From Atriophallophorus winterbourni (taxonomy: Eukaryota; Platyhelminthes; Trematoda; Plagiorchiida; Microphallidae), in the NCBI GenBank assembly GCA_013407085.1, contig JACCGJ010014140.1, forward strand, positions 23,501 through 87,500: DNA of 64,000 nt, in the 5' to 3' direction. A program made the position numbers and the translations under genes. The number at the start of each line of letters is the position of its first letter. Positions within the stretch are counted from its first letter, which is position 1. Of the stretch, positions 1 to 64,000 are shown one piece after another. Under the pieces are notes generated by a model that saw nothing but the letters and a program-made list of their open reading frames with translations, searched no databases and was not told the DNA's origin.

Positions 1-225
1 GGGAGAATATGAACCCCTGATTCGTAATTCAGCCTTGGTGGAGCACGTTTTAGATATTGGCCACAATGTCGATCTAGACAATGTGGAAGTATTAAACCGT
101 ATGGCGAACGCCTACAAGAGGACGCGGTCGAAATTTCTAAGGCAGGTCAACTGACAGTCAATAATTTAGTTGGAGCAGAAATCTCCACAATCTGGCCCTC
201 AGCATTGATGCGAACGTAAATAGTT
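1..225 (+). pseudogene. PLE GIY-YIG endonuclease C-terminal remnant
   Basis: The first 220 bases align almost base for base with 24048-24285 and 18540-18770, which encode the C-terminal part of a Penelope-like GIY-YIG endonuclease (residues such as EHVLD, GH, VDLDNVE). Relative to those copies a segment of the codons after VDLDNVE is deleted and the frame is broken, so this is a dead fragment. It is cut by the window edge; the upstream RT portion is outside. Confidence 0.75.
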
Positions 226-385
226 CTTTTCCTTCACCAATCGTTTAACCTTAACCCCATTATATAGGGTTCGTACAACGAACCACGATGTTCAGACACA
301 GAATAACAAAGTGATTCTTGGTCAAGCACTCAAGGCGCTTACGGATGACCAAAGTAATGTGTTGCTCACATCTCAATCCCTTACA

Positions 386-427
386 CACCACTACCGGTTT
401 CTGGCTGTTTGCCGTCGTCAGGTGGAG
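386..427 (-). ncRNA. Hammerhead ribozyme-like motif (CTGACGA...GAAACC)
   Basis: Read on the - strand: stem I strand CCAC, core CTGACGA (421-415), stem II GGC-AAACA-GCC, core GAAAC, a minimal stem III and a GTA cleavage triplet, then GTGG that pairs with CCAC. The first stem II pair is a C/A mismatch, so activity is uncertain. Hammerheads with very short stem III are known from Penelope-like elements and retrozymes. Confidence 0.6.
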
Positions 428-600
428 ACAGTAAGATCAGGTTCCATAAGCGCCTCGAGTGCTTGACCAAGAATCACTTTGTGATTCTGTGTCTGAACAT
501 CGTGGTTCGTTGTACGAACCCTATATAACAGTTGGCATACAAGTATAATCTTGTTTACCTTTAATCCCCTGTTTCAAGGCTCACTGAACCTGATCTTACT

Positions 601-645
601 GTCTCCACCTGACGACGGCAAACAGCCAGAAACCGGTAGTAGTGT
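601..645 (+). ncRNA. Hammerhead ribozyme-like motif, mirror copy
   Basis: CTGACGA at 609-615, stem II GGC-AAACA-GCC, GAAAC at 629-633 and GTA before the expected cleavage point. Stem I (CCAC with GTAG) has one mismatch compared with the mirror copy at 386-427. Confidence 0.55.
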
Positions 646-689
646 GTAAGGGATGGGGATGTGAGCAACACATTACTTAACCCCATTAG

Positions 690-1040
690 TTATGTACTTT
701 TACACATGTGGGTCACAGTGTCAAGTGACCTTGATCGTGTTCACTTGTGTTTGAGCGATGTGCAAATTGACCACTAATCCTTGTCATGCTTACGTAATGT
801 GATACCCCCTAGGATTACTATAGGTTGTTTTGCGATAAGTTATTAAAAAAGGTGGTAGGTTAGCTGCTACTTAGTCATGTTCCCATGACCTGATTATCAC
901 CCTGTGCCTGACGATGCTTCTGTATCAGCAGTAACACGTTACCAAAAACTGCTCTAACTGATTGCACACAAATTTCTTTTCATTATGAATACACGATCGG
1001 TCTCAAACGTAGTCCAAACGATTGCTAACTTTTCAATCAG
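690..1040 (+). mobile_element. PLE 3' untranslated region, degenerate copy
   Basis: Homologous to the 3' flanks of the two PLE copies at 18840-19200 and 24350-24720: shared blocks around gttatgtactttta, gtgtcaa.tgacctt, the evolved CTGACGATGCTTCTG hairpin near 908 and the acacgatcggtc block. The hammerhead core has decayed (TAACACG in place of GAAACG). Confidence 0.65.
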
Positions 1041-1330
1041 TTCGGTTGGTATGCCTTGCCAAACCAAGATTTCTGAATAATTGCTGAGTCACAATGAATT
1101 TAGAACTATGCAAGGGAACCACATTATGATATGTGGACATTATCCGGAATTGATAGCATTCAGTCAACACGTGTAGCTAGCACAACCAACTTGTTCAATC
1201 ACGTGCGCACACATGTAGATGGATGAAACCCATGGGTTTGAACAAAAAATTCTTATTTGTAAACATGGAATAACGGGAATATTGCTAAATTGAATAATGG
1301 ACTATCTTACTGATAAACACGTCCAAGTTC
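1040..1330. other. Unassigned AT-rich spacer
   Basis: No coding signature or recognised repeat is visible. Simple AT-rich DNA between a PLE tail and a CR1 fragment. Confidence 0.4.
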
Positions 1331-1364
1331 GCGTTGGCAGCACCTTATCTAGATAAATAGACGT

Positions 1365-2266
1365 CACGAGTGGAGTTCCGCAAGGCTCGGTGCTTGGACC
1401 TCTTCTATTCTTGGTGTATATGAACGATATAGTAGAGGATATTGGATGCAACTTGATATTATTTGCCGATGATATTAAAATATGGAAAGGTGTCAGGTCT
1501 GTTAATGACTGTATGACATTACATTATTTTATTTCGTTGGTCCCAGTTAAATGAGTTACCATTCAACCCTGCAAAATGTAAAATGCTGCAGCTTGGAATA
1601 TCTCTGCACCACACGTATCAGCTTGGCACGCAAGATCTCGTCTGAACCACAGCAGAAAAAGATCTTGGTATATGGGTTTCATTTAACTTTAAGCCTGGAC
1701 ATCATTGCCGGATGGTGTACAATAAAGCTTGCCGTATCTTGAGTCTTCTCAAAAGAATATTCCGGATTGTTACGCCCGAAACCCTACCACGGGTAATTAA
1801 CACGTATATACGTCCTGTTATGGAATATTCCATCCAAACCTAGGCACCATGGCTGAGGAAGGATATCGAACTACTCGACAGGATTTATCATCGTGCTACA
1901 AAGTTAGTCTCCCGATACAGAAATTTGCCTTTCACGGAGCGAATGTTAAAACTTAACCCACACGATTTTACCCAACGGCGGATAAGTAGTGACCTTATGT
2001 TGACATTTAAAATCATGCATTCTGTAAACCATCCCCTTAAACACTTGCTAAAGCCCAGTGACCTTACTCGAACACGAACACATTCAAAGGCTTTGAGCAT
2101 TCCGCATTCTCGATTGGATATACGTCTTAATTCTTTATCGGTAAGAATTTGTTTCACTTGGAACTATTTGCCTGACGAAATCACACGATCAGAATCTGTT
2201 AAGGTTTTCGCTTCCAAACTCGATGAGTTTATGACGAACCATGCGGTATGCGAGTGTCCCTATTGA
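1365..2266 (+). pseudogene. CR1-like LINE reverse transcriptase fragment
   Basis: A broken reverse transcriptase 3' half. At 1370-1500 it translates as GVPQGSVLGPLLF, YMNDI and then FADDIKIW, the RT palm with its catalytic F-A-D-D. The final 340 bases give the thumb and C-terminal region (LPFTERMLKLN, FTQRRI, DLMLTFKI, HPLKHLL). Frameshifts and stops lie near 1545-1740. The C-terminal part is a close copy of the minus-strand fragment at 5757-6311. An ordinary dead 5'-truncated LINE. Confidence 0.85.
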
Positions 2267-2393
2267 TTTTTGAGATATTTTATATGTATATTTTTTATAT
2301 TCCATATACCTTGTCATCCTATGGTTATTGTTAAGCATAATGCTTTTTCTACCATAAAATCTTCTGAATTATGAGTTCTGAGTATGTCCATCA

Positions 2394-2770
2394 CACAATG
2401 TGTGTGAGCACATGACTGGGAAGGCTAATCATGCCAGCCGTATCAAAGAGTGGCTTACAGGTTCGAACTTTGCTTATTTTTTCCTAATCGAACTGCCTCT
2501 ACTTGCTGAGTGCAACCAACACGAAACCGGTCGTGGTGTACGTGTGATGGTAATGCATGCAAATAAGATATTTGTTTCAAGTCTATGGGTTCAACCCCAT
2601 CCACATGTGTGTAAGAAGAGGTTGATCTTGTCAATTTTATCCAACAGTGGCATTGAAGCGCAACTTGTAACCATTCTTCTATTCTTTCAAAACATGCGGA
2701 TCATGATCCTACTGTCCCTATCTATTGAAGGCAAACATCACGAAACCGGTCGTGAGATCGGATTGGATCA
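2394..2770 (+). repeat. Degenerate retrozyme-like tandem pair
   Basis: Two head-to-tail copies of the hammerhead-bearing repeat also seen at 14089-14470. Remnant cores end in CACGAAACCGGTCGTG at about 2537 and 2736, a period of roughly 200-225 bp. The CTGATGA boxes have decayed (TTGCTGA; CTATTGA). Between the cores lies the shared body: atgcatgcaaat, the B-box-like gggttcaaccc, and cagtggcat with agcgcaactt. Confidence 0.65.
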
Positions 2771-3495
2771 AGCCGACTGATTTCCATCGCTGAATTCTTA
2801 ATACATTTGATAACTGTTGCTTGCTCTGTTCCACCATCAATATCGGTATTCTCCGGCATTTATCCTGGGCGATTTTGTGATCGCTAACTTTTAAATAGTT
2901 GTATTGAACTCTCGGGATCATTAAATCATTGGTATACCCCGTGTGTGTTCTAATACTTGATCGCTTGCCATGTTTCGTGTTGATATTCGGAAATATCAAA
3001 TGAATTCTGTCATCACTATAACGGAACAGCCAGTCATGTACAGGTATATAAAATGGTTTAACATGAACATGTATGTCTGTATGCTCGTAAGACTGTGAAA
3101 GCTTTCGTCATCAAACCAACAAGGTATTTCGACTAAGTTTCGTCCGATAGCAACATTGTAGTCTTGGACATTGAAATTATATCTTATCGTCCCGAGCTGC
3201 ACGCAGTTCCTCTGTCGATGCACTTTGCACAATGCCATGATTTACATTTAGCAGCTTAGAGCATTATCTGTTCTTCCTGGGCTTCATGATGTCGATTCAC
3301 ACTGCATCCAAATTTAGCGATCAATAACAAATTCTTCACACCACGTAAGTTCAACATTCCAATCTTTACTCACGAACGTCTTTGTAACACAGGTGTGGAC
3401 TACTCTGAAGCCTAATTCGTGATTTCAATTCCACCGTGAGTAGATGTTTTAGAATATGACTGATTTTCGCTCTGCCGAGATGACAGCCGTGTGTG
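2770..3495. other. Unassigned sequence upstream of stonin
   Basis: No convincing coding homology. The short open frames on the minus strand have no recognisable motif. Probably old repeat or intergenic DNA. Confidence 0.4.
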
Positions 3496-3497
3496 GT

Positions 3498-3733
3498 ATG
3501 GTAAGAAAACACAAATCTGATCCAGGCAAAGTGCCGCACAGTCAGAGACTGCACATGGGCTAACATACTGTCCGGTTGCCCAGGGCTAAACAGATATGAG
3601 GAAGAAAAAAGAATAGGAAATGGTAGTGAAACTCCAGCCTGTTTCAGCATGCAGCTCACTACATCTGCCCAATCAATTTAGCACGGTATTAGCCGCACAG
3701 CACAAAGTACTGCACCATTGCACATCCGTGCAA
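3498..3733 (-). repeat. Dispersed ~230-bp SINE-like repeat (copy 1)
   Basis: Reverse-complement copy of the family whose + strand form runs from tgcacggatgtgcaa to ggatcaggcttgtgc (see 37844-38075). It matches throughout, including agtgccgcacagtcagaga and gcatgcagctcacta. No protein product; the short open frame across it is a by-product. Confidence 0.8.
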
Positions 3734-3739
3734 GCGATG

Positions 3740-4193
3740 TTTTCGATGAATGAACATACTCTTTAGATTAGACTAGAGAGCGTTTATGCATTTATTACTT
3801 TGCCCATCCGTGATATGTTCAAGATATGATGGATGCTTCGTAAATTAAAAATAATGGGCTTCCGTTCTTTGCTCCCCTTGTGGCGGTTCTCTAGCGTGAA
3901 AAAGCACTTTGATATATCTGATCGATAAGTTGATTATCATTCCCCAGTTAAAGTAAATTGCCGCAATTAGTTAGAAAACCCGGTTGCAACTTACCAAAAC
4001 TGTCGTCCCCAATGCTGCTCTGTAAAATCGATTTTTCCCTGCCTCAACGACTTGCGACTCGACAGGCATCGGTGAATGTTTCACAGACAGGCAGTATTAG
4101 GACAGATGAGAGTTTCGTTTAAACGGATTAAACCACGCTTCAAGTGAAGGCGTGTTATAGAAGCAGTTATCATGTGACTATCTTATTCGGACA
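3740..4193 (+). promoter_or_regulatory. Presumed promoter/5' UTR region of stonin
   Basis: The 450 bases before the stonin start codon contain no other gene or clear repeat. No TATA box or spliced-leader acceptor could be pinned down, so this is assigned by position only. Confidence 0.3.
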
Positions 4194-5652
4194 ATGAGTT
4201 CACGCTTCAATCCCGTAGCTTTCCTTCGAAGTCGTTCCAAATCTAAATCAAGGAGCGAATCTGTTCAATCACGTGACACAAGTAATCAAGAAAATGAATT
4301 TGTTCAAAGGGAGTCTAAACGGCATCTGTTTGGAGCACATTTTTCACGGAGGTCCACCACTCTACCAAATCAACCAACTAGACCGCGTTTTCGATTATTT
4401 ACCAGTTTCCGTCGACGTTCCCGTAGTTCCAAACGTGATACGCATAGATCAGATTCTGTTCCACCCGTTGAATTGGAAGAGCATTCGAAAAGACAAACAC
4501 TTGATCACGGTGTCCTTGACAAACCACTCGAATTCGATGCAGCGAATCCGTTGGCTCATATGGCGAAAACCCACTTTGTTGAAGTGGCAAATATTCCTGA
4601 TTCTATCCAAATGCAGGCATCGGAAGAACATTCGAAACAGGAACCAGAAGCGGACAGTACCCCGGAAATACCGCTTGATGTGGATGTATCAAACCATCTG
4701 GCCCCGTTAGCAAAAACCGATTTGTTTGAGACAGCTGAACACCCCGATTTTGATCAAACAAATGGCTCAGACGAAGTCGTCGAAGAGGAAGGTGAATTCG
4801 AGAAAATGGCCGAAGACCTAACGTCACAGAATTCAGCATCATCCAGTAAACTAACGCGCGACCAAAGTTCCGAGCAAAGTTCTGAAATCGACAATGAGAC
4901 GGTAATCGAATTAGGGGATACCCTAAGTGAATCTGATGATTATTCTTCCACGAATTTCGAAGACTTGTACCACACGGAATATCCGAAAGCTAGTGGAAGT
5001 GAAAGTATCGATTCGATAGCAGAGACTCTCACTGAGGGTGATCAACTTTACACAGATATGGAGAGCGACAACATAGACAGCCATGCTATGAGTGATCATG
5101 AAGAAATTTTCAATACCAACACTACAGATCAACCACTTTATGCTGGAAACCAATCTATAGAGACATCGGAAGAAGATGGTTCCTATAAACCATCAGGTGA
5201 TTCAGGGTGGAAACCATTGGATGCCGTAATCACAGGTGAAGCTGAATATTCTGAGGTTGACAACACTGTTGCTATCGAAGATGATGCATATTATTCACAT
5301 GATTATCAAGTTTCCAACACTGGGGATCCCGATATTGTTGTCACACACGATCCCGCACAAGACCCATTTCATGAAGCAGAGTTGGCAGCGAACGAGGAAC
5401 AATGGACTCCTAACGAATACCACCTCGGAACTCCGTCGATCATTGTGACATCAGCGTCGACGGGAAGTCTTAATTTGTACACGGAAAATGGCAAAGCGCC
5501 CGATAGACCACCTCTACCGTCTGCTGTGCTACTGAATAAAGAATCCGACAGCCACAAACCACCACCGAGACCACCCGCGGTACAGCTTCCAGAACAGGTT
5601 GTTGGCACGTCTCCAAAGAAAAAGAAGAAACTGTTTGGTCTAGTTGATATTG
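4194..5652 (+). CDS. STON: Stonin exon 1
   Basis: The start is the first ATG of a 486-codon open frame with no in-frame upstream extension. It encodes a basic SRSKSKSRS head, a very acidic Ser-rich middle, a DPF motif (DPFHEAEL) and a proline-rich end followed by a Lys cluster. It ends GATATTG before the donor gtaagt at 5653, in phase 1. Confidence 0.88.
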
Positions 5653-8600
5653 GTAAGTGATTGGTGTATGTGAACTCAGAAAATTTTATGGTAGAAAAAG
5701 CATCATGCTTAACAATAACCATAGGATGACAAGGTATATGGAATATATATAAAAAATTAAAAAAATCTCACAAATAAATAGGGACACGCGCATACTGCAT
5801 GGTTCGTCATAAACTCATCGAGTTTGGAAGCGAAAACCTTAACAGATTCTGATCGTGTGATTTCGTCAGGCAAATAGATCCAAGTGAAACAAATTCTTAC
5901 CGAGAAAAAGTTACGACGTATATCCAATCGAGAATGCGGAATGCTTAAAGCCTTTGAATGTGTTCGTGTTCTAGTAAGGTCATTGAGCTTTAGTAAGTGT
6001 TTAAGAGGATGGTTTACAGAATGCAGGATTTTGAATGTCAACATAAGGTCACTGCGAATCCGCCGTTGGGTAAAATCGTGTATGTTCAGTTTTAACAATC
6101 GCTCTGTGAAAGGCAAATTTCTGTACCGGGAGACCAACTTTGTAGCACGATGATAAATCCTATCGAGTAGTTCGATATTCTTCCCCAGCCATGGTGCCCA
6201 GGCTTGGATGGAATATTCCATAACAGGACGTATATATGTGTTAATTACCCGGGGTAGGGTTTCGGGCGTAAAATCCGGAATATTCTTTTGAGAAGACTCA
6301 AGATACGGCAAGCTTTATTGTACACCATCCGGCAATGATGTCCAGGCTTATCGTTAAACGAAACCCAGATACCAAGATCTTTTTCTGCTGTGGTCCAGAC
6401 GGGATATAGTTTTACTTAAATCATCCGCACATGATAAAGTTTGTTGTGTGCAGTTTTCTAAGTGTATAATGTTGCTCACATTCCCGCATTTACAGACCAC
6501 AACGGCTTTCTGGCAGTTTGCTGTCATCAGGTGGAGCCACCGTTAAATAGGTTTCGTACATAGAACCACGGTGTTCAAACACCGAATCAACAAGTGATTC
6601 TCAGTCAAGCTCTTAGGACTCGCAGAATTAACAAATATATAGTCTTGCTCACATCACCCGCATTTACACACCACAACCGTCTTCTGGTTTTTTGCCGATA
6701 TCAGGCGGAGACAGTAATTTTAGGATCAGTGTGTTTTGAAACAGTGGAAATGTAATAAGCGAAGTAATACATAAAAAGCACTCTCAAAGTGGGCTTTTGC
6801 AAATCTGTTTAAATACTGATTCACAAAGTGATTCTTGGTCAAACGTTAAAGACGCTTGGAAGCGACCAACATATAGCGTTGGTCACATCCCCCTCACTGC
6901 ACCTGATGTCGGCAAAGAACCGGTTGTGGTGTGCAACTGTGCGAAGTATGGGCAAACTGTATATTCGTCGGTTCTAAGCGTCTTGGGCGCTCTTAACTAA
7001 AAATCACTTTGCTTGAACACAGCGGTTCTATGTAACAACCTTAATTAACAGTTTCTCAGTGTGTTTTTCATTAAAGTACAAAATTGGTCGCAATGTTACA
7101 TATTATCACATGTATTATATGTACTGGCACGTTTTATAACGCACACATTCCACTGACGATGTCACGGTAGTGGCACTTATCAGGCAGGAACAGTTCAATC
7201 ATGTCTTGAAATTGTAAAAGATTGGTCTGGCCTCAAATTTAGTTATGCTCTTTGAAAGCTTCGGGACGTTAATGCTGACATTAAGCTTTGATACACGGAG
7301 GGATTTTGATGGCTGCAAATAATTTATATTTTTCCATGCTACACAATCGCTACGCCTTTCAAAACTGGTTAGAATTCGTTTGTCGGTGCTAACTGTGGTC
7401 TTCAAATTGACCCGAAATATGCCAATCCAGTGCATTAGGTTGTTGCAATTATGCTGCGCTCCAAATTAGTAATTCATGCTTGAATGTGGCAGTCATTTTG
7501 ACAACAAAATAACGAAACTGTTACTTGTTATTTCTGCCCGAAAAGAGCGAGTATTAAAAACTTATGAGCACGGGAGAGTCGATCGAAAAAAACCGACATT
7601 ATGCTTTCTTGATAAAATGGACATACAAGCTTTTTGTGTTCTCGCGACCACAAATGTTAACCTTGTCTGAGCCTGATCGTGTGAGTTCCATTCGATGAGC
7701 GTATCCCGAAAAGTGCGAGCGCAGTGGATGTGATCAATAACGAAATTTATCAGCCAGTTACATGAAATTTACCGCCTGACCATCTTGCGCTGTTTGAGCT
7801 CTCATGTTCCCGGGCGACTGCAACCTGACGGCGAAGACAAAATTGATGGCATACCGCGCGTGCGTACTAAATGATTTACTGTATGGCTGCGAAACCGGGT
7901 CCATCCCCGCAAGATATGAAGCAGAAGCAGATAGGTTTTCATTTAGGTTGTACTAAGTATGGCTAATTTATGTTCACGGTCCAATAAAATTGATATGGCA
8001 TTATTTATTTATTGATACCAGCTAAATGTATGTGAAATTCACTCAAGTAGACACCACGACTGGTTTCTGGCTGTTGCCATCATCAGGTGGACATTAGGTT
8101 CTGTGCGACTTGAAACCATGGTAACGTGGTAAACAAAGTCATATTTGAATGTCACGGGTTCTTACAAAGAACCGCGTAGTTGAAATACTCAGATCTGTTT
8201 TCTTCGCATTTCTTGAGACATACGTGGAGCATTGTTAGTTAATGTGGTTCTTGATTGTCAAAACACGTTTCACTTATTATATTACATACCCCAGCGAATA
8301 AATGCTGGTTTATCATATAACTAGAACGAAATCTTGCTCGATAGATAAAATTGACCAAATACTAAGACTTTGTTGCTTTCGTCCACTTTGTTGAATAGTA
8401 GTCTAAAACGCAAGCATGACGAGGATGTTGGCACACGTCAAACCACTTGATTCTTGACGATACAAACGACATTCGACGCTGGTGAACATCACTGGTGTGC
8501 GTGGTGCAGCAACAGGATAAAAATACCTTTACCGAGCGTCAGGAATAACAATTACAGAATGAAATATAATGATTGCCATAGTGTTTATGTAAGACAGACT

Positions 8601-11600
8601 TATGAGGAAATTCACGCCCGATTGAAAGAACATCGGAAGCGTATCAAATGGCAGTTCTAAGAATCATCCCTTATTGGTGATTCAGCTTCGGTGGAGCAAT
8701 ATTAGATACAGGTTTCAGCCTCGATTTTGAAAAAAGTAGAATTGTTAAAGCTCAGGACTAAACCGCGTGCGGAGGGTGTCTAAATTTCTAATGTCGTATA
8801 TATTGTGTTGCACACACATTTCACTCAATTTCACCACAATATCGTTTACTATTTAAACATCGTGGTTCTTTGTAAGAACCCCACATCGCAGTGGCGTTCA
8901 AGTTTACCTTTGCTCTTATGCCTTAGTTATGTACTTTCATACATGTGGGCCACGGTGCTAATCGACCTTGACCGTGTTCAATTGTATCAGATTGAAATGA
9001 ACACACACCAAACAAAGTGAAACATGTATGCCACTGTTATATAGGGTTCTTACAAAGAACCAAGATGTTCAAATACAGAATCAAAAAGTGATTCCTGGCC
9101 AAGCGCTCGAGGCGCATGTCTACACCGGATGACGGCAAACAGCCAGATACCAGTAGTGGTGTGTAAGGGATGCGGATGCGATCACCACAGAACGCACACC
9201 GTCTTAGGCAAATTGATGACTAATCCTGGTCTTTCATACGTGACTTGACAACCCCTAGGCTTAATATGAGCTGCCTAGCTGTAAGGTCAAACAAAGGTGA
9301 AGGGTGTGAATGCTACTTCGTCCTGTCCCTTGTCCTGACCATCACCGTGAGTCTGACGAAGCTTCTGATTTGGATGCGAAACGTCACTCGAAATCTGTTC
9401 TAACCGATTCCAAACGCATATCTTTCCGTCATTGATATTTTTGGCGCTCACACCATCTGTGCTTCAAATCGATATTCATCTCATGAATGCTGACAATATC
9501 GTTAAACTCGGTAAGAAGGAAGAATCACGCGATATTAGGTAATTTGATCCGTTTGAGACTAGGTAACTGTGAGACGTTTCACGTCGCAAGTTGATTTTGC
9601 AATTTCACTAAAAGTTAGCAAGTTAACTGTTTTTGAGCGCACATTTTCAGTTCATATATATTGCTTACTGTGATCCTAATAGGCCTTCTAAATGATCTTT
9701 CTATGTATTCGTGACATGTTGTGGGGAACCGTATAAATAATTGAGAACGTATCCTCGGGTGTAACTCGGGGATCAGTACAACCAGCTGAGTAAGGATGGA
9801 ACAATAGTGGGACAAATTTTGTCCCACCAACTTGAGCTGACTTCAGGAAATAGCTCTGCAAGTTCCCGCGTACAACCAATGTATTATTATTACTATTATC
9901 ATTATCATTATTATTATTGCACTTCGATTATACCTGTCGGAGACATCATTCATTCATCTGCTGTCTGGTTCCAGATGCGATTTATTCACTCTCTACTACA
10001 AATGGGTTGAAGGATTTATGGTTAAAATGTTAATACATTACAACATCTCATGATTACGGTATGAATAAAACATGAAAAATATAATAGTATAAAAAGAATA
10101 GAGAACGTCAAATGCAAGGCTCACAAATGATTCTCTTTTGCATGTGTAAGTCCAATTTCGCTTTAAACACCACCAGGCAAGAAGAGTCCACCACATGTTG
10201 GGGTAGCGAATTCCAAAAAAATCCGAAAAAATGGAGCTAACAATCAATACGGGAACTTGGAACGTAAAGGGATAAGGTGTTTCCGCGTGTCACTTTTATA
10301 TCACATACATCAAGCAAGTGTTTTAGTGGATGTCCTTCGGTAGACGCAATTCCATAGGTCAGAATAATATCGCTTCGTATCCTCCTTTGGGTAAAGCCAC
10401 ATATAGCCAGACGTCGCGATCTTTCGGTGTACGGAACATTGCGAAGACCCATCACTAAATTTGTTGCTCTGTGATAGATTGTATCAAAGAGAGCAATATC
10501 TCTTCGCAGTCACGGAGCCCAGACCTCTACCGCATACTCCATCGTAGGGCGATGGTAGACGTTCATTATACTTGGTAACGTTACCAGCGAGAATCTTCCA
10601 AATATTCTTCAAAAGATACCTAACAATCAGTTGGCCTGTCGATATATATTCTGACAGTGCACCGTGCTCTTCAGGTTCCCGCTAATCCACACCAAGATCT
10701 TTATCCAACGAGATCCATGCCAGGTTTTCAGTTCCCAATCGATATGTCCAAGGAACATTTTTGCCAAGGTGGAGCATCTTACATTCCCGTATGTTGAATA
10801 TCATATCATTCACGGTCACCCAATTTGGCACGTTGTTCAAATCAATTTGCAGTTTCTCACAATCATCTGCAGAAGTGATTTGCATCCATATTTTCATATC
10901 ATCCGCGAACAGGATCATTTCGAATTATACGAGGGGGGGGTAAATCGTTTATGCATATTAGAAAGAGGGGCGGGCCGAGCATGGATCATTGTGGGACTCC
11001 GCTGCTGGTTTTGAACATTTGGGATAGCACTCCGTTTACTTTAACTCCGGCGTGGCCATATTACAGGTAGTCGCACAAGCATGAGAGGAGGGGTTCACAT
11101 ATTCTTAAGCGTATCAGTTTTGGAGGAATCAAATTGTGATTGTCTCTGTCAAACGCTTTAGGAATGTCTAGGTGAAAGACGTGAATGCAATAACTTTTAT
11201 CCTACTCCTTCGTCCATTCGTCTAACGCTATGAGAAGATTAATTAGACAAGAGCAATGTGATCGAAATCCATGCTGCGCTGGCGAAAACAAATTACGCAA
11301 TTCAAAGTGTGCAACCATTCTTTTCGAGACAATAAGTTCAATCACCTTACCAATAACAGGTAATAGTGTGACGGGACAATAATTTGCAGCGTCAGATCGG
11401 CAGCCTACTTTGAAAACAGGTGTAATCATGCCGGACTTCCAATATATCGGTACCACTCCCTTAAGCAGCGAATAGTGAAACAGGCTGGAAAGCGGTTCAC
11501 AAAGTCGACGATGACAGAACCTGAGCACATCCAGTGTGATGCCACCAGTCTATCTTCAGATTCAGAAAATTTTCAAGTTCGTTCCATTGCGAGTTAGGGC

Positions 11601-14600
11601 TTATGTGGTCAATCTGCCGATCCTGAATCTGCACGAGCGATTTACGTAGGGCCAATTTATCTACCCGGCGAATTACCCCACTCAGAGCAAGAGATTGATG
11701 AGTAGTGCAAACATAATCGAACACAAACAGTGAATGGTCACTAAGACCCAGCGGAGTCTGGAATCCGATCAGATTGTTCTTGTGATGTTAACACCAAGTC
11801 ACATCCTCTCCTCCTTGTGCATTCGTGAACATGGTTGTATAACGGGACTGAATCTAGTACTTCTCTAAATCGGTATTCTAGCGTTTGTGGGGAGTGATCG
11901 TCCCTGAGATAAAGGGTGGACAGATTAAAATCACCCATAATAAGTGTCGTTGCTTGCTGTGTGCGAGTCAAGCGCTGAAGCACTTGGATCAACCTTTCGT
12001 TGTACGATTCCGTAGATGAAGGGGACCGGTAGACCCCACCAATAATGTAAACATGACCAGACATCAGCGTTAAAGAACACCAAATTGTATCCTCAAGGGT
12101 GAATTCTGTGCTTTCTATTGGACGGAACTAAAGGCGATTATGATAAAAAAGAGCAACACTGCCACCAACTCTCTCTCCATCTTTCCTTATCAAAATCATA
12201 TTTGGGAAGAATACCATGTTTCTGTAATAATGTTAGGTGAGTAGTGTGAGCATATCTCAGCTAACTTCGATAATAAGTTCTAAAGGCTTTGCGCATTTGT
12301 ATATAAACATCTTATACAGTTTTTAGTGTTCAACTCATGAAAGGTTATCAATAGGCCGACTCGGTTAAAGTCGGAATGCTATCGCATGATATTCAGCTTG
12401 AACCGCATCACTAGGCGTTGGTGGGTCGGTACTATCCGTTTGCTTGCTTCCGACTATTATCCTGGGCAAGCTCAACTTGACGTTGTGTGGTTGGTTTCTT
12501 CTATTAGCTTTCCATTCACGTTTAATACTATCGGTCATTTCGGTTGTCAAGACGGTTAGATTTAAAGGGCTTGGACCTTGCCCTTTATAGTTGGCAGATC
12601 GCGGTATACTGAATGCATCCACAAGTATAGCCTTTTTTAATACCGATCGTTTCGGGTAGGTATTTCTACTGTTTTTGATCGCGCTCAGACTTTTCTTGAG
12701 AAGGTACGTCAGCAGCATCTTCCGGAACACCTAGAAATACAATACTTTTTGGATTATTTTCTTCTCGAGATTAATTCGACGACTTTCGCTCCCATCATGG
12801 ATGATCTGCATGGATACGACTTGTATACTTTGGAGCACCTCTAAGAAGGTAAGCATTTAAGAATACGTTTTCCACGTCCTCCGCAGATTGCAGCGTTATT
12901 CGTAAAAGCAGAGGACCATCTTTGTGAGGAGAATTTAGGTGGCGGTTTAGCCGAACTATCGATGAGGGAGCAACTGCGACCAGTCTCATCTGATTGCAGA
13001 ATTTATACCACGCAACTAAGTCATGTTTTGCTTAGCTTCGAACAGCGTTTCCCGTGACTCGGTCACGTTGGTACATATAACACTAAGGTTTATACCAGCG
13101 GATTTTGGTTTACAATTTGAGTCGGTCTTTTTTAGAACTGGTTTTGCAGAGTCCCTCCTCGTCTCCGTTAAGTTGAGGAGTCACTGATCCAGACGAACAC
13201 TTACCCGTTTTAGGCACCATTTGCGCGGTTATCTGGGCAAATTTTGGCCTGTTCGAGTATGATGGATTTTCTACCGGCTCTTTAGCAGTGACCTCTAAGT
13301 CAAGCAACGATGGTGCCCCTATGACGTTTTTTAACAGTTCATTCAGTTTTTGTATACTGGATTCCAGTCCATTTAGACGCATCTCAATATCATACTCAGA
13401 GGTTTTCGCCTTCGAGCATGACGCTGTTGGTTTGGCCTTTCAAACCTAGCAAACGTAACAAACACGGACGATTATCTCAATTAATAATCGATACCAAATC
13501 CGAGGTTAGCGATTTGTCGCTTTTAGCATGAACTTTCGACAAAAAATAGTAACACGCGACAGACTTCGCCTTAGGACTTACCGACTTTTGGCAAACCGTA
13601 CACATGCAGCTTGGTTCGCTTTGTATCCTTTTCGGGGTCATTCGGTCAGGGTTGTGTGCAGTACTGTTCAGTGGTGTGTGCACAGGCAGTGGTTCTGTCG
13701 AACGATCGATGATGTGAGCGTGACGAAAAGCGTTGTTCGCTAATAAGAGCAAAATCAGAATTGAATACGGCGATACGCTTCGGTATTTGATCGCACGATG
13801 TTGAATATATAACCAGTCGATGGCGAAGAATAAGATCTTTCCGATGACATTAATAACTTTGAGGGACTTGAAGAGTAGGGACAGTAAGATCAGGATCCGC
13901 ATGCGCTTAAAACAGTGGAAGAATGGTAAACAAGTTGTGATTGTATGCCACTGTTGTATAACCAACCAACATGTTCGATCATTTGAGCCCACACTCATGT
14001 AAACTGTGTTTGAACCTATGACCATGAATAAAAAGCTCATTTGCAAACATCTTCATCACACACACACACACCACGACCGGTTTCGTGGCATACAAGCGCA
14101 ACTTGTTTACCATTCTCTCATTGTTTCAAGAACATGCGGATCTGATCTTAATGTCCCTTCCTGATGAGTGCAAACAGCATGAAACCGGTCGTTGTGTGTG
14201 TGTGATGGAAATGCATGCAAATGATCTTTTTTGTTCATGGTCGTGGGTTCAAACACAGTCTACATGTGTGTGAGCTCATGTGTTTGAAAAGGTTGGTCGC
14301 ATCAACCTAATCTAACAGTGGCATACAAGCGCAAATTGCTTTCGATTCTTCCACTGTTTCAAGCGCATGCGGATTTTGATCCTACTGTCCCTACCTGATG
14401 AGTGGAAACAGCACGAAACCAGTCATTAAGTGTGTGATGGAAATGCGTGCAAATGAACTTTTTTATACACAACATGCTTATTCATGTTCACTAATTCCCG
14501 TTTATGCACGGAGTTTGATGTAATCCGCAGCGGAAATGCAATAATACAGTGCCATTGCTATCCAGGGCAATATTCTTTTTAAAAATCCGTCAATTCAAGG

Positions 14601-17600
14601 TTACGGCTGGTAATCTTGCTAGTAAAAGGACGAGAGAATCAAAAGGTGTGATTTTTCTTTAGGTTTGTAATCCAATATCACATATCATATATCCACAAAT
14701 GTTGTGAGTCATTATTAAAACCAACCAACAAGAATTAGGTATGCACTTTCTTATAGTAAATAAGAAAACTATCCCTTGTGTTTGTCATACAAATTTCCAA
14801 ATTCTATTCTTCATATTCGATTATCATTTCTTTAGCTCCGCCATTTAGGCGTCCGTCAGTAACGGTCCCAGGGGTTAACACGTAGAGAATTCCACCGAAA
14901 TGCCATTAAATCTAACCACCCAGTTGAACATGAATATTTATTGTTCATCGACATAGTAGATTTAAAATCGTTGATTTTATTTTGTACGTAGAACTCTTCG
15001 AAAACCTACACGGTTTCCCTTGATGACAAACTAAATCAAAAAGGGCGAAACATCGAGCATAACAGATGCATTAGTTATTTCACCGAAAAGTTAACTGAAT
15101 CCAGTTTTTGCTATATGCAACTCGTTCACAGAATTATTTTGTGATAATGTAAATTAGACATTTAGATAAACCGCTCTAATTTTATTATCATGTTAGGCAG
15201 TTCGGTTATATTGCAAAGCCGCGGTTGAAAGGGTTCTATCATATTCTTCGCGTAAGATAACATTTTGACGATGGAACGTAATTCTCTGAAACGATTTTTC
15301 AAGCTCATGCTGATCCTGATCCCAATGTCCCTACCTGATGAGTGCAAACAGCACAAAAAAAGGTCGTGCGATGTGTGTGTCTGATAGAGATGTATGCGAA
15401 TGAGCTTTTTTAGAAATGATAAATAATTGTAAATAGCAATTGGCATTGCTGCTACGCTATTTGGCGTCTCCATCATAATTTCGGATTTTGTGATGCAGAA
15501 AATAAGATTTACAAGAAGGAAGTTACACGCACAGTAAACGGTATAACTCAACACAAACATATTTAAGAAATCAAACACCAATTACCAGACAGATTTTCTT
15601 AGTAAGAGTTTAGGTGTCTACATTGCTAAATTTTTGTCAGCATACTGATTGCCAAGAACTATCGATTTGGTGAAGTATCTACAGTCACATCTTCTTTCAC
15701 ATAGTCTGGATCAGTAAGTTAGGCATTCACCCTCAAATATCTACTCAGTTACTGTTCTATCCATTCAAACTAAATAGAAACTTGTCAAAACACTTTCCCG
15801 GTTGAAAAAATAAATATACAACCATCGGCATTTTGTTCAGTCAAACTAGAAATCAATAAACTATCCCAAACACATATGCCAAAACAAAACCACATCGAAA
15901 ACTCTTCTCCAGAACTGTTTGCAAATCTCATCGATCGGTAACAATGTATGCAGGGAACGGACAGATTCTCAACGCGTTCCCGATCGTTCCCCATTGGAGC
16001 ATTTCAGCTCACATACACACAATCTCAATGGTTGGGTAACATACGCCTGTTTCCAATCTGAGTTACCGAGCGTATTTCCCGCTATACAGCTCAGCTGTAG
16101 CAAGTGCTAGACCTGCTTTTTGGTGAGTTGAAGATTCGTTTGTGAAACGTTAATTGTATGCAATCGTAGTTCGATAGGATCCTTAATTGAAGTTAAAATC
16201 TGTTTTAGGCGTCGCGGTCACGGCATAATTAATTTTACATTATTCAATTGAATATGCTAAAAACACCTCCCTCAGTTGCCAAATCTGGTTTTCGTCTTAA
16301 TGAAAATACAAATGATCTTACGGATAAGGTTCTTTGTTATAAAACAGGGTTTTACCCCATTTATATGTTATTTGGCACATGTGATTGAACAGGTTGGCCG
16401 CGCCAAGCCTATTCAACAGTGGCTTATAACCTTATAACGTGATATTAAGAATTTTCTGCTATGAATTATGATTTAACGGATATGTTTTAGATGTGGTCTT
16501 CCGTTGTGTTGTGAGGTAAAATTACTGGCACCTTTTTATTTGTTGAAATCCGATACTACTTGATTTGCAAGTGTCAATTTTTGTTGCACGCTTGTAACGC
16601 TGATAGCCTATTTATTCGTTTTTTCGCAAATGAGCCATTCGTAAAGGAGTATTTAATCTTGCGTCTTTGTTGAAACATGTAAGGCTCACTGCATTCTTTT
16701 AGCAAATATGTCATTTGACATGCTGGTAAGATCCGCTTAAAAGGTAGGAAAAATACTGGCCATGTTCAAAACGCAGTGGCAAATCGCTAATCGAAATTCG
16801 AAACCAAATCGACAGTGGTGGAACTGGGATATCTCTTGGAGAAAGGCAAATGCGCTCTGCTTGACGCAAGAATCAGTGAATTGAGCAGTTGTCTGAGTTC
16901 AAATGAACATCAGGAACATCTAAAAGAGAAGATAAACGTGGCCATTCGCCGAAGCGAAGGTCATGCACAATTAAAACCGAATAAATTTCGTTGACATAAA
17001 CGTTAGCAGACAAAGTGCTCATGCTGTTTTGCGATTCTGGTAGCAAATAACACAACCGGGTATTCAGAAAAAATATGTCTAGTGCAATTTTGTAGAGATG
17101 AACTGTACTAGCGAAAGGTGCCACATAAGACGGAAAAATGGGTGAAGACTGTTCGAATACTGTGACTACGGTAGGCGCGTCAACTTACATCGAATCAACA
17201 AGCTGTGGGAACGTGAGATAATGTTCACTGTAGGAAATCCGTGTAGAATTCTTTGTCATGTGAGCCATTAACGCTGGACCAATTGGCATAAGATTAGATA
17301 TTGGACGTGGTCAAAGCTGGATCGATTGGTTTGATGTTTGAGTCAAGAACGTAATAAACCTACTGGCCGGATACGGCCTCTTATATCGTCATCTTGTCTT
17401 CCCAGCCTCATCAACAACTATTGATTACAAAGTGATGTAATATTGTTTACCGGTAACGAATCGAACTGACCCACACGGAACGCCAAACTGAATATTCAAA
17501 CCGCAAACTCAATAAAGGATCTTGGTTGAAGTCAAAGAAATCGGTTCTGGGGTAGCAAAACCTAAAAGAAAATTGGTCGCATTTCTAAATTAGACATTAG

Positions 17601-20600
17601 AACACGGTAGTGTTCTGTGGTATACAAAAAATCTCGCTAAAACGTAGCACTGCTCAGAAGGATCTTCGGTAGTTTCTCAAGGCAGGAACTCCCAGGGATA
17701 ATTAACACTTATATTCCGCCACCAATAATGTACGCTGTTCAAGCATGGTCCTCGTGGTTACACAAGGACATGGCCTTGCTGCAACACGTGTTTCATCAGC
17801 AAGAAGCACGTGATAGTGAATGTCGTGGCTACACGTTAATTATTCCACACTTTCGATCAAATTGTGGAAGGTTTTTCCTAGCTGTCCGAGTTTGTTTTAT
17901 ATGGAAATCTCTGCTCCCACATATCATTTGCGCATCAAGCCTGAACATGTTCAAGGCTGAAAACTATATGCAAAGAAATTTGAGTTCAATCGGGTAGAGT
18001 AGTTTTTGGGTCACTCCGGGAAACCTATCGATACAGATGCTGTACTATGATGCACTTCCGCTCATCGAAGAGAGGACATCAGTTCCATAGCTTGTTCCAT
18101 TTTCCATAAAATGGAACACCTATGCAGCGAAAAAGAGACCGAAAACAGGCACACCGTGAAGCGAGCCAAAGGCTCATAGACCACGGTTATCCAAAACGTT
18201 TTGTAAAACGCAAATTGATGAAGATAAAATACCCGTCGGAAAAATCGCAGAAAAATGGCGAGATACAGTTTGTATACCGTATGTAAAATGCACACCTGAA
18301 GCGATATGTAGAATCTTGAACCAGGCGGCCATACGCGTAACTTATAAGAAAGGGAATACAATCCGTTCGGTTCTGAAGCACCTCAAGGATAAGACTCCTT
18401 TATCTAGTGTTACGAACAGCATTTACAGAATCAGCTGTAAGGACTGTTCGGGTGTTTACATAGGGCAGACGTCCAGGGAAATTCACACTAGAATCGAAAA
18501 AACCGAAAGTGTATTCGGAATCAGCCCCAGGATACGAGGGAATATCAATCCCTTATTCGTGATTCCGCCTTGGCGGAGCACGTTTTAGATACGGGCCACA
18601 GCGTCGATCTAGACAATGTGGCAATATTCAGACGCGGTATTAAACCGTATAACGAACGACTTCATGCGGAGGCGGTCGAAATTGCCAAGGCAGGTCGACT
18701 GGCGGTAAATAAGGTGGATGGGGCAGAAATCTCCAAAATCTGGCGCTCGGCACTGATGCGAAAGTAAATCGTTTTTATTCACCTTATACCTACTAGTTGT
18801 TTAGATTTTTGTTTTTCTTCAAAATAACCTCAGCCCCGTTAGTTATGTACTTTACGTATGTGGGCAGCTGTGTCAACTGACCTTGACCGTGTTCACTTGT
18901 ATCAGATTGACGTGGATACACACTAGTAGGAAAATCGGCCACTGATCTTAGTCATTCCCACGAGACGTGACACGCTGTGGGCGTACTATAGGCTGTTTAG
19001 CGGTTAGTTCAAATCATTAGTGGGGGTTGACGACTACTTAATCATGTTCCCTGTCCTGACTATCACCCTTGGTCTGATGAAGCTTCTGTGTCAGAAGTGA
19101 AACGTTACCAAAAAACTACTCTAACCGATTGCACTCAAATTTCTTTGCATTATGAATACACGATCGGTCCCAAACATATTCCAATCGACTATTGACAACT
19201 ATATGTTGACCAAATCCAACCTCACACCTCGATACAGAAGCTGACTTTCCGTATTGACGAAACATCTTTGTTGTTTTTATGCATCCCCTATATTATTAAG
19301 GTATGGTTACTGTAAAGTATTTGCTTATTTGGACCAACAAAACTTTGAATTACTTTGAATTTGTATTACATTTTGCAGTAGTGCATGCAACTTTAAATTT
19401 ATCTGGCCATACAATACTATTTTTGTGCGACTAATGTTATTAAGTTCGCGAAGAAAAGAAGTACAGACCAAGTGCTCTACAATTAGCTGGAAGGTACAAC
19501 TCGCATACATTTTTAGCGACCAAACTAAATATGATAGCAAGTGGAAACACATAGCATGAATGACGATATTTGGAGCCTCAATCACACAAATGATCACAGT
19601 GAGGGGTCTGGATAGAGCAGGATTTACCCCGTGTGTAATGTGTATGAATCATAGTACAATCCACGAAGATTTTCAGCTACTCCAACAAAATTGTAAACCA
19701 AAATCAATGTTACTTATTATTACTCAAGCTCGATATCGATGTTGTCCAAGTCAATGAAAGATCACGAGTTTCTTGTCACATAAGTTCGGTCGAAAGATTT
19801 TTTTTATTGCTATTGCCCTGACTGCTCTCAAAATGTTTCAACCTAGTTTTCAGGACACAGATTTGGGAACCGCATAAGCGATAGAGAACGCATACTCTAG
19901 TTTCACTCAGTGCTAAATGTCGATCAGATAGGCTAGGATCAGACCGAAATTAGTAGAAGATTCAGTCGTTTGAAATTTCCAGATCGTTGATGCTGCTTCA
20001 ACGGAATCCGGTGTTAGATGTTTGGAATAATAGTTTGGACATTGGCAGTGCTACGATCGGTTTGGAATTTAATTTAATTCAATTTAATGGTCTAAAAAGC
20101 ACATAGCTTTACGAAAACCACATAATAATATGCGAATTACAAATAACATAGGTAGTAAAACTGGATTTGTTTGCCTACTGATCAGTTCAGGAATCACGTA
20201 AAAATACATAGAGCAGAAATTGTTTTCAACCGGTTGGATGGGGTAAATATGTATAGTTTACGTCGATGTATGGGTTCAAAGCTTTATGATGCAGAATATA
20301 TTGTTTCAATGTTTGGATTGGTCGATATGAAGTTGTCCAAGTTCGATTTGAATATATCCAAGTTGGGTCAATGTACAACGTTACTGGGTAGGGAGTTCCA
20401 AGTAAAACGTGGTGAAAATTCAGCGGTCACCATATTTAAACTTGATTTTTATGGATATCAAAATAAAAATTCTGCATATATCGTAAAATGAATGTGTCGC
20501 CTTGAATCCATCGGATCACAAATTTTCCTTGACAGAAACTCGCTGAAATCATTTGGGATGATTGCTATTGATTGATTGTTCATTTAATGTGTAAATTCGA

Positions 20601-23600
20601 GATTTTACTTTAAGATAAACGGTAGATTTTACAATATAGTGAGTAATGCTAATCCAGTGCTTACCAAGATACCCGCGAGTAAAAATAATGTTGGGTATTA
20701 CTGACTAGAATATAAGTAGCAAGTCGAACGAGTATTATTCTTTGGTTTTTTATATTCAAAGTGATAACTTGAAAAATTTCTTACTGTTCGCGTCGGTTTT
20801 TGTCACTTCTCGGTAGATCCCAATGTATTTATGTATTCAACACAAGATTTAAAAAACACAATAATGTAGTGGAAAATGTTTGCGATCGGTCGTGGAATAA
20901 TATTCACGATAAAGAAATGTTTAATGAATTGGTTAGAACAGTTTATTGGCATCGTTTCGCTTCTGAAACAGAAGATTCGTCAGACCAAGGGTGTCAGTAC
21001 GAATAGAAATGACCAATCCTGAGCTAGTTAATAACTACACAATCCATGGTTGGCATTGACATTGTTAAGATAGACAGGTTAGATTAAGGTAACTTTAACC
21101 CTTTGTCTACTGTCGGTAGCTCTAATTACTACTTCAAACAAGCAGTCGATTACTCAGTAGCTCCCGTCGGTACCCTCAGTCACCATCGGAGTGCACTTTT
21201 CAGGCAGCGTCTGGCATCTGATCCATGAAAATTAATAATGTGTTTTATTTATGGCATAATTAAGCAGAATTACACAAAAATATCATATAATACGTAAGCC
21301 AATTCCCGTAGACAAAAGGTTAAGTACCATCACCCCTATATGCTGTTGTTGTTGTTGGCCTTTTTTGGCCGATAGTGTCCATGGATATACATCACAAGGC
21401 GCATGATGATTTTATGTTCCACAGCTTTTAGAGTGACTAAAATGCTATATAATCTCTTAATTGATTTGGTCTTGGCAGGTGGGAGTACGAAACCGGACGC
21501 CAGATTGTGGAGATATAAGCCCCATCGACCTCGTTGGCTGCGTTCTTACCAGCCCTTGTTATCCTCCCCGTCTGACCGGGAAGTTGTTTGATATATGGTT
21601 TCGTCCCGCCTTATCACTTCCAAGTTATCAAGATCAACGCTGTGATTGTAATATCTGCAGTTCAATCTGATTAACAAAATAAATATTGTGCTAGGTGTGC
21701 TGGTTGTAAATCTTGTAGACAGATGCAGAGGATTTAAATAGTTCTTTTCAACTTAATTTTAAAGAAACAGAGAGAAAGCATCTTTGGTAGCCATAGATGT
21801 TGTTGGCCTCCTTCGGTCGATGTCGACCATGGATGTACATCACAATCGCATGAATTTTCATAATCTACAGCTTTTTGAATGACTAAACAGTCCGATTCGG
21901 GAGGAACAATCTCTCCCACAGCGCTGGCAACAATAGTCAGAACTCGGTTGTATTGAATCAGTTACCATAGATAATATGGGTTAAAATGGACCAGAACATA
22001 CCTGTCAATTCCTGGTCACGCAATTTCATAATGCTTAAAGCATAAGAATAAGAAAAAAGCATTGGCTTTATCCGTCTACGCGCAAACTCAGTAGCAAAAT
22101 TCATTCAAACACACAAAAACACTTTTCCAAAAATACGTTACGCAAACACTGTTATGGTGAGGATTCAATGTCGAAGTTCAGACTGTCAGTCGCCGCCTAA
22201 GATTGAAAATTGGGCGTCGAAAATTGGCCTCCATTGATACGAAAAATGATGCTTTTGGCTCACAAATACCGTTGACATTTAACATAAAACTTTGAAAAAC
22301 GTGTGGAGAAATTAATTTTATGCTCGGCCAATTTGAAAGACCCGCAAATTCTTGTTGAAGCAAGAATAACTTTTGATTGACCAACCAAATAGCCGGACAA
22401 TTTAAGGAAGGAAACAATTCCTGAATTTTCCGGTTCTTGAATATGGGGCAAGATATTGACTTAACGTAGACGAAAACTAGTTGCAAGGCAAAATTACCTT
22501 TTGCAGCGGGTGTGCAGTGTTTGACGAAATGAATCTAATAAATTTGTCACATTCACGGATGTGCTGATCGAAAATCATACCTCGAATGCCTCTTAATCAA
22601 TAGGAAATCCTTTTCAAGCAGACCGGGAATAATTATAGGGGATGCATAGATTAAGTGGGCAAAAATGCAGGAATAAATGTCTGACCACATCCGGTGGGAT
22701 TGAGAGGCAATGGCATTCTATTCGGTGCACGTTTGTTTCTTATGGAATTCCCTACCGTCATAGGTTGAACAATCATCTGGTGAAATGATTTTCAGGAACA
22801 AACTGGATGTATTCATGCGTACTAATTCCACCCTATATCCCGTTTATTTAGCATGACCTTTATCCAAATAAATATTTTTGCACCATTCTTATACGAATAT
22901 CACATGGTGTTGTACAGCTACAATCTTTTTAAACATAAATTCTTAAATCTTGAATATCCGGTTCAATTTTAAGAACTGAGCAGTCATGCATTAAGTCCAG
23001 TTGAGGCCGTGTGATAGCGTAACCCAATATACTTGAAACAAGTACATCTGCTCAACTCTGAGCGATTGAAAAAACCCGAGGATTTCCTTGAATCCGGTTT
23101 CAGCATCGCTGACTGATCAACTTGGAGAAGACTACCTCGGTCACCAAACTATAAACGTGCCGGACCAAAACCTGTTTAGAGGCATTGGGTATATCGTTGC
23201 TGTATGGTTTGTACTCACTATACAGGCTCGATCGTTTTTCGGATTGTAGTTTGTTAATACAGAAATTTAGTTTTCGGAGCAGTGCAAACCAGATATTTGT
23301 CCAACTGAATGATTAACGTGGCAGGTAAATGCATGTATGTACGCGCATGCTTGTGTATCAATTTTTTGAACCAAACTCACTTACCATGCATGAAATTTGT
23401 CATTCCATATTTTAACTGAGGCCTGGATTTATTGATCTCTCGAATGTATGTGACATGTAAATCTGAATACCGAAGTTCACACACTTTGATAATGATAAAA
23501 TAATTCTAAAGCGAACTGAAAAATCATTAATTATTAAAATGAAGCCAGTTATCATGGTGCCACAGTTTGGGACATTTTGCGACAGGTCTTCAGTTCCATA

Positions 23601-26600
23601 GCTTGTTCCATTTTTCATAAAATAGAACACCTATGCAGCGAAAAAGAGACCGAAAACAGGCACACCGTGAAGCGAGCCAAAGGCTCATAGACCACGGTTA
23701 TCCAAAACGTTTTGTAAAACGCAAATTGATGAAGATAAAATACCCGTCGGAAAAATCGCAGAAAAATGGCGAGATACTGTTTGCATACCGTATGTAAAAT
23801 GCACACCTGAAGCGATACGTAGAATCTTGAACCAGGCGGCCATACGTGTAACTTATAAGAAAGGGAAAACTATCCGTTCGGTTCTGATGCACCTCAAGGA
23901 TAAGACTCCTTTATCTAGTGTTACGAACAGCATTTACAGAATCAGCTGTAAGGACTCTTCGGGTGTTTACATAGGGCAGACGTCCAGGGAAATTCACACT
24001 AGAATCGAAAAAAACCGAAAGTGTATTCGGAAAAAGCCCCAGGATGCGAGGGAATATCAATCCCTTATTCGTGATTCCGCCTTGGCGGAGCACATTTTAG
24101 ATACGGGCCACAGCGTCGATCTAGACAATGTGGAAATATTGAGACATGGTATTAAACCATATACCGAACGTCTACATGCGGAGACGGTCGAAATTACTAA
24201 AGCAGGTCGACTGGTGGTCAATAAGGTGAATGGGGCATAAATCTCCACAATCTTGCGCTCGGCACTGATGCGAAAGTAAATAGTTGTTATTCACCTTATA
24301 CCTACTAGTTAATTAGATTTTTGTTTTCTTCAAAAATTGCTTAACCTTAGCCTTGTTAGTGATGTGCTTTTACGTATGTGGGCAGCTGTGTCAACTGACC
24401 TCACCGTGTTGACTTGTATCAGATTGTCGTGGATACACACTAGTAGGATAATCGGCCACTGATCTTAGTCATTCCCACGAGACGTGACACGCTGTAGGCG
24501 TACTATAGGCTTTTTAGCGGTTAGTAAAATCATTGGTGGGGGGTTGACTACTATTTAATCATGTTCCCTGTCTTGACTATCAACCTTGGGATGACCAAGC
24601 TTCTGTGTCAGAAGTGAAACGTTACCCAAAAACTGCTCTATACGATTGCACTCAAATTTCTTTGTATTATGAATACACGATCGGTCCCAAACATATTCCA
24701 ATCGATTGCTGTCCCAAATACCCGTTTGAGTAGATTTAGGAGACGTTGCGTTTTTGAAGGAAGTGTTAGTTTGAAACGAGGTTCTTAAACTGGAGCATAT
24801 CCAGACACCCATATTGATTTCACCTGTTCTTGGCCAGGTGGGGGGATCGAGCAGTACCGAAATTCCCGTTCAATGAATTATTTGTCTCAAAGGTAGTAAT
24901 TATTAATAATGTTTCATATTTTTCACAGATGTGGCTTTCGCATTCACATTTTTCATTTCACATTTAGTGGCGCAGCGGACACTGTTGAATTCCTTGAGGA
25001 ATTATGGGAGGTTTTGTGGAATTGGAAAGGAATCTTTCTTTATGACAGAATGTATCGATGAGATCTGTCTTTTTGAATGGATCGACGAATGAATGCGCTC
25101 GAAATGTTGTTCACGTTACAAATGTGATTTAGTGGACCACAATAAGCCTCGTGAGAACGACGAAGATGAAACATGATTACGTTGATACCATGCAATCCAT
25201 AAAACATCGAACATTTAACAAGTTGCGCTTGTATGCCACTGTTGGGTAAGTTTGGTACGACCAACCTGTTCAATCACATGAGCCCACACTCATGCAGACT
25301 GGGTTTGACCATGAGTATAAAAGCTTATTTGCATGCATCTCCATCACACACACACACCGGATGCATGCAAATGAGCTTTTATATTCATAGTCATGGGTTC
25401 AAACCCAGTCTACATGAGTGTAGGCTCATGTGATTGAACAGGTTGGTCGTACCAACCTTACCCAACAGTGGCATACAAGTTTACCATTCCTCCACTGTTT
25501 CAAGCGCATGCGGATCCTGATCCTACTGTCCCTACCTGATGAGTGCAAACAGCGCGAAATCGGTCGTCGAATTGAGACGATCCAATGGAATCGATGAATG
25601 ATCTTTATTCCAAATTAACAAGATGGTAATTGAATATAATTATCATCTCAGAAAGTAAATTGTCGTATGAATGCAATTTCATAAAAAAACGTACTTTGCC
25701 CCGTCATTCTGTATAATAAACTAACCAATGAATTAGGCCTATATTTAAGCCTTTTATCCTCAAATGTTTGGCCCTAAAACCAAACTAATTTCATAATTTT
25801 TTCTGAACTTTCACACTGGTCATATGAAATTATATTTACGCTGAATATCGAGACTATTTTTATATTGATCTTACCATCTGTAATTCCATTTTAAATTACT
25901 TCAGGCAATTTTTACTCCGTTGCAGGTCCGCTCCCCACCGACCCAGATCCAAACTTCCCATTCAGAAAGCACTTGGAAAAAAGTGTGGTCCCAAATCCCC
26001 GAAAGGCATTACAACGTATTATACGCGGGGAAACTAAAGCGGAAAGGCGGCAGCGTAAAGAAAAAGAAGAAGTCGCCAAATTACTACAAGCTGCTCCTAA
26101 CGCGCCAGAGCACGTGAGCGGTGAAGTACACTCGAAAGACTGGGAAGACTTTCAAGCGTTAACCCAGCAGATTGATCAGAAAGTTCAGGAAACAACTTTC
26201 AAGGTCATCGGTGGAGCAACCGATCCGTTTCAAGACGTACCTACAGCGAACGACAGTGTAGCACCAACTTGGGCTGATTTTGATAGTGGGTACAAACAAA
26301 GAGAAATCCCACTTGAATCTACGAACAACAACGTAGAGTCAGAAAGTTGGGCAAATTTCGAGGCTGCTTTTAAGACAGACGAACTTCTACACCAGAATTC
26401 TCAAGAACACGCAGAAAACGGTACGTACGATCCAGCAGAAGGATCAGACGATCCTTGGCAGAACATCACTGGAGAATTAGACAACGGTAACGATTTCTTC
26501 AAGTTTGAAGCTTTTCAAAAGGAGGAATCATTCTCATCTGATGTCTTGGGACTTGATACGAAAGTAGAAATGGACGATTCTCTAATTAGACGGACGCACG

Positions 26601-29600
26601 CAGAAATGATGAAAGACATCGATGACATTTTGGGAATAGAGATGGAAAACGTGATTGGAACTAGTGAAGAAACGACCAATTTTGTGAATGCTAACATATC
26701 GGGAGAAGATGATAAACCAGTGGATGCTATTGCGCATGATCAATCTAGCATAGAGCAAACACCGAGGCAGACGTCTTCTGAACTATCAGAAGAATCTGAT
26801 CAAGAAGAGAAATTATATGTTCAGAAACAACCAGAAGAAACGACTCCAGGGACAACGAGTCCAGAAGAAGAAACCGATGGTAATGATCCAGGAGAATCCA
26901 AATCTTCGGAAGGGATGCTACAGCCAGAACAGGAACCTTTAGGACCTAGTGATAACGAAGATGAAGCGGATAATATACTCTGGGGAGGTTTTGGCGAGGT
27001 TCAAGCGACCCCGCAAGTTGCTAGTCCGTTTGAAGAAGTGGACTTTTGTCCAAGTAACGGAGCTGGAGAGCCAGAATCCAAAGAATTCGATCCAAGTTTC
27101 GTCAGACCTAGAAGTAAACCGATTCGGCAGACTACATTGTCTGGGAACAACCCTTTTCGTGCGGTAGATACCGACAATGGGTTGGATGAGCTTTATCGAG
27201 CAGCAACTTCAATCGAATTGACGAATGTCAATTTGAAGCAGCGGACGCAGCGAGACAGTTTTGCGGATAGCGACAGTACTGAAGAAGATGGAAAGCTAGT
27301 GACAAAAGAAAATAGCGACGGGAATGACGAAAACATGATACTAGGAGGTTTTGATCCGTTGCAAACAATCTATCCAGAAAGTGACAATGAATCAATCACT
27401 ATCAAAACAGACCATGCCATTTCAACACATGAAGTGGTAAATGCCTCTGTCGACGAGACGAAGCAGGAATTAGGAAATGATGAATTACCGATAACTGAAG
27501 CAGCAACAGAATTATCTCAAAATGATCTGGATATTAGTGGATCATTCCAGGAAACAGAAAGCGAAAGGAAAGATGAAATAACCAAGGATACTACCACTCC
27601 AGGCGCACAACAGACATTACATCCAGGATGGATTGACTTCAATGAAGATCTATTCCTCGATGACCAACATCGGCCATTAGCATCACCAGATTTGATTTCT
27701 GAAGTTGATTGGACCGCACCGATTGCTAAACCGGAACCTCAGGAACCCGAACCCCCAAGACCAGACACACCTGACCCAGAATTGGATAAACCATTTTACC
27801 CTCCGGTCGAGGATAACGTATTCTATCGCTTATGGCTACGATTTCCAGAGAAGAAGACACGTGTTAAGCAGGTTAGTAAATACACTACTGATCGATATTG
27901 GAAAGAAATCGCTCTGTCTTTTTCTGAGGAGCACGGTCGAAAGGTTATCAACTTGCATGAGGTTGATGAAAAGTCTGATCACGTGCAAAGTGAACCATAT
28001 CGATCAATAAGGATTGAGCCGTATATGCAATTGTCGCGAGAAAAGTTGCAACAATACGACAAATACGGAAAGCTTCATGTGTTTAAATTGAATCATGTAT
28101 CCTACCGTGAAATGGTTGGTATGAGACCGGAGAAGTTTTCATTGAAACATTTGCAAAAGCTGGTGACGCATAAGCCCAAGCAAAATGTGGCAGTCGATCA
28201 TATCCCGGTATATTCAGAGATATTGAAATTCGGTTCTCTCGATCAACAAAAGATTCGAACATTGATGCCGGTATTTGAAGACGCCCTCATGAAAATTCCA
28301 GCGCACAAGGATACCACTTTGAGCTACAGCCGTGAGGAAGTATGCTGTTACGTGGTAGATGAATATCATGCCAGCGTATCTTCCACAAGTAACATAATCC
28401 AACAAAAAGCCCGGACTCGCATATTGTGCACTGCTTTTGTCAACGGAGGGCCACACATTGTTCTCGGATTGAACGACAAATGGCGATACGGCCGTGAGGT
28501 GGTCCGTCGGTCCGATATCTTACCAGTCATGCACGACGAGTGGATCAGCATTCGAAATCCAGAATTTCATTCGTGCGTTGAAATGGATGCTTACGAGAAA
28601 GATCACATGCTAAAGTTCTATCCGCTTGATGGATGTCGATTTGAACTACTCCGATTTCGGGTAAGCTTGCGTGAAAACCAGGAGCTGCCAATGTTCGTCA
28701 AGATCATTTATCGAATTGACGGTAGACGCGTCTCAATGCGTTGTGAGCTCCTGGTCCCCGGATTTTTTAGCGCAAGCCACAGGAAAGGAGCGGTTCCGTG
28801 TGAAAACGTGGAGATTCATATTCCTGTACCGGAAGAGTGGATTTACCACTTCAGGATTGAGAAACATCACAAATACGGCTCAGTGCATTCTACACTGCGC
28901 AAGCCTGGAAGAATCAAAGGTCTTGAACGTATCACACAAATGGCTCAGAGCTTACTCCCAACTAGTATACTGGAAGCAAGCACCGGATTGGCCAAGTATG
29001 AGCATTTGTATAAGGCTATCGTTTGGCGTATTCCAAGAATCCCGGAAAAGGGTGAAGGTGAGTAATTTGAGTTTAAAACCACGAGGCATTGGTTGAAAAT
29101 TGGAATGTTGAATATACAACCAAAAGCATAAAAACGCATGTCCTTAATTCCTCATTGCCAATATTAAAATCAGTTCCATTAGGATAAGAATCATTCATTC
29201 AACAGATTGTTCGATTTTATCATCGATTGGCTGAGAGAGAGGTTAGGAGCGAAGTTGGGTAAGACAAATAGCTGTCAAATCACACAAAATCCTGGCTAAC
29301 GCGATTAATGAGTTGTTTTTTGTTTCGAAAGAGATTAGGAAGGCTAACTAGCAGTTGCGTTCCATTGAATCTGGTAAAAATATCCGCATCATAGCCAGCG
29401 AAAGTGAATGGTTTGTCGAAACTCATGTGCTTAAACACAGCCACATGGTTATTTTCATGAATTTAAGCAGATCAGAAATATCAACCAGATCCAACAGTCC
29501 CGCAAACCTTGAATTCAACTCTCAAAGATGTTTGTAGTCCACGTGATGTCCTATCAGGATAAACCTCATCCCCAAACTGTAGATTCTGTTAGCGGAAATC

Positions 29601-30479
29601 GAGAAACATCAGCGCAATCTAATCCAAAAAGGAAAGTTATGGTTGTAATATGGCATCAATGCCACAACAGCCATAATATTGTTAATTTTAACACGTAAAT
29701 TACTTTCATTTTGAAAATTCAATTCAATTGCTTAATTTGACGGAATTGTGGTGGTTAAAAGTCATATGAATACGGCACGTTGTCAAGCAGAGTTAAATAT
29801 TTCTTGGTATAAAACCTACAAAATTCGTTCGGAATCTCACAATACCTGACAGATTTCATGCTACAACTGTTCACACACCAAACTGATTTCACATTGTTCA
29901 GAACCACGCATCATCTTTTCAGGCAATAGTTCGAAAAGTTTTCTTGGATAATGACGAGCTTGTGGATATTATTTTCACAAACAACTTATAAAATACCCGA
30001 TTTATTTTACAGCTACGATGCGTCCACATTTGTTAACCTGCAAACTCAATCTGGCCCCACACGATGAAGTACCATCTTGGGACAGCCTGGTTCGTGAATC
30101 ACAAGTCGAATATACCATGCCTTCGAGCACAGTGTCCGGCGCCACGGTTCGATCTATCAGCGTGGAACACACAGGAGTAGCGGAGAAATTTGTCAAGTAC
30201 ACCTCCAAGTACCGATACACTGTCGAGATTGACTATCAACTGGGTGAGCGCAAACCGCAACCATTAAAAAGTGTTCTCGATGACGAGACCACCCTGCCGG
30301 CGGAACCAGAGGTCAAAGAAAGTGAACCGAATACGGAACAAGTGCCTTACGAGCAGGGAAACGAGACGACCAACAATGGAATAGGGGATCTTTTGGGATT
30401 GGGAGAAGAATTGACCCCAAGCATTTTGAGGAGAAATGACGATGGGAATGAAACAACCGATATAGCAGAATTATTATGA
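4194..30479 (+). CDS. STON: Stonin (Stoned-B/stonin-2-like endocytic adaptor), 3 coding exons
   Basis: Spliced CDS 4194-5652, 25926-29057 and 30013-30479, about 1685 codons, in frame across both junctions (phase 1 each time). Stonins are cytosolic clathrin adaptors that link AP-2 and Eps15/intersectin to synaptotagmin during synaptic-vesicle recycling. Visible here: a basic Ser/Arg N-terminus; a long acidic disordered region; a PPPRPP run at the end of exon 1; W-x-x-F AP-2 motifs (WEDF, WADF, WANF, WIDF); DPF and NPF motifs for AP-2 and EH domains; then the stonin homology domain (about residues 1115-1250, from NVFYRLWLRF) and the mu-homology domain (about 1260-1620), ending in an acidic tail. 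It is longer than mammalian stonin-2 (about 900 residues), mostly through the disordered part. Intron 1 is 20.3 kb and full of mobile elements; intron 2 is 955 bp. Confidence 0.92.
5745..6390 (-). pseudogene. CR1-like LINE RT C-terminal fragment in stonin intron 1
   Basis: The minus-strand open frame 6311-5757 encodes an RT thumb and C-terminal region (TYIRPVMEYSIQAWAPWLG, RATKLVSRYRNLPFTERLLK, FTQRRIRSDLML), nearly the same as 1790-2264 on the other strand. The frame runs for 184 codons without a stop, so this copy is younger than the one at 1365-2266. It is 5' truncated and lies antisense to stonin. Confidence 0.85.
6430..7060. repeat. PLE-terminal repeats with decayed hammerhead motifs
   Basis: Repeated blocks of the same terminal family as 225-690: ggtttcgtac..gaacca, caagtgattctcagtcaagc, gttgctcacat and caccacaaccg. 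Minus-strand hammerhead-like remnants lie at 6497-6535 (CTGATGA at 6530-6524 flanked by CCAC/GTGG) and about 6670-6710, with a plus-strand remnant near 6898-6935. Cores are imperfect. Confidence 0.6.
7060..7810. other. Unassigned intronic sequence
   Basis: No coding motif or recognised repeat. The short open frames show no family resemblance. Confidence 0.4.
7815..7930 (+). pseudogene. LINE RT C-terminal scrap
   Basis: About 110 bases match 36768-36860 (atggcataccgcg..tgcgtactaaatg.tttact.., C-V-L-N-x-L-L-Y-G-C-E-T reading), the post-palm region of the LINE at 35380-37372. Too short to be functional. Confidence 0.65.
8040..8096 (-). ncRNA. Hammerhead ribozyme motif with paired stems I and II
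   Basis: On the - strand: stem I CCAC (8090-8087), CTGATGA (8086-8080), stem II TGGC-AACA-GCCA fully paired, GAAAC, minimal stem III (AC-CA-GT) and cleavage triplet GTC ending at 8058, then GTGG pairing with CCAC. All invariant hammerhead core bases are present. This is the best-preserved member of the GAAACC family in the window. Confidence 0.75.
8100..8445. repeat. PLE-terminal repeat and unassigned flank
   Basis: 8150-8200 repeats the gggttcttacaaagaaccgcg block seen at 225-690 and 9040-9070. The remainder is AT-rich and unassigned. Confidence 0.45.
8446..9450 (+). pseudogene. Decayed PLE 3' half (GIY-YIG remnant plus 3' region)
   Basis: 8560-8660 translates as YRMKYNDCHSVYVRQTYEEI followed by HARLKEHRK, a degenerate version of the GIY-YIG core (IYRISCKDCSGVYIGQT) of the copies at 18316 and 23827. 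The region 8660-8790 matches the following segment with gaps, and 8920-9450 matches the PLE 3' region. A gene-dead relic. Confidence 0.75.
9345..9393 (+). ncRNA. PLE hammerhead ribozyme-like motif
   Basis: CTGACGA at 9353-9359 and GAAACGTC at 9378-9385. Stem I GTGAGT pairs with ACTCG after the GTC cleavage triplet (about five pairs). Stem II is imperfect (GCTTC with GGATGC), so this copy is probably decayed. Confidence 0.55.
9450..10236. other. Unassigned intronic sequence
   Basis: Contains a short TTA/TAT-rich run at 9884-9922. No gene or named repeat is supported. Confidence 0.4.
10682..11528 (-). pseudogene. CR1-like LINE reverse transcriptase core fragments
   Basis: 11528-11202 has ANYCPVTLLPVIGKVIE and FSPAQHGFRSHCSC (RT fingers). 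10918-10682 has MILFADDMKIWMQITS, the palm with catalytic FADD. The link between them is frameshifted. The family matches the fragments at 1365-2266 and 5745-6390. Confidence 0.85.
11741..12064 (-). pseudogene. CR1-like LINE endonuclease domain fragment
   Basis: Encodes GGVYRSPSS and IMGDFNLS, two signatures of the apurinic-type endonuclease of LINEs (the D of GDFN is catalytic), followed by an LYNHVHECTRRRG region. The N-terminal half of the domain is out of frame. Confidence 0.8.
12365..13382 (-). pseudogene. CR1-like LINE N-terminal region
   Basis: Three broken frames hold a coiled, Lys-rich segment and a stretch typical of fluke CR1 proteins upstream of the endonuclease (SPHKDGPLLLRITL, ENVFLNAYLLRGAPKY). 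No catalytic motif is expected here. Confidence 0.6.
13400..13870. other. Unassigned intronic sequence
   Basis: Open frames on both strands without recognised domains, between the CR1 element and the retrozyme cluster. Nothing further is supported. Confidence 0.4.
14150..14198 (+). ncRNA. Hammerhead ribozyme motif (retrozyme unit 1)
   Basis: CTGATGA 14161-14167, stem II GTGC-AAACA-GCAT (last pair G-U), GAAAC 14181-14185, then CGGTC with a GTC cleavage triplet. All core bases are intact; stem I is weakened by a mismatch. Confidence 0.7.
14385..14430 (+). ncRNA. Hammerhead ribozyme motif (retrozyme unit 2, partly decayed)
   Basis: CTGATGA 14395-14401, stem II GTGG-AAACA-GCAC (three pairs), GAAAC 14415-14419, then CAGTC. 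Core present; stem I no longer pairs well. Confidence 0.6.
14470..15290. other. Unassigned AT-rich intronic sequence
   Basis: No coding motif or recognised repeat. Confidence 0.4.
15290..15420 (+). repeat. Retrozyme fragment with mutated hammerhead core
   Basis: Matches ctcatgctgatcctgat..aatgtccctac CTGATGA (15335-15341) and the GTGC-AAACA-GCAC stem II, but the GAAA box is AAAA, so cleavage should be lost. It continues through the gatg.atgcgaatgagctttttt end of the unit. Confidence 0.7.
15420..16330. other. Unassigned intronic sequence
   Basis: Short open frames on both strands, none with a recognisable domain. Confidence 0.4.
16335..16440 (+). repeat. Retrozyme body fragment
   Basis: Shares gggttttaccccat..atgt, cacatgtgattgaacaggttgg and caacagtggc with the retrozyme body at 25390-25475; no hammerhead core is left. 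Confidence 0.55.
16440..17580. other. Unassigned intronic sequence
   Basis: No supported gene or repeat family. Confidence 0.4.
17590..18000 (+). pseudogene. CR1-like LINE RT C-terminal fragment
   Basis: 17700-17997 reads INTYIPPPIMYAVQAWSSWL, then a block resembling SRSNCGRFFLAVRVCFIWKSL, equivalent to the last 100 residues of the RT at 5757-6311 with an internal deletion. A degraded 5'-truncated copy. Confidence 0.7.
18300..18767 (+). pseudogene. PLE GIY-YIG endonuclease (copy A, one frameshift)
   Basis: Encodes SVTNSIYRISCKDCSGVYIG then QTSREIHTRI, the GIY-YIG signature of PLE endonucleases, followed by the EHVLDTGHSVDLDNV and RLHAEAVEIAKAGRLAVN segments holding the conserved His and Glu. 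A frameshift near 18505 (an A lost in the A-run of GAATCGAAAAAACCG compared with copy B) splits the frame at 18316-18588 and 18570-18767. The enzyme nicks target DNA during PLE insertion. Confidence 0.85.
19064..19114 (+). ncRNA. PLE hammerhead ribozyme (intact)
   Basis: Stem I TTGGT pairs with ACCAA; CTGATGA 19074-19080; stem II CTTCTG-TGT-CAGAAG with one bulge and an A-T closing pair; GAAAC 19099-19103; minimal stem III ACGT and a GTT cleavage triplet at 19104-19106. All core positions fit the consensus. Hammerheads at this place, downstream of the ORF, are known in Penelope-like elements. Confidence 0.8.
19205..20770. other. Unassigned intronic sequence
   Basis: A 106-codon open frame at 20171-20491 has no recognisable motif and lies in AT-rich DNA. 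No repeat family could be tied in. Confidence 0.4.
20780..21012 (-). repeat. PLE 3' end fragment with decayed hammerhead
   Basis: Minus strand: CTGACGA at 20983-20977, stem II TCTTCTG-TTT-CAGAAG, GAAAC at 20958-20954, flanked by CCTTGGT and GCCAATAAAC. The triplet after GAAAC reads GAT rather than GTT/GTC, so cleavage is doubtful. A sibling lies at 39180-39300 in the same orientation. Confidence 0.6.
21336..21445 (-). repeat. LINE 3' UTR tail (copy)
   Basis: Reverse complement of the end of the LINE at 35380-37372: shares ggccaacaacaaca, ccatggac and ttccacagctttta..gtgac. Degenerate in the central palindrome. Confidence 0.65.
21795..21895 (-). repeat. LINE 3' UTR tail with GGTCGATGTCGACC palindrome
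   Basis: Reverse complement of 37270-37372. The perfect dyad at 21815-21828 is retained, as is agctttttgaatgac. Confidence 0.7.
21900..23585. other. Unassigned intronic sequence
   Basis: No coding motif; several short AT-rich open frames. 22730-22860 (cattctattcggtgcacg ... ccctatatcccg) may be an old LINE C-terminus, but this could not be supported. Confidence 0.35.
23590..24725 (+). mobile_element. Penelope-like element, 5'-truncated copy B
   Basis: Near-identical to copy A (18090-19205). The GIY-YIG frame is open for 137 codons. Its 3' hammerhead region is damaged: the CTGATGA box reads GGATGACC at 24590. Confidence 0.85.
23815..24240 (+). pseudogene. PLE GIY-YIG endonuclease (copy B)
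   Basis: SVTNSIYRISCKDSSGVYIG, QTSREIHTRIEKNRK and the EHILDTGHSVDLDNVE and RLHAETVEI blocks, in a single frame ending at TAA 24238-24240. The stop falls where copy A reads GCAGAAATC, so it is slightly premature. The RT part is missing, so this copy cannot be autonomous. Confidence 0.85.
24725..25218. other. Unassigned intronic sequence
   Basis: No gene or repeat recognised. Confidence 0.4.
25222..25570. mobile_element. Retrozyme-like palindrome followed by a hammerhead unit
   Basis: 25222-25345 (gtatgccactgttgggtaag ...) is nearly a perfect reverse complement of 25350-25476, with a short (CA)n centre. The right arm runs on into caagtttaccattcctccact, gcatgcggatcctgatccta and a hammerhead core at 25536. 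Both arms contain the B-box-like gggttcaaaccc (right arm) or its decayed partner (left arm). This is two monomers head to head. Confidence 0.75.
25525..25572 (+). ncRNA. Hammerhead ribozyme motif (retrozyme)
   Basis: CTGATGA 25536-25542, stem II GTGC-AAACA-GCGC, GAAA 25556-25559 and CGGTC with a GTC triplet. The base after GAAA is T, not C. Core essentially intact. Confidence 0.65.
25572..25925 (+). other. End of stonin intron 1
   Basis: AT-rich sequence with a pyrimidine-rich acceptor (tttttactccgttgcag) ending at 25925. No other feature. Confidence 0.7.
25926..29057 (+). CDS. STON: Stonin exon 2 (AP-2 motifs, stonin homology and most of mu-homology domain)
   Basis: The acceptor ttgcag ends at 25925 after a pyrimidine-rich tract. 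The frame continues with GPLPTDPDPNFPFRK upstream of the ATG-less open frame. It carries WEDF, WADF, WANF and WIDF motifs, an NPF (GNNPFRAV), then the folded C-terminal half. The donor is gtgagt at 29058. Confidence 0.9.
29058..30012 (+). other. Stonin intron 2
   Basis: Starts gtgagt and ends ttattttacag. No mobile element was recognised in its 955 bases, unlike intron 1. Confidence 0.8.
30013..30479 (+). CDS. STON: Stonin exon 3 (end of mu-homology domain, acidic tail)
   Basis: Acceptor ttttacag at 30005-30012; phase 1 is kept (G + CT gives Ala). It encodes the last mu-homology strands (CKLNLAP, SVEHTGVAEKFVKY, RYTVEIDYQL) and a roughly 70-residue acidic tail, with stop TGA at 30477-30479. 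Confidence 0.88.
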
Positions 30480-30770
30480 ACGGAGCACGGTGTCCCGCCT
30501 TTGAATATCCAAATGGCACCAATCATGGAAATGAATCTTTGTGTATAATATTTATCTGTTTATGTATGCATTTGTGGCAATCGAACGCAACACATTGTCA
30601 TAAACTGTCAAATATGCGAGACACACATTGAACTTATTTAAACGCTTCATTTTTTCATTATAGTCACTTGATCTGTTTTACGGAAATGCACGAACTATCG
30701 TCCCAAGCAGATACTTTTCTGTGATAGATTGTACGAGTTGTAAATCAATAAAAATTGATCTTGTACATGG
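30480..30770 (+). terminator. Stonin 3' UTR and poly(A) signal
   Basis: The first good AATAAA after the stop lies at 30747-30752, followed by a T/G-rich stretch. This would give a 3' UTR of about 290 bases. Confidence 0.6.
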
Positions 30771-30779
30771 TTTTCATTG

Positions 30780-32110
30780 GTTATTCGGTGATACGGAATT
30801 GCCTGAGAGACGTCTTCCTCGAGCTCGTAGATCAAACCGACACCATGTAACGATCGACTGAGTACAGGTTATCGATGTGAAGAATACAGGAGAGATTGCT
30901 TCTCTAAATCAGACTGTATGATCATGCTAAACGATGTGTGGTATGAGACTATTGGTTTACTGACATTTAATCGCCAACACTTAATCCCCAGTCAATTAAT
31001 CTTCAGTCACTTAATCCCCGTTCTGAAGAATGCAGAATACGTTCCAATGAATTTATTTAGCAGGAGAGATATGCAATAGATTTTAAAAAGTTAAATCTTT
31101 CCGTAGTTAAATAACGCTGAATTGCTCGAGATGTCCTGGCGCATATCCCAGCATACTTCTTCTTCTGTTTTATATGAACCCCAGCACTTGCTTGGAAAGC
31201 AGAGGCCGTATGCTGTCTGCAATCCTTTCGCAAACCGTTAAGAAATGTCCACATGGTTGGATGTTTGTAAGAAAAGTGACTGTAATCCATGATGCCATCC
31301 TTCTACAGCATTATTCGTTAGGGCGTCTTCAAACTGAGTGCATGTTCGGTCTTTCCTTCTTATACTGTTTTGATACCAGCTGTGTCCGCGCGATAGCACT
31401 TTTTAGAGGTAATGCCATTAGAATGCCTAATGACATACCAGATGTGACCGAATTCCATGAGTCAAAGGGGGTTGCATTCATTTCTAAAATAATTTCCTTC
31501 ATTTTAGCACCGCATTCTTCGACAAAACTTTCTTTGTTGCACTCGTGCTTGTGAAGTGCGAAATTACGTACGATATCATCGCTAGATGTGAGTAATCTCG
31601 CTCTACACTTGTGCGTGACACACTACATGTCCAATTAATATTGCCATTATTTGATTGCTTCTCGAACCAAAACTCGTTTTCCATGTAAATTATTGTCCTT
31701 CGACCTTTGCTACTTCTATCATATTCCAGAGTCATGTATTCACATGTAAATAACTTCTTATCTTAAATACCTTCCCTGTGGATTAAGTGACCGGCCACCG
31801 AGACTATTATTGGCTTGCGATGTACATCCGTGATAGACATCGCCAGCAGAAAGCCAGCAACAGCTGCCTGAAAACGTGACGTCTGGGATGTGAATGAAGC
31901 TTGAATAATAGGAATAAAGCGATACATCTGAGTTGTAGACAGTAAAGTGTTTTCTTAATAGAGAGTAATTAATAAACGACTTTGTAGGTAAACGGGAGAT
32001 TCTGTATGGTATGACGTGAGAAATCAAAAGCTTGGATCCGTGCAAAGTACCGTGCAATCCGATACCGAACGTGTGCCGATATACTACCACATTGATCTGG
32101 TCTAGATATA
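30780..32110. other. Unassigned intergenic sequence
   Basis: No coding motif recognised on either strand. The short last exon of ERO1 (minus strand) could lie in this stretch or in 32240-35380, but could not be identified. Confidence 0.35.
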
Positions 32111-32124
32111 TATAAAAGAAACGG

Positions 32125-32240
32125 CAGTGAGACTAGAGCCTATTTCTGCATGCAGTACAGTATCCGTGACAATTCAGTGTATCACGGCGTTTCCTGTGCA
32201 GTGTAGAAACAATGTACAATTGCACATCACCTGAAAAACA
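32125..32240 (-). repeat. Fragment of the ~230-bp SINE-like repeat
   Basis: Degraded match to the 5' half of the family (gcagtgagactagagcc..tttctgcatgcag, ttgcacat). Confidence 0.5.
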
Positions 32241-33295
32241 AGGTCACAGCAACGAATTCCAGTAAGGCGGGAGACACTGAAACTTTGAGCTGACAGATGG
32301 CACATAGCCTAGTTCAACAATACTAGGAGCATCGAAACCATTGCTGTCTTGCACCAGGAATAACGGTTTTCAAAAATTAACCCCCTGGTCTGATAAGAGC
32401 ACGAAAAAGCAACGCTACTTGAGACACGCGTGGTAAAACAACTCGTTACAAGCTCGCCGCTACTAGTGATCTCTCTCGTTTTTCCAATAACGTTTTTATC
32501 ACCAATCACGAATAAGAGTGCTTTCGACTTCTGGTAACGTTTTATTGGTTAGTATTTCTGTAATTTGATTGGCTGATTTCCTCTCGAGCCTGTGACCCAT
32601 CAAGCCATGTTGGTCGTCTCAAGGATGCTTGGGAGTTTGTGGATTTGCCTGCATCGATCAAGAGGAGACTAAGTGTCAGCCAGCATAAAATTTATTGACC
32701 TTGCACTGAGTATGACTCTAAATATTTGATTCCGATTGGTTGTGCCCATTCATGTAAATGGACACTTATTGACCTAAACCGGATAGTACTCTGATGACGT
32801 CATCAGAACCACGGTTAGTTCCAAGAGATCCCGGGTATGTCTAATTTCCTTTAGGATTAAGGAGGGGTTAAAAGTATAAGTCACTAGTATCACGTGATCA
32901 TTGCTGACGAATGTCGACACATTGCAATTCCCAGATTCATAAAGAAAACCAATTGCAAGACCACGAACCGCTTTATCGGTGGAAAACAATAAAATAATGA
33001 ATACACTATAAAACACAAAACGCGAATGGACACAGCAGAACGATGAAAGCAGTGAGACAGCAATAAGATCCAGCGTAGGTTGGATGGACTGGAGCGAACG
33101 GTTGAAAAGAACAATGAAAGCCCACTTGATTGACACACAGAACACGAACAAAACGACAGATTACGAGGGGCAGAATTCGCGGAATGCAGCGACGCTGGTT
33201 GACAATCTGCGGAAGAAAATGAAGGCGCATACGAATTGATCTCAGAAGAAAGACTTTTTATAACGTAAGAGCTGGTCAAGTCTCGTTAGACATAC
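32240..33295. other. Unassigned intergenic sequence
   Basis: Overlapping open frames on the minus strand at 32774-33279 look like chance frames. They contain no domain signature. Confidence 0.35.
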
Positions 33296-33339
33296 TTGAT
33301 CTCTGTAGCTTACTTGAATTTGTTCTCCGAGCTTGTTGA

Positions 33340-33395
33340 GTTTGCATCGGACGTTTCGTTACCAGACTAGGCAACATCTTCAGCGATTATTGACA
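33340..33395 (-). ncRNA. PLE hammerhead ribozyme (second family, intact core)
   Basis: Minus strand: stem I ATCG pairs with CGAT; CTGAAGA 33383-33377; stem II GTTGCC paired with GGTAAC (six pairs, one G-T); GAAAC 33357-33353, minimal stem III and GTC cleavage triplet ending at 33350. All invariant positions fit CUGANGA...GAAA. Confidence 0.78.
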
Positions 33396-33543
33396 AATTT
33401 ACTGCTCTAACTGGCACTGTCGATTGTATTTGGCCGGCCGACCATTTGTCACGTGATCGCATGTGATTGGTTGCCTTTTCGGTTCTTCGTCTTAGTCGCA
33501 TCCATGCGTAGATGTCGTCCAAGCTCACGTGTTCGTTGATCGA

Positions 33544-33940
33544 TCATTCACCGGAGTGCCGAGCTTCGATGAACTCTCGTGTTGCTTTGTTATTAGCTAG
33601 GCCCAAGATGTGGCAGTTATGCCAGTCTATCTCGTGATTTTCGTTGTCGACGTGCGTTGATATGAGAGACTTGGTGTCGTGACGTCGTACGGCTAGTTGA
33701 TGCTTATGGATTCGAGTTTTTAGTTTTCGACCGGTTTGCCCGATGTAGTTTGTCACAGTGCGTGCACTGTATTTTGTACACTACGTTTGCGTTTTCATCT
33801 TTGGGTATTGTATCTTTCACTTTTGTGAATACGTTACGTAGGGTTGCTGTTGGTTTGTGGGCGATAAAAATACCGTGAGGTCGGAGTTTTGATTTCATTT
33901 CCGAGATGTCTTTGACGTATGGTAACGCCGCCCGTTGCAT
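33544..33940 (-). pseudogene. PLE GIY-YIG endonuclease fragment (second family)
   Basis: Reads VVYKIQCTHCDK (first beta strand with the Cys pair), then after a frameshift near 33750 TNYIGQTGRKLKTRIHKHQL and the helix ending EFIEARH. About 40% like the family at 18300/23815, so a distinct lineage. Confidence 0.8.
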
Positions 33941-34256
33941 AATATCAGTTTAGTCTCGCCTAGGGCGTGTCGTTAGGCATCTACGGATAAAGTTCTTCGG
34001 GCAAGAGTTCTTCTGGAATAGCTTGAATAGATATTGTTATTCCTCTTTTTGCAGTGTGAGCGTGCTGCAGTGTGATCTAGCGCGTTGAAACAACGTCCGA
34101 ACGCAGCTTTTCTTGTATGCTGTTGGGTGGTTACTTCTGAAGTTCAAGATTTGGTCGGTGTGGCTCAGCTTTCTATAGACATTGGTCTGTAGTTCGCCGT
34201 TACTCAGTCTGGTGACTTGCACGTCTAAGAATGGTAATTGACCGCTTGTTTCTTTT

Positions 34257-34868
34257 TTACATTGTGAACTGTATACCATTGAATACACAGTTGAGTAATC
34301 GTGAAGTTTCGTCAAGTCTTGATCGTTTAATAATCACGAAGGTATCGTCTAAGTAGCGTACCCATAGGGTGGGTTTTATCAATGGTGAAGAGATCTGCTC
34401 TAGCCTTTGCATTACGATTTTAGCGATTAGTCCTGAGATTGGTGAGCACATTGGGGTACCTCTTATTTGTTCGTAAGCTTGTCCGTTGAAGGTGAATTGT
34501 GTTGTAAGGCATAAATCAAGCAATTCTTCTACTTTGTTAAGTCTTTCTCAATCGTCCATCATTCGTTTGTTCAAAAGTGATGTCACAGTTTGCTTCGCTA
34601 GGGTGGTGTCGATCGAGGTAAAGAGTGCAACAACATCGAATGATACCATAATTTCGTCATCTTGGATCTTGGTTCCTTTGATCTTCTGTAGAAATTCTTC
34701 GGCTGATTGAATTGAGTGTTCTGACCCATGGGTAAGATATAGTAGTCTTCTTCTCAATTCTTTGGATACCTTGTATGGCAACGAAACGTCCGATGCAAAC
34801 TCAACAAGCTCGAAGAACAAATTCAAGTAAGCTACAACAACGACCCGAGCTACAAATATTCCAAACAA
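34257..34868 (-). pseudogene. PLE reverse transcriptase fragments
   Basis: Holds SFDVVALFTSI (motif A, catalytic Asp), MCSPISGLIA (motif B) and RYLDDTFVI (motif C). A frameshift and stop near 34535-34555 separate the two pieces. This RT class is related to telomerase-type RTs. Confidence 0.85.
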
Positions 34869-34904
34869 TATTTGATCTCTCCATGAAGACTAAAGACAGC
34901 ATGA

Positions 34905-35380
34905 CCCTAGTCGTGGCAAGTTACCAAGGCCACAAAAAGCCACATTAGTCTGAGGTTGAAATTTAGAATGTTTTCGAATAAGGCTTCGCATAAAACAGTA
35001 AAAAATGTACGAACCTCAAACGACGTAAAACAACAAGTGATCAGCTGTTTCTGGAACTTACATTCCAACCCTGATACAGTTTGAATGACAGTAAGTTATT
35101 CATTAATTGAGGCACACACGTAAATGATTGATTGTACGGTTTTCGACGCATACACGGAAACTAGTATGCAAGGAACGAGCCAGGGATCGGTGTATAGAGA
35201 TTGGTACAAATCAGTAAACTTGAATAGTCGTCATACTGTACACATAGTTCAGGCTTTGTGTCAATAACACTTTCTTTCAAGCACAACTACAGCATAAAGT
35301 TTCTTGAAAACATCCTCACTCTAAGCTTTGGCATCAGCTTCACAAAATTTGAAATCGATAAAAAGCTGCATATTTCAAGC
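34905..35380. other. Unassigned sequence between PLE and LINE
   Basis: The 66-codon frame at 35258-35458 may be the upstream, unrecognised part of the LINE polyprotein. No motif is visible. Confidence 0.35.
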
Positions 35381-37372
35381 CGCACTTTCCACTTACGGTC
35401 CGAAGAAAAAGCTTCTGAGATGACTGCTGTGTTGGACGAAAATGGTCAGCATTCTTGAAGTTCAAAGGTATGCCAACAAAGGAAAACTTACGACTTCTAA
35501 GAGCAGCTAGAAATAAGGTCCAACAGACTGTAAGACGATTTGTAAATAACTATTGGATTGAAATTAGCTTCATTATCCAAAAAGCTGCGGATACTGGAAA
35601 TTTTCAGGGTATGTATGCTGGGCTCAAGAGAGCCGGTGGTCCAAACAAACTTAAAACGGCTCCCATTAAGCCTGTATCTGGTAACCCAATTATCGGCAAA
35701 ACGCAGCACATGGAAAGATGGGTAGCGCACTTCTCCTCTCTCTACTCTAGGGACAGTACGGTTTTTCCGCATGCACTTGAAAATGTCGAGGGGTTGTAAA
35801 CCATTGAACATCTAGATATTCGCCCTACTCTTGACAAGCTCAATAGGGCAAGCAAACGTTTCGTGAAGGGGAGGGCCCTTGGTGACGACGGAATTCCACC
35901 TCAGTTCATCAAATGCTGCAGAACAGCGTTATTACAGCCACTTCACCATCTGCTTCTTCAGTGCTGGCAGGAGAAGAGTGTCTCACCAAGATCATCACGC
36001 CAATTTAGAATCAGGTTGCCTACATGATGTAGGCAAAATGTTTGTTCAAGTCTTACAGATCAGGAAAATGGTCAGGAACAGCCATTATACATTTATTTTA
36101 TTGATTTAACGAGGGCATTCGACTAGGTCAGCAGGGAGGGTCTTTTTAAAATGCTTGATCTGATAGGCTGCCTCCCAAGACTGCTCAAACTCGTTATTTC
36201 GTTCCACTCTGGCACGAAGGGCTCAGTTCATTTTAATGGTTTCAGTTCAGAAGCCACTGAAATTCGCCGAGGCGTCAAACAAGGGTGTGTTCTTGCTCCC
36301 ATGCTTTTCGGCAATTTCTTTGCTCTGCTTCTGAAGCACGCTTTCAGGACGAGGACAGAAGGCATTTACCTACGCACGCGAAGTGATGGCAAGCTTTTCA
36401 ACCTGAACCAGTTGAGAGCACGAAATGTGTTAATCCGTGACCTGCTGTTTGCCGACGATGCAGCCTTTATTGCTCACTCCCAAGAGAACTTCCAGTCGCT
36501 AATGGACTGTTTTTCATCGGCAAGCAAAGACTTTAGGCTAACAATCAGCATGAGCAAGACCAAAGTCCTTGATCAAGGGATTATCGCCTCCAATCATCAC
36601 TGTTGGAAACTGTCATCTTGAACCAGTACATCATTTCACATATCTTGATTCAATCATTGCGGATAGCCTCTCGCTAGACACGAAGATTGATAAACGGATT
36701 GGCAGAGCAGCTGTCATTTAGTCCTGATTAAACTCTCTTGTTTGGGGTAACCGCAAGTTAAATGTAAAGACAAAAATGATGGTATACAGCGCCTGCGTAC
36801 TAAATGCTTTACTGCGTGGCAATGAAACCTGGACCACCCAAGCAAGACACGAACGGAAGCTGAGTGCTTTCCATCTACGAAGCATCCATCGTATCTTGAA
36901 CATATCGTGGATGGACGAATCGACTAACGCTGAAGTGCTCTCAAAAGCTGGTCTACATAGTGTATTCAACCTACTACCATAGCGCCGCCTACGGTGACTT
37001 GGTCACAGCTACAGAATGGAAAATGGTCATATTCCGAAGGATCTGCTCTAGGGCGTGATGAAATCAGAATGTTGATCATTTGGCAGACAGCACTTGCGGT
37101 ACAAAGACGTTTGCAAAAGAAATATGAAAGCTCTTGGCATTGACCCCACGAGTTCGGAAGAACTTGCTCTTGACCGCTTACATTGGAGGTATTGTGTAAA
37201 GCGTCGTCTGCAAGCTGCTGAACGCAGATCGCGCCGCCGGTGTGCAACTGACGCCTCCCACGCCTGGCTGTTTAGTCATTCAAAAAGCTGTGGAACATGG
37301 TAAAAAATCATGGTGATTGTGATGCACATCCATGGTCGACATCGACCGATGGAGGCCAACAACATATTGTAG
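35380..37372 (+). mobile_element. Degenerate non-LTR retrotransposon (LINE), RT and 3' end
   Basis: Frames in order: 35455-35799 (linker region, NKVQQTVRRFVNNYW, GMYAGLKRAGGPNK), an RT finger block near 35820-36150 broken by frameshifts (PPQFIKCCRTALLQPLHHLL in a shifted frame), 36151-36621 with GVKQGCVLAPMLFGNFFALL and DLLFADDAAFIAHSQ (motifs B and C), 36776-36982 (MVYSACVLNALL, GNETWTT), 37094-37303, and a 3' UTR ending in ggccaacaacat. Clade not assigned. Fragments of the same family occur at 7815-7930 and 39950-40140. Confidence 0.85.
37270..37372 (+). repeat. LINE 3' UTR with GGTCGACATCGACC palindrome
   Basis: The dyad at 37334-37347 sits between gatgcacatccat and gatggaggccaacaaca. The same block recurs at 21336-21445, 21795-21895, 40490-40545 and 47540-47640. 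Confidence 0.75.
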
Positions 37373-37436
37373 ATAACCTCTCGTTGGAAAAGTAGATCCA
37401 CTTGCGTTTTAGGAAGATGAAGACGATGCTACTTAC

Positions 37437-37576
37437 CGTCCGAATGCATTAAAAAGCGCGACGATCTCACGTCTGTTGAGCTGGAAATCAGACCCAAAAA
37501 GGGAGACATCGGGACGTGAAGGTTCGCGGGTTGGGTTGGCGAAGAGAATCTTCAAAGCGGTCCCCATTCCTTGAGT
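37437..37576 (-). CDS. ERO1: ERO1 exon 10
   Basis: [20 protein letters not shown] then [20 protein letters not shown] and LFNAFG. Acceptor cgcttttag, donor gtaagt. The family continues for 15-20 residues after this point. Confidence 0.94.
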
Positions 37577-40500
37577 CTAAAAGCGGAGAGAAGAAAGGCA
37601 GGGGTCAGATTCGTGAGACTTGTCTATCAAGTTGAAGTTCCCGCCAGTCAAGTCGACATCCGCAATGATGTGAAAAAAACCAGAAAGAGAGCATAACGAT
37701 AGAGTATGGGTGGGAATACATGCAGCCTGGTCCTCCAAAGCACGCAAATGCGGGCGATTTACTCCATGAAACAAAAGTATTATTTTGGCTTGTGTGCTCA
37801 CTTGTGTGGATTTGCAACGCGTTTGCAAGGTATCGATTCATTGCTGCACGGATGTGCAATCGTGCTGTGTGGCTAACACCGTGTTAAATTGATTGGCCAG
37901 ACTACTGAGCTGCATGTTGAAACAAGCTGGAGTCTCACTACCATTTCCTGTTCTTTTTTCTTCCTCATATCTGTCTAGGCCTGGGCAACGTGACAGTATC
38001 TTAGCCCACGTGCAGTATCTGACTGTGCGGCACTTTGCCTGGATCAGGCTTGTGCTTTTATACCATACCATATATCGATTCGTTGGGTTATAGACAATCC
38101 TCCAAAAACGTGTCTATAACATGACTGGGCGCGTGATATTACACTTGCTTGTTATCCCTGTATCGAAATAAGCGTTTGAAGGAGCTGGACTCTTGGGAGG
38201 AAAGTGGCATGTTAATTATTGTTCAAACGATAGTGAAACGGCTTATGTCACTAACAACATCTGACAACAACCGTATGCCCATGGTTCACACACACGACAT
38301 CTAACACAGCGGGACAAGTCTTAGTGGCAGTACGGTTTGTAAAGAAATGAAATCTGGAGGCATACCTGTTACTGGAAGAATTCTATATCCCCAAAGCTTT
38401 CTTGAAAATGTTGTAGAACTTGACTGACATTCAACCAAATTGTGAAACGACTTTGGACTAGCAAACATAATAAAAAACGGCCAAACTTGGATAATCTTGT
38501 GTTGAAGCTTATTACTAAAAGCATCATCTCATTCACGGATGCTCAGTACACCTAAACTGTATCACCGGCAGTGAGCCACATAAGAATGCACGCCGGAGTT
38601 TCATTGCTATTATCCTGTTATCACATTTGTCATGACAATCTGACAGTAGCTCAACCCACGTGCAGTCTATGACTGTACGGCACTTTGTATCTTTAACTGA
38701 TTTAGATTTCTAGGTTTCATCATCATCATCATCATCATCATCATTATCATCATTATCATCATCATCATCATCAGTAGTAGCATTACACCATTAGCAAGTA
38801 GCGCATGCTTAACTGTCATACACCCGCGACAAAATAAAATCCTAAAAGGAACGATGGGACTTGAAGAAGTATCTTTTGGCTGCCTTGTTAGGTACCTCTC
38901 ACAGTTGCGATTCCAGCTTATCACGCGCAATACAACATCAAAAGTGAATTTCGATGCAACGGTGTCTTTATGAACGCAGCGAATCCGACAGCAGTCTGAA
39001 CTGATATTGGGTATTTCAGTTTAAGGTTGAAACAGTAAGGAAGAATCACGTGTTATCCAGGTGACAAAGTGAAAAAATCAAGTAACATAGCATTAAAAAC
39101 TTTATATTATAAATCAGAAGAATAGCCTCTCCCTATTGATACGAGGTAATGATATGGCAATGTAATGGAAAATGTTCGTGACCGATCGGGGAATCATAAT
39201 CATGAAAGAAGAAAGTTTGTAATGAATCGGTGAGAGTAGTTTATTGGTTACGTTTCGCTTCTGACTGAGAAGTTTCGTCAGAGGAAGGTTGTGAAGTTCT
39301 TAACTAACTTAGGATTGGTCGGGTGAATGAAATTTAAGGTAATGATATGTCTTAATTGAGAATCATGTGAGATGGGGACGGTAATCGAAATATGCTCGTC
39401 ACTTCAGGAAGCAAAACCGCCATTGACTGGAACATGTCATACAACCTTCTAATTTGGTTAAAATGAAACGGTCGAGGGAAAACGAGGAACCAATCCTTGG
39501 TCGATGATCATATGAGCTCGCCAGCAATAAATCGATTTCCTTAACGACGGTGATGATGATAAGGGTACAAGAAATCTAGATAGATATCAACTGATTACCT
39601 GGAGTTTACCCCACAAACGACACTTTTCACAACCCACGCAGTCCATGATGCGGGAAATGTTGTAAAAATGTTGACGAAATTGATGTTTCAGGGACAGCGT
39701 TTCTTCCGAGTTGTCGGCGAACAAAGTGCTCTCGTTGAACAAGTTCCCTTTCGACCTAGGGCAGACAGACAGCAGAGAGTTTACGTCAACGTATCGTTAA
39801 AAAGAAACGAAATGTTAGAAGAATGCAAAAAGAAACGTAACAATGTATCCACATTTTCAAGCTATTGCAGAGATAAACTTAAGTTAATTTCTTTTGCTTC
39901 TAAGATACTATTTTAGCTACTCGATATGGGAAGTTTAGGAAAATCGACATTCGGGTGAGCCGCAGTGCAAAAAGATATAAAAGTTCTGGACATTGATACT
40001 ACGACTCGGAAAGAACATGATCTTGGCCGCTCATTTTGAAGTCACTGAGCAAAGCGTTGTCTCCAAGCAGGGTAAGAGCAAACACTGCTCTCGACTGCTA
40101 AACGTAGGTCACGCCGGCAATGTGCAAATGCCATCGATCGATAGTTGCACGGATGTGCAATCGTGCAGTACTTTGTGCTGTGCGGTTAACATCGTGCTAA
40201 ATTGATTGGCCATCGGTAGTGAGCTGCATGCTGAAACAGGCTGGAGTCTCACTACCATTTCTATTGTCTTTCTCATATCTGTCTAGGCCTGGGCAACCTG
40301 ACAGTATCTTAGCCCACATGCAGTCTCTGACTGTACGGCACTTTGCCTGGATCAAGGCTTGTGCGTTCATTCATTCATTCATCGATCGATAGAGTAGTGC
40401 CTTTCGATGTGAACGTTGTAGGAAAGACTGTGCATTCAGAATCGGACTGTCAAGTCATATGAGACGTCGCGGGGAATGAGACTATCACGAGCTTGCAGTG

Positions 40501-43500
40501 AACATCTATGGTCAACATTGACTGGTGGACAACAACATCAAAAACAACTCATGCTGATGTACGTATATGTAGAAAATCACAAGCCTGGAGTCAGGCAAAA
40601 TGTTGCGAAGTTTTACACTGCACGTGGGTTGAAATGACATCAGGTTAGCTAAGTAGATGTTAGGAAGAGATGATGGCAAGCCTAGAGTCAGTTTTTACAT
40701 CATACAAACCTTGAATGCTCATTTGTATGCATTTCCATCACACACACCCCACGACGTGTTTCGTGCATGTTGCGCTCATCAAATAGGGACAGTACGTACG
40801 ACCAGGATCCGAATGCCTTGTTTACCATTTCTCAATTGCTTCAAGCCATGCCGTTGCTAATCGTACTGTCTCTACATGATGAGGGTAAAAACCACGAAGC
40901 CGGGCGTGTAGTGTGTGTTAAAAAAGAAGAAAAACATGTCTTGAAGGGTCCTAGCGGCCTGAAAACGAACGGTTGGGCGACCACAACAGATGTTGCTGGC
41001 TCCTTCTGGACTGGTCGGGCAAACAAAGCTACTCAAATGTGCCAGTCTGGAGAACAGTTCATAAACGCTTAATTGCGATCGGTCAAACGGTGGACGGTAG
41101 CCCAGGTTGTTAAGGCATGGGACTATAATGGTGATGGTCGGGGGTTCGCATCCCACCCGAAGCGGAGGATATGCACAGCGGATGAGCTCAAATAAGAGCT
41201 TAACTCGAGTCCAGTGCTTCCATTATGGACTGTCGTGATCAAGATTGTGAATATTTCGATGGGCTCGGCACGGATGAGTAATCACAAATATAAACAAAGA
41301 CCCGCCTAAATGAAATTGTGACGAAGAGCTGGAGCACAGTTTAGACCAGTATGAACCTGGAACCAGCTAGAAATGCAATAAGAAAACATCCCAATACAAT
41401 GGGTCCCTAATTCGCCTGACCACATTTCAGCAACGTGATTATGTGACCTGCCTGATCCGAATAGAAAGCGTTTGACGAAACACTGATACCTCGATATTAT
41501 CAGTCAGTATGTTGCTTTGGTGGTCTGCAATTGAAATGCTGATAAAGTTGAGTAAATGAGTGGTCGATGTTGTTTGTGAAACACGTCAAGACATGGATAG
41601 CGATTGAGAAAATCACCATCATCATCAAAGACAGCATTACACCGGTAGCACGTACCGAATGCTTAACTGCCATACGACCATGAAAAAGTAAAATCCTAAG
41701 AGATGGAGAAGGGTGGGACTTAAATTGCTACGGCTTCTATAGAAGTGTAAGCACAAACAAACTGGGAATAGGTGCCTACACCTCGAATGGAACATACATA
41801 CAAACAAGTTTCGTGAACGAGTAGAGCGACATCAGCACGGCAGCTTCCTTGAGGCTTTCACTGTCATGCATCATAATAAGCTTTTCTTGTCACTCCGCTT
41901 GACAACATACAAGGTTAAGCAAACACTCCAAGAAGATGCTTAGTGCAAGACCGCCATTGAACACGGTTTCGGGACATATCCTGAAGCGTAACTAACCACT
42001 GCGATATCTGATCGCGGGGACACCAGCCTGGAAGACGCGCTGTGCCTACTTTGGAAAGGTTACTAGTAAGGGTTTTTAACTGCCTATGCCATGTGATGGT
42101 TTGGCCACCCCGAGATTTACGCCAATCAGGATGTGGCGTCGCAAAAAGAATCTGTTTCGGAAGTCGGTGGTCCGGCATCCGTAAAACGTGACCCAACCAG
42201 CGTAACCTATACAGGTTGATCTGCTTCTCTATATCAACATTACTACCGAACAACTTATTTCGGAGAGCATCGGTGCGTATGCAATTGTAACAGCTAACTC
42301 CTAGAATGCTGCGGAGACACCGGTTGTCAAATACTTGGAGACGCTGAATGTGTTCTTTACGTAGGGTCCAGGTTTCGCACCCATATAGTAACACAGCACG
42401 AACTCTCGCTTTATAGACTCTACCATTGAGTAACAGAGATAGTCTTTTCTGACGCCAGAGGTGACCTAGGTTGCGGAACTCTACAGTCGCTTTAGAAATG
42501 CGTGCCGAGACCTCGTCATCTAACGATGCAGAATTATTGATACAACTAGCGAGATACGTAAAACGATCTACAATTTCAAGCGCATGGTTGTCAAGTAATA
42601 AAGTGTTGTTCAATTGAAAAAAACAAGACAATGTAGACCAACTCGACGATGTTCAACAAATCCTCCACCGCGTGTTTCGTCTCCAAATCCGCCGCAGTGT
42701 CCCCCGTGTAGAAATTCAGAGTTCGCAAATACGGAGCAGCCTTGACCAGAGCACGCAGTTCCACGAGGTAGGCAAAGTACAAATTTCGCAGTCGCTCCGT
42801 GCTCTCTGGAATCCATTTCGGATTGAATCGACGATGAAATTCGTGCTCATTTGGGCCCCAATCGGAAATTTTGCTTTCCGAAGACAGATAATGGTGGGTG
42901 GTAAACACTGAAAGTGATGTACGGTTTGTTTGAGGAAATTGACACGAAATACATGGAGAAACATAATGGTATGGACGTACCGCTCAAATGAGGCATAAGT
43001 ACGATGTGTTTATGGCATTACAAGCCTGGATCAAGACAAAGGGCCCCACAGTCCTACATAGCACGTGGGCCTAGACAGATAGCTGTATGAAAGCACAAGC
43101 CTGATCCAGGCAAAGTGCCGCACAGTCAAAGACTGCAAGTGAGCTCAAATACTGTGAGGTTGACCAGGCACAGATGGATAAGCGAAAGCGAATAGAAATA
43201 ACAGTGAGACTCCGCCGTGTTTCAGCACGCAGCTCACTATCGGTAACAAATCAGTTTACCAAAGTGTTAGCTGTGCATCACAGAAGTGCTACACGACACT
43301 ACATACATGATGGAAAACAGATAGAAGATCAAAAACCGAGTGAATACGAATACAATCAGGCGGTCAAGGAAGTGACAGAGCAACAGACGTGATGCGTAGA
43401 CGTCGAGTTCGTTACTAGAGCTCACGATGGAGGGCAATCGATACGGCACTAAAAATCCAAAATCAATTATAAGCATACTTCCCAAACGGCGCATTTATGA

Positions 43501-46500
43501 TTCGACAAATAACCAGAAAACCCATACACACACGGGATATAATTGAAGCGTAGGGTAATTATCAAATCACCGAGATTGAGGGCTACACAAACCGGAACTG
43601 GACAAGTGTGATGGTACGATCTCAATATAATTATCATTGTCACAGTTCATCACAGGCAGCATTACAAAGGTAGCACGTACCGAATGCCTAACTGCCACAC
43701 AACGATGAAAAAGTAAAAACCTAAAAGATGGGGAACGGTAGGGCTTAAATAGCTACGGATTCGATGGAAGAGTAAGCACAAACAAACTGGGATGAGGTGT
43801 CTACACCTCGAATGGAACATGCACTAAATCAAGTTTCGTGAACGAGTAGAGCGACATCAGCTTCCTTGATTCTTTCACTGTAATGCATCATAGCAAGCTT
43901 TTCTCGTTATTCCGCTTGACAACATACAAGGTTAAGAAAACACTCCAAGAAGATGTTTAGTGCAAGACCGCCATTGAACACGGTTTCGGGACATATCCTG
44001 ATCAAAGGACGTGAAATTAGTCAACGTATCAGGCGAATATTAGAAACGTAAACTAATAGGCGACCTTGGATTCCCGATCGGTCTCAAATATATTCAAATA
44101 ACTTGCTAGACTATTAGGCGGTTCGGATGCTTAATGAACAGAGATCTGGATAAGAATATATGCGTACGTGTATATGAAATTACATATCCATGAAGACGGA
44201 AGTGATGGTGCGTGGTAAACGCCTGTGTATGAGAGAGAAGCCTAGACCATCCACGTAAGGCACGATCATCATCAGCATCATCACCAGAAAGCAGTACATC
44301 CATAACGGTAGCTTAACTGCCATAAGACCATGACATGAAAACCCATTAAGAGGTGTGGAGTGACGGGACCTATAGGCTACTCAAACGGTAGAAGATTAAG
44401 CACAGACACAGTGAAATGCGGGGATTACACCTCGATTGAAACATGTATTTAAGCAAGTCGTATAAACGAGTAGAGTGACATCAGCACGGCAGCTTCCGTG
44501 TGGCTTTCCCCGCCGCCTCACTTGACAACATTCAGTGGTGGTCTTCGAGTGTTTCCTTCATCTTGTGCGTTTTCAAGTGAAGTGCATGACAAGGAAAGCC
44601 GCTAAGAAGCTGTCGTACTGATGTCGCTCTACTGGTTCACAAGACTTGATTGAATGCCTCTTCAATTAGAGGGACAGGCATCTCATCCCAGTTGGTTCTG
44701 TGATTACTCGTTTATAAATTCCGTGGCTGTGTAAGCCCACCATTCTCCATCTTTCAGGATTTTAATTTTCATGGCTGTACGGCAATCAAGGATTCGATAC
44801 ATGCTACCGATGAAGATGAAACATACCAAGCGGATACATACAACAAGATCGCCACTGAACACGATTTTGAGCAACACATATGGGACTAGACTAGGATTAG
44901 TATAGATCATGCCCTCTATCGGATAGCTGCGGGCACTCATGATCCAGTAACTACGTTAATCTTCAGAGTATGCGTCCCAACGGAATGTAAAGGCCGAGTG
45001 TACAACACAGTGGTGCGTGCTACACTGCTTTATGGCTGCGAAACCTGTTCTATCCGAGCGGAAGATGTCCGTGGGCTTTCTGTTTTTGATACCCTTGCCT
45101 GCGTAGAATTGCTCGCATTCGGTGGCAGCATCGTGTTACAATATAGATGTCTGCAAGCGGGGTTAGGACCAGGTGGAGACGGACTGAGAGAATGCTGATG
45201 CTTGCTCGCTTGCGATGGTTAAGACATTGTTTTAAGAATGCCTACTCACCTTTACCGTACCGCGCCTTATTCGCAGCGCCTGACAGAAGCTGGGTAGAAA
45301 AGATTGGGTGGCCAGTCCATGACGTGGCGTGTTGGGATGAAGAAACTCACCGGGCGCTAGGCTCAGTTGGCGTAATCGTTTGCCTGGTTAGGGTCTCCAA
45401 AAGCTCCACCTAATAGTTGGCTGGAAACCTTACGCGATATGGCTACAAACCGAAGTCAGTGGCGCCAGTGTATTTTATTATGTGTGTCATAATTTTTTAT
45501 TCGGTATTATTTTACATAAAAAAAAACAAAAAAAACCCGAAAAATCGCATGCAGTGAAACTACAAAAACAAGCTGCTTTTTGTGCATTTGCTTTTGCGTA
45601 TTCCGCTTGCCTGCTTTCCCTTTTCCACGCGCTTGCCTATCTGCTTTTCCTGCTTCATATTGCTTGCCACTTTGTCTGGCTCCAGACTTGTGCTTCATGA
45701 TGAAGTGATTTTGAAAAGTTATCTTATATATAGTCGACCAGGAAAGAACATTTACGATAAGACGATAGCCAGGGTACAACATACAGAAAAACGACTCACA
45801 ATTCCTTGGATAACGATAGCACAGATGAATAGTAATGCTACTGTGAAGACCGGAGACCATTCGGTGAAAAGCCCGTTTTTCCAAACATTTAAGCGTTTCT
45901 AAAAGCGGAAGCAACGAAGATAAATCAGGCTGAATGTTCGGCGGAAAGATTGATTGTTAGGCAACCGAGTATATGCACAAGGCGGTTAAAAATTAGGTAG
46001 ACAATCAACCAAAGCAAACGAAAAAGCGAAACGTAAAGGCACAATCGGCAGATGCTTGAACTTAAAATGGCTTGGTCACATGACCCAATCTTACTAGTCC
46101 AGCGATCTATATAAGGAACCTGAGCGCTGATTACTAGAAGGCATACAAGAAACAAGGAGTAAATGGTAGATATAAAGTAGCCAAGCAAGCGAAAAATAAA
46201 GCAACTGTCGGGACGAACGTGAGCAGTGATTCAGCACCATTCTATAAAACCAATGAATAAATTGGTTTGATAAAAATCGATAGCATAAATCACACGTTTG
46301 AGTCTATGAATGGAGGTCAGCGGTATGCGAGGAGGGTTAGTAACGCGCATTGTTTTCAAGCGTAAAAGCAGATTCACATTTTTTGTGAAGTCGGAAGTTA
46401 TTGAACGCGGTTCCAGTTGATACGTCACTACTTTGAAAAGAGTGTGGCCAGGAAGTGAGCTAATCTGGCTGTAGCGATTGGCCAATGGGTGCTCACTAAC

Positions 46501-49500
46501 ACATCACCCAAATTAGTATTTACTTAGATAAAACATCAACAAATCGGTATTCAGCAGCGATATTTTTCGAATCGTATAAACTAAGGACAATATTGCGAAG
46601 CTCAAGAACATCACAGGAAGCGATAAACTGCATGACGCTCTTCGTCTGTAGGTGCAAATTCTCGAAAAAGTTCGTTCTGTTAGGACGGTAACGGCTCGGA
46701 GAAACAAAACTGGATATAAAACGACGACTCAATGTACCAACGTTTAAACTTTTATAAACTCTGTACCTCCATGAGCCGATACCTTTGAATCGATTAAACT
46801 AGGTTTTGTACGGACGTGAGGTATCCCTGCTTGCGAGCAAAGCGACGAAGTCTTTGATGCCAATGACGAGAAACTGTACATACTATTAGTAGAGACAGTT
46901 GAAGGTGCCGCGGCGATACCAATTTTTTGGACGCATTAAACGAAATACACCACACGGTCCCTCAACGTGGACGAAGGTACTAGAGCAGATGTATGATGCC
47001 CGCGGTGGTCAAAACTTGCGGTGCTATTCATTCGAGATGTTCGTGATTTAAGCCTCCCAAACCGCAGTTGCGCGTTTTGAGAAAAACGTGCTTGACACCG
47101 ATTCCCCTAGAGCTGTAGAGTGAGAAAATGGCCGCAAGAGCCTCGCACCTAATGCAGAGAGTGAGATCATGTCATCTGTGCATCTTCGTGCAGACGACAA
47201 CAACACCGATCTGAAGGTCCTCGATACAGTGAAAAACAATGTGACAACTTACCATGGCTTGGTGTGAACGTCTGATAGTTGAACGCTCCATCGCTGAAGG
47301 AAAAAACAATGTGAGGTGGGGAATACAGGGACCTACTTGAAACAATTCTCTGCGTGTACCATGTGCCAAATCTTGTTCGAGGCAACTCCCTTGTAGCCTG
47401 TGTACCGTTCGGGGTTTTTGAGCAAGTCAACCCAAATTAGCTTTCCCGGATTCCGCTCTGCAAGGAAAAGGTGGATAGTGACTTAAAAAAATCCTCTAAG
47501 GTAGAACGAACAATGTTTCAAGGCTCACTTAACCTCAACAGCAACAACAACATGGACAGCGAGTCGTTGTCGGCCTCCTTCGGTCGATGTCGACCATGGA
47601 TGTATACCACAAACGCATACAGGTAGCAAGCACCGGATGCTTAAACGTTTGCTGAACCTAATTCTTACTGCTTCCATCTGTTGACGACAAAAAGCTAGAA
47701 ACTGGCTGTGCGGTGTGCGGTATGTGAGCACTAAAATACACTAAAACGCGTACGTTCGAACGAAATTTCTCGCGATCAATATACAAACCCATGCCTTATG
47801 AGAACGGCAGTGAAACACCAATTAAACAATTATCGGTAAATAAAGGACTTAATTTGATCCAGTGGCAAACGGAACGGGTCAGTTTAACATCCGGATAGAA
47901 CGTTGGTATGCTGATGTGGATTTTCTAGCCACCGGAAAATATCTTCGCCACATGCAGCCTATGACTATGCGTCACAATGTTTGCATTCATGCTTGTGATC
48001 TCATGCACACATAATAGGATGGCTGACACGTTATCAACATGGAGCCATGGTTGTGAAGTGGTGGCACTATGCGAAAGGATTGGAGTAATAATAGGGGTAG
48101 TCAAACCGGAGATGAGCTCAACCGCAATGATTCGTTTTCCTGCAGGTACTTATGTATGTATGTAGGTATGGCAACATGAGTCTGATATAGGCATAGTACC
48201 ACAGTCATAGAGAGTACATGTGCTAAGGTAATGTCAGGTTTCCCAGGCGAAGACAAATATAAGACAAAAACTTGAAATGGTAGCGAGACACTAACGTATT
48301 TTCGGATCCAGGTCAACACCGGGGCTAATTAAATTAGTACGGTGTTCGCTGCACAGTACAGAAGCAATGCAGGTTCCAAAGGTTGTCATAGCCGGGGTTG
48401 GCAGTGGGGATAAGCTCCCACTGTTTATAAATCGCTCCCATATGGCGCGCGTCTCAAATAGCCTCTGACAACCAAGTCCAGCTTCTGGCTTACATGAGTG
48501 GCTCCCCGAGGCAGGCGAACTGCTTCTACCAACAGGAGAAGGGGCGAGGGCGAGTGACTGGCGCCTGAAAACCAGTTTGCTTTGGGCAGATGGAGCTCGT
48601 TAGCCTGGGAGGGTACTTCATCTAGGGGAAGGAAAACCCTGATTTTAAACCTCCGCTGCCTTGAGGGAGACCCGATCGCGGGAACGGCTTCGGGAGAAAA
48701 CCCAGAGAAAAAATCTGTAACAGAGTCTGGCAGACGGTTAGTTGGTGCACACCACCTCTTTCTGGCAACTCCCTGATGCCTTGCAGGTTGCACTTGGTTG
48801 TTCAAAGGCTAGAGAAGCTGACTCGAACAAATGCCGAGTGGTGCTGGGGACGCCGCTTTGTACCCGAATTCCCAAGAATCTTTATTGAAGCTGGCTCATC
48901 CTCCAGGAGGATAGTCGCGCAAAAGTAAAGTAAAGTAATGCAGGTAGGATGAAAAGGTTTTCATCGAAATCTAGCCCGATCCCAGGAAAGATCAAAACGT
49001 TGTCCTTCTTGAAGAAGGGTTCCGGTTGTGATGATGGAGAAACAGCCCCATAAACCTGGTGGTTTACGTTCCTTTAGACATAGTCAACCCTCTCGATTAT
49101 CTATTGAAGTCTACACGAATTCGTATAACTATAGCGTCTCACACACAAGTGGTAACCTCTTCCACAACATTCGTCTAGGGTATCTCTGTGCTTCGTTCTT
49201 CCCGGTTTTACACATTTCGTGGAAAGCTAGCTCCCGCTACAACGTATGATTCTTGTTGACATCCTTCAGAACTCGTCTAAAAACGACGCGGTCAGAGCAA
49301 GTGTATTTGGCTAACACTACAAGTAGACACCTTGGAGAAAGTAGTGTGTGTGTGTGTGAGATACACCTCACAATCGATTAAAATAGCACCCCTACACCTT
49401 GTTATTGGAATTTTTGGTGGATGACGAGAAGGATCATTTCAAAGACAATGATTTCGTGTGACAGCACAAATAATAGAGCACAGACAAACTGGAATGAGAT

Positions 49501-51942
49501 GCCCATGTTTTACAAGCAAGTAGATGAATAGAGCATTACAGCAGAAATTTTCCTCAAGGTTTTCATTAAAATACACCTTGCGAAAACCTGCCCTGTCACA
49601 TTTATTGATGAGCCAACATGATCGGCTACCAACCCCAGCACCGCATACTAAAAAGCTGTGCAGCGATACAATCGTTCAACGCTGTTTCGGACAAGTCCGA
49701 ACACGCAAGTAATCACTACACCTCTAAAATGTCAGAACCTCACCAACAACTTGGAACAGTTTACAAGTGGGGCCTTTATTACCTTCATCATGTCAAAGGT
49801 TAACCACTTTGTATCAGTAAAACCTCACAGATAGAAAAACGCTCACAAAATCTGATGCTTTAAAACTGAGCTTACCATCAGGATCGTAGAAGTTCATTTC
49901 TGTCATGGCATCATGCAGAGACCAATCGCCAAGAATGCTTAGGCGTTCTTCACTGTGCAGAGAAAATAAGACGGTGAGGTGAATGGTACAAATGAACTAG
50001 CCAACGAAGCGTGTCGCCGTTGCTAGGACGCGAATTACCTGAGCGAGCTATCCAACTTGCTCAATTGGCAATCGATTTCATCTTCGGACTGCGATTCAGG
50101 TTTGTTCATTGACTTGCTGTACTGAAAAACGCTTGAATGGACATGAATGAATCGTACTTTATCTTGGGGCGCCTCGTTCTCGTGCTCCGTGTTGTGGTTA
50201 CGTAGACCTCTGGGTACGTCTTCCACAGGGCAGTCTCGTACGGAGCAATCTCTTAGTTCACATCGGAGGTCATCCGAAAAGAAGGGACAACCACGCTCAA
50301 GATTGACCTGGCAAACGTGAATGTGCAGGAAAAGGTTCATTTGTCGAGGAGCATGAGAAATCAAATGAGAGATTTGCATAGATATATCAGCGTAAAGGGT
50401 GTCAGATAAAATGGTGAATGCTCGGCCATCGTTATCGATGACATCACCGTCATCATTGAGCGTGGGTATGAACGCGACAACACGTGACACAAAACAAATC
50501 ACATGGGCGTTACTGACTTTAGTTTGCAACATCACGAAGGTTTAGAAGCCTGGACATGTGAATAAATCTTCCAGACTTACGGGGATCTTCCTAATCGGAA
50601 TATGTTAAGACATTGACTGGCAATCGGAGTGTTTCTTCTAGGCTTCCATAGGATCTGTGAACAAGGCCTGGTATACTAAGCGGTCAGGATGTCTAAAACC
50701 TTTACTAGTAACTTTTCCAAAATCGTCGCAGCACGTATTCCAGGCTGGGGTCAAGGCGATCAGATATCGCAATGGTTAGTTACGCTTCAGTGCTCAGTGA
50801 TGGTCTTAAACTAGACATCTTATTGGGATGTTTGCTTAACCTTGTATCTTGTCAGGTGGAGTGATGAGGAAGTCTTGTTATGATGCATAGCAGTGAAAGC
50901 GGCAAGGAAGCTGTCATGCTGATGTGAGTCTACTTGTTCACGAAGCTTGATTGAACGCGTGTTTCATTCGAAGTGTAAGCACCTCATCCCAGTTTGTTTG
51001 TGCTTACTCTTTTATAGAACCCGTAGCAATTTAAGTCCCACCCTTCCCCATCTTTTAGGATTTTACTTTTTCATGGTTGTGTGGCAGTTAAGCATTCGGT
51101 ACGTGCTACCGGTGTAATGCTGTCTGTGATGATGATGAAAATCCATCGTGAGATACTTATTTGACAAGTTAATGGTTTTTCTGTTCCGATCGCCTATGTT
51201 TTGCAATCATAAAGGAGCTTATATACGTCGTTATGATACTGAAAAAATGTGTGCTTAATTTTTGAAGCGTTAATTGGTAACTGTATTAGCTTAGCCAAAT
51301 GAATGGTAGATGTCATTATTTCGAAAAGGATAACGCAAATTTTTAGAACATTTTAATTTTTTGTCTTTCAACTAATGCAGCGTCAACTATGGAGACTGGG
51401 AAGATTACAAGGTGAGAATGAAATAATAAAGGTTCTATATTAACGGACGTGCGTAAATGGACCAATTAAAATGGCACCGTAAAAGTTTAGTATTAATTCT
51501 CGATGAAATTAAAGCTTTCATAAACTTCTTGACGTAGAAGTAAAGAGATTTCACACCAAGTGAAGAAAAACGAAAGAAATACTCGTAATCTTAATTAGGG
51601 AGAGTAACGATTGCTGGCAAAGAAACCGCGAGCAAACGTAGTGATTTAGTCATGCGAAATACAATGACTGATAAATAATCATAACAAACAATAAATTACC
51701 TCGAAAAAATGAAAGTAGTCTCTATCCAAGATACTTTTCAATCGAGGAAGGATTTCGAAATTATTCAAAAGATCCACTTGTTCAATTTCTGCATCCACGT
51801 CGCCTATGGGACCTGACAGCTAAAGCAAATATTTGTAAACATGTGCTAGTAAACATACATTAATCGGACAATTGCCGGAAAAAGAGTAGGATACACTGTA
51901 CAGAAGTAGAAGTAATACGCTGATCTGACGCATGCAGGACAT
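37437..51942 (-). CDS. ERO1: ERO1 endoplasmic reticulum oxidoreductin, 10 exons found (last exon missing)
   Basis: ERO1 is the ER-lumenal FAD flavoprotein that reoxidises protein disulfide isomerase and passes electrons to O2. Exons, 5' to 3': 51942-51859, 51819-51700, 50307-50039, 49952-49876, 47457-47337, 47293-47253, 45898-45800, 42907-42643, 39755-39599, 37576-37437. They give 457 codons and all phases agree. Seen: signal peptide (residues 1-22); C75; shuttle pair C84-x4-C89; C94; FAD-binding PERYTGY and NKIW; C-F/K-C-L-E-K pair; [23 protein letters not shown]; active site D-C398-x2-C401-x2-C404; [11 protein letters not shown] at the end. Human ERO1-alpha is 468 residues, so 10-20 residues are missing. 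Three of the four N-terminal Cys are replaced. The gene converges with stonin. Introns of 39, 43 and 86 bp alternate with 1.3-2.9 kb ones full of repeats. Confidence 0.93.
37844..38075 (+). repeat. ~230-bp SINE-like repeat (copy 2, reference)
   Basis: Runs from tgcacggatgtgcaatcgtg to ggatcaggcttgtgcttt. Starts with a TGCAC/GTGCA hairpin, contains gattggcca, gagctgcatg, gtctcactaccat, ctaggcctgggcaac and agtatcttagccca, and ends in a short tail that becomes a 4-base repeat in other copies. It lies in ERO1 intron 9, in reverse to the gene. Confidence 0.85.
38630..38840 (-). repeat. RTE-like LINE 3' end with (ATG)n tail, next to a SINE-like scrap
   Basis: 38636-38690 is a short plus-strand piece of the SINE-like repeat. 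38717-38775 is a CAT/TCATTA-rich microsatellite followed by agtagcattacacca..agcacatgcttaactg, the 3' end of the LINE family at 41620-42640 read in reverse. Confidence 0.7.
38840..39598. repeat. ERO1 intron 9 remainder with PLE hammerhead scrap
   Basis: 39150-39310 resembles 20860-21010 (aatgttcg.gatcgg, ttattgg..cgtttcgcttctga). On the minus strand it has CTGACGA 39281-39275, stem II CTTCT..AGAAG and GAAACGTA at 39256-39249. Stem I is broken. The rest is unassigned. Confidence 0.55.
39599..39755 (-). CDS. ERO1: ERO1 exon 9 (active-site CxxCxxC)
   Basis: [36 protein letters not shown], then [16 protein letters not shown]. The last two Cys form the FAD-proximal redox pair. Acceptor tgccctag, donor gtaatc, phase 0 at the end. 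Confidence 0.96.
39950..40140 (+). pseudogene. LINE C-terminal scrap
   Basis: Matches 37110-37260 of the LINE at 35380-37372 (attga..cgactcgga.agaacttg; cgtcacgccgg..tgtgcaa). Strongly eroded. Confidence 0.6.
40145..40395 (+). repeat. ~230-bp SINE-like repeat (copy 3) with (ATTC)n tail
   Basis: Full copy from tgcacggatgtgcaatcgtg to atcaaggcttgtgc, followed by ttcattcattcattcat. A tetranucleotide tail directly after the unit suggests retroposition. Confidence 0.85.
40490..40650. repeat. LINE tail scrap and SINE-like scrap
   Basis: 40500-40545 (catctatggtcaacattgac.ggtggacaacaacatc) is a decayed LINE 3' tail. 40578-40640 is a minus-strand piece of the SINE-like repeat. Confidence 0.5.
40695..40925. 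repeat. Degenerate retrozyme palindrome
   Basis: 40700-40812 is a minus-strand unit (TTGATGA in place of CTGATGA at about 40783; stem II GCGC..GCAC; GAAAC at about 40764) and 40815-40920 is a plus-strand unit with CATGATGA and ACGAAGCC. Both hammerheads have lost core bases. Confidence 0.6.
41088..41170 (+). repeat. tRNA-like head (possible SINE or tRNA pseudogene)
   Basis: ggtagcccaggttgttaagg resembles a tRNA A box (TAGCCCAGG) and, about 50 bases on, gggggttcgcatccca resembles a B box (GGTTCGCATCC). The anticodon arm does not fold well, so this is a tRNA-derived repeat rather than a working tRNA. Confidence 0.45.
41170..41615. other. Unassigned ERO1 intron 8 sequence
   Basis: May be the body of the tRNA-headed repeat, but no second copy was found in the window. 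Confidence 0.3.
41620..42635 (-). mobile_element. RTE-like LINE, 5'-truncated, inserted beside ERO1 exon 8
   Basis: The open frame 42631-41915 (238 codons) encodes the RT C-terminal domain: [86 protein letters not shown] 3' UTR of about 300 bases ends in a CAT/ATG microsatellite at 41620. The frame is unbroken, so the insertion is fairly young. It starts about 10 bases past the ERO1 exon 8 donor, in the same orientation. Confidence 0.88.
42643..42907 (-). CDS. ERO1: ERO1 exon 8
   Basis: FTTHHYLSS, then [13 protein letters not shown], then [20 protein letters not shown], ending NIVE in phase 2. Acceptor ctttcag. The donor gttggt is weak and is followed within about 15 bases by an RTE-like LINE. 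Confidence 0.92.
43020..43300 (-). repeat. ~230-bp SINE-like repeats (copy 4 and a scrap)
   Basis: 43087-43296 is a diverged full-length minus-strand copy. 43020-43075 is a second, partial copy just before it. Confidence 0.75.
43300..43615. other. Unassigned ERO1 intron 7 sequence
   Basis: No recognised feature. Confidence 0.35.
43620..44015 (-). repeat. RTE-like LINE 3' UTR, solo copy
   Basis: About 90% like 41620-41985: cagcattac..ggtagcacgtaccgaatgc, cctcgaatggaacat, gtagagcgacatcagc, gacaacatacaaggttaag. No ORF part; heavily 5' truncated. Confidence 0.8.
44250..44560 (-). repeat. RTE-like LINE 3' UTR, diverged solo copy
   Basis: Shares tcatcatcagcatcatcacc, ggtagcttaactgcc, cctcga.tgaaacatgtat and gtagagtgacatcagcacgg with the copy at 41620. 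About 75-80% similar. Confidence 0.7.
44560..44960 (+). repeat. LINE 3' UTR fragment, opposite orientation
   Basis: 44590-44700 holds ggaaagccgctaagaagctgtc, tgatgtcgctctactggttcac and caggcatctcatccca, the same family on the plus strand. The rest is eroded. Confidence 0.6.
44990..45480 (+). pseudogene. RTE-like LINE RT C-terminal fragment (second subfamily)
   Basis: Reads [20 protein letters not shown], then [12 protein letters not shown], and in a shifted frame [13 protein letters not shown] with [10 protein letters not shown]. It is a relative of the LINE at 41915 but clearly diverged, with two or more frameshifts. Lies in ERO1 intron 7. Confidence 0.8.
45800..45898 (-). CDS. ERO1: ERO1 exon 7 (FAD-binding His)
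   Basis: [20 protein letters not shown] then [12 protein letters not shown]. Ser and His of SGLH bind FAD; the Cys pairs with that of exon 5. Acceptor cgcttttag, donor gtgagt. Confidence 0.93.
45900..47250. other. ERO1 intron 6
   Basis: 1.35 kb without a recognised repeat. A second in-frame micro-exon here (length a multiple of three) cannot be excluded because the ERO1 linker between exons 6 and 7 is short. Confidence 0.4.
47253..47293 (-). CDS. ERO1: ERO1 exon 6 (41-base micro-exon)
   Basis: Thirteen full codons [13 protein letters not shown] between a 43-bp intron (ending tttccttcag) and donor gtaagt. Phase 2 to 1 fits both neighbours. This segment is shorter than in the human protein. 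Confidence 0.8.
47337..47457 (-). CDS. ERO1: ERO1 exon 5 (FAD-binding)
   Basis: [20 protein letters not shown] followed by [19 protein letters not shown]. Holds the FAD-contacting Arg, Thr and Trp and the Cys of ENCF. Acceptor ccttgcag, donor gtaggt. Confidence 0.95.
47530..47725 (-). repeat. LINE 3' tail with GGTCGATGTCGACC palindrome and hammerhead-like scrap
   Basis: The dyad lies at 47582-47595 within gttgtcggcctccttcggtc..ccatggatgta. 47668-47705 (tccatctgTTGACGAcaaaaagctaGAAACtgg) is a decayed hammerhead of the 225-690 type. Confidence 0.6.
47725..48170. other. ERO1 intron 4, mostly unassigned
   Basis: 47940-47990 holds a scrap of the SINE-like repeat (cacatgcagcctatgactatg). Nothing else is supported. 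Confidence 0.35.
48172..48380 (-). repeat. ~230-bp SINE-like repeat (copy 5, eroded)
   Basis: Minus-strand copy: gagtctgatataggcatag, cagagtacatgtgctaa, gtcaggtttcccaggcg and ggtagcgagacac match the family at about 70%. Confidence 0.65.
48385..48935 (+). repeat. GC-rich retroposon-like repeat with (AAGT)n tail, copy 1
   Basis: Clearly more GC-rich than its surroundings. 48565-48935 matches 55185-55560: agtttgctt..gcagatggagctcg, aacctccgctgc, cgaacggcttcgggagaaaa, ttggtgcacaccacctcttt, agagaagctgactcgaac. It ends aaaagtaaagtaaagtaatg, a short repeat tail as in retroposed elements. No reverse transcriptase signature; open frames are short on both strands. Confidence 0.75.
48935..49875. other. 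ERO1 intron 4 remainder
   Basis: Contains a (TG)n run at about 49347-49359. No gene recognised. Confidence 0.35.
49876..49952 (-). CDS. ERO1: ERO1 exon 4
   Basis: 77 bases, (S)[19 protein letters not shown] then NFYDPD. Acceptor ctctgcacag, donor gtaagc, phases 2 to 1. It matches the W-x-x-x-D and N-F-x-x-D region of ERO1; the Cys found there in human (Cys166) is Tyr. Confidence 0.85.
50039..50307 (-). CDS. ERO1: ERO1 exon 3 (shuttle cysteines)
   Basis: Begins [20 protein letters not shown] and carries C75, C84, C89, C94. It has a longer polar loop than the vertebrate protein before [13 protein letters not shown], whose Cys corresponds to human regulatory Cys131. Acceptor tgccag, donor gtaatt, phase 2. 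Confidence 0.93.
50690..51150 (+). repeat. RTE-like LINE 3' end, plus-strand copy
   Basis: Matches the reverse complement of 41620-42065: tattccaggctgg, gatcagatatcgca.tggttagttacgc, gacatcttattgggatgtttgcttaacctt, aagtcccacccttccccatct, ggtacgtgctaccggtgtaatgctgt, ending gatgatgatgaaa. Lies in ERO1 intron 2, opposite to the gene. Confidence 0.82.
51150..51699. other. ERO1 intron 2 remainder
   Basis: AT-rich; no feature recognised. Confidence 0.4.
51700..51819 (-). CDS. ERO1: ERO1 exon 2
   Basis: Forty codons, [20 protein letters not shown] and on to [16 protein letters not shown]. Preceded by a 39-bp intron (gtatgt...gctttag), followed by donor gtaatt. It aligns without gaps with the human segment after RCFCQ, but the CTC cysteines are V and A. 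Confidence 0.9.
51859..51942 (-). CDS. ERO1: ERO1 exon 1 (signal peptide)
   Basis: Starts [20 protein letters not shown], a clear signal peptide; the second Met (51933) is an equally good start. It contains C25 and ends in phase 0 before donor gtatgt. An acceptor-like atcttttcag lies about 30 bases upstream of the first ATG and could take a spliced leader. Confidence 0.8.
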
Positions 51943-52084
51943 TCCGGTTTCAAATAACTGTATTCTGAAAAGATGGTACATTTGTGGGCAACAGATACAA
52001 ATAATGAATGAAAGAACACAATCGAAGAAATAGAATACAACGTTTTCACAAGGTGAATCGAAAGACACACAGCTTAAGCAATAT

Positions 52085-52335
52085 TAAACCGTGGCAATGT
52101 TATTCGTACGTAGCACAGTGATTCATCCATGCTTTATGAATCGTGATGTAAAAATATTGTGTGGGAAAATACTACCAAGGTCCTGAAAAACTTGTCGTGT
52201 TGATATGTCTACAGCTAATTAAGTTGCAATTCAATATGTATAACAGGATTCAAGAGTAATTAACTTCTCTAGATGTTTAGTGAAAGCGCTTGATTGTATT
52301 GTTTTAAAGGAGGACATTTGTAGGATACATAGCAC
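52085..52335. promoter_or_regulatory. Presumed ERO1 5' flank
   Basis: AT-rich DNA upstream (minus-strand sense) of ERO1 exon 1. No core promoter element was identified; assigned by position only. Confidence 0.25.
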
Positions 52336-52379
52336 CGAAAGATTGAATGTTTTGGTTTGCATGCATATCGCGCAAGGCA

Positions 52380-53395
52380 TCCACCCACATTATATAGCAT
52401 GGGCATAAACATTTTAACAAAAAAACTAAAAGAATGGGAAGGGCGGAACTTAAAAAGCTACAAAGCTACAAAAGCGTACGTACAGAAAACTGGGATGAGG
52501 TTTCGCAACCTCATGTTTCTGGAATCAATAAAGCGACAGCAGCTCTATAGCTTCCTTGCAGCTTTCACTGGCACGCAGCATAACAAACTTTTCCTTGTCA
52601 CACCATCTGACATGACACAAGATTAAGCTGACAAACAAAACACAATGCGTATTGCAAGAAAGAATTTGAACTTGGTTTTGATACCGATCTTGAAGGGTAA
52701 CTAGCCACTGTGATCTAAAATCGCGGAAACGCAAATCAGAAAGCTTAGTCGTTATTGTATTTAGTTGTTTATATTATGTGGCGGTTTGGCCACCACGAGT
52801 TCTACGCCAATCGCAATGGGGCATCGCAAAATGAATCCGTTTGTGCAGACAGTAATCCGTCACCTGCAGAACTTGTCCCAACCATCGTAGCATGTGCAGG
52901 TTGATGCGCTACTCTATATGAATAAATAATACCAAATAAAATATTCATTTGATTGCTTCTCCGTCATTCACACCCCACAAACTGTTTCGTGCAGTAAGAT
53001 CAGGATCCGCATGCGCTTGTAATACCAAATGCGTTATTGAGGATAGCAATGCCGCATATGCAATGGTAACAGCTTGCTCCTATAATGTTGTGGAGACAAT
53101 GATCGTCAAATAGGTGAAAACGATGGACATGTATTTTACGTAAGGTCCAAGTTTCGAGCCTATAGAGTAATACATACCGAACTAACGCGTTGTAGACTCT
53201 ACCAACTGTAATCTCGAGTAACGGTGACAGCCCTTTCTGTCACAGAATTTTGATACAACTACCGAGGTATGTAAAACGATCTACGGTTTCAAGCGCCTGA
53301 TTGTCAGCTAAAAATGTACCGTGTGACAAATCGTATTTTATCAGCATAACACTGCGTGCGAAACGCAGTTCGAATGCTGGCGCTATAATTGAGTT
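52380..53395 (-). pseudogene. RTE-like LINE C-terminus and 3' UTR, decayed
   Basis: 52380-52640 is an eroded 3' UTR (aaagaatgggaagggcggaactt, aaactgggatgagg, tttcactggcacgcagc). 52640-53330 is a broken RT C-terminus (minus strand: [39 protein letters not shown]) equivalent to 41915-42631. A piece of retrozyme (52964-53020) is inserted near 52970. Confidence 0.75.
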
Positions 53396-53409
53396 TGTTT
53401 AGTATAGCT

Positions 53410-53655
53410 TGTGCACGGATGTGCAATCGTACAGTACTTCTGTGCTATGAGGCTAACACCGTGCTAAATTGATTGGCCACGGGTAGTGAGCTGCATGCGG
53501 AAACATGTTGGAGTCTCACTACTATCTTTATTCTCTATTTCTATCTGTCTAGGCCTGTGCAACCTGACAGTATCTTAGCCCACGTGCAGTCTCTGACTGT
53601 GCGGCACTTTGCCTGGATCAGGCTTGTGCTTTCATACATACATACATACATTAGT
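53410..53655 (+). repeat. ~230-bp SINE-like repeat (copy 6) with (CATA)n tail
   Basis: Full copy starting tgcacggatgtgcaatcgta and ending gatcaggcttgtgctttcat, then acatacatacatacat. High identity to copies 2 and 3. Confidence 0.85.
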
Positions 53656-54590
53656 ATAGCTTGCGCATATGTGTACGATTTTAAAAGCAGAACAGTACAA
53701 TAAGCCTAGTCCAAATCGATAGGCATAACACTTGTCACAAGAGAACATTCGGAAGCTAGGATGCTGTTGCTGCCTAATTCTACAATGGCATCAATTACTA
53801 AATTGAATAAAAAGTAGAAATTGTGCATCGTTGTCGCTCGGCACTTCTACTTGAAAATTTCGGCAGCCAATTTCCATCAATCGGTGTCGGTCACGACACC
53901 GAACATATTGAACGAAAATCAGTAAAAATGCAATATTTAAAAGAAGTGCGCCGGTGAAAACCTTCAGTTTGTATGCTAATCTTTACTTTAAATAGCGACG
54001 GTGTAAAAGTAAACAGGCTGGTTCGATTAGATGAAAGTCTTAGCAAATTAACTGGCTTCAGTTTGGCAGACCAAATAATGGTTGGATTCCTGAACTTCAA
54101 ACTCGCGGAGGCTACTTAGCGTCAATGATATGGCTAAAATTGTTTGGTGACGATTTTGTAGGCAAGTGGTTGATTAATCTTGTATATTTTCAAGTGAAAT
54201 GACGAGAACAATTCGATTTCATGCATGGCGTAGGCGCAAAAAGCCATCGTATTGATGTCGACTTACTCATTTGAAAACAATTCATTGAATTAATGTCACA
54301 TTCTAGGTGTGCGTCTATCTTTGATGGTTGTATGGCATCCGAAAATTGGGCTAGCATTGTTATACTATTTCTGCTGATGACAATCTCGATTAACATTCTC
54401 ATTTTCTATGAGTAGTGTGATCGACAGGTATTTGTGGTTTAGCTATTATTAAAAATACACATTTGGTAGAGATTCGCGAAATGTAGTAGTGTCAGCAATC
54501 TTTTATATAATAGAAGTTTTATTGGGAGCTGTTAGAAGCGATCTTGAAGTTAATTAGGTTCGATAACCTGTGGGTTAAAAAACATGGGAA
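53655..54590. other. Unassigned sequence
   Basis: 54170-54330 weakly resembles the LINE 3' UTR on the plus strand (gccatcgtattgatgtcgac.tactca). Otherwise nothing is recognised. Confidence 0.35.
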
Positions 54591-54614
54591 ATTTAAGCCA
54601 AAAGCAAATCTTTT

Positions 54615-54740
54615 TCAAGTAAAGTGGCAAGGAAAGCTGTCATGCTGATGTCGCTCTACTCATTCAAAACACCTGTTTCAAAGCATGTTTGATTCGAGAT
54701 GTAGGCACCTTAACCAAGTGTCTTCTCCTACGCTTTCATA
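54615..54740 (+). repeat. LINE 3' UTR scrap
   Basis: gtggcaaggaaagctgtcat, gctgatgtcgctctactc and cgagatgtaggcacctta match the family at 50880-51010. Confidence 0.6.
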
Positions 54741-54874
54741 AGTTCAACAGCTCCTATTTTAGCATGCCATGGTTGTATGGGAACGAAGCTCTTGGCAATT
54801 GCACCAGATATTATGCCGACCATGATGTTGACGACGAAGCCAAAAGACAACACATTAGTTGACTGGTATGAATA

Positions 54875-55105
54875 TGGTATGAAAGCACAAGCCTGATTAA
54901 GGCAAAGTGCCATACAGTCAGAGACTGCACGTGGGCTAAGATACTGTCAGGTTGCCCAGGCCTAGACAGATATGAGGGGGAATAGAAATGGTAGTGAAAC
55001 TCCAGCGTATTTCAGTATGGAGCTCACTACCGTTGGCCAATCAATTTAGCACGATGTTAGATGTACAGCACACAAATGCTGCACGATTGCACATCCGTGC
55101 ACATT
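54875..55105 (-). repeat. ~230-bp SINE-like repeat (copy 7)
   Basis: Full minus-strand copy ending in gcacatccgtgca at 55103, with a short tail (catacc-type) on its 3' side at 54868. Confidence 0.85.
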
Positions 55106-55184
55106 AGTTGACTGATCGAAGAGATATGGATTAGGCGATTGTATGATGACTGATTGAAGGAAGCGTAGTTGGTTTCAGTTGAGA

Positions 55185-55560
55185 GCAAAGCCTGAAAACC
55201 AGTTTGCTTCGAGCAGATGGAGCTCGTTAGCCCGGGAGGGCATTTCATCTAGGGAAAGGAAAACCCTGTTTTCAAACCTCCGCTGCTTTGCGGGATACCC
55301 GATCGCGCGAACGGCTTCGGGAGAAAACCCTGAGGAAAATCTGGAGCAGTCTCGTAGACTGTTAATTGGTGCACACCACCTCTTTCTGGCTACTCTCTGC
55401 TGCCTTAAAAGTCGCACTTAGTTGTGTAAAGACTAGAGAAGCTGACTCGAACTAACGCCGAGCTTTGCTGGAGACGCCGCTTCTTACCTAAATTCCCAAG
55501 ACCCTTCATTGAAGCAGACTCATCCTCCAGGAGGAGACAGTCACACAAAAGTGAAAGTAA
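55185..55560 (+). repeat. GC-rich retroposon-like repeat, copy 2
   Basis: About 85% like 48565-48935, same orientation; ends cacaaaagtgaaagtaagta. It is 5' truncated relative to copy 1, and the shared 3' end supports retroposition. Confidence 0.78.
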
Positions 55561-55581
55561 GTAGAACATTTGTAAAGACAT

Positions 55582-55682
55582 TTGTTGTTTTAGCTCTTCT
55601 GATGAATAAAGCCTAAATCAAGGCAACTCTCCTCTTCTCAATCATTCTGAAACTCACACGTTTGTTTGGAACATTACAATTT
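55582..55682 (+). repeat. Partial LTR (3' part)
   Basis: About 95 of 100 bases match 57798-57892 (tgttttagctcttctgatga, caaggcaactct, tcaatcattctgaaactcac, ggaacattacaa). The first 80 bases of the LTR are missing, so this is not a normal 5' LTR. Confidence 0.8.
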
Positions 55683-55689
55683 ATTCACT

Positions 55690-55850
55690 GCCTGTGAATA
55701 ATTGGGAATTCGTACTTCTTGATGCCCTGCATTCCGTGCGATCCTTATTATGTACTGCGACTAACGCCACACCCCATGAGCGCTTTATGAATTTCAATCG
55801 AAGAGCCGCTACCGGAACATCATTACCTATACGGTTCTCTGCCGTGTAGT
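55690..55850 (+). pseudogene. Ty3/gypsy integrase fragment (related element)
   Basis: Reads EFVLLDALHSVRSLLCTATN and ATPHERFMNF, close to LLDALHSIRSLLCTATNTTP in the integrase at 57170-57250. It directly follows the partial LTR, so it is a rearranged scrap. Confidence 0.8.
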
Positions 55851-55857
55851 AGTGCAT

Positions 55858-55979
55858 GCTACTATACTGTTGTTCTAGAAGATTAAATTGTTGTATTATA
55901 TGATTTCAAACGTTCAGAGATATTAGGAGACAAAGGCCGTAGAATAGGCTTTAATCTTCTAGAACAATAGTATAGTAGC
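55858..55979. mobile_element. Small foldback (MITE-like) element
   Basis: 30-base terminal inverted repeats, 55858-55887 and 55950-55979, differ at one position and enclose 62 bases. It sits between the integrase scrap and the gypsy pol region. No clear target duplication. Confidence 0.6.
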
Positions 55980-56039
55980 TGGAATAAAAAACAAGAATAT
56001 GAATGTTATAGATAGCATGGAAACAAGCATACAATTGAA

Positions 56040-57674
56040 GAGAATAATTCATCACACACTGATACACTGATCTCTCAGTTTTCTGACAAAATCCATCCTC
56101 TTGTTCATAATCGCTGGTTTCCCCCTCCCTTGGCAGTTCAAACAGTTTTCGAAACAATATAAAAAGATATCGAATCTGCCGTAATCGTGTCTGTTGATGA
56201 TAAGCTTCCATTGCTGATTGAAACGGATGCTTCGGATATCGCTATTGCAGCAACACTCACACAAAACAACCGACCTGTAGCGTTTTTTTCACGAACGCTC
56301 TCTCACAGTGAGAAACACCATTCAGCGATCGAGAAAGAAGCTTACGCAATTGTTGAAGCCCTTAGAAAGTGGAAACATTTTTTATTAGGTCATCGCTTTA
56401 CGCTTTTAACGGATCAACGATCAGTATCCTTTATGTATGATATAAATCATTCCAAAAAGATAAAAAATGACAAGATCCAAAGATGGCGTTTAGAATTATC
56501 ACCTTTCTCTTTTGACGTGATCTACAGACAGGGTAGCGAGAATGTAGCCGTAGATGCCCTGTCACGTGTTAGCTGCGCAGCATTTACAACCAATGTGAAA
56601 CTCAATGATCTACACGACTCACTTTGTCATCCAGGCGTTGTCAGAATGGCACATTTTGTGCGCATAAAAAATCTACCCTTTTCAATGGAAGAAATCAAAT
56701 CAATGACATCCCAATGTACAATCTGTGCTGAGTTGAAACCTCGTTTTCACAAATCTCATGGTACTCTGATTAAAGCTACTCATTCATTCGAGCGACTCAA
56801 TCTTGATTTCAAGGGTCCACTTCCTTCGATCTCTAAGAACAAATACCTTTTGACTATTATTGATGAGTATTCTAGATTTCCCTTCGCTATTGCGTGTCCT
56901 GATATGTCTTCTTCCACTGTTATCAAATGTATTCGTGAATTATTCATGCTTTTTGGTATGCCTCTATACGTTCATACTGACCGTGGTTCCTCATTTATGT
57001 CACAAGCTGTTCGAGAGTTCCTCTGTGCAAACAATGTAGCTACAAGCAGGACCACACCATATAATCCCCAAGGCAACGGCCAAGTAGAACGACTTAATGG
57101 CACTCTGTGGAAGTCTATTATGCTAGCATTTCGCTCCAGGAATCTGGATGTTACACACTGGAAATCTGTTCTACTAGACGCATTACATTCCATTAGATCA
57201 CTGTTGTGTACGGCCACTAACACCACTCCGCACGAACGCATGTTTTTCCATATTAGAAAATCAAGCAATGGTTTGTCACTTCCATCATGGTTGACTACAC
57301 CCGGTCCAGTTCTGATGCGAAGAAATGTTAGAAACTCAAAGTATGATCCATTAGTCGACGAAGTTGAGCTGCTTGAATGTAACCCCCAGTATGCTCGCGT
57401 GCGATTTTCTGATGGAAGAGAAGACACCGTTTCACTTCGTGCTCTTGCCCCAGTAGGCCGTCCATCAGATACGGAAATCCTGTCGAATCCCCCTCCTACA
57501 CCACAAACATCCGAACCACCATTACCCATTCACGTTCCTGAGTCAGTTCTCATTGACTGCCAACCTATCAGTGATACAACAGATTCATCGACTGTAAACA
57601 ATCCAAATTCCTCTGAACTATATACAAAACAGCAAAGAACTCGTCCGTACGAACTTCGAAATCGAGACGCATGA
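56040..57674 (+). pseudogene. Ty3/gypsy (CsRn1-like) pol fragment: RNase H and integrase
   Basis: An open frame of 495 codons from 56187, with a broken RT-connection piece before it (stop at about 56163). RNase H: LLIETDASDIAIAATL (catalytic D), EKEAYAIVEALRKW (E), LLTDQRS (D), DALSR. Integrase: H-x-C zinc-binding remnant (DSLCHPGVVRMAH, CTICAELK), core LNLDFKGPLP (D), VHTDRGSSFMS (D) and GQVERLNGTL (E). Gag, protease and most of RT are missing. The frame is long and intact, so it is young, but the element is not autonomous. Confidence 0.9.
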
Positions 57675-57715
57675 ATTCGTCTCATGTATAACCAAATCAA
57701 AACAGCCGAGGAGAA

Positions 57716-57892
57716 TGTTGTGTATTCTTATATGCTTGCATTATTGTAATTCGCATTCTATTCTATCTATTCTATACTAACTATTATATTGTTCGTTGTT
57801 TTAGCTCTTCTGATGAATAAAGCTTAAATCAAGGCAACTCTACTCTTCTCAATCATTCTGAAACTCACACGTTTGTTTGGAACATTACAACA
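57716..57892 (+). repeat. 3' LTR (177 bp) of the Ty3/gypsy element
   Basis: Starts TGTTGTGTATTC after a purine-rich gccgaggagaa tract and ends CATTACAACA, giving TG...CA ends. It contains aataaa within gatgaataaagc. Ends match the partial LTR at 55582-55682. Confidence 0.82.
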
Positions 57893-59420
57893 TTCTCCCG
57901 TTTTCTATACAAAAATTAATTGCTAGCGAAAATGAAGAACGTTTAGTTATATTCGGTTCAGCAAGGCTTGAAACAGTGAGAAAGTGTTCAACAAAGTTCA
58001 ACCTGAACACTACCGTTAATCAACTTGGCACATCCGCAGTGGATGTAAGTCGACTGATCAAATCAATCGAAACAACCAGTTTTTCAAAGTGCACAAATAT
58101 CTCGTATCCACCTGATGACGGCAAAAAGCAGGAAAATTGGTTGCGCTGGGCAAGTGCAGGGGATGTGGTCACTCTTAGAACAGGTCATTAGAATTGATTT
58201 GATCGATTGACTTAGATCCATTACGTGAATGGGTTAACCAAAGACCGGCTGTACCGAGTTAATTAACAAAAGATCACTTGAATATCGACTTCATAGTTTA
58301 TTTATTATTACTTTTGTTCAGTTCAGCTCAGTTCAGTTTGCGAAGGACAGTATGTGGCTAACAAGCCAATCGAGCGTCCAGAATTTCTTTCGGTGGAAAG
58401 CTGTAGAGAAGCACCCACCACTGCCAAAACGTATATTCTTTTTGTCTGTTTAAAATCTTCTGGTTCTACTGTGGCTTTTTTGCATCGGTTGTTCGTGTGC
58501 TTTTATATCGTAGACCGAAGGCCAACTGCTTCATATTTAAGCCAATCTCGAAAGTCTTTGACTGATACATGTTTTTGTGGAGTTCTGAATTGGAATTATT
58601 ATTGTACGTAGACATTACCAAAATACACGCAGCCTGACTACCCGTTATTTTTTATCCTACTTTCTCATAACACTTTCGATACGATATCAACTACAACATA
58701 TGCATTTTAATTTAACTTTGTCATTTTATATTTTGAGCGTTCAGTTTTTATACAAAATACTTCTTTAGATGAACTCTCATTGTACTAGTAGTGACAAACA
58801 TGTTATTTCTACAGCATCGGCTATAAGGTGTGCTCCATAAAACAGTCCAGATAAACTCTTGGCGTCGCAATCGCCGATTTACATAAAACAAAAACGTTTG
58901 AGGTTAGTTGATGACTCTTGCAGCAATCCAAAGTAGAACATTCTTAACGCCCGAATGGATCGCCTAAATTGAACTATTTTTGAATAGCTTAAGCGAGTGG
59001 TGGCCATGATTACGAGTGAATGAACACCAAATAAAAAGATTTCCATTTTGAGTTAAACAAATGTTTATATCGTTGCTTTGCGGGGAATATGTTTCAGGTA
59101 TATTAGGCAAAGCTTCAGATAGTTAAAAAACTATACGCGATGCCAATATCTAAAATAAATATTTTGATGCGTTTGACTGCTGCGGCGCGAGCGGAGTTTA
59201 CAAGCAAAAACAAACATTTTTGCAACATACATACAGTTTGGCAAAAAACCCAGGAGTATCCCTACAACCTTCACAACCTGCACAACTTTTTGATTGGTTG
59301 AATTGCTTCGGCCACAACGCCTGTCAGCCTTCATACAGATTATTTTGATTGGTTGAATTCTGATTGGTTGCTTTAGCTCCAATAAATAGCTCCGCAAGGG
59401 GTCCGCCGTCACTTTTAATT
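57893..59420. other. Unassigned sequence with one decayed hammerhead
   Basis: 58100-58190 holds tatccacCTGATGAcggcaaaaagcagGAAAAttggttgcg..ggatgtg, a decayed relative of the 225-690 hammerhead. 59290-59380 has three attggttg repeats just before the MULE start and could be part of its promoter or terminal repeat. No other gene is supported. Confidence 0.45.
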
Positions 59421-61728
59421 ATGAGCTCTAACGATATTACTCAGCTTTTTCAGGGAACCATTGGCAACCGCGCGATTGGAAGTCTCGTGGAATTGAACCA
59501 CCTGCTGACCGATTTCGCTCGAGTTTCTGGTACCCACTATGCCATCCGCACATCAAAGAGGAACCGATCGGGCGAGTTGACATTTATTAAATATATATGT
59601 CAACGAAAAGGATACCACCAGAAACCAAATCTTGGCCTTCGCCGTAGAGATTCGTTTGCAACACAATGCGAGGCCTATTTCAACTTGGGGCGTATGGGCT
59701 CCGGTTTCCGCGTCACCAACAGTAACATGGTTCATAACCATGAATTACAAACCGGGGAAGCTGGGTCGCTTTTCTTTCGCAACCGACGTCTAACGCCATC
59801 GGAATTGGAGGTGATTCGACCGCTGCTGGAATGCGGGGACTCCTCGTTCAACATACGGTACTACGTGAAGACGCAATTTAAGAAAGAGCTTACCGGATGT
59901 GATGTGGTGAACATGCGCCGGCGAGTTCTGGCTGGCCGTAACAATCCAGGTAAGTGGACGATAATTATTATCCATTTTTCACAGCCTATATTCGACGAAT
60001 GGAAGCGGATCTGAACGTCCATGGAAAGGCACGCGTGCTGCTGGATGAGACCAACAAGATGACGCATTTCATCTACACAACCCAACAAATGCTTAGTTTG
60101 TTTAACCGTTTTCCTGATTTTATTCTCATCGATGGTACATTCCGTACCAATCGCGAGAAATATTTTTTATATCAATTATTAGTAGTAGATGGATGCCGTA
60201 AAAGTCTTCCTGTAGCAATAGGCTTCTTGTGGAGGGAATCAGCTGAAGATATCCGCACGTTCCTGCTTACCTTTGTCGAATTCGTCGGTGGGTGTGATGC
60301 TGTGAAAGCCATCATGTCCGACGGAGCACTTGCGATTGCGAATGCTGTAGAGGACGTATTTCCACACGCTTCGCATCTGCTTTGTCGGGTGCACATGCTC
60401 CGGAATGTTACTCGCCGTAACCCCCGAACGCAGGCACTGAAATGGGTATTTGTTGCGATGAAAACCCGTAGTTTGTGGGAGTACGCGTATGCCTTAATCC
60501 ATATGCAGTGTGCAGACCCTGTATTCTTCCAATACTTCAAAGGGCAACACTGTTGCAACTCGCGTAAGTGGGCAAATGCCCGTCGTCCCAAGGTAGCCAC
60601 TTACGGTATTGGGGACACGAACATGGTTGAGGCCATGCACCGATGTTTAAAGATGAACCACCTTAGTGGTAGGATGGCAATTTGGGAGGCCCTTCGGATA
60701 TCCCAACTCAGTGTCTCGTATCTTATTTGGCAACGCCAACACGAAGTTGCTAGGGCGAGACGTAGGCAGGTTCGCGTCCCCAACCACTCGGAATTAGATT
60801 CCCTGTGTGATCTGCTTATGCCATACGCCGTAGACCTCATCGCCGCCAACGTAACTGCTTCAACAGTTACTATAGTCAGTTCCACTGATAATGGGGTAAT
60901 TGTAAGGACACGCGTTCTTGGGGTGTGTGCTGCCTAAATTGGAAATGCACATGTCGGTTTTTCGTAGATCAAGCGTTGCCATGCAGGCACGTGCTTTCTG
61001 CTGCGATATTCAAACATGCTGATGTAGCTTTAATCCCGGTTTCCCAGCGCTGGTTACGCAGTACTAATGATGCAATCTCAGTAAACTTTTCTTCTGCGGA
61101 CGGTCCTAGGCAAACTAGTAGAGTGTTTTCATCGGGTAGATCTTACGGCCACGATTTGATTGATAGGGTTCAGCGCCATTTTGAGCCACCATACTTTAAT
61201 CATTTCCTTCGTAGTATTGATACCTATTTGAGTACAGCCAGTTCGCGTCCCTCGCTCCCGTTTCCTTGGGAACGTGACATCGGCGATATGTCATTGGCGT
61301 CGGTACGGTACGACAATCTACCGTTGGAAACAATATTGAATGTAGAACCCAGTGAACCTAGTAACCGTCAGAGTTCGTCTCCCATAGCCAGTGACGACGA
61401 AGAAGCAACGATTGCCGGTATTGATGGAAACGATGCCAGGATATTAGACGTTCACGATGGCCGGATCAACGATCGAGGACGGGCAGCTTCTTCTCACAAC
61501 CCAATCCCATCCACCTCTCGACTACCTCCAGTAGATCTGGATGAGTTTTTACGCCACGATCAAGTATGTGGTCAGTGTGGTTCCGATGAACCACCTGAAT
61601 TCGGTGGAAAAACAATCGATTGGGAGCAATGCCCCTACTGCAACGAATGGTACCATACTTATTGTATAATTACTCCACCTTTCGAAACTGAAAAGTGGTG
61701 CTTTAATTGTATGCAAATGTTTGATTAA
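59421..61728 (+). CDS. Mutator-like (MULE) transposase with FAR1, DDE, SWIM and PHD domains
   Basis: Exon 1 is 59421-59949 (ATG at 59421), a 35-bp intron (gtaagt ... tttttcacag) spans 59950-59984, and exon 2 runs from 59985. Domains: FAR1-type DNA-binding region (IKYICQRKG, CEAYFNL, GSGFRVTNSNMVHNHEL); transposase core with FILIDGTFRTN (D), IMSDGALAI (D), CRVHMLRN and the catalytic Glu of DTNMVEAMHRCLK; SWIM zinc finger (CTCRFFVDQALPCRHVL, C-x-C...C-x-H); C-terminal PHD finger (CGQCG ... CPYCNEWYH ... WCFNC, Cys4-His-Cys3). The frame shifts by one near 60900-60930, just before the SWIM finger. About 760 residues if joined. No terminal inverted repeats were found, so an active transposon or an exapted host gene are both possible. 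Confidence 0.88.
59950..59984 (+). other. 35-bp intron in the MULE transposase
   Basis: gtaagt donor and a ttttcacag acceptor. Removal joins G to CC and reads NNPAYIRRMEADLN in frame; without removal exon 1 frame meets a stop soon after. Introns of this size are common in flatworms. Confidence 0.85.
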
Positions 61729-61729
61729 T

Positions 61730-63290
61730 TGCTTCATTCGATCCCGCGTGTTGCTGATATTGGTGCCATGGCGATATATGGTGAGTGCTATCATTCGCTT
61801 ATCACTGACCCACTTTTTTTAACTATTTATCTGCTTTGCAGGATCAATAAACCGTGAGAACTATCCACGTGTAAGTTCTAAATATTTTTTCGTTATCATG
61901 ATGACGTGTTTGGTTTTGTACCAGTCAATGGGCTGGCATTATAACCACGAAAATGTGATCCAATCTATTCAAACCGCTGATGCAAACCCGCAAACCTAAT
62001 CAACTTAGCATTGATCACGCAGTCAAAACACATGAGTGTTTATATTTTTGTTTGAAGTTGAAACAACGTTTTTAGAAGAAATTGTGGCCTTAAGTTAATG
62101 CATTTCATTCGGAGTGAAAAGGTTGGGTCATAGTGTGTCGGGATATAGTGTTCACCAGTTAACATCACCAACACGCTCGCTTGAACGCGGGGACTCTGAA
62201 ACTGGTAGCCACTTAATTAAACTTTTTATCTTATTCTTTCCGCCATACGCCATCGCAATCCCCAACGAACCAATCGAGAGGAGAACCGATAACGGTGAAA
62301 ATTATCAATCGCAACTATCCATGCAACAGTGAAACCACTCAGTGATAACGTGAGTATTTTCTTTAGTGTTATTTCGTAACACTCACGAAAGATCTGTTTT
62401 ACAGGTATTCACATTTCGGGTCACTGGCTACATCGGAATATCAATTTGCAAGTAAAACAAAACTGAGAAAACTGATAAATTTTGTTAATTAAATCTCTAA
62501 ATATATGTTTCCTTTTATCCAACAGTCTTTTTATAACTGTTATTCAATAGGATTTTGTTATGTGACAGGATAAATAAGCTTTAAAGGTGGGTACATAGTT
62601 GAAATTCGGTTACCATGCTTTGTGAGAAAGAGAGCAATGCTAGACGTTTGCCCAATATAAACATCCGAGTTTTATCTTTAAGATTTTGTTGGTCGATTAA
62701 GTACCCTAACAATCGAGGAGGATGAGATGATGGTCAGCTGTGACGTAAGCTCCTTGTTCCCAAACGTGGGCAATACAAGCACTTCAGAATTAGCAAGGAA
62801 GTCACTCAATTCCGATATGACCTTGAAGGATCGTACAAGTTTGAGTGTACAACAAATCATCAACGGTGTAGCAATTTGTGTACATAGGAACCAATTCTTT
62901 GTTTAATAGACAGCTGTACAAGCCAAACGATGGTTTAGCGTACCACTTATCAACTGAAATAAGGCTCGCTGAATGTCATCTTACCGTCTCCACCTGCTGA
63001 CACCAAACAGACGGAAACAAGCTTTACAGTCTATCCAGTACAATCAACATTTATCCGGATTCAATTTCACGATAAGATTCGTTCATTTAAAATGATTTAT
63101 CTAGAGTTATAATATAACACATTCCGAAAATACGCCATATGCGTCTCAGTGGTCGTACAACGTTATCCACTTTCAAGAAAATAGTTTACTTTCCCTACAA
63201 GATTCATATGCGTTGATTTGTTGTTGCTCCTACGTTTGATCTTAGATGACCTTAAATAAAAGTACAGACTACAGTATACTACCAGCCGAG
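61730..63290. other. Unassigned sequence downstream of the MULE
   Basis: Contains splice-like signals: ggtgagtg near 61779, tttgcag/gatcaataaaccgtg at about 61835-61842 and gtaagt at 61873, and ctgttttacag at about 62394-62404. These could be 3' UTR exons or an unrecognised gene with tiny exons. A decayed hammerhead (cacctgctgacaccaaacag..GGAAAC) lies at about 62990-63025. Confidence 0.35.
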
Positions 63291-63312
63291 AGGCTAAGCT
63301 TGTTGCAAAACA

Positions 63313-63725
63313 TTGAGGTCAACATGGGAATGTTCCGGCTCGGTTTGAAAACCCGGTGGACGGTAAGGCTAAACGTGTTGCCAACCCTTGAGGTCAACAT
63401 GGGAATGTTCCGGCTCGGTTTGAAAACCCGGTGGACGGTAAGGCTAAACGTGTTGCCAACCCTTGAGGTCAACATGGGAATGTTCCGGCTCGGTTTGAAA
63501 ACCCGGTGGACGGTAAGGCTAAACGTGTTGCCAAACCTTGAGGTCAACATGGGAATGTTCCGGCTCGGTTTGAAAACCCGGTGGACGGTAAGGCTAAACG
63601 TGTTGCCAAACCTTGAGGGCAACATGGGAGGGGTGCGAAGCAAACACACTGGCCGACAGAAAGTTGTTATTCTGAATGTAACCTGATCTAAACTGACCGT
63701 CAACTTGATACGTTGAGGTCAACAT
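63313..63725. repeat. 75-bp minisatellite, four full units plus diverged ends
   Basis: Units start at 63313, 63388, 63463 and 63538 (ttgaggtcaacatgggaatg ...), with a diverged fifth at 63613 and a scrap at 63713. 75 is a multiple of three, and the array is open in frames on both strands (25-residue repeats). Unit 1 differs a little; units 2-4 are almost identical. Confidence 0.9.
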
Positions 63726-63901
63726 GGAAATGTTCCGTAGTGGACAAAATGGTCGAGAAAACTTGAATTTGTTTTTCGGAATGAAACTTGCTCTAAGCAG
63801 ACCGTAAAAAACAAACATAAAATGAATGAAATTACATCTGCATAGTTTGTAGTTGTCTGTAATGGATTGTATTGAATGGAATTAAAATAAACGATTGTTG
63901 T

Positions 63902-63902
<1 letters not shown>

Positions 63903-63963
<61 letters not shown>

Positions 63964-64000
63964 ATGATAGATAGATGGATTGATAGATAGATAGATAGAT
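63903..64000. repeat. (GATA)n microsatellite, cut by the window edge
   Basis: About 24 tetranucleotide units of gata with interruptions (gaatgatag, gatggattgatag). Confidence 0.95.

Follow-up and report, generated by a model that had tools for sequence, protein, structure and literature searches.

Retrozymes are known in animals, and the available text of PMC7229834, which counts platyhelminths among their metazoan hosts, describes the non-LTR kind as non-coding units of 170 to 400 nt that carry a type I hammerhead ribozyme, have a GC content below 50%, are arranged head to tail, and are flanked by duplications of more than 4 bp where these are present. The words "inverted" and "twin" have zero occurrences in the main text of that paper. 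The same text describes hammerhead repeats of newt and axolotl in which helix III is very short and its tetraloop palindromic, and which are weak as monomers and better as dimers. Among flukes, the schistosome Sm-alpha and W elements are hammerhead-bearing repeats according to the available descriptions (PMC8490949, PMC6155905), and tertiary contacts are described there as speeding up the Sm-alpha hammerhead.

A different group of elements has a similar architecture. In the available part of PMC3846280, rotifer Penelope insertions have a head-to-head inverted repeat beside direct repeats, with target-site duplications of 8 to 10 bp or none, and in one element the repeat reaches 12 codons into the open reading frame (ORF), or 22 with the tail. 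The purified protein of an anole Penelope-like element (PLE) cleaves and extends both strands, with internal starts at two adjacent sites (PMC11167929). As far as their available text goes, a review from 2020 calls PLEs and Terminons "likely candidates" for mobilising animal retrozymes (PMC7761336) and one from 2024 names LINEs or PLEs as the mobilisers (PMC11722881). The head-to-head insertion layout is described for Penelope elements and was not found for retrozymes in the literature examined, although it may have been published elsewhere, and our search found no literature linking a hammerhead ribozyme with twin priming or a retrozyme with Paragonimus. Here we describe a locus, A1, in the digenean fluke Atriophallophorus winterbourni, together with its relatives in the window, by which we mean the whole 64-kb stretch of DNA that was analysed.

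Results

A dispersed family with two subfamilies

A1 is one copy of a dispersed family and not an isolated cluster. Its unit was found at many places in the window by BLAST and nhmmer, and the reversed window gave no match at the same threshold. Two subfamilies were distinguished, A with a consensus of 236 nt and B with one of 242 nt, which share 71 to 73% identity over 124 to 169 nt; the GC contents of the units are 0.466 and 0.459. Eleven segments were mapped onto the circular unit by a Viterbi procedure: five clean composites (A1, A2, A5, B1, and B2), one complex locus (B3), and five copies in a single orientation (A3, A4, A6, A7, and B4) (Table 1). In all five clean composites the antisense arm comes first and the sense arm second, and none has the reverse order. 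Weak nhmmer fragments at 1180-1260, 2397-2474, 7135-7225, 8851-8913, 29411-29503, 35748-35803, 47638-47737, 58103-58230, and 62930-63019 were kept outside these counts. No exact copy of the 26-base consensus core occurred in viral contigs or in bacterial and archaeal genomes. Candidate Pol III boxes noticed by eye, TGGCATACAAG in the two units and GGTTCAAACCC in unit A, were dropped.

The window also holds a fluke stonin-like gene of at least two exons with an adaptor medium subunit domain (25895-30476), whose part at 25895-29062 is closest to flukes (Paragonimus, 83% identity; Opisthorchis, 80%; Dicrocoelium, 79%; Echinostoma, 77%; Heterobilharzia, 76%). Other features are an LTR-retrotransposon-like fragment with RNase H and integrase domains (56163-57671), an ORF resembling a MULE transposase with a weak SWIM zinc finger match after it (59954-61725), and a tandem array of 4.5 copies of a 75-bp unit with 97% matches (63291-63629).

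Table 1. Family copies, hammerheads, target-site duplications, and the truncated PLE, in window coordinates
Feature	Positions	Strand	Remarks
B1 duplication	left copy 250-262, second 676-688	.	CTTAACCCCATTA; 13/13 bp, null P 0.0005
B1 (subfamily B)	260-678	+	antisense arm 260-444, sense arm 445-678
A3	2482-2754	+	sense orientation only, covering 1.2 turns; 3' end at unit 110
B3	6465-7054	.	complex, nested/rearranged; antisense pieces, then sense pieces
B4	8048-8176	-	copy on the minus strand; 3' end near unit 117, or 121 in the nhmmer mapping
Hammerhead, the only one in the window passing the strict scan	8054-8090	-	helix I CCAC/GUGG, helix II UGGC/GCCA, all pairs kept
B2 duplication	8999-9009/9190-9200		GAACACACACC/GAACGCACACC; 10/11 bp, 1 mismatch, P 0.0055
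B2	9010-9189	+	antisense arm 9010-9117, sense arm 9118-9189; inside another PLE tail
A1, antisense arm	13875-14087	-	unit 77 (outer end) down to 95 (inner end) round the circle (Viterbi segmentation; inverted repeats I1-I8)
A1, sense arm	14088-14469	+	spans unit 4 to 156 in 1.6 turns (unit length 236 nt; Viterbi; direct repeats)
A1, hammerhead 1	14157-14194	+	helix I with two broken pairs; helix II GUGC/GCAU; CCGG palindrome at helix III
A1, hammerhead 2	14391-14428	+	helix I broken; one helix II pair broken
A4	15297-15412	+	sense only; 3' end at unit 152
A4 duplication, marginal			GAAACGAT/GAAATGAT; 7/8 bp, null P 0.05
A6	16374-16429	+	short sense fragment (56 nt), unit 192 to 11, no hammerhead
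PLE1	17958-19205	+	truncated; GIY-YIG-like ORF; inverted tail piece ~17971-18014; sense copy to ~19192
A2	25217-25567	+	antisense arm 25217-25358, sense arm 25361-25567
A5	40714-40918	+	antisense arm 40714 to ~40816, sense arm 40817-40918
A7 duplication	52927-52939/53020-53032		TAATACCAAATAA/TAATACCAAATGC; 11/13 bp, 2 mismatches, P 0.01
A7	52940-53022	-	minus-strand copy without hammerhead core

Structure of the A1 locus

The preliminary description had placed two hammerhead cores one unit apart at A1, and this was confirmed, with cores at 14161 and 14395, both on the plus strand and 234 bp from each other. The sense units, which it called a head-to-tail dimer, are indeed direct repeats with a period of 232 to 234 bp but comprise one full unit and about two-thirds of a second, not a full dimer. 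It was right that the inverted copy begins on the GAAAC side and ends before CTGATGA. Its attribution of these limits to self-cleavage did not hold, because they (unit positions 77 and 95) flank the helix II core and not the cleavage site, which lies after unit position 107 (after GGTC), and because other copies end elsewhere. The antisense arm is the whole unit minus approximately 17 nt of the helix II core, is 80 to 94% complementary to the sense copies in the ungapped pieces I1 to I8, and meets the sense arm at a 3-nt overlap, GTG (14085-14087). The inverted copy resembles one of the two arms in a head-to-head type of insertion that recurs among the segments, and A1 is the only composite that also has more than one full direct unit. 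Nearly the same core is missing from the A1 antisense arm and from A7 (unit positions 78 to 94 and 70 to 93, respectively), as if the reverse transcriptase had skipped helix II.

At both A1 and A3, the unit continues directly into the next unit with no ORF between them, and both sense arms are longer than one unit. Therefore, the template was itself a repeat of approximately 236 nt. Both A1 arms also cross the cleavage site, and the template was therefore either a circle or an uncleaved multimer; this read-through fits a ligated circle, and an uncleaved multimer fits equally. The unit, of 236 to 242 nt, runs into itself and contains no reverse transcriptase or GIY-YIG ORF.

Insertion sites

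Target-site duplications were sought at nine retrozyme loci and at PLE1, with A6 and B3 outside the test. Duplications were found at B1, B2, and A7, and a marginal one was found at A4 (Table 1); at the other five of the nine retrozyme loci (A1, A2, A3, A5, and B4), no convincing duplication was detected (P 0.13 to 0.92). Where present, the duplications all exceed 4 bp, as in metazoan non-LTR retrozymes. Both B1 and B2 interrupt Penelope-like tails that have uninterrupted relatives in the window, the homologue of the B1 site lying at 18731-18910, and the joined flanks of both insertions align across these empty sites, with some gaps in the B1 left flank.

Positions of the ends

Target-primed reverse transcription leaves a preferred start and variable 5' ends. 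The 3' ends of the sense arms fell within a 47-nt arc just past the cleavage site in 7 of 7 cases (P 0.0004), and in 9 of 9 when the two single minus-strand copies were included (P 0.00005). No clustering was measured for the sense-arm 5' ends (P 0.50) or for the outer ends of the composites' antisense arms (P 0.69), and a smallest-arc test on all 14 ends pooled gave P 0.051. This first count was made without A6, which ends at unit 11, and B3, whose outer ends are at 2 and 139; with both restored, 10 of 12 ends lay in a 48-nt arc that was picked after the data had been seen (P 0.00015), and with the antisense arms added the count was 11 of 17 (P 0.003). For A7 and B4, each placed differently by two mappings (143 and 148 for A7; 117 and 121 for B4), an intermediate value was used as the end, and the hammerhead region is the best conserved, making ends near it easier to detect in decayed copies. 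The ends lie near unit positions 109 to 121 and 139 to 156, two groups of few copies that were both drawn after the data had been seen. With the A of the ATG in CUGAUGA as the starting point of the count, they are at approximately +29 to +41 and +59 to +76, close to the values for rotifer Penelope elements in the available text of PMC3846280.

Comparison of the two arms

The two arms of B1 are 96.8% identical over 93 nt (best local match) and those of A2 are 89.9% identical over 119 nt. At both loci each arm matches its partner better than it matches copies elsewhere, which is what a single template would produce. No such excess is seen at A1, whose arms are 80.5% identical over 221 aligned columns against 81.6% with other loci, or at A5 (75.4% against 77.6 to 79.6%), which may be explained by age, and the B2 arms have no overlap. 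These identities support one template for both arms at B1 and A2 only.

The gap between the inner ends, measured on the unit, is 20 nt at A2, approximately 30 nt at A5, 101 nt at B1, 89 nt at B2, and 91 nt at A1. A tight hairpin fold-back was rejected as the origin of the arms, since inner ends 89 to 101 nt apart, as in three of the five composites, are not what it predicts. A fold-back of a single cDNA with a large loop could still account for the arms.

State of the hammerheads

The pattern CTGATGA-N4-34-GAAAC has four matches in the 64 kb compared to 0.47 expected, and four or more were obtained in 0 of 100 shuffles; besides the two at A1, the matches lie at 8063-8086 (minus strand) and 19074-19103. 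Within the units, the core is in type I order, with helices I and II of 4 bp each and a palindromic CCGG at helix III, i.e., a minimal type I hammerhead. The palindrome suggests that cleavage would take place as dimers, by comparison with the amphibian motifs as described in the available text of PMC7229834. A covariance-model scan with the type I hammerhead, named as a check in the preliminary description and run here on the 64-kb window, gave 18.3 bits at the first A1 core and at best 19.2 bits (25530-25576) against a threshold of 34, and the Rfam scan of the window had no match at gathering level. A weak Rfam match to Hammerhead_HH9 (41161-41234; 25.1 bits, threshold 52) has only a degenerate core, CGGATGA ... 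TTAAC.

A strict scan returned one complete hammerhead in the window (Table 1) and none in 200 Markov controls; it permits no bulges and so also misses the hammerhead of the window's own PLE. When 14 hammerhead copies were aligned, 76.8% of the 112 pair cells were standard, compared to 71.5% for shuffles (5 of 500 as high) and 18 to 51% for slid versions. Pair 13-23 of helix II is G-C in five sequences, U-A in four, and U-G in one, but covariation is weak overall: 49 of 500 shuffles reached its score, and 391 of 500 had at least as many two-sided pair changes (2). An unusually stable circular fold was unsupported (z -0.9 to -1.5). As read from the alignment, neither A1 core is fully paired, and both are decayed relics.

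Penelope-like elements in the window

PLE1 has a duplication of 12/13 bp with one mismatch (P 0.001) and a layout of the same kind as that of the retrozyme composites, with an unassigned stretch (18015-18069) between its inverted piece and its sense copy. The GIY-YIG-like ORFs at 18160-18585 and 23671-24237, for which the Pfam match is weak (19.3 bits; cutoff, 22.6), belong to another element, with a tail unrelated to the retrozyme units: 193 and 72 of 200 shuffles scored as high as the real comparisons. Derivation of the retrozyme unit from this tail was rejected, there being no similarity above shuffles, and no PLE with a tail related to the units was found in the 64-kb window. Six PLE pieces have 3' ends at approximately +70 to +74 (two pieces) and +107 to +118 (four pieces), counted from one base earlier than the retrozyme ends. 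An enzyme of the PLE type is compatible with the retrozyme ends, and PLE1 belongs to the kind of element presumed to act as helper. These 3' end positions differ, however, so that any PLE supplying the enzyme probably belongs to a family not seen in this window. The window PLE family has its own minimal hammerhead without helix III nucleotides (19068-19118, 9348-9398, and 20931-20995, the last on the minus strand), and inspection by eye shows copies that differ from each other on both sides of helix I (UUGGU/ACCAA and GAGU/ACUC).

Discussion

The feature at A1 is real. It represents a member of a non-LTR retrozyme family of flukes that inserted here and has decayed. The term "retrozyme-like" in the preliminary description is well supported, on the grounds of a dispersed family, hammerhead cores, some duplications and empty sites, and copies of more than one unit that read through the cleavage site, but not for the reason given there, which was the limits of the inverted copy. 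The family resembles metazoan non-LTR retrozymes, as the available text of PMC7229834 describes them, in its unit length, its type I core, its GC content, its head-to-tail units, and its duplications where present, and differs in its minimal hammerhead and in copies that are short, old, and often inverted head to head. The newt and axolotl repeats, similar by description, differ in host and in their longer units (330 and 350 bp in axolotl).

We consider it probable that A1 arose when a non-LTR retrozyme of a non-autonomous family was inserted into this digenean fluke genome by PLE-type reverse transcription. Tandem non-coding units of approximately 236 nt would be transcribed and the RNA would be trimmed by the minimal type I hammerhead, probably acting as a dimer; the trimmed RNA would stay or become continuous, as a circle or a multimer. 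An enzyme of the PLE type, combining a reverse transcriptase with a GIY-YIG endonuclease, would make a staggered break of approximately 11 to 13 bp. One DNA 3' end would then prime at preferred sites that lie 29 to 76 nt beyond the first base of the ATG in CUGAUGA (subfamily B has ACG there), and reverse transcription may circle the unit more than once. The other DNA 3' end would also be extended, from scattered starts and probably on the same small continuous hammerhead RNA. Joining of the two cDNAs would give head-to-head arms between target-site duplications. As a wider and tentative proposal, it is possible that Penelope-type enzymes insert animal retrozymes by using a single small hammerhead circle as template for extending the two ends of one staggered break, so that each insertion can leave two opposed cDNAs. 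The head-to-head layout of Penelope elements would then reflect both-strand priming and not self-priming on an antisense template.

The composites share with PLEs and their terminal repeats (pLTRs), in PMC11167929 and the available part of PMC3846280, a head-to-head repeat beside direct copies, short duplications, and a hammerhead beside the start codon, and they may share the two alternative 3' ends, which in PLEs are spaced by a tail of 30 to 40 bp. It could accordingly be supposed that the units are solo pLTRs, with no small RNA of their own, and that the Penelope-like family to which they belong has its ORF-bearing copies at other places in the genome. The layout, the hammerhead type, and the 3' end positions are like those of Penelope pLTRs, which, in that part of PMC3846280, occur as direct copies with an adjacent inverted one or as solo copies. 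We nonetheless regard this origin as unlikely: the layout published there has an ORF or gene between the direct pLTRs, whereas the A1 and A3 units abut directly, and the tail of the window PLE is unrelated to the units. The retrozyme unit also differs from PLEs in lacking an ORF, in its duplications of 11 to 13 bp, and in the CCGG at helix III, absent by eye from the window PLE hammerhead.

Rather improbable is a history in which the copies are satellite repeats that have decayed and been rearranged by inversion and nested insertion, with the hammerhead as a relic that plays no part in mobility. A single hammerhead passing the strict scan, the complexity of B3, the weak covariation, and five of nine loci without a convincing duplication are all compatible with such a history, but it does not account for dispersed short copies, some with duplications and empty sites, or for the one orientation common to all five clean composites. 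A DNA transposon of the foldback or MITE-like kind, bounded by long terminal inverted repeats and suggested by the long inverted repeats of B1 between its 13-bp duplication, is very improbable, given that the outer ends of the five composites vary, the arm lengths are unequal, 5 of 11 segments are in a single orientation, and two sense arms exceed one unit.

Retrozymes are known, in platyhelminths as elsewhere, and the aspect that we did not find described is a retrozyme insertion with the head-to-head layout of Penelope elements, seen here in one 64-kb window. Structural evidence for a link between PLEs and retrozymes would come from retrozyme insertions whose layout, duplication, and 3' ends are Penelope-like, and the same signature can be searched for in any genome that has both. 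The wide spacing of the inner ends in three of the five composites, unlike that of a tight hairpin fold-back, also bears on how PLEs themselves integrate.
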